Of a stretch of 16,961 nt of DNA, positions 1-16,961 are shown piece by piece. How positions within the stretch are numbered: position 1 is the stretch's first letter; every line of letters begins with the position of its first letter. Position numbers and translations under genes: made by a program. The DNA comes from Candidatus Lithacetigena glycinireducens (GTDB taxonomy: Bacteria; Coprothermobacterota; HKB111): contig QLUP01000010.1 of the NCBI GenBank assembly GCA_018725485.1, forward strand, positions 1 through 16,961. The letters are read 5' to 3'. Below the pieces are notes generated by a model that saw only the letters and a program-made list of their open reading frames with translations, ran no database searches and had not been told where the DNA came from.

Positions 1-866
1 TATGTCCGAGTGTCTTAAGATTCCTTACTGTCAGTTTTCCTAACTTATTAAGCAATGTTACTATGTTTGACTCTCCCTGGGAGATTAGTGCCAGCCTGGT
101 TAAGAAAAAAGATAATAATTTAAAGGTAGCCCTCCTTGCCAACTGCCCAGCTCAAATTACTTCTGTTAAGTCTCCACTCGGTATAGACTCATCCCGATTA
201 GATTTTGCTATACCGTTGAATCATTTTTATCACCTGGCTCGCCGGTATTTTGAAAAAACTCCCTCAGGAGATTTAGGTGAAGGAATAATTGCTTGCTGTG
301 GTCAATGGTTTTCAGAAGTTATGCCCGAGAAAGATATATTGTCCTTAGGCAGTTTAAATCGGATAAAGGATACTCTTCATGAAGAAGAGATAAAACACAG
401 CCTTTCTCCAGATATTTTAGAGCTCTGGGCTTGTGAGTATGGTTGTGCAGGTGGAATACTTAATGCTTTATCTCCGGTGGTATTAATACAACATTTTAAA
501 AGGACGAGGAAGTCAACAAAACCGTTGGTTTCTGGTGAGTGGCGAGAAGAGTTGACCAATGATTTTAATAATGGTTTATTTGACTTAAAAAAACAGATTA
601 CTGAAAGACCAGTGTTAAAGCTTGATGAGGAAATGGAAGTGTCACTCAGGAAGTTGGAAGAATTAGAACATATTCTGACTACGCTACCAGGTATAGATTG
701 TGGGGCTTGCGGAGCTCCTACCTGCAGAGCTTTTGCTGAAGATGTGGTTATGGGGTGGTCCTATATAACAGATTGTATTTTCGTTTTAAAAGACAAACTT
801 AAAAAATTAGCCGAAGAGGTTATGGATTTGTCTCGCCTTGGTCCATCACCTAAGAGATTCAAATAA
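1..866 (+). CDS. [FeFe]-hydrogenase-like Fe-S protein, probable redox sensor (5' end missing)
   Basis: The frame is open to the left window edge, so the N-terminus is missing; 287 residues are visible from the codon at 3. The visible part begins in the hydrogenase L1 motif with Cys-Pro. An L2-like segment has Asn-Cys-Pro-Ala-Gln (Cys codon 144-146), and an L3-like segment Trp-Ala-Cys-x3-Cys has Cys codons at 432 and 444. All four H-cluster ligand positions of [FeFe] hydrogenases therefore seem to be kept. The L2 lysine is Gln, and the codon before the first Cys ends in TA, so it cannot be the proton-relay cysteine. The C-terminus carries a C-x2-C-x4-C-x16-C Fe-S domain (about 699-776), the same spacing as in RnfB. 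An ATG at 63 exists, but homology clearly continues upstream of it. I infer a sensory, non-catalytic relative of HydA. The DRTGG and PHP genes that follow fit the clostridial hydrogenase-sensor neighbourhood. Confidence 0.82.
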   Translation, partial: CPSVLRFLTVSFPNLLSNVTMFDSPWEISASLVKKKDNNLKVALLANCPAQITSVKSPLGIDSSRLDFAIPLNHFYHLARRYFEKTPSGDLGEGIIACCGQWFSEVMPEKDILSLGSLNRIKDTLHEEEIKHSLSPDILELWACEYGCAGGILNALSPVVLIQHFKRTRKSTKPLVSGEWREELTNDFNNGLFDLKKQITERPVLKLDEEMEVSLRKLEELEHILTTLPGIDCGACGAPTCRAFAEDVVMGWSYITDCIFVLKDKLKKLAEEVMDLSRLGPSPKRFK

Positions 867-880
867 AGGAGGTACAGTTT

Positions 881-1213
881 TTGCTGTTAAGAGAAGTTAT
901 TGATAGTTTGAATTTACAGGTGTTAAGCAAAGGCAATCTTGAAGTAGAAGTCAGGAGCGGTATTGTTTCTGACTTACTTAGTTATGTAATGGGAAATGCT
1001 AAAGAAGGTGATTTGTGGTTAACCATACAAACGCATATGAATGTAGTTGCTGTTGCCTCACTTTGTAAGGTAGCAGCAGTCATAGTAACCTCTAATCTGG
1101 AGGTTAATGAGGAGGTGATTAACAAGGCCCAGGAAGAAGGGATAACAATTCTTAAAAGTTCTTTAAGTTCCTATGAACTTTCGGGGAATTTATACTTATC
1201 CAGGATCAGGTGA
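881..1213 (+). CDS. DRTGG-domain-like small protein
   Basis: This 110-residue protein starts at TTG 881, seven bases after a strong AAAGGAGGT site at 866-873. It resembles the stand-alone DRTGG proteins of Clostridia: a Ser-Asp-Leu-Leu-Ser-x-Val-Met stretch, then Lys-Glu-Gly-Asp-x-Trp-Leu-Thr-Ile-Gln with a nearby His, a Val-Ala-Val-Ala-Ser-Leu stretch, and a C-terminal Ala-x2-Glu-Gly-Ile segment. I see no transmembrane segment and no cysteine pair that could hold a metal cluster. DRTGG domains are thought to bind small ligands or to regulate, and they recur beside hydrogenase-like sensors and PHP proteins, as here. It follows the hydrogenase-like gene by 14 bases and overlaps the PHP gene by 4, so the three are probably co-translated. 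Its biochemical role is unknown. Confidence 0.75.
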   Translation: MLLREVIDSLNLQVLSKGNLEVEVRSGIVSDLLSYVMGNAKEGDLWLTIQTHMNVVAVASLCKVAAVIVTSNLEVNEEVINKAQEEGITILKSSLSSYELSGNLYLSRIR

Positions 1214-1956
1214 TATTGCATTTGCAGTGGTATAACCTTGACCTACATATACATTCTGTTTTATCTCCTTGTTCTACCTGGGATATGAGCCCCAAAAAAG
1301 TTTTAATGGAAACCAGAAAAAAAAGTTTAGATATGATTGGAATAACTGACCACCATTCAGTTCGTAATTATCCCGCTTTTTGTGAACAGGGTAAATTATG
1401 TGGAATTAGGGTTATACCCGCAATAGAAGTGCAAACAAAAGAAGAAGTTCATCTCCTTTTATATTTTCGTACTTACAGGCAAGCCCTCAGATTTGAAGTT
1501 GAAATACTTAAAAATTCACCTTCGATTATTGATGAGGTTAGTGCTATAAAGCCTCAATGCGTGGTCAATCAGGATGATATGGTGATAAAAGTTGAAAAAC
1601 GATTACTTTTATTTTCAGTTGATTTACCCCTTCATAGTGTAATAAAACTGGCCAGAACCTATGAAACCCTGGTTATTCTGGCTCATATTAATCGTCCAGC
1701 TTTCAGTATTTATTCTCAATTAGGTTTCCTACCTCCAGATATAGATATAGATGGGGTAGAAATATACAATTATAGGAATTCTGAATTGTTAATTCCCCAT
1801 AATGTTGGAATTATTTATGGTTCCGATGCCCATGACTTACCAGCTATAGGTAGATTTGTCACTCAGGCCTGGGTTAACGAACCTACCTGGGAAGAGTTAA
1901 GATTAGCCTTAAGAAACATTGGAGGCAGATTGTTAAGGAGGAAAGATGATTCTTGA
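1210..1956 (+). CDS. PHP-domain phosphoesterase-like protein
   Basis: A 248-residue PHP (polymerase and histidinol phosphatase) family protein, predicted to be a metal-dependent cytoplasmic phosphoesterase. The metal-site motifs are intact: Asp-Leu-His-Ile-His at residues 11-15, Thr-Asp-His-His at 46-49, a Glu in the Glu-Val-Gln-Thr segment, an Ala-His-Ile-Asn-Arg-Pro histidine, and a C-terminal Ser-Asp-Ala-His. The Ser-Pro-Cys-x4-Met-Ser-Pro segment after the first motif is typical of the clostridial PHP proteins found near hydrogenase sensors. The GTG start at 1210 overlaps the preceding stop (GTGA), which implies translational coupling; TTG codons at 1216 and 1222 are alternatives. The 3' end overlaps rnfC by 11 bases. 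The substrate is unknown; a nucleotide or phosphate-ester signal is only a guess. Confidence 0.85.
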   Translation: MILHLQWYNLDLHIHSVLSPCSTWDMSPKKVLMETRKKSLDMIGITDHHSVRNYPAFCEQGKLCGIRVIPAIEVQTKEEVHLLLYFRTYRQALRFEVEILKNSPSIIDEVSAIKPQCVVNQDDMVIKVEKRLLLFSVDLPLHSVIKLARTYETLVILAHINRPAFSIYSQLGFLPPDIDIDGVEIYNYRNSELLIPHNVGIIYGSDAHDLPAIGRFVTQAWVNEPTWEELRLALRNIGGRLLRRKDDS

Positions 1957-3247
1957 ACATGAGTTATTTCCGCATGAGTTCAAATTTTCAAGTAAAAAAC
2001 CCATAGTTAATCTTCAAACCCCAAAAAGAATCGTTATGTTGATGCAACAACATACTGGAGCGCTAGCTCAACCGACGGTAAAAGCGGGGGATACTGTTAT
2101 AAAAGGGCAGGTAATAGGAGATTCTCCAGGTTATGTTTTTGCTCCCATTCATTCTTCTATAAGTGGAAAAGTAAAATCAATTTCGCCCTGGCTTCACCCG
2201 ATACTTGGTCGAGAGATCGAGTCTATAATTATTGAAGCAGATGGCAGCGCTGATGAAATTAGGCTTAAACCACTAAATTATCCTATTACCCCGGATGAAA
2301 TCAGGCAAAGAGCAAGGGATGCTGGGCTTGTGGGGCAGGGCGGAGCAGCTTTTCCCACACATGTGAAGTTAAACCCAACCAAGCCTATTGAATATGCCAT
2401 TATCAATGGGGCTGAATGTGAGCCTTATCTAACTGTGGACCATAGGCAGATGCTGGAGAATCCCAAAAAACTTATTTCTGGTTTGAGGCTTATCATGTCA
2501 GCGGTAGGAGCCAAAAAGGGTTTAATTGCCATTGAAGATAATAAAAAAGATGCAATTACCCTGCTGAAAGTGCTGGTCAGAGAATTCCCGGATATTAGAG
2601 TTTTTGTATTGCCGAGTAAATACCCACAGGGAGCTGAAAAAGTAATGATTAAGACTATTATTGGAAAAGAGGTACCCCGGGGAGGACTTCCTCAGGATGT
2701 GGGTGTAGTGGTTATTAATGTATCAACAGCTATTAGCCTGGCAGAAGCTGTTTTTGAGGGTAAAATACTTACCGAGAAAGTTATAACCATTTCAGGCGAT
2801 GCTATAAGTGAACCTGCCAATGTTAAAGTTCACTTAGGGACAATCGTCAAAGATGTTATAGAGAATACAGTTGAATTTGCAAATGGTTACTCCAGGTTTA
2901 TAATGGGTGGACCTATGACAGGTTTTTCTCAAGCTACTCTTGATGTGCCTATCATAAAGGGAACATCTGGTTTATTGTTTTTAAGAAAAACCAGGATTCA
3001 GGAAACAGCAGAATGCATCAGATGTGGCAGGTGCATTCAGAATTGTCCTCTCCGGCTTATGCCTGCTTATATTACTTCCAGTACAAAGTTAGGTGAGTAT
3101 TCCAGGGCAGAATTTTACGGAGCCTCTGACTGTTTTGAATGTGGTAGGTGCTCTTATGTTTGTCCAGCTAACATTCCTCTTGTTCACTATGTTAAAGTAG
3201 CCAAAACCGAACTGTTTAAAATGAAAAAAACTGGTTCGAAGTCTTAG
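1946..3247 (+). CDS. rnfC: Rnf complex subunit RnfC
   Basis: This 433-residue protein is the peripheral NADH/FMN and Fe-S subunit of the Rnf ferredoxin:NAD+ oxidoreductase. An N-terminal RnfC barrel-like region is followed by the Gly-rich flavin/NAD segment Gly-Leu-Val-Gly-Gln-Gly-Gly-Ala-Ala-Phe-Pro-Thr at 127-138 and the Asn-Gly-Ala-Glu-Cys-Glu-Pro-Tyr stretch at 154-161, then an SLBB-type region. Two 4Fe-4S sites follow, with cysteines at 357/360/363/367 and 396/399/402/406, the first three of each in CxxCxxC spacing. The length fits the short clostridial form; the proteobacterial protein carries a long C-terminal extension that is absent here. The ATG at 1946 sits after an AAGGAGGAAAG site inside the end of the PHP gene. 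It is the first gene of an intact C-D-G-E-A-B series. Confidence 0.96.
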   Translation: MILEHELFPHEFKFSSKKPIVNLQTPKRIVMLMQQHTGALAQPTVKAGDTVIKGQVIGDSPGYVFAPIHSSISGKVKSISPWLHPILGREIESIIIEADGSADEIRLKPLNYPITPDEIRQRARDAGLVGQGGAAFPTHVKLNPTKPIEYAIINGAECEPYLTVDHRQMLENPKKLISGLRLIMSAVGAKKGLIAIEDNKKDAITLLKVLVREFPDIRVFVLPSKYPQGAEKVMIKTIIGKEVPRGGLPQDVGVVVINVSTAISLAEAVFEGKILTEKVITISGDAISEPANVKVHLGTIVKDVIENTVEFANGYSRFIMGGPMTGFSQATLDVPIIKGTSGLLFLRKTRIQETAECIRCGRCIQNCPLRLMPAYITSSTKLGEYSRAEFYGASDCFECGRCSYVCPANIPLVHYVKVAKTELFKMKKTGSKS

Positions 3248-3260
3248 GAGGTAGGATAAG

Positions 3261-4196
3261 TTGGCAGAATTGAAGGTAAGTAAAGTTATAATATCACCCT
3301 CTCCCCATTTTCATGCTAATATCAACCCCGACAGAATAATGAATCGGGTTATACTTTCCCTGGTACCAGCTTCTCTTGCTGCTTTTTACTTTTTTGGATG
3401 GATTAGTTTTTTGAAAATCGTGGGTTTGTCAGTTGCTTCAGCGGTATTTTTTGAGTTTATTATCTTGAGGTTATTTAAACGAAAACCTCTCCCGGGAACT
3501 TATTCCAGTAGTATTGTTACAGGATTACTCCTGGCTTTAACTTTACCTCCTACCTCTCCCTGGTGGATACCGATTGTGGGTAGCGCTATTGCCATAATAG
3601 TAGCGAAAGAATTTTTTGGAGGTCTTGGGCATAATCCTTTTAATCCGGCGCTTGTTGGAAGGGCAGTGTTATTAATTTCCTGGCCTACCCACCTGACAAC
3701 TTTTATTCAGCCTTTTTCAGGGATAACCACAGCCACTCCCCTGGCTTTTTTCAGGGATAATCTATCTTTGCCTTCTTATCAGGATTTATTTTTAGGTAAT
3801 ATTGCCGGTTCTTTAGGAGAAACCTCAGCCATAGCCCTGATAATAGGAGGTTTATTCCTGCTATTATCAAGAACTATAGAGTGGCAGATACCTACTGCCT
3901 TTCTGGGATCAGTTGCAATTTTGAGCCTGACCCTGGGTAGAGATCCAGTCTTTGACCTCCTATCAGGAGGGATTCTTATGGGGGCATTTTTCATGGCAAC
4001 AGATTATGTTACCAGCCCAATTACTCCCTGGGGAAGATTACTATTTGGCATTGGTTGTGGTTTATTAACCATTACTATCAGGGCTTTTGGTGGTTATCCT
4101 GAAGGGGTTACTTATGCCATCCTTATTATGAACGCTTTTGCACCTATGCTGGAACAGGCAACCCTTCCCAGGAAATTTGGGACGGTGCACAAATGA
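3261..4196 (+). CDS. rnfD: Rnf complex subunit RnfD
   Basis: An integral membrane subunit of 311 residues in the NqrB/RnfD family, with roughly eight to ten hydrophobic segments. It carries one covalently bound FMN in characterised homologues. The N-terminus has the family Ser-Pro-Ser-Pro-His pattern (12-16), and Gly-His-Asn-Pro-Phe-Asn-Pro-Ala at 123-130 is also characteristic. The flavin attachment segment reads Ser-Gly-Ile-Thr-Thr-Ala-Thr-Pro-Leu (153-161), and Thr159 is the expected FMN-linked residue. The usual leading Asp of this ApbE recognition motif is Ser here. The start is TTG at 3261, nine bases after AGGAGGT at 3246-3252. The stop overlaps the ATG of rnfG (ATGA). Confidence 0.95.
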   Translation: MAELKVSKVIISPSPHFHANINPDRIMNRVILSLVPASLAAFYFFGWISFLKIVGLSVASAVFFEFIILRLFKRKPLPGTYSSSIVTGLLLALTLPPTSPWWIPIVGSAIAIIVAKEFFGGLGHNPFNPALVGRAVLLISWPTHLTTFIQPFSGITTATPLAFFRDNLSLPSYQDLFLGNIAGSLGETSAIALIIGGLFLLLSRTIEWQIPTAFLGSVAILSLTLGRDPVFDLLSGGILMGAFFMATDYVTSPITPWGRLLFGIGCGLLTITIRAFGGYPEGVTYAILIMNAFAPMLEQATLPRKFGTVHK

Positions 4197-4756
4197 ATGT
4201 TCTTCGACTTGGTTTTATATTAATGCTGGTGAGTGCAATATCAGCCGGAGCCCTGTCTTATGTTTTCTTTCAAACCAAACCTATAATTGAACAACGAAAA
4301 GCTGAAGATACCAAGCGGGTGTTATTAGAAGTGTTGCCTTCAGCGAAAAGTTTTAAAGAATTAAATAGCTCTGAGTTCAAGCCTCTCGATGATTCAGTAA
4401 TGTTCATCACAAATATATACCTCGGTATTGGTTCTCAAGATAACCCGGTTGGAGTAGCAATAAAAGGAGTGACCGTAGGTTATGGTGGTTCTATTGTAAT
4501 ACTGATAGGAATTTCCAACGATAACAAAATTACCGGGATTGAAATAATAGAGCACAAGGAAACTCCTGGTCTTGGCTCTAAGATTGCTGAAAAATCTTTT
4601 ACCGGTATGTTTGTCAGCAAGACCTTGAACGACCCCTTAACTATAAAAGATGATTTAACTGCAATAGCAGGAGCAACCAAATCTTCACAAGCAGTTGCTA
4701 AACTCGTTAAAAAAATAGCAGATTATGTGTTAAAAAATAGGGAGGCTTGGAGATAA
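4193..4756 (+). CDS. rnfG: Rnf complex subunit RnfG (flavoprotein)
   Basis: A 187-residue FMN-binding subunit with a single N-terminal membrane anchor (about residues 5-26) and an extracytoplasmic FMN_bind domain. The Glu-Thr-Pro-Gly-Leu-Gly motif lies at 123-128. The flavin attachment site is Thr-Ala-Ile-Ala-Gly-Ala-Thr-Lys-Ser-Ser at 156-165, with Thr162 the likely modified residue. Compared with the common Asp-Ala-Ile-Ser-Gly-Ala-Thr form, the Asp and Ser are replaced by Thr and Ala. The ATG at 4193 overlaps the rnfD stop and has no clear ribosome binding site, so it probably depends on coupling. The stop TAA shares a base with the preferred rnfE start. Confidence 0.94.
   Translation: MNVLRLGFILMLVSAISAGALSYVFFQTKPIIEQRKAEDTKRVLLEVLPSAKSFKELNSSEFKPLDDSVMFITNIYLGIGSQDNPVGVAIKGVTVGYGGSIVILIGISNDNKITGIEIIEHKETPGLGSKIAEKSFTGMFVSKTLNDPLTIKDDLTAIAGATKSSQAVAKLVKKIADYVLKNREAWR
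4739..4745 (+). promoter_or_regulatory. Ribosome binding site fixing the rnfE start
   Basis: AGGGAGG lies inside the end of rnfG. It sits only one base before an in-frame TTG at 4747 but ten bases before the ATG at 4756. The distance therefore favours the ATG and removes three residues from the longest possible protein. Confidence 0.6.
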
Positions 4757-5379
4757 TGAAACAGCTCTGGAAAGATTTTGTAAATGGCATTATATCGGAA
4801 AATGCTGTTCTAAAACTTATGATTGGCTTATGCCCTGTTCTTGCAATATCAACTACGGTTGTTAATGGAGTTGGCATGGGTCTGGCTACCACTTTTGTTC
4901 TTCTGGGTTCAAACCTAACCATCGCTCTTATCAGGAATATTGTTCCTAAAGAAATAAGGATACCGGTGTTTATTATTGTTATTGCTACCTTTGTAACTAT
5001 TACCGACCTGTCTATGGCTGCTTATTTTCCAGCTTTACATAAAACCCTGGGTATTTTCATTCCTCTTATCGTGGTTAACTGCATCATCATGGGTAGGGCA
5101 GAGGCTTTTGCTTCCAGAAATACCCCAGTAAGGGCAATTGCTGATGGTTTGGGTATGGGAATTGGCTTTATCTTAACTCTCATATTGCTTTCAGGTGCGA
5201 GAGAACTTCTCGGTAACGGAACTATTTTTGGAGCTTCTCTGCCTTTTAAAGGTTTTGAACCTGCCTTAATAATGATTCTTCCGCCAGGTGCATTTTTTGC
5301 TATCGGTATTATGATTGCTATATTCAACAACCTGTTTAAACTGAAAAGAGACGGAGGACACAAACATGGATCTGCTTAA
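4756..5379 (+). CDS. rnfE: Rnf complex subunit RnfE
   Basis: A 207-residue integral membrane subunit of the NqrD/RnfE family with about six hydrophobic segments. The two half-site motifs of the intramembrane Fe-S centre are present: Gly-Leu-Cys-Pro (Cys26) and Val-Val-Asn-Cys-Ile-Ile-Met-Gly (Cys108), followed by the conserved Arg-Ala-Glu-Ala-Phe-Ala segment. Together with RnfA it forms the inverted-repeat core that carries electrons across the membrane. I place the start at ATG 4756 rather than TTG 4747 because of the ribosome-binding-site distance. It overlaps rnfA by 14 bases. The C-terminus is short and basic. Confidence 0.95.
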   Translation: MKQLWKDFVNGIISENAVLKLMIGLCPVLAISTTVVNGVGMGLATTFVLLGSNLTIALIRNIVPKEIRIPVFIIVIATFVTITDLSMAAYFPALHKTLGIFIPLIVVNCIIMGRAEAFASRNTPVRAIADGLGMGIGFILTLILLSGARELLGNGTIFGASLPFKGFEPALIMILPPGAFFAIGIMIAIFNNLFKLKRDGGHKHGSA

Positions 5380-5941
5380 GCTTTTCATTGCCGCCTTACT
5401 TGTTAATAATATCGTCCTTATGAGATTCCTGGCGCTGTGTTCTTATGTAGGAATGACTGCTGAACCCGGACCCGCCCTGGGTATAGGATGGGCAGTTACA
5501 TTTGTAATGGTATTAGCCGGAGTGGTAACCTGGTTTCTGAATGTTTTTGTCTTACAACCCCTGGGATTAACTTTTTTGAGCACCCTTATTTTTATACTGG
5601 TCATTGCCTCTCTAGTTCAACTGGTGGAGATTTACCTCAGGAAAAGCATACCTTCCCTATATCATGTTATGGGAATCTATCTACCTTTAATAACTACTAA
5701 CTGCGCTATTTTAGGACTAACTTTTATCAATCAAAGAGAGGGATTTACCCTGATACAATCAATTGTTAACTCTATTGGAGTTGCCTGGGGCTATACCCTG
5801 GCTATGCTCCTGTTAGCCAACCTCAGGCAGAGGATAAAGCACAGTAATGTACCTAAATTTCTGGATGGTTATCCCATAGTGTTTATACTCACTGCTATTC
5901 TGGCAGTAGCATTTATGGGATTCACCGGTATGGCTAAGTAA
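5366..5941 (+). CDS. rnfA: Rnf complex subunit RnfA
   Basis: A 191-residue, six-segment membrane subunit, homologous to NqrE and paired with RnfE. The Asn-Asn-Ile-Val-Leu segment at 14-18 precedes Cys25, and a second cysteine lies in Thr-Thr-Asn-Cys-Ala-Ile-Leu-Gly (Cys113). These match the cysteines proposed to hold the shared Fe-S centre. The first motif reads Ala-Leu-Cys-Ser instead of the more usual Gly-Leu-Cys-Pro, but the Cys is kept. A GGAGGA site at 5353-5358 precedes the ATG at 5366, inside the end of rnfE. The next gene, rnfB, follows after 12 bases. Confidence 0.95.
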   Translation: MDLLKLFIAALLVNNIVLMRFLALCSYVGMTAEPGPALGIGWAVTFVMVLAGVVTWFLNVFVLQPLGLTFLSTLIFILVIASLVQLVEIYLRKSIPSLYHVMGIYLPLITTNCAILGLTFINQREGFTLIQSIVNSIGVAWGYTLAMLLLANLRQRIKHSNVPKFLDGYPIVFILTAILAVAFMGFTGMAK

Positions 5942-5953
5942 GGAGGCAAAAAG

Positions 5954-6781
5954 ATGGTTGAATTTATTATTCAGAGCTTACTGGTTACCGGTGGTTTGGG
6001 GTTGGTTTTTGGATTGGGGTTAGCCTTATTTTCCCAGAAATTTAAAGTTGAAGAAGATCCTCGTTTAGAGCTGATTCAAAACATTCTGCCCGGGGCAAAT
6101 TGTGGAGCCTGCGGTTATCCCGGGTGCAGGCAATTAGCCCAATCTATTTTACGAGGCGAATTAGGACCAGAAAAATGTACTGTGGGAGGAAGTAAAGTAG
6201 TTACTGAAATTGCTAACTTATTAGGAATTGAAGTTGCAGAAGTAAAACCAGGTGTGGCCCGGGTTAAATGTCAGGGAGATGAAGCCCGAGCTTTTCGACG
6301 GGCTGAATATTACGGAATCAACACCTGCAATGCAGCTTCTCAAATTTCTGGTGGTTTTAAACAATGTTTTTATGGATGTTTAGGGTTGGGGGATTGCGTT
6401 GAAGCATGTGTTTTTGATGCCCTAACTATGTCTACTGATAATTTGCCCATAGTTGAGGAAGGTAAATGCACTGCTTGTGGTTTATGTGTTAAAGCCTGTA
6501 CCAGAAAAATTATAGAGATTTTTCCTCGAGAAAATGCTGTTATTATCGCTTGCGTTTCACCTCAGAAAGGCCCGGAAGTTCGGAAAGCCTGTCAGGTAGG
6601 ATGCATCAAATGTGGCATATGTGTTAAGAATTGCCCTAAAGGCGCAATTCATCTTGAACCATCCTTAGGGAATCTGGCTGTTATTGACTATAACCTGTGT
6701 GATAACTGCGGAACCTGCGTGGAAAAATGTCCCACTAAAACCATAGTTAATTATCTTAGGGTGCCTATACATGCTGGTTAA
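5954..6781 (+). CDS. rnfB: Rnf complex subunit RnfB (polyferredoxin)
   Basis: A 275-residue electron-entry subunit that accepts electrons from reduced ferredoxin. A hydrophobic N-terminal anchor (about 5-26) is followed by a four-cysteine Fe-S domain with C50, C53, C58 and C75. Four ferredoxin-type cysteine groups come next: C138/142/148/152, C172/175/178/182, C217/220/223/227 and C249/252/255/259. That suggests about five 4Fe-4S clusters, as in the extended clostridial RnfB rather than the shorter proteobacterial form. The Cys-x3-Cys-Leu-Gly-Leu-Gly-Asp-Cys segment is typical of RnfB. A TAAGGAGG site overlapping the rnfA stop precedes the ATG. The 3' end overlaps the next gene by 11 bases, which ties the AmmeMemoRadiSam genes to the Rnf operon. 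Confidence 0.96.
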   Translation: MVEFIIQSLLVTGGLGLVFGLGLALFSQKFKVEEDPRLELIQNILPGANCGACGYPGCRQLAQSILRGELGPEKCTVGGSKVVTEIANLLGIEVAEVKPGVARVKCQGDEARAFRRAEYYGINTCNAASQISGGFKQCFYGCLGLGDCVEACVFDALTMSTDNLPIVEEGKCTACGLCVKACTRKIIEIFPRENAVIIACVSPQKGPEVRKACQVGCIKCGICVKNCPKGAIHLEPSLGNLAVIDYNLCDNCGTCVEKCPTKTIVNYLRVPIHAG

Positions 6782-7559
6782 AAAAGGGTTTCTTTTTCCT
6801 CACCCTCCATTGTTAATCAAAGAAATCGGCGGGAAAAGACTTCAGGAAGTGAGTAAAACCTTAAAAGGAATTGAAAAGGCCCTGGAGCAACTGGAAGGGA
6901 TAAATTTTGATACCATAGTTATTTTTGGTCCTCACACTACTATTTCCAGAAGAGGAATATCAGTTTTAGCTTCCAGGAAAGTAAAAGGGGACTTTTCTAA
7001 TTTTGGTTTTCCTGAGGTAGCTCTTTCAGGTGAATGCGACGAAGAATTTATTTCCCGTTTAGTCTCTAAGGAAAACAAGGTTCAGTTCAATCCCTTATAC
7101 GAAACCTCCCTGGACCATGGCATCATGTTACCGCTTTACTTTTTACAAAAAATAGGCATCAAGGGCAAACTGGTTATTACCGGTATTGCCTGGGAGGGAG
7201 CAGATTACCATATTGATTTTGGAAAAATTATCAGTGAGACTGCACGAGAATTAAACAGAAATTTACTGCTGGTTGCCAGTGGAGATTTATCACATCGTTT
7301 AACCTATAACGCACCAGCAGGATATAACCCCCAGGGAAAACTGTTTGATAGTATGATAGTTAATTTCTTTGAAACCGGTGATGCTTCCAGGATAAAAAAT
7401 TTGGATTGGGAATTATTGGAAAGAGCTGGGGAATGTGGATATAGACCCTTAATGACCTTAATAGGTGCGTTTTCAGATTCTCCCTTTAAGTCAAAGCTAT
7501 ATTCTTATGAAGGTCCTTTTGGCGTAGGTTATCTGGTGGGAGGTATAGAGGAAAGATAA
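6771..7559 (+). CDS. AmmeMemoRadiSam protein B (MEMO/LigB-like dioxygenase fold)
   Basis: A 262-residue protein of the class III extradiol dioxygenase-like (LigB/MEMO) fold. Candidate metal or active-site residues are visible: Phe-Pro-His-Pro-Pro (His11), Phe-Gly-Pro-His-Thr (His55), Leu-Asp-His-Gly (His116), and Ser-Gly-Asp-Leu-Ser-His (Asp172, His175). There is no signal peptide or membrane segment, so it is expected in the cytoplasm. It belongs to a conserved trio with AMMECR1 and a radical SAM protein, all present next to it here; the trio's reaction is not established to my knowledge. The ATG at 6771 lies inside the end of rnfB with only a weak upstream site (TAGGGTG), which suggests coupling. 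The following AMMECR1 gene is in the same frame, directly after the TAA stop, so this may be half of a protein that is fused in relatives. Confidence 0.87.
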   Translation: MLVKKGFLFPHPPLLIKEIGGKRLQEVSKTLKGIEKALEQLEGINFDTIVIFGPHTTISRRGISVLASRKVKGDFSNFGFPEVALSGECDEEFISRLVSKENKVQFNPLYETSLDHGIMLPLYFLQKIGIKGKLVITGIAWEGADYHIDFGKIISETARELNRNLLLVASGDLSHRLTYNAPAGYNPQGKLFDSMIVNFFETGDASRIKNLDWELLERAGECGYRPLMTLIGAFSDSPFKSKLYSYEGPFGVGYLVGGIEER

Positions 7560-8072
7560 TTGCATCCTCTGGTGGTTCTGGCAAAAGAAGCAGTGGAACT
7601 TTATCTAACTGAGGGGCGAAAACCCTCTCCAGCAATTATTGATGAGTTGGGTTATGACTACCGATTACCAGCACCTTGCTTTGTAACTATACGCTTTAAG
7701 GGAAAATTACGAGGTTGTATTGGAACTATCTCCAGCACTCAGGAAAATATAGCTTTAGAAATTATTGAAAACGCTATTAAATCTGCCACCAGGGACCCTC
7801 GTTTTCCTCCCATTCAGACCAACGAGATTCCCTACCTGACATATTCTATTGATATGCTTGGTCCTTTACAGGAAGTTAGCGATATATCCAGGCTTAATCC
7901 CCTAAAGTATGGAGTAGTAGTGGAAAAAGGGCTGAGAAGAGGGGTGTTGCTACCTGACCTAGAAAGCATAGATTCTGTAGAACAACAATTACGCCTAGCT
8001 CGATTAAAAGCCGGTATTGATGAGGACGATGAGATTAATATATATTTTTTTGAAGTTCAAAGGTTGGAATAA
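7560..8072 (+). CDS. AmmeMemoRadiSam protein A (AMMECR1 domain)
   Basis: A 170-residue AMMECR1-domain protein. The signature Leu-Arg-Gly-Cys-Ile-Gly-Thr is at residues 50-56, preceded by Phe-Val-Thr-Ile, and the conserved Asp-Pro-Arg-Phe-Pro-Pro segment follows. The proposed start is TTG at 7560, immediately after the TAA of the MEMO-like gene and in its frame. The GAGGAAAG stretch at 7548-7555 is a plausible binding site. The N-terminus (His-Pro-Leu-Val-Val-Leu-Ala-Lys) already lies inside the first helix of the domain, with almost no leader, as expected if this were the second half of a fused protein. The domain's chemistry is unknown; the conserved Cys53 may be functional. Confidence 0.9.
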   Translation: MHPLVVLAKEAVELYLTEGRKPSPAIIDELGYDYRLPAPCFVTIRFKGKLRGCIGTISSTQENIALEIIENAIKSATRDPRFPPIQTNEIPYLTYSIDMLGPLQEVSDISRLNPLKYGVVVEKGLRRGVLLPDLESIDSVEQQLRLARLKAGIDEDDEINIYFFEVQRLE

Positions 8073-8074
8073 GT

Positions 8075-8084
8075 AAGGGGGATT
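8075..8084 (+). promoter_or_regulatory. Ribosome binding site supporting a CTG start
   Basis: AAGGGGGATT ends seven bases before CTG 8092. The identical ten bases, at the identical distance, precede the TTG start of the ApbE gene (9055-9064). An in-frame TAA at 8089-8091 rules out any earlier start. Confidence 0.6.
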
Positions 8085-8091
8085 TAATTAA

Positions 8092-9102
8092 CTGAATAAA
8101 GCATCTTATTATGAATCCTTAATAGATAATAAGGTTCGATGCCTTCTTTGTTCTAACCTTTGCCTGTTATCTGAAGGAAAAATAGGTAAGTGTGGTGTAA
8201 GGGAAAATATTAAAGGTGTCCTTTATTCTTTGATTTATAACCGGGTTGCTTCCATAGCAGTAGATCCAATTGAAAAAAAGCCCGTGTATCATTATAAACC
8301 CGGAAGTTCAGTTCTTTCTGTAGGGACGGTTGGGTGTAATTTAAGGTGTCGCCATTGTCAGAATTGGGAGTTATCTCGTTCGTCTCGCCAGAATGTAAAT
8401 TTAAGGGATATTAGTACCCACCAGCTTTCTAGAATAGCCTTAAAAACAAACTCTAAAGGAGTCAGCTGGACCTATAATGAACCCACTATCTGGTTTGAAT
8501 ATGTTATTGAAAGCGCAAAAAATGCACGGGAGAATAATCTGTACACGGTTATGGTTACTAATGGATTTATCAGGGAAAAGCCTTTAAGTGAATTAATCAG
8601 CTACATAGATGTTTACAGGGTTGATATTAAAGCTTTTTCTCAGAACACTTTTAAAATAATAACAGGTTTATCTGAGGTAGAAATTCCCATGGTATCTGCT
8701 TTACAGGCAAAAGAGTCAGGAATTCATGTAGAAATTGTGACAAACATTATAACCACCATTAATGATACTGAGGATGAACTGAGGTCAATTGCCACTTTTA
8801 TAAGTGAAAAACTGGGAAATAAAACCCCCTGGCACATTACCCGTTTTTTCCCTTATCTGGAATTATCTTATCTTCCTCCAACTCCTATACAATCGCTCAT
8901 CAGAGCTAAAGAAATAGGTAAGGAGTGTGGAATAGATTTTATTTATATAGGAAATGCCAGGGAAAGGTTAGAAGAAAACACTGTCTGTCCCAGGTGCGAT
9001 AGTGTTGCCATAAAAAGGACTGGATTTGAAGTTTATAAGGTCGATGTTACGGAAAAGGGGGATTGTAAGACTTGCGGAGAATATTTAAATATTTACCCCT
9101 GA
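8092..9102 (+). CDS. AmmeMemoRadiSam radical SAM protein (probable CTG start)
   Basis: A 336-residue radical SAM protein in the AmmeMemoRadiSam/PflA-like group. The cluster motif Cys-x3-Cys-x2-Cys is at 82, 86 and 89 (Gly-Cys-Asn-Leu-Arg-Cys-Arg-His-Cys). An N-terminal cysteine cluster (C17, C20, C24, C34) reads like the family's usual opening, and the C-terminus has two Cys-x2-Cys pairs (299/302 and 325/328), possibly a zinc ribbon. The first conventional in-frame start is TTG 8230, which would remove the N-terminal cysteine cluster. The frame has a stop at 8089-8091 and its first codon after that is CTG 8092, well placed behind AAGGGGGATT. I therefore extend the gene to CTG. Its substrate is unknown; the MEMO-like or AMMECR1 partner, or a small molecule they handle, are possibilities. 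It overlaps apbE by 31 bases. Confidence 0.88.
   Translation: MNKASYYESLIDNKVRCLLCSNLCLLSEGKIGKCGVRENIKGVLYSLIYNRVASIAVDPIEKKPVYHYKPGSSVLSVGTVGCNLRCRHCQNWELSRSSRQNVNLRDISTHQLSRIALKTNSKGVSWTYNEPTIWFEYVIESAKNARENNLYTVMVTNGFIREKPLSELISYIDVYRVDIKAFSQNTFKIITGLSEVEIPMVSALQAKESGIHVEIVTNIITTINDTEDELRSIATFISEKLGNKTPWHITRFFPYLELSYLPPTPIQSLIRAKEIGKECGIDFIYIGNARERLEENTVCPRCDSVAIKRTGFEVYKVDVTEKGDCKTCGEYLNIYP
9055..9064 (+). promoter_or_regulatory. Ribosome binding site for apbE
   Basis: AAGGGGGATT lies inside the end of the radical SAM gene, seven bases before TTG 9072. It matches AAGGAGG with one G in place of A, which can still pair by wobble. It is identical to the site before the radical SAM gene. 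Confidence 0.6.
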
Positions 9103-10085
9103 TTATTTTAGCCTCAGCCCTGCTCTTTGCTTTCTGGGTAAATAAAGCAGAAACCAAACCTGAAACTATTCGAGATATAGCTATGGATACCTTTATAGAA
9201 ATTACTACCTACCATCAACCCAGGGACACAGCTTCCGAAGAGATTTTAAAAGATTTTAAATATCTGGAATCAATCTTTAATCGTTACGATGAGAACTCGG
9301 TTGTTTATGATGTTAATAAACATGCTTTTGAAAAACCCATTTCTATTCCCTCTATCTTTGAGAATTTACTCACTGAGAGTTTAAAGTTGTCTGATTATAC
9401 CGAAGGTCATTTTAATCCTGCGATTGGACCCCTGGTAGATGTATGGAGGAAAGTAATTAAAGGAGAAGATATTTCTAATTTACCTGATATAAATATAGTA
9501 AAAGAGGCAATATCAATAAGTAAAACCGAAAATATAATTATTAACGAACGAAATGGGCAGGTATCCTTTGCTATTCCAGGGGTTTCACTTGATTTTGGTG
9601 CTGTGGTTAAGGGTTTTGCCGTGGATAGAGCTTTTGAAATCCTGAAAAACAAGGGGATTGAAAGAGCCGTTATAAATGCTGGAGGCACTATAGGAGTTTA
9701 TGGTTCTCCGCCAGGAAGGAAATACTGGAGAATTGGTATCCAGCATCCAAGAAAAGAAGGTATTATTGGCGTATTGAATTTAACCTCAACTATGGTAATT
9801 TCAACTTCCGGTGATTACGAAAGGTATAAAATTATTGATGGGAAAAGATATCACCACCTGCTAAACCCTTTTACCGGTTACCCTACTGAGGAGTTACTGA
9901 GTGTAACCATAATAAATAAAAATGGCCTTCTTTCCGATGCTGTTTCTACAGCTGTTATGTCTATGGGCTTAGAGAAAGGGATTGAATTTCTTACCCAAAA
10001 ATCACTAATGGCTATAATCATTACACCCGATTTGAAGATTCATTTTACAGGTGACGCTGAAAGTTTATTTCAGCCAGAGTTATGA
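9072..10085 (+). CDS. apbE: FAD:protein FMN transferase ApbE
   Basis: A 337-residue ApbE-family flavinyl transferase, expected to attach FMN covalently to threonines of RnfD and RnfG. A hydrophobic N-terminal segment (about 8-23) suggests a membrane anchor or signal; I see no lipobox cysteine. Family segments in order: Ala-Met-Asp-Thr (37-40); Gly-His-Phe-Asn-Pro-Ala-Ile-Gly-Pro-Leu (112-121); Asp-Phe-Gly-Ala-Val-Val-Lys-Gly (174-181); Asn-Ala-Gly-Gly (202-205); Ser-Thr-Ser-Gly-Asp-Tyr-Glu-Arg (244-251); His-His-Leu-Leu-Asn-Pro-x-Thr-Gly (261-269); and Ser-Asp-Ala-Val-Ser-Thr (288-293), which holds the metal-binding Asp. In the His-His motif the usual Asp is Asn265. The TTG start has a clear binding site. 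Its place in the Rnf operon strongly suggests the Rnf flavin subunits are its targets. Confidence 0.94.
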   Translation: MRRIFKYLPLIILASALLFAFWVNKAETKPETIRDIAMDTFIEITTYHQPRDTASEEILKDFKYLESIFNRYDENSVVYDVNKHAFEKPISIPSIFENLLTESLKLSDYTEGHFNPAIGPLVDVWRKVIKGEDISNLPDINIVKEAISISKTENIIINERNGQVSFAIPGVSLDFGAVVKGFAVDRAFEILKNKGIERAVINAGGTIGVYGSPPGRKYWRIGIQHPRKEGIIGVLNLTSTMVISTSGDYERYKIIDGKRYHHLLNPFTGYPTEELLSVTIINKNGLLSDAVSTAVMSMGLEKGIEFLTQKSLMAIIITPDLKIHFTGDAESLFQPEL

Positions 10086-10468
10086 AACGAGGAGATTTAC
10101 TGATTTACCTATTTAGCGCTTCAATGTTGCTATTTTCTTTTTTACTCTACCTGTTTCTATATTCTGGATTAGGTTTTGACCAACATATTGAATCAGTAGT
10201 AGTAGAATATAAAAAACAGGTTTATGCAAAAATACCTCTACCCTCCCCGGAGAGAACCATTGATATAAATGGTCCGTGGGGAGTTATAATGCTTGATTTG
10301 AATGGTTATAAAGTTAGAGTAAACCCATTTTCACCCCCTTACTGTCCTGATAAAATATGTATGAGGCAGGGGTGGATAAGTAAACCACCCGAAACCATTG
10401 TATGTCTACCTAACAGGATAATTATTTACTACCAGGGAGGAAAATATATTGATGGACTCACCCACTAA
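10082..10468 (+). CDS. NusG domain II-type membrane-anchored protein
   Basis: A 128-residue protein with one N-terminal membrane segment (about 6-28) and a small domain outside the membrane. The C-terminal half matches the stand-alone NusG_II family: Tyr-Cys-Pro-Asp-Lys-Ile-Cys (Cys88, Cys93), then Gly-Trp-Ile-Ser-Lys-Pro, then Val-Cys-Leu-Pro-Asn (Cys108). It is not the transcription factor NusG, because it lacks the N-terminal NGN domain. These proteins often occur next to ApbE and a Gx-type membrane protein in anaerobes; their role is unknown. Its ATG overlaps the apbE stop (ATGA). The three cysteines might bind a metal or form a disulfide, which I cannot decide from sequence. Confidence 0.85.
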   Translation: MKRGDLLIYLFSASMLLFSFLLYLFLYSGLGFDQHIESVVVEYKKQVYAKIPLPSPERTIDINGPWGVIMLDLNGYKVRVNPFSPPYCPDKICMRQGWISKPPETIVCLPNRIIIYYQGGKYIDGLTH

Positions 10469-10970
10469 CAAGATGGTTAGAATATGTGTTCTAGCTGTAC
10501 TGGGAGTAGTGCTTAATTTAATTGAACCACCTATGCCTGCTCCAGTACCTGGAATTAAGCTTGGTCTGGCTAATCTGATGTCAGTAATCGGTTTATATTC
10601 CCTGGGAACTTATTCAGCTATCTGGATAACCATTTTAAGAACTATAACCGTAAACCTGTTTTTAGGTTTTGATTTGAGAGGTTTTCTAAGTTTAGGCGGA
10701 GGCGTGGTTAGCGCTTTAATTATGGAAGCAGTATATTATTTTTATAAAAGGGAAACAGGGATAGTAGCAGTAAGTATGTTAGGTGGCTTGATGCATAATT
10801 TTACTCAATGGTTGATGGTGTTAATATTGTTACAGCAACCTTACCTGGTAGTCTATCTTCCTTTTTTATTGCTTAGTGGAGGGGTAGCAGGGGTGTTTGT
10901 TGGAACAACCGGGGTATATACTTTAAGAAGATTAGGAGGTTTTATAAGTGGCAAGGATACACAACCGTAA
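10449..10970 (+). CDS. Gx transporter family / Hpre_diP_synt_I membrane protein
   Basis: A 173-residue membrane protein with five to six hydrophobic segments and the family opening: a helix, then Glu-Pro-Pro-Met-Pro-x-Pro-Val-Pro-Gly-Ile-Lys-Leu-Gly-Leu-Ala-Asn. Such proteins have been called heptaprenyl diphosphate synthase component I, but they look like substrate-binding membrane components of transporters. Nothing here suggests prenyl transferase activity. GGGAGG at 10435-10440 precedes TTG 10449 (8 bases) and ATG 10452 (11 bases); either could be the start. It overlaps the NusG_II gene by 20 bases and the next gene by 23. Neighbouring apbE suggests a role in flavin or electron transport, which is inference. 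Confidence 0.85.
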   Translation: MMDSPTNKMVRICVLAVLGVVLNLIEPPMPAPVPGIKLGLANLMSVIGLYSLGTYSAIWITILRTITVNLFLGFDLRGFLSLGGGVVSALIMEAVYYFYKRETGIVAVSMLGGLMHNFTQWLMVLILLQQPYLVVYLPFLLLSGGVAGVFVGTTGVYTLRRLGGFISGKDTQP

Positions 10971-11196
10971 ATTATTTTTTGTAGGTGCAGTATTTTTTGG
11001 TTTACTCCTGGGGAATGTAGTCGCCCTGGCATTAAAAGATGTTTTTCCTATCATATTTGAGGGACCGGACCTGAAATTGATTATAAATGAGCTTAACTTG
11101 ATTGTCCTGTCTTTCTCCTTTTCTTTCAAATTTAAAGTGTCTCTCGGGGGATTGTTAGGCTTATTAGTAGGATTATATGTTTATTTTTCAAATTAA
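10948..11196 (+). CDS. DUF4321 family small membrane protein
   Basis: An 82-residue protein with two hydrophobic segments (about 9-29 and 62-79) flanking a middle part with a Ser-Phe-Ser-Phe-Ser-Phe-Lys-Phe run. The Gly-Leu-Leu-Leu-Gly start of the first segment and the Gly-Gly-Leu-Leu-Gly-Leu-Leu second segment match DUF4321 proteins of Clostridia. They typically sit near maf, radC and mreB; here it is the last gene before mreB. The start is GTG 10948 after TTAGGAGGT at 10932-10940, inside the preceding gene. Its function is unknown. Confidence 0.8.
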   Translation: MARIHNRKLFFVGAVFFGLLLGNVVALALKDVFPIIFEGPDLKLIINELNLIVLSFSFSFKFKVSLGGLLGLLVGLYVYFSN

Positions 11197-11256
11197 AAGT
11201 AATTATCATGATAAAATAATTTGGTTAAATCTTCTTGAAAAGGAGAAATGAAAATT
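11197..11256 (+). promoter_or_regulatory. Intergenic gap before mreB with a perfect 12-bp palindrome
   Basis: This AT-rich gap separates the energy-related genes from the cell-shape genes. TTATCATGATAA at 11203-11214 is a perfect palindrome and might be an operator. TAAAAT at 11212-11217 could be a -10 box, but I find only a weak -35 candidate about 19 bases upstream. A promoter here is possible, not shown. Confidence 0.25.
11238..11245 (+). promoter_or_regulatory. Ribosome binding site deciding the mreB start
   Basis: The AAAGGAG-type site ends two bases before ATG 11248, which is too close, and eleven bases before ATG 11257. The later ATG also gives the usual MreB opening Met-Phe-Gly. Confidence 0.5.
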
Positions 11257-12291
11257 ATGTTTGGTAAAGATATTGCTATAGACTTAGGTACCGCAACTAC
11301 TATTGTATATATTAAGGGAAGTGGAATCTTAGTAAATGAACCCACTATTGTAGCCCTGGAGCGCAGGAGTAATAAAGTTTTTGCAGTCGGTATGGAAGCG
11401 AGGAGGATGGCTGGTAGAACAGCTGATGATATTTATATCTGCCGACCATTAAAAGATGGTGTTATTGCTGAGTTTTCCGTAACCGAATCCGTGCTGAGCT
11501 ACTTTATAGACAAAGCCTTAAACAGGAGTAAGTCATTCTGGAGTTTTTTAGCCGGTAAACCTCGGGTTATCGTGGGCATTCCTTCGGGTGCTACTCAGGT
11601 GGAAAAAAGAGCTGTAGAAGAGGCTGCCATAGCCTCTGGAGCTCGGGAAGTATATCTAATTGACGAACCTATGGCTGCAGCCATAGGCGCAGGCTTACCC
11701 GTTATGGAGCCTCGTGGTTGTATGGTGTTAGATATAGGTGGTGGAACCACTGAAGCAGCAGTCATCTCCATGGGAGGAACCGTAGCCTCTATGTCGAGCC
11801 GAATTGCAGGTGACGAGATGAACGAAGAAGTAAGCAGATTTTTCCGCCACCATTATAATTTACTGATTGGAGATTATACAGCGGAAGATATTAAAATAAA
11901 TATTGGTTCAGCCTATCCCTATAATGGGGTAAAAACGACTCAGGTAAAAGGAAGAGATTTAATCTCGGGTCTCCCTAGAATGGTGGAAGCTAATTCTGAT
12001 GAAATAAGGAATGCTCTTCAAAAAATATTTATCGGTATAGCTGACCTGGTGAAATCTGCCCTGGAAATCACCCCACCTGAATTAGCCGCCGATGTTCTGG
12101 ATAGAGGTATGATGCTGGCAGGGGGTGGAGCTTTAATTAAAGGGCTTGACCAATTTCTTACCAGGGAAATTGGTATTCCTGTGCATATAGCTCCCCAAGC
12201 CCTGGAATCGGTTGCCCTGGGAGCTGGTAAAGCACTGGCTAATATGAGTATATTTAGAAAAGTATTGTTTTCATCACGCACCAGTAGATAA
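11257..12291 (+). CDS. mreB: Rod shape-determining protein MreB
   Basis: A 344-residue actin-like ATPase that forms membrane-bound filaments and directs lateral wall synthesis. Nucleotide-site motifs are clear: Asp-Leu-Gly-Thr (9-12, in Asp-Leu-Gly-Thr-Ala-Thr-Thr where family members usually have Ala-Asn-Thr), Ile-Asp-Glu-Pro-Met-Ala-Ala-Ala-Ile-Gly (135-144), and Asp-Ile-Gly-Gly-Gly-Thr-Thr-Glu (159-166). A Gly-Gly-Gly-Ala-Leu-Ile-Lys-Gly segment near the C-terminus completes the fold. The start is placed at 11257 to match the family N-terminus; ATG 11248 would add three residues. It is followed directly by mreC with no gap. Confidence 0.96.
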   Translation: MFGKDIAIDLGTATTIVYIKGSGILVNEPTIVALERRSNKVFAVGMEARRMAGRTADDIYICRPLKDGVIAEFSVTESVLSYFIDKALNRSKSFWSFLAGKPRVIVGIPSGATQVEKRAVEEAAIASGAREVYLIDEPMAAAIGAGLPVMEPRGCMVLDIGGGTTEAAVISMGGTVASMSSRIAGDEMNEEVSRFFRHHYNLLIGDYTAEDIKINIGSAYPYNGVKTTQVKGRDLISGLPRMVEANSDEIRNALQKIFIGIADLVKSALEITPPELAADVLDRGMMLAGGGALIKGLDQFLTREIGIPVHIAPQALESVALGAGKALANMSIFRKVLFSSRTSR

Positions 12292-13089
12292 ATGAACAAG
12301 AGCATTCTGCAGGTTTTACTGCTGCTTCTAATTATCACCATTCTTTCAATTACTCCACCTGGTGGTAAACCATTATTTACTATTATTGGTGGTACTATTA
12401 TAGACTCAACTAAAAGTATAATCTTTTTCTGGTGGAACCTTGGGAGGACTATTGAAGATTGGGGAAGCGCTATTACTAATTTTAAAAAAGTTTTAAGAGA
12501 AAGGGTTGATTATAAAGAGAAACTAAATCTTCTTAGAACTCTAAACCTACAAATAGAAAGATTAAGAGCAGAAAACAAAGTATTAAGAGATTTATGGAAA
12601 ATCCAGGAGCTCCCGGTAAATTTTAATTTTGTTGGAGCAAGAGTAATCGGGACAGATTTTAGTATTTTTTCTCCAGCTCTCATTCTGGATAGGGGAGTAC
12701 GGGATGGTATAGTTGAAGGGCTACCCCTTTTATATGGTGGAGGTGTGGCTGGTAAAGTGGTCAGAGTATTTGAAACCACTTCTCTGGCTGTTCTCACCAA
12801 CAATGAGGATTTTGCTATAGGAGGCGTGGTTGACCCCGGTGGAGAAATGGGGGTTGTAAGGGGTGGGAAAGAAAATCTAAATATTGAGTTCCTTTCTTTG
12901 AACCCTCAGGTTCAAGTAGGGCAACTGATAGTTTCTTCTTCCAGCGAGGGGATTTTCGGTTTACCCATAGGTATAATAAAATCACTTGATATTATTGGCA
13001 AAATAACTCCTTCTGCTAAAATTGAACCCCTGGTAAATCCAGCAGGAGGAAGGTTTTTCCTCATAGTACTGGGAATAAATCCTGATTGA
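12292..13089 (+). CDS. mreC: Rod shape-determining protein MreC
   Basis: A 265-residue single-pass membrane protein that links MreB filaments to penicillin-binding proteins outside the membrane. A hydrophobic N-terminal segment lies at about 5-21, followed by a likely coiled coil from about 65 to 103 with regular Leu spacing. The beta-rich MreC domain comes next, with Ala-Leu-Ile-Leu-Asp-Arg-Gly (129-135), Asp-Gly-Ile-x-x-Gly and Gly-Gly-Gly-Val-Ala-Gly (149-154). Length and order are normal. The ATG abuts the mreB stop and lacks a clear binding site, so it probably depends on mreB translation. The stop overlaps the mreD start (TTGA). Confidence 0.94.
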   Translation: MNKSILQVLLLLLIITILSITPPGGKPLFTIIGGTIIDSTKSIIFFWWNLGRTIEDWGSAITNFKKVLRERVDYKEKLNLLRTLNLQIERLRAENKVLRDLWKIQELPVNFNFVGARVIGTDFSIFSPALILDRGVRDGIVEGLPLLYGGGVAGKVVRVFETTSLAVLTNNEDFAIGGVVDPGGEMGVVRGGKENLNIEFLSLNPQVQVGQLIVSSSSEGIFGLPIGIIKSLDIIGKITPSAKIEPLVNPAGGRFFLIVLGINPD

Positions 13090-13547
13090 AAACCTATTTG
13101 CCTTCAATTATCCTGGTAAGCTCTTTCCTTATTATAAATTGGCCCTTTTTTTCTTTTTTTGATCTTCCACTTGCCATAGTAATCGGTCAATCTGGTAAAA
13201 ACAGCAGACTAAATCTACCTTTCTCTCTGGCAATACTTTTATGTGCTTCACTTAGTAAGGAGCCTTTATTTTTGGTGGCTTTACTATTATTACCTTTCGC
13301 TATTCAGTATCTTATGAACCTTATAACTACAGGAAGAAATCCGTTTATTTCTATTTTTACAGTTATTTTAAAAGTGGTGTTAGCTTATGGTGTGTTTGTT
13401 TTAATTAAAATGATGTTTTTTAACCTTCAGGTAAATTATCAATTTTTAAATATCCTAATACCAAAAGTACTATTAACTATGCTTTTAGCATTATTCTACG
13501 ATATTAAAGTTTCCCCATGGATATCAGGACAAAGCAATTTTTCTTAG
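13086..13547 (+). CDS. mreD: Rod shape-determining protein MreD
   Basis: A 153-residue, very hydrophobic protein with about five membrane segments. Sequence motifs in MreD are weak; the assignment rests on size, hydrophobicity and its place between mreC and the PBP2 gene. The TTG start at 13086 overlaps the mreC stop, and no strong binding site is visible. The tail, Ser-Pro-Trp-Ile-Ser-Gly-Gln-Ser-Asn-Phe-Ser, overlaps the next gene by 31 bases. It works in the elongasome with MreB and MreC. Confidence 0.85.
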   Translation: MKTYLPSIILVSSFLIINWPFFSFFDLPLAIVIGQSGKNSRLNLPFSLAILLCASLSKEPLFLVALLLLPFAIQYLMNLITTGRNPFISIFTVILKVVLAYGVFVLIKMMFFNLQVNYQFLNILIPKVLLTMLLALFYDIKVSPWISGQSNFS

Positions 13548-15268
13548 TAATATTATTACTTGCTTCAACTGTGCTTTTTTCAGGTAGATTGTTCTATCTT
13601 CAGGTAATTAAAGGCAATGAATATGCTAATCTATCAGTAAGTAACTATCTCAGAACTATACAAGTTCAAGCACCACGAGGCAATATAACCAGCAGGGAAG
13701 GGACAATTTTAGCTCATGATATTCTTACTTATGTAGTAAAAGTTGCCCCAGCAGACATTAAAGATGAAGAAAAGATAATTGAATTACTCATTTCTATGTT
13801 AGGTGTTACCCGGGAGGATATCCTGAAAGCTATAAATGATGATTCTTTGCCTTATTATTATCCCAGGGTGGTGGCGGTGGATATTCCCCTGGACAAAGTA
13901 TTGGAATTGAAAATAAAAGAAAAAGAGTTCCCGGGATTAACAGTAGAGATATCCCTGGTAAGAAAATATGAGAAAGCAGAGTCCTTTGCTCATGTTATCG
14001 GGTACCTGCATGAAATAGACAGAGAAGAGCTGTTTATTTTGTCTCATCGGAACTATACCTCAGGAGACAGAATCGGTAAAACTGGTGTAGAAAAATACTA
14101 TGAAGAATACCTTCGAGGTATAAAAGGAAAACGATTATATAAAGTAGATGCGCTTGGGAAAGAAAGAATTTTACAAAGTGAAAGCTTCCCTGAAAAAGGT
14201 AACGACCTGGTTCTTACGGTGTCGGATGAACTTCAGCAGAAAGTATCGGATATTATTAAAGATTTACCGGGAACTGCTATTATGATGAACCCTAAAAATG
14301 GTGAAATTCTTGCCCTGGCCAGTAATCCCACCTATGACCCCAACTATTTCGTAAAAGGACTGAAACCTGCTATCTGGAACCTCTGGATGAAAGGCAAAGC
14401 ACTGGTTAACAGGGCTATAAATGGACAATACCCACCAGGGTCAGCCTTCAAAGCTTTAGTGGCCATTACCGGGTTAGAAAACAAGGTATTTACTGATAAA
14501 ACAGTGGTTAATTGTGAAGGTTTTATAACAGTAGGTCGGAGGGTTTTCAAATGCTGGACTTATCCAGCAGGACATGGACCGGTAACTATGCGTGAGGCTA
14601 TCGCAGTTTCCTGTAATGTCTATTTTTATACCCTGGGAGCAGAAATTGGAATTAACAAACTGGTTGAATACGCTGATAATCTTGGTTTTGGTAATCTTAC
14701 AGGTATAGATTTACCAAGTGAACTACCCGGTTTATTTCCTAATCCCCAATGGAAAAGAGAAAAAGTAAAAGAGAAATGGTATGCTGGTGATACCTCTAAT
14801 TTATCAATTGGTCAGGGTTATTTACTGGTAACCCCTCTGCAGATGGCATCCTTTTACAGTTTTATTGCTAATGGCGGGTATGCTGTGAATCCCCATGTAG
14901 TTAAGAGTGTCAGGAACAACCAGGGCGAAGAAATATACGAAGCCTATTTTCCTCCCGTTTTCAAAGGCATATCTTTAAAAACAATTAATGTAATCAAAGA
15001 AGGGTTAAGAAAAGCAGTTACCCGCGGTGGTGGATTAACCCCACTCAAAGATTTATCTATTGAAGTGGCTGCTAAAACAGGTACAGCTCAGGCTTTTGGC
15101 AAGGAAAAGCCCCATTTATGGTTAATAGCCTATGCTCCAGCTGACAATCCAGAAGTCGTAGCAGTAATTCTTTCTGAAAGAAGCAAATTTGATTTTGCCT
15201 ATAAATTGGCACCTTATATGAAAAGTATGTTAGAGGCCTGGATTGAGTATAAAAATAAGGGAAACTGA
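13517..15268 (+). CDS. mrdA: Penicillin-binding protein 2 (elongasome transpeptidase)
   Basis: A 583-residue class B penicillin-binding protein that cross-links peptidoglycan during elongation, partner of RodA. It has an N-terminal membrane anchor (about 8-25) and a dimerisation domain with the Ala-Pro-Arg-Gly segment at 52-55. The transpeptidase domain has the active-site Ser in Pro-Gly-Ser-Ala-Phe-Lys (S309, K312), the Ser-Cys-Asn motif (365-367) and Lys-Thr-Gly-Thr (520-523). The more usual Ser-Thr-Phe-Lys form is Ser-Ala-Phe-Lys here, with catalytic Ser and Lys both kept. The length is normal for the family. The ATG at 13517 lies inside mreD. Confidence 0.95.
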   Translation: MDIRTKQFFLVILLLASTVLFSGRLFYLQVIKGNEYANLSVSNYLRTIQVQAPRGNITSREGTILAHDILTYVVKVAPADIKDEEKIIELLISMLGVTREDILKAINDDSLPYYYPRVVAVDIPLDKVLELKIKEKEFPGLTVEISLVRKYEKAESFAHVIGYLHEIDREELFILSHRNYTSGDRIGKTGVEKYYEEYLRGIKGKRLYKVDALGKERILQSESFPEKGNDLVLTVSDELQQKVSDIIKDLPGTAIMMNPKNGEILALASNPTYDPNYFVKGLKPAIWNLWMKGKALVNRAINGQYPPGSAFKALVAITGLENKVFTDKTVVNCEGFITVGRRVFKCWTYPAGHGPVTMREAIAVSCNVYFYTLGAEIGINKLVEYADNLGFGNLTGIDLPSELPGLFPNPQWKREKVKEKWYAGDTSNLSIGQGYLLVTPLQMASFYSFIANGGYAVNPHVVKSVRNNQGEEIYEAYFPPVFKGISLKTINVIKEGLRKAVTRGGGLTPLKDLSIEVAAKTGTAQAFGKEKPHLWLIAYAPADNPEVVAVILSERSKFDFAYKLAPYMKSMLEAWIEYKNKGN

Positions 15269-15328
15269 TTGGTATTCCTATAAGCGTAACCTTTTTTTTA
15301 ACTGTAAAAAGATTATGCTGTTTTATCT
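15269..15328 (+). other. Gap before rodA, no RNA gene or clear signal
   Basis: This 60-base gap contains a run of eight T at 15292-15299 and an AT-rich stretch. A weak four- or five-base GGTA/TAACC pairing lies upstream of the T run, too weak to call a terminator. No coding frame or good binding site for rodA is visible. In many Clostridia min genes lie between these two genes; they are absent here. Confidence 0.5.
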
Positions 15329-16396
15329 ATGAGATTAGCAATTATTTTTATTCTAACCGTTACCTTAACCTGCCTTGGCTTAATAAATCTTTACTCCATA
15401 CACCAGGGTTATTCCAATCAATTCTATAGGCAGGTTTTTACCTTTTCTTTGGGATTGCTATCTCTCATTATTTTAAGATATATTAAATTAAAGCATTTGA
15501 TGTGGTTAGCACCCTTTGCCTATGTAGCAGGTTTAATCACACTTATCCTCATTCCCCTGGGAATGGGAAAAGAAGCTTTTGGTGCTACTCGCTGGCTCAG
15601 TCTGGGTGGTTTTCAATTCCAACCTTCGGAGTTCGCCAAGATATTTCTCATTCTGGCTTTAGCCTCCCTGTTAAGTAAAAAAAGTAATCCACTTATTAAA
15701 TTCTTCTTTTCAGTTTTAACCCTTGGAATATATGGGTTGCTGGTGTATTGGCAACCTGCTCTTGGCACCTCTCTAGTTCTGGGGGCTGTGTTTATTAGTA
15801 TGGTTTATCTCTCCGACCTGCCTTTAAAATATTTATTGATTATGTCTGTAATTTTTTTACTGGTAATGCCTTTTGGCTGGTTTATACTGAAAGATTACCA
15901 GAAATCAAGGTTGCTGGTTTTTATTAACCCCGGTATAGACCCTGGTGGTCTTGGATATAACCTTAAACAAGCCCTAATTGCTATAGGTTCAGGAGGGCTT
16001 ACGGGAAAAGGGTTTATGCAGGGAACTCAGGCTAAATTTGGCTTTCTACCAGTACCCTGGTCTGATTTTGCCTTTGCTTCGTTAATGGAAGAGGGTGGTT
16101 TTATACTGGGACTATTAATAATTCTGTCTTATATAATCATATTAGGGCTTACCTTATCGTTAGTTTCCAGCAGTGTTACGCCCCAGGGTGTTTTATTGAT
16201 TGCGGGAGTTCTGGGGATGTGGGGATTTGAGGCGTTGATAAATATTGGAATGAATATGGGGATAGTCCCGGTGGTGGGCATTCCTCTCCCATTTATCAGT
16301 TATGGTGGTAGCGCTATGATTAAAAATTACCTGGCGTTAGGACTTTTAATTAAAGCCTGTTCAAAAAAGGAGAATAGAGGATTATGGTTCAGTTAA
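15329..16396 (+). CDS. rodA: RodA peptidoglycan glycosyltransferase (SEDS family)
   Basis: A 355-residue SEDS membrane protein with about ten membrane segments, expected to polymerise lipid II for lateral wall growth with PBP2. Visible motifs: Gln-Pro-Ser-Glu-Phe-Ala-Lys at 98-104; a Gly-Leu-Gly-Tyr-Asn-x2-Gln segment at 207-213; the loop with the expected catalytic Asp246 (Trp-Ser-Asp-Phe-Ala-Phe); and Pro-Leu-Pro-Phe-Ile-Ser-Tyr-Gly-Gly-Ser near the C-terminus. The usual Gln-Pro-Asp-Leu-Gly-Thr is Gln-Pro-Ala-Leu-Gly-Thr (142-147), and the usual His-Thr before the catalytic Asp is Trp-Ser. The ATG at 15329 has no clear binding site, and a TAA in frame at 15305 bars any earlier start. FtsW and SpoVE are relatives; position after PBP2 favours RodA. 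Confidence 0.92.
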   Translation: MRLAIIFILTVTLTCLGLINLYSIHQGYSNQFYRQVFTFSLGLLSLIILRYIKLKHLMWLAPFAYVAGLITLILIPLGMGKEAFGATRWLSLGGFQFQPSEFAKIFLILALASLLSKKSNPLIKFFFSVLTLGIYGLLVYWQPALGTSLVLGAVFISMVYLSDLPLKYLLIMSVIFLLVMPFGWFILKDYQKSRLLVFINPGIDPGGLGYNLKQALIAIGSGGLTGKGFMQGTQAKFGFLPVPWSDFAFASLMEEGGFILGLLIILSYIIILGLTLSLVSSSVTPQGVLLIAGVLGMWGFEALINIGMNMGIVPVVGIPLPFISYGGSAMIKNYLALGLLIKACSKKENRGLWFS

Positions 16397-16961
16397 AGGA
16401 TGTAAGTCTTATGGATTTAATTGATAGTATTAGCTCCAACAACCCTGTTCCTGGTGGCGGAAGTGTTTCTGCTCTTCTACTTTCTTTAGCCGGGGCTTTA
16501 TCTGCAAAAGTTTGTTCGGTAAGCAAAAAACAGGGTTATTTACCGGAGTATGAACAAGAATGCAGAAGTATCATACAAAAAGGCCTGGAATTAGCGGAAG
16601 AAGATGCTGATAAATATCTTAAAGTCATAGAATCTTTTCGCCATAAAACTGGTATAGAGGACTCACTATATCAAGCAGCTTTAACCCCATTGAAGATAAG
16701 CTTGGAAGGTTTAGATTTCGTGGACACTGCTTTAGATATATCTTTGAAGGGCAACCCTAAAGCTATTACCGATGCCCTGATTTCTTCTTTGATTGCCCAG
16801 ATTGCTGTCCTGGGAGGGGCCCTTAATGCTCGAATTAATCTGGAAGAAATGCCTCCAGGGTCTCTTAGAAACGAAATAGTTACCTGTTTAAAGGAAATAG
16901 TTAAAATTTACAGGAGAAAGGAACAGCAAATCAACTCTGTAATTGATTCTTACCTTAAAAT
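16384..16961 (+). CDS. Cyclodeaminase/cyclohydrolase family protein (3' end missing)
   Basis: The frame is open to the right edge, with 192 complete codons visible. It matches the formiminotransferase-cyclodeaminase C-terminal family: Pro-Val-Pro-Gly-Gly-Gly-Ser near the N-terminus (residues 20-26), then an alanine- and leucine-rich helix, and a helical core throughout. Members act as formimidoyl-THF cyclodeaminase or methenyl-THF cyclohydrolase in one-carbon metabolism; the sequence does not say which. The ATG at 16384 overlaps rodA by 13 bases, with AAGGAG at 16367-16372 and a nearer GAGG at 16377-16380. Family members are about 200 residues, so little is missing. Confidence 0.85.
   Translation, partial: MVQLKDVSLMDLIDSISSNNPVPGGGSVSALLLSLAGALSAKVCSVSKKQGYLPEYEQECRSIIQKGLELAEEDADKYLKVIESFRHKTGIEDSLYQAALTPLKISLEGLDFVDTALDISLKGNPKAITDALISSLIAQIAVLGGALNARINLEEMPPGSLRNEIVTCLKEIVKIYRRKEQQINSVIDSYLK

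Follow-up and report, generated by a model that had tools for sequence, protein, structure and literature searches.

What is an AmmeMemoRadiSam trio, comprising genes for a MEMO-like protein, AMMECR1 and a radical SAM enzyme (rSAM), doing between rnfB and apbE? We addressed this question in a window of 16,961 nucleotides, the whole stretch of DNA analysed, from a species that is sister to Ca. Psychracetigena formicireducens, in Lithacetigenota. An earlier note on this DNA had proposed that the trio matures or repairs Rnf or handles a redox cofactor. Our literature searches covered the system by name, AMMECR1 together with radical SAM, and ApbE together with Rnf and AMMECR1; they turned up no paper on what the system does, and the papers found describe no reaction for it. 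Two of its members, the non-radical ones, have human homologues, MEMO1 and AMMECR1.

Layout of the operon

The features of the window are as follows.

1946..6781, + strand: rnfCDGEAB, six-subunit Rnf complex (TIGRFAM profile matches)
1946-3247, + strand: rnfC
3261-4196, + strand: rnfD
4193-4756, + strand: rnfG
4747-5379, + strand: rnfE
5366-5941, + strand: rnfA
5954-6781, + strand: rnfB
6771..7559, + strand: LigB/MEMO-like protein (AmmeMemoRadiSam protein B), 262 aa (PF02900 110 bits, PF01875 47, TIGR04336 32)
7560..8072, + strand: AMMECR1 (AmmeMemoRadiSam protein A), 170 aa, TTG start (TIGR04335 124.5 bits, PF01871 143 bits)
8092..9102, + strand: AmmeMemoRadiSam radical SAM enzyme, 336 aa, CTG start (TIGR04337 299 bits)
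9072..10085, + strand: apbE, FAD:protein FMN transferase, hydrophobic N-terminus (PF02424 249 bits)
10082..10468, + strand: NusG domain II membrane protein, probable EetA (PF07009 75 bits; directly 5' of eetB)
10449..10970, + strand: eetB homologue, predicted ECF-S subunit of FAD exporter (PF07456 117 bits)
10948..11196, + strand: DUF4321 small membrane protein, joining the cassette to mreBCD (PF14209 34 bits)
11248..16396, + strand: mreB, mreC, mreD, pbp2, rodA, cell-shape operon (ORFs, named from sequence)

All six Rnf subunits (RnfABCDGE) are present, five with profile scores above cut-off (TIGR01945 483 bits, TIGR01946 316, TIGR01947 113, TIGR01948 244, TIGR01944 111) and RnfA, which is full length and above the Pfam cut-off, at 226 bits for TIGR01943, 3.7 bits under the cut-off of 229. 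The trio is contiguous on one strand at 6771-9102 and lies, as had been claimed, between rnfB and apbE with overlaps at both ends: the MEMO-like gene starts at 6771, 11 bp inside rnfB (end 6781), AMMECR1 (TTG 7560, stop 8072) abuts the MEMO-like gene with no gap, and apbE starts at 9072, 31 bp inside rSAM (stop 9102). The only gap within the trio is 19 bp long (8073-8091) and carries a Shine-Dalgarno-like AAGGGGGAT. Neither promoters nor terminators gave a conspicuous signal. A terminator scan gave matches at about the level of shuffled sequence, a promoter scan gave 58 matches vs 45 +/- 6.5 and no usable internal promoter, and searches of the window for RNA families and tRNAs found none.

Because of the gene overlaps, rnfCDGEAB, the trio, apbE and the genes for the NusG-II protein and EetB appear to form one transcription unit. 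The earlier note had correctly joined the trio to rnf and apbE but missed the last two genes, whose position downstream of apbE places the trio within a complete operon for Rnf, flavin export and flavin attachment. PF07456, found 0.4 kb 3' of apbE and named heptaprenyl diphosphate synthase component I by Pfam, is the family taken for EetB, through which FAD is exported for flavinylation in Listeria, and eetA-eetB synteny is described in the same paper (PMC9973259). Thus, by homology to that system, the window's EetB is predicted to export FAD (PMC9973259), and the NusG-II protein at 10082..10468 is probably EetA.

In the sister species (L003), gene order is conserved at a protein identity of 70-95%, which excludes an assembly error as the source of the arrangement. 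L003 differs only in AMMECR1, which is reduced there to a pseudogene remnant at 9843-9985, and no other copy was found in that genome. Despite this pseudogene, MEMO, rSAM and Rnf are under purifying selection (dN/dS between the two species 0.12 for memo, 0.19 for rSAM and 0.07-0.15 for rnf genes), and the loss offers a natural test of which part of the trio is needed.

The three trio proteins

The window's AMMECR1 scores 124.5 bits against the TIGR04335 cut-off of 99 and has an intact LRGCIG motif. Its rSAM scores 299.4 bits against the TIGR04337 cut-off of 220. The rSAM start assigned earlier, TTG 8230, was not borne out: the reading frame extends upstream without a stop as far as CTG 8092, a position occupied by TTG in L003. 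The longer protein gains an N-terminal cysteine motif, CLLCSNLC...C, and so combines an N-terminal CxxCxxxC, the SAM-cluster CxxxCxxC and a C-terminal CxxC...CxxC; among 22 homologues, cysteines 17, 20, 24, 34, 82, 86, 89, 299, 302, 325 and 328 are invariant. The best fold match of the rSAM model (pLDDT 92) is the PFL-activating enzyme, with Z 25 vs 19 for the next, but despite this match every score against activase family models is under that model's cut-off. No glycyl radical enzyme gene was seen in the operon or the window.

Protein B was called MEMO-like, a label that stands in so far as TIGR04336 is above cut-off (32 bits vs 26) and falls short in that the protein is LigB-like by Pfam score (LigB, PF02900, 110 bits vs Memo, PF01875, 47) and by fold. 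Its structure model (pLDDT 86) matches LigB-type dioxygenases and TK2203 at Z 25-30, with extradiol dioxygenases, namely 2-aminophenol 1,6-dioxygenase, DesB and LigB (Z 25-27), closer than MEMO1 (Z 20). Across 14 homologues, H11, H55, D172, H175 and E247 are invariant. Human MEMO1 binds metal through H49, H81 and C244 (PMC11081632); protein B lacks this His/His/Cys site, its presumed third position, assigned from sequence, being E247, and H11, H55 and E247 would together make the His/His/Glu site of the LigB type.

Trio and Rnf across genomes

The trio is widespread, as had been stated: of the 98 genomes sampled, 69 carry TIGR04337 and 67 carry AMMECR1, where absent means not found because many of these genomes are incomplete MAGs. 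Presence of rSAM follows that of AMMECR1 (Jaccard 0.94) far more than that of Rnf (0.49). The system is kept without Rnf and ApbE in 21 sampled genomes, seven of them in the same phylum; the 21 include G002, a single contig at 99% completeness. In phylum relatives, rSAM and AMMECR1 (five with the whole trio) lie upstream of mreB, and Rnf, ApbE and EetB were not detected. DUF4321 is directly 3' of rSAM in L154, L178, L182, L183 and L189, and the order mreB...pbp2 after rSAM is conserved in L154, L161, L166, L178 and L182. Its constant neighbour within the phylum is thus DUF4321-mreBCD, and the trio is retained there without Rnf, ApbE or EetB. A pathway dedicated to assembling the pump would not be expected in relatives that lack the pump, and the trio is therefore not such a pathway.

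Rnf likewise occurs without the trio. Neither AMMECR1 nor TIGR04337 above cut-off was found in genome G030, which has Rnf, ApbE and EetB, or in E. coli and a Bacteroides, which both have Rnf and ApbE. These distributions, together with the persistence of Rnf in the sister species despite its broken AMMECR1 and the attribution of Rnf flavinylation to ApbE with no mention of the trio (PMC12174285), weigh against dedicated maturation or repair, by which the trio would install or mend an Rnf cofactor needed for an active complex. That reading is favoured by the position of the trio, overlapping both rnfB and apbE, and by rSAM after rnfB in families f40, f69, f86 and f93 and MEMO-AMMECR1 after rnfB in f18, but we consider it very improbable. 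The claim that the trio is needed to mature or repair Rnf is contradicted, and as a general requirement it is largely refuted; one operon is poor ground for calling the trio an Rnf assembly pathway. Presence and absence across genomes led us to reject an obligatory role of the trio in Rnf maturation.

What survives of the original proposal is the link to flavin and Rnf. The placement is not peculiar to this genome: rSAM lies in rnf operons of families f93 (four genomes), f40, f69, f71 and f86, and a MEMO-AMMECR1 fusion lies 3' of rnfB in all three genomes of one small phylum, so the link to flavin/Rnf machinery is real. With proximity defined as rSAM on the same strand and <3 kb from apbE or eetB, or <8.5 kb from rnfC, 12 of the 48 genomes having both (11 families) place rSAM near at least one of these genes, compared with 0.33 expected under a chance model that places genes uniformly and ignores operon structure; by the same criterion, the other 36 have no TIGR04337 gene near flavin genes. 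The tightest partner is eetB (8/18). In G103 and G106 (family f93), the order is rnfEAB-CutA-rSAM-apbE-NusGII-eetB with rSAM and apbE overlapping (TIGR04337 326 bits). The rSAMs of the window and f93 fall in two clades with a branch of 99* between them, which means that this order originated, or was refilled, on two or more occasions.

These results bear on whether the trio merely stands upstream of mreBCD by descent, with rnf and apbE-eetAB added or lost there and no functional link. Its fixed place beside DUF4321-mreB in the phylum, with rnf present or not, is what such a history predicts, as is the order rnfB-apbE-eetB-mreB without the trio in G053 (phylum samples around G023 and G053 hold three genomes each). 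However, the genes are neighbours far more often than chance predicts, in 11 families and in both of the separate rSAM clades, and the internal order rSAM-apbE-NusGII-eetB is identical in the two clades, which makes this history unlikely.

In many unrelated families, rSAM lies by apbE, EetA, EetB or rnf, usually without MEMO and AMMECR1 (in f93, at the locus only), and EetB/EetA/ApbE are beside rSAM even where rnf lies elsewhere (L094, L095, L097, L151, L156). Since the recurring part is usually rSAM alone, closest to apbE/EetA/EetB and not rnf, the pattern fits a role in supplying or attaching flavin better than one in Rnf itself. Other rSAM operon neighbours (119 proteins) showed little Pfam enrichment beyond DUF362 (5) and spermidine-synthase-like proteins (5). 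Colocalisation of rSAM with flavin genes does not amount to a reaction.

A proposed accessory role, and known systems

An rSAM needs a low-potential electron and might therefore share operons with flavinylated electron-transfer systems, taking the electron from Rnf running in reverse through ferredoxin or, where the rSAM is an exported paralogue, from NapH/FMN-bind flavoproteins. Several families have rSAM adjoining rnf, rSAMs that are exported or of the exported clade lie beside an FMN_bind/4Fe-4S membrane protein (L113) and NapH-like polyferredoxins (L081, L119), and other ferredoxin reductants would account for retention without Rnf. An electron donor does not, however, predict EetB/EetA/ApbE as the tightest partner with rnf elsewhere, and we regard this explanation as possible but not probable.

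We favour, at about even confidence, the reading that the trio is an older module separable from the Rnf operon, whose PFL-activase-like rSAM has been repeatedly recruited to flavin export and attachment in an accessory role. The rSAM would be a radical enzyme of PFL-activase type, located in the cytosol and directed at proteins, that acts with AMMECR1 on a client common to many anaerobes; EetA-EetB-ApbE and flavinylated targets may be one recurrent client or co-regulated partner, and the module would be accessory to flavin delivery, a step that Rnf assembly would not need. By analogy with sulfatase maturases, whose target proteins have not yet left the cytosol, the TIGR04337 rSAM could be an unrecognised component of flavin export and flavinylation that modifies a pathway protein before export, for example the Cys-bearing EetA, or AMMECR1 as the partner of rSAM, with MEMO and AMMECR1 assisting, which we consider doubtful. 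The recurrent link to flavin export and attachment nevertheless gives a first concrete place to seek a substrate.

Compared with known systems, the window has apbE, NusG-II and PF07456 with Rnf, an association already published for the EetB/EetA/ApbE module (PMC9973259, PMC8238504), whereas the flavinylation survey and the reviews that we searched do not mention radical SAM or AMMECR1; the EetB paper names neither gene in its section on gene neighbours and no radical SAM gene in its passages on Listeria (PMC9973259). The PFL-activating enzyme is the closest solved fold to the rSAM domain (Z 25, 224 residues) but, at 17% identity, lacks the extra N-terminal Cys motif and the C-terminal CxxC...CxxC. 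Protein B shares its fold and both metal-ligand histidines (H11, H55) with MEMO1 and LigB-type extradiol dioxygenases (PMC11081632), and its third ligand position is Glu (E247), as in LigB, whereas MEMO1 has Cys; in contrast to the dioxygenases, it belongs to an anaerobe without obvious use for such an enzyme, the sister species being a predicted acetogen (PMC9751293). With the AmmeMemoRadiSam system itself the window shares all three curated families (TIGR04335/04336/04337), contiguous on one strand, but here protein B is of the LigB type by score and conserved Glu, AMMECR1 is being lost in the genus, and the three genes lie inside an rnf-apbE-eetAB operon.

Position of the trio in the operon

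In the window, the AmmeMemoRadiSam trio, comprising LigB/MEMO-like, AMMECR1 and radical SAM (rSAM) genes, sits between the Rnf genes and predicted flavin export/attachment genes of one operon.

Gene order in the window
Fe-S regulator, DRTGG and PHP genes
rnfCDGEAB
6771-7559, LigB/MEMO-like gene
7560-8072, AMMECR1
8092-9102, rSAM (TIGR04337)
apbE, FMN transferase
NusGII, NusG-domain-II membrane protein, probable EetA
eetB (PF07456), FAD-exporter subunit
10948-11196, DUF4321
mreBCD, pbp2 and rodA

Every joint from rnfC to DUF4321 is an overlap or a gap of at most 19 bp. The trio coordinates and gene overlaps of the earlier note are correct, save for the rSAM start, which we move to CTG 8092 because a TTG lies at the same place in the sister-species contig (L003) and the Cys motif of the N-terminus so gained is invariant in 22 homologues. 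That note missed the two genes 3' of apbE, NusGII and then eetB. PF07456 is the family of EetB, which in Listeria serves as substrate-binding subunit of the FAD exporter feeding an ApbE-like enzyme, and association of eetB with eetA, apbE and Rnf has been published (PMC9973259). The operon is thus predicted to encode Rnf together with export and attachment of its flavin. DUF4321 constantly links the flavin cassette or the trio to mreBCD in several lineages (the window, L094, L154, L178 and L182) and follows eetB in G234.

The genome to which the window belongs (as contig C2) measures 1.24 Mb and is 83% complete; among named organisms, Candidatus Psychracetigena formicireducens of the phylum Lithacetigenota is closest to it. 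From rnfC to rodA, L003 from that organism matches the window gene for gene and in order, with proteins 70-95% identical.

Parts of the trio recur next to flavin or rnf genes, and the trio is separable from Rnf

A survey of trio placement found parts of this arrangement in other families, while the whole trio within rnf-apbE was found only in this genus. Among 98 genomes drawn from the domain, a TIGR04337 gene was scored as linked if it shared the strand of apbE or eetB at a distance of up to 3 kb, or that of rnfC at up to 8.5 kb. Linkage was found in 12 of the 48 genomes having both (11 families; 0.33 expected under uniform placement). The tightest rSAM partner is eetB (8/18), compared with apbE (9/47) and rnfC (4/34); the rnfC count misses two genomes with contig breaks (G045 and G074), in both of which rSAM lies directly 3' of rnfB. 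A second sample of 241 genomes yielded family f93, with the order rnfCDG-moeA-rnfEAB-CutA-rSAM-apbE in G103-G106. In G103 and G106 this order runs on into NusGII and eetB, and in G105 into eetB; the G104 contig stops within apbE. Three of these four genomes have an 11-bp overlap between rSAM and apbE. In all four, a CutA1 gene separates rnfB from rSAM, and moeA lies at the rnfG/rnfE junction (L232 3435-4625, L233 3207-4397, L234 10313-11503, L235 272-1462). A third phylum, small and represented by G023, G098 and G099, has a LigB/MEMO-AMMECR1 fusion directly 3' of rnfB, with rSAM elsewhere.

In a quick tree of 134 rSAM proteins, built without bootstrap, 11 of 14 flavin-linked rows fall in a single 32-row clade (branch value 99), and the window, L003 and L094 rSAMs fall in a different one (33 rows, 96), alongside archaeal and Chloroflexi trio enzymes. 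Over all rows, the flavin-linkage label needs 12 changes. The f93 rSAM, once added, lies outside the window's clade, separated by a branch of 99 (quick tree, no bootstrap). That rSAMs from two clades occupy one gene order is better explained by function than by shared ancestry alone.

The earlier note proposed a role in Rnf maturation or repair, but Rnf does not need the trio. Within the phylum, five genomes (G002, G003, G005, G007, G008) carry LigB/MEMO-AMMECR1-rSAM-DUF4321-mreB and two (G004, G006) AMMECR1-rSAM-mreB, and genome-wide searches of these seven found no RnfC, ApbE or EetB; of these, G002 is assembled as a single contig and is 99% complete. Across the sample, rSAM and AMMECR1 are both present in 21 genomes that lack Rnf and ApbE. 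The reverse situation, with Rnf and ApbE present but no AMMECR1 and no TIGR04337 protein over cut-off, is seen in G030, E. coli and a Bacteroides. Presence across the sample gives Jaccard indices of 0.94 for rSAM-AMMECR1, 0.49 for rSAM-Rnf and 0.59 for rSAM-ApbE. This pattern suggests that the basic job of the system is general and AMMECR1-related, with flavin export and Rnf as one setting.

In L003, only about the last 150 bases of AMMECR1 are left, with a frameshift and a stop (pseudogene remnant at 9843-9985, G001:C213), and no second AMMECR1 was found in that genome. Purifying selection persists between window and L003 (dN/dS 0.12 for memo, 0.19 for rSAM, 0.07-0.15 for rnf genes).

Exported-type rSAMs

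About 20 TIGR04337 rSAMs, almost one clade, carry Tat-like or membrane-anchor N-termini beyond the family model.

Loci of exported-type rSAMs
Tat-like N-terminus: L109, L114, L119, L120, L121, L126, L130, L141, L147
Membrane/Sec-like N-terminus: L081, L082, L110, L122, L123, L138

Several of their MEMO-AMMECR1 fusion partners have signal peptides or lipoboxes. Judged by these termini, such radical SAM systems would operate outside the cytoplasm, an unexpected site given that SAM is cytosolic. Adjoining exported-group genes are an FMN_bind/4Fe-4S membrane fusion (L113 1430-2635) and NapH-like polyferredoxins (L119 7721-9250, L081 8629-9633), with a DUF362-like protein also nearby in L119. L081 and L082 (G001:C235) hold two more exported-clade genes 16 kb apart, possibly MAG contamination, accompanied by large spermidine-synthase-like membrane proteins.

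These paralogues fit the idea that Rnf or flavoproteins supply the radical enzyme with electrons; however, that idea predicts stronger linkage to rnf than to eetB, contrary to what was seen.

Proposed role and comparison with known enzymes

We instead propose that rSAM is a cytosolic PFL-activase-like enzyme with AMMECR1 as its usual partner, which may have been repeatedly recruited into flavin export/attachment operons, where it would help the delivery or quality of a component, without Rnf depending on the enzyme. All protein families of the operon are already known. Radical SAM and AMMECR1 go unmentioned in the main texts of a flavinylation survey, an RNF review, an ApbE review and a 2024 flavinylation paper, and neither is named in the gene-neighbour section of the EetB paper (PMC9973259); the rSAM-apbE-eetAB association thus appears unreported in the main texts of that literature.

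The rSAM model (pLDDT 92) best matches PFL-activating enzyme (Z 25), clearly over NifB (Z 19), and its substrate is probably a protein or peptide. The MEMO-like protein model has an extradiol-dioxygenase fold, matching LigB-type enzymes (Z 25-27), MEMO1 (Z 20) and the uncharacterised TK2203 (Z 30). Its H11, H55 and E247, invariant among homologues, match the LigB ligand pattern in sequence, in contrast to MEMO1, whose metal ligands are His-His-Cys (PMC11081632).
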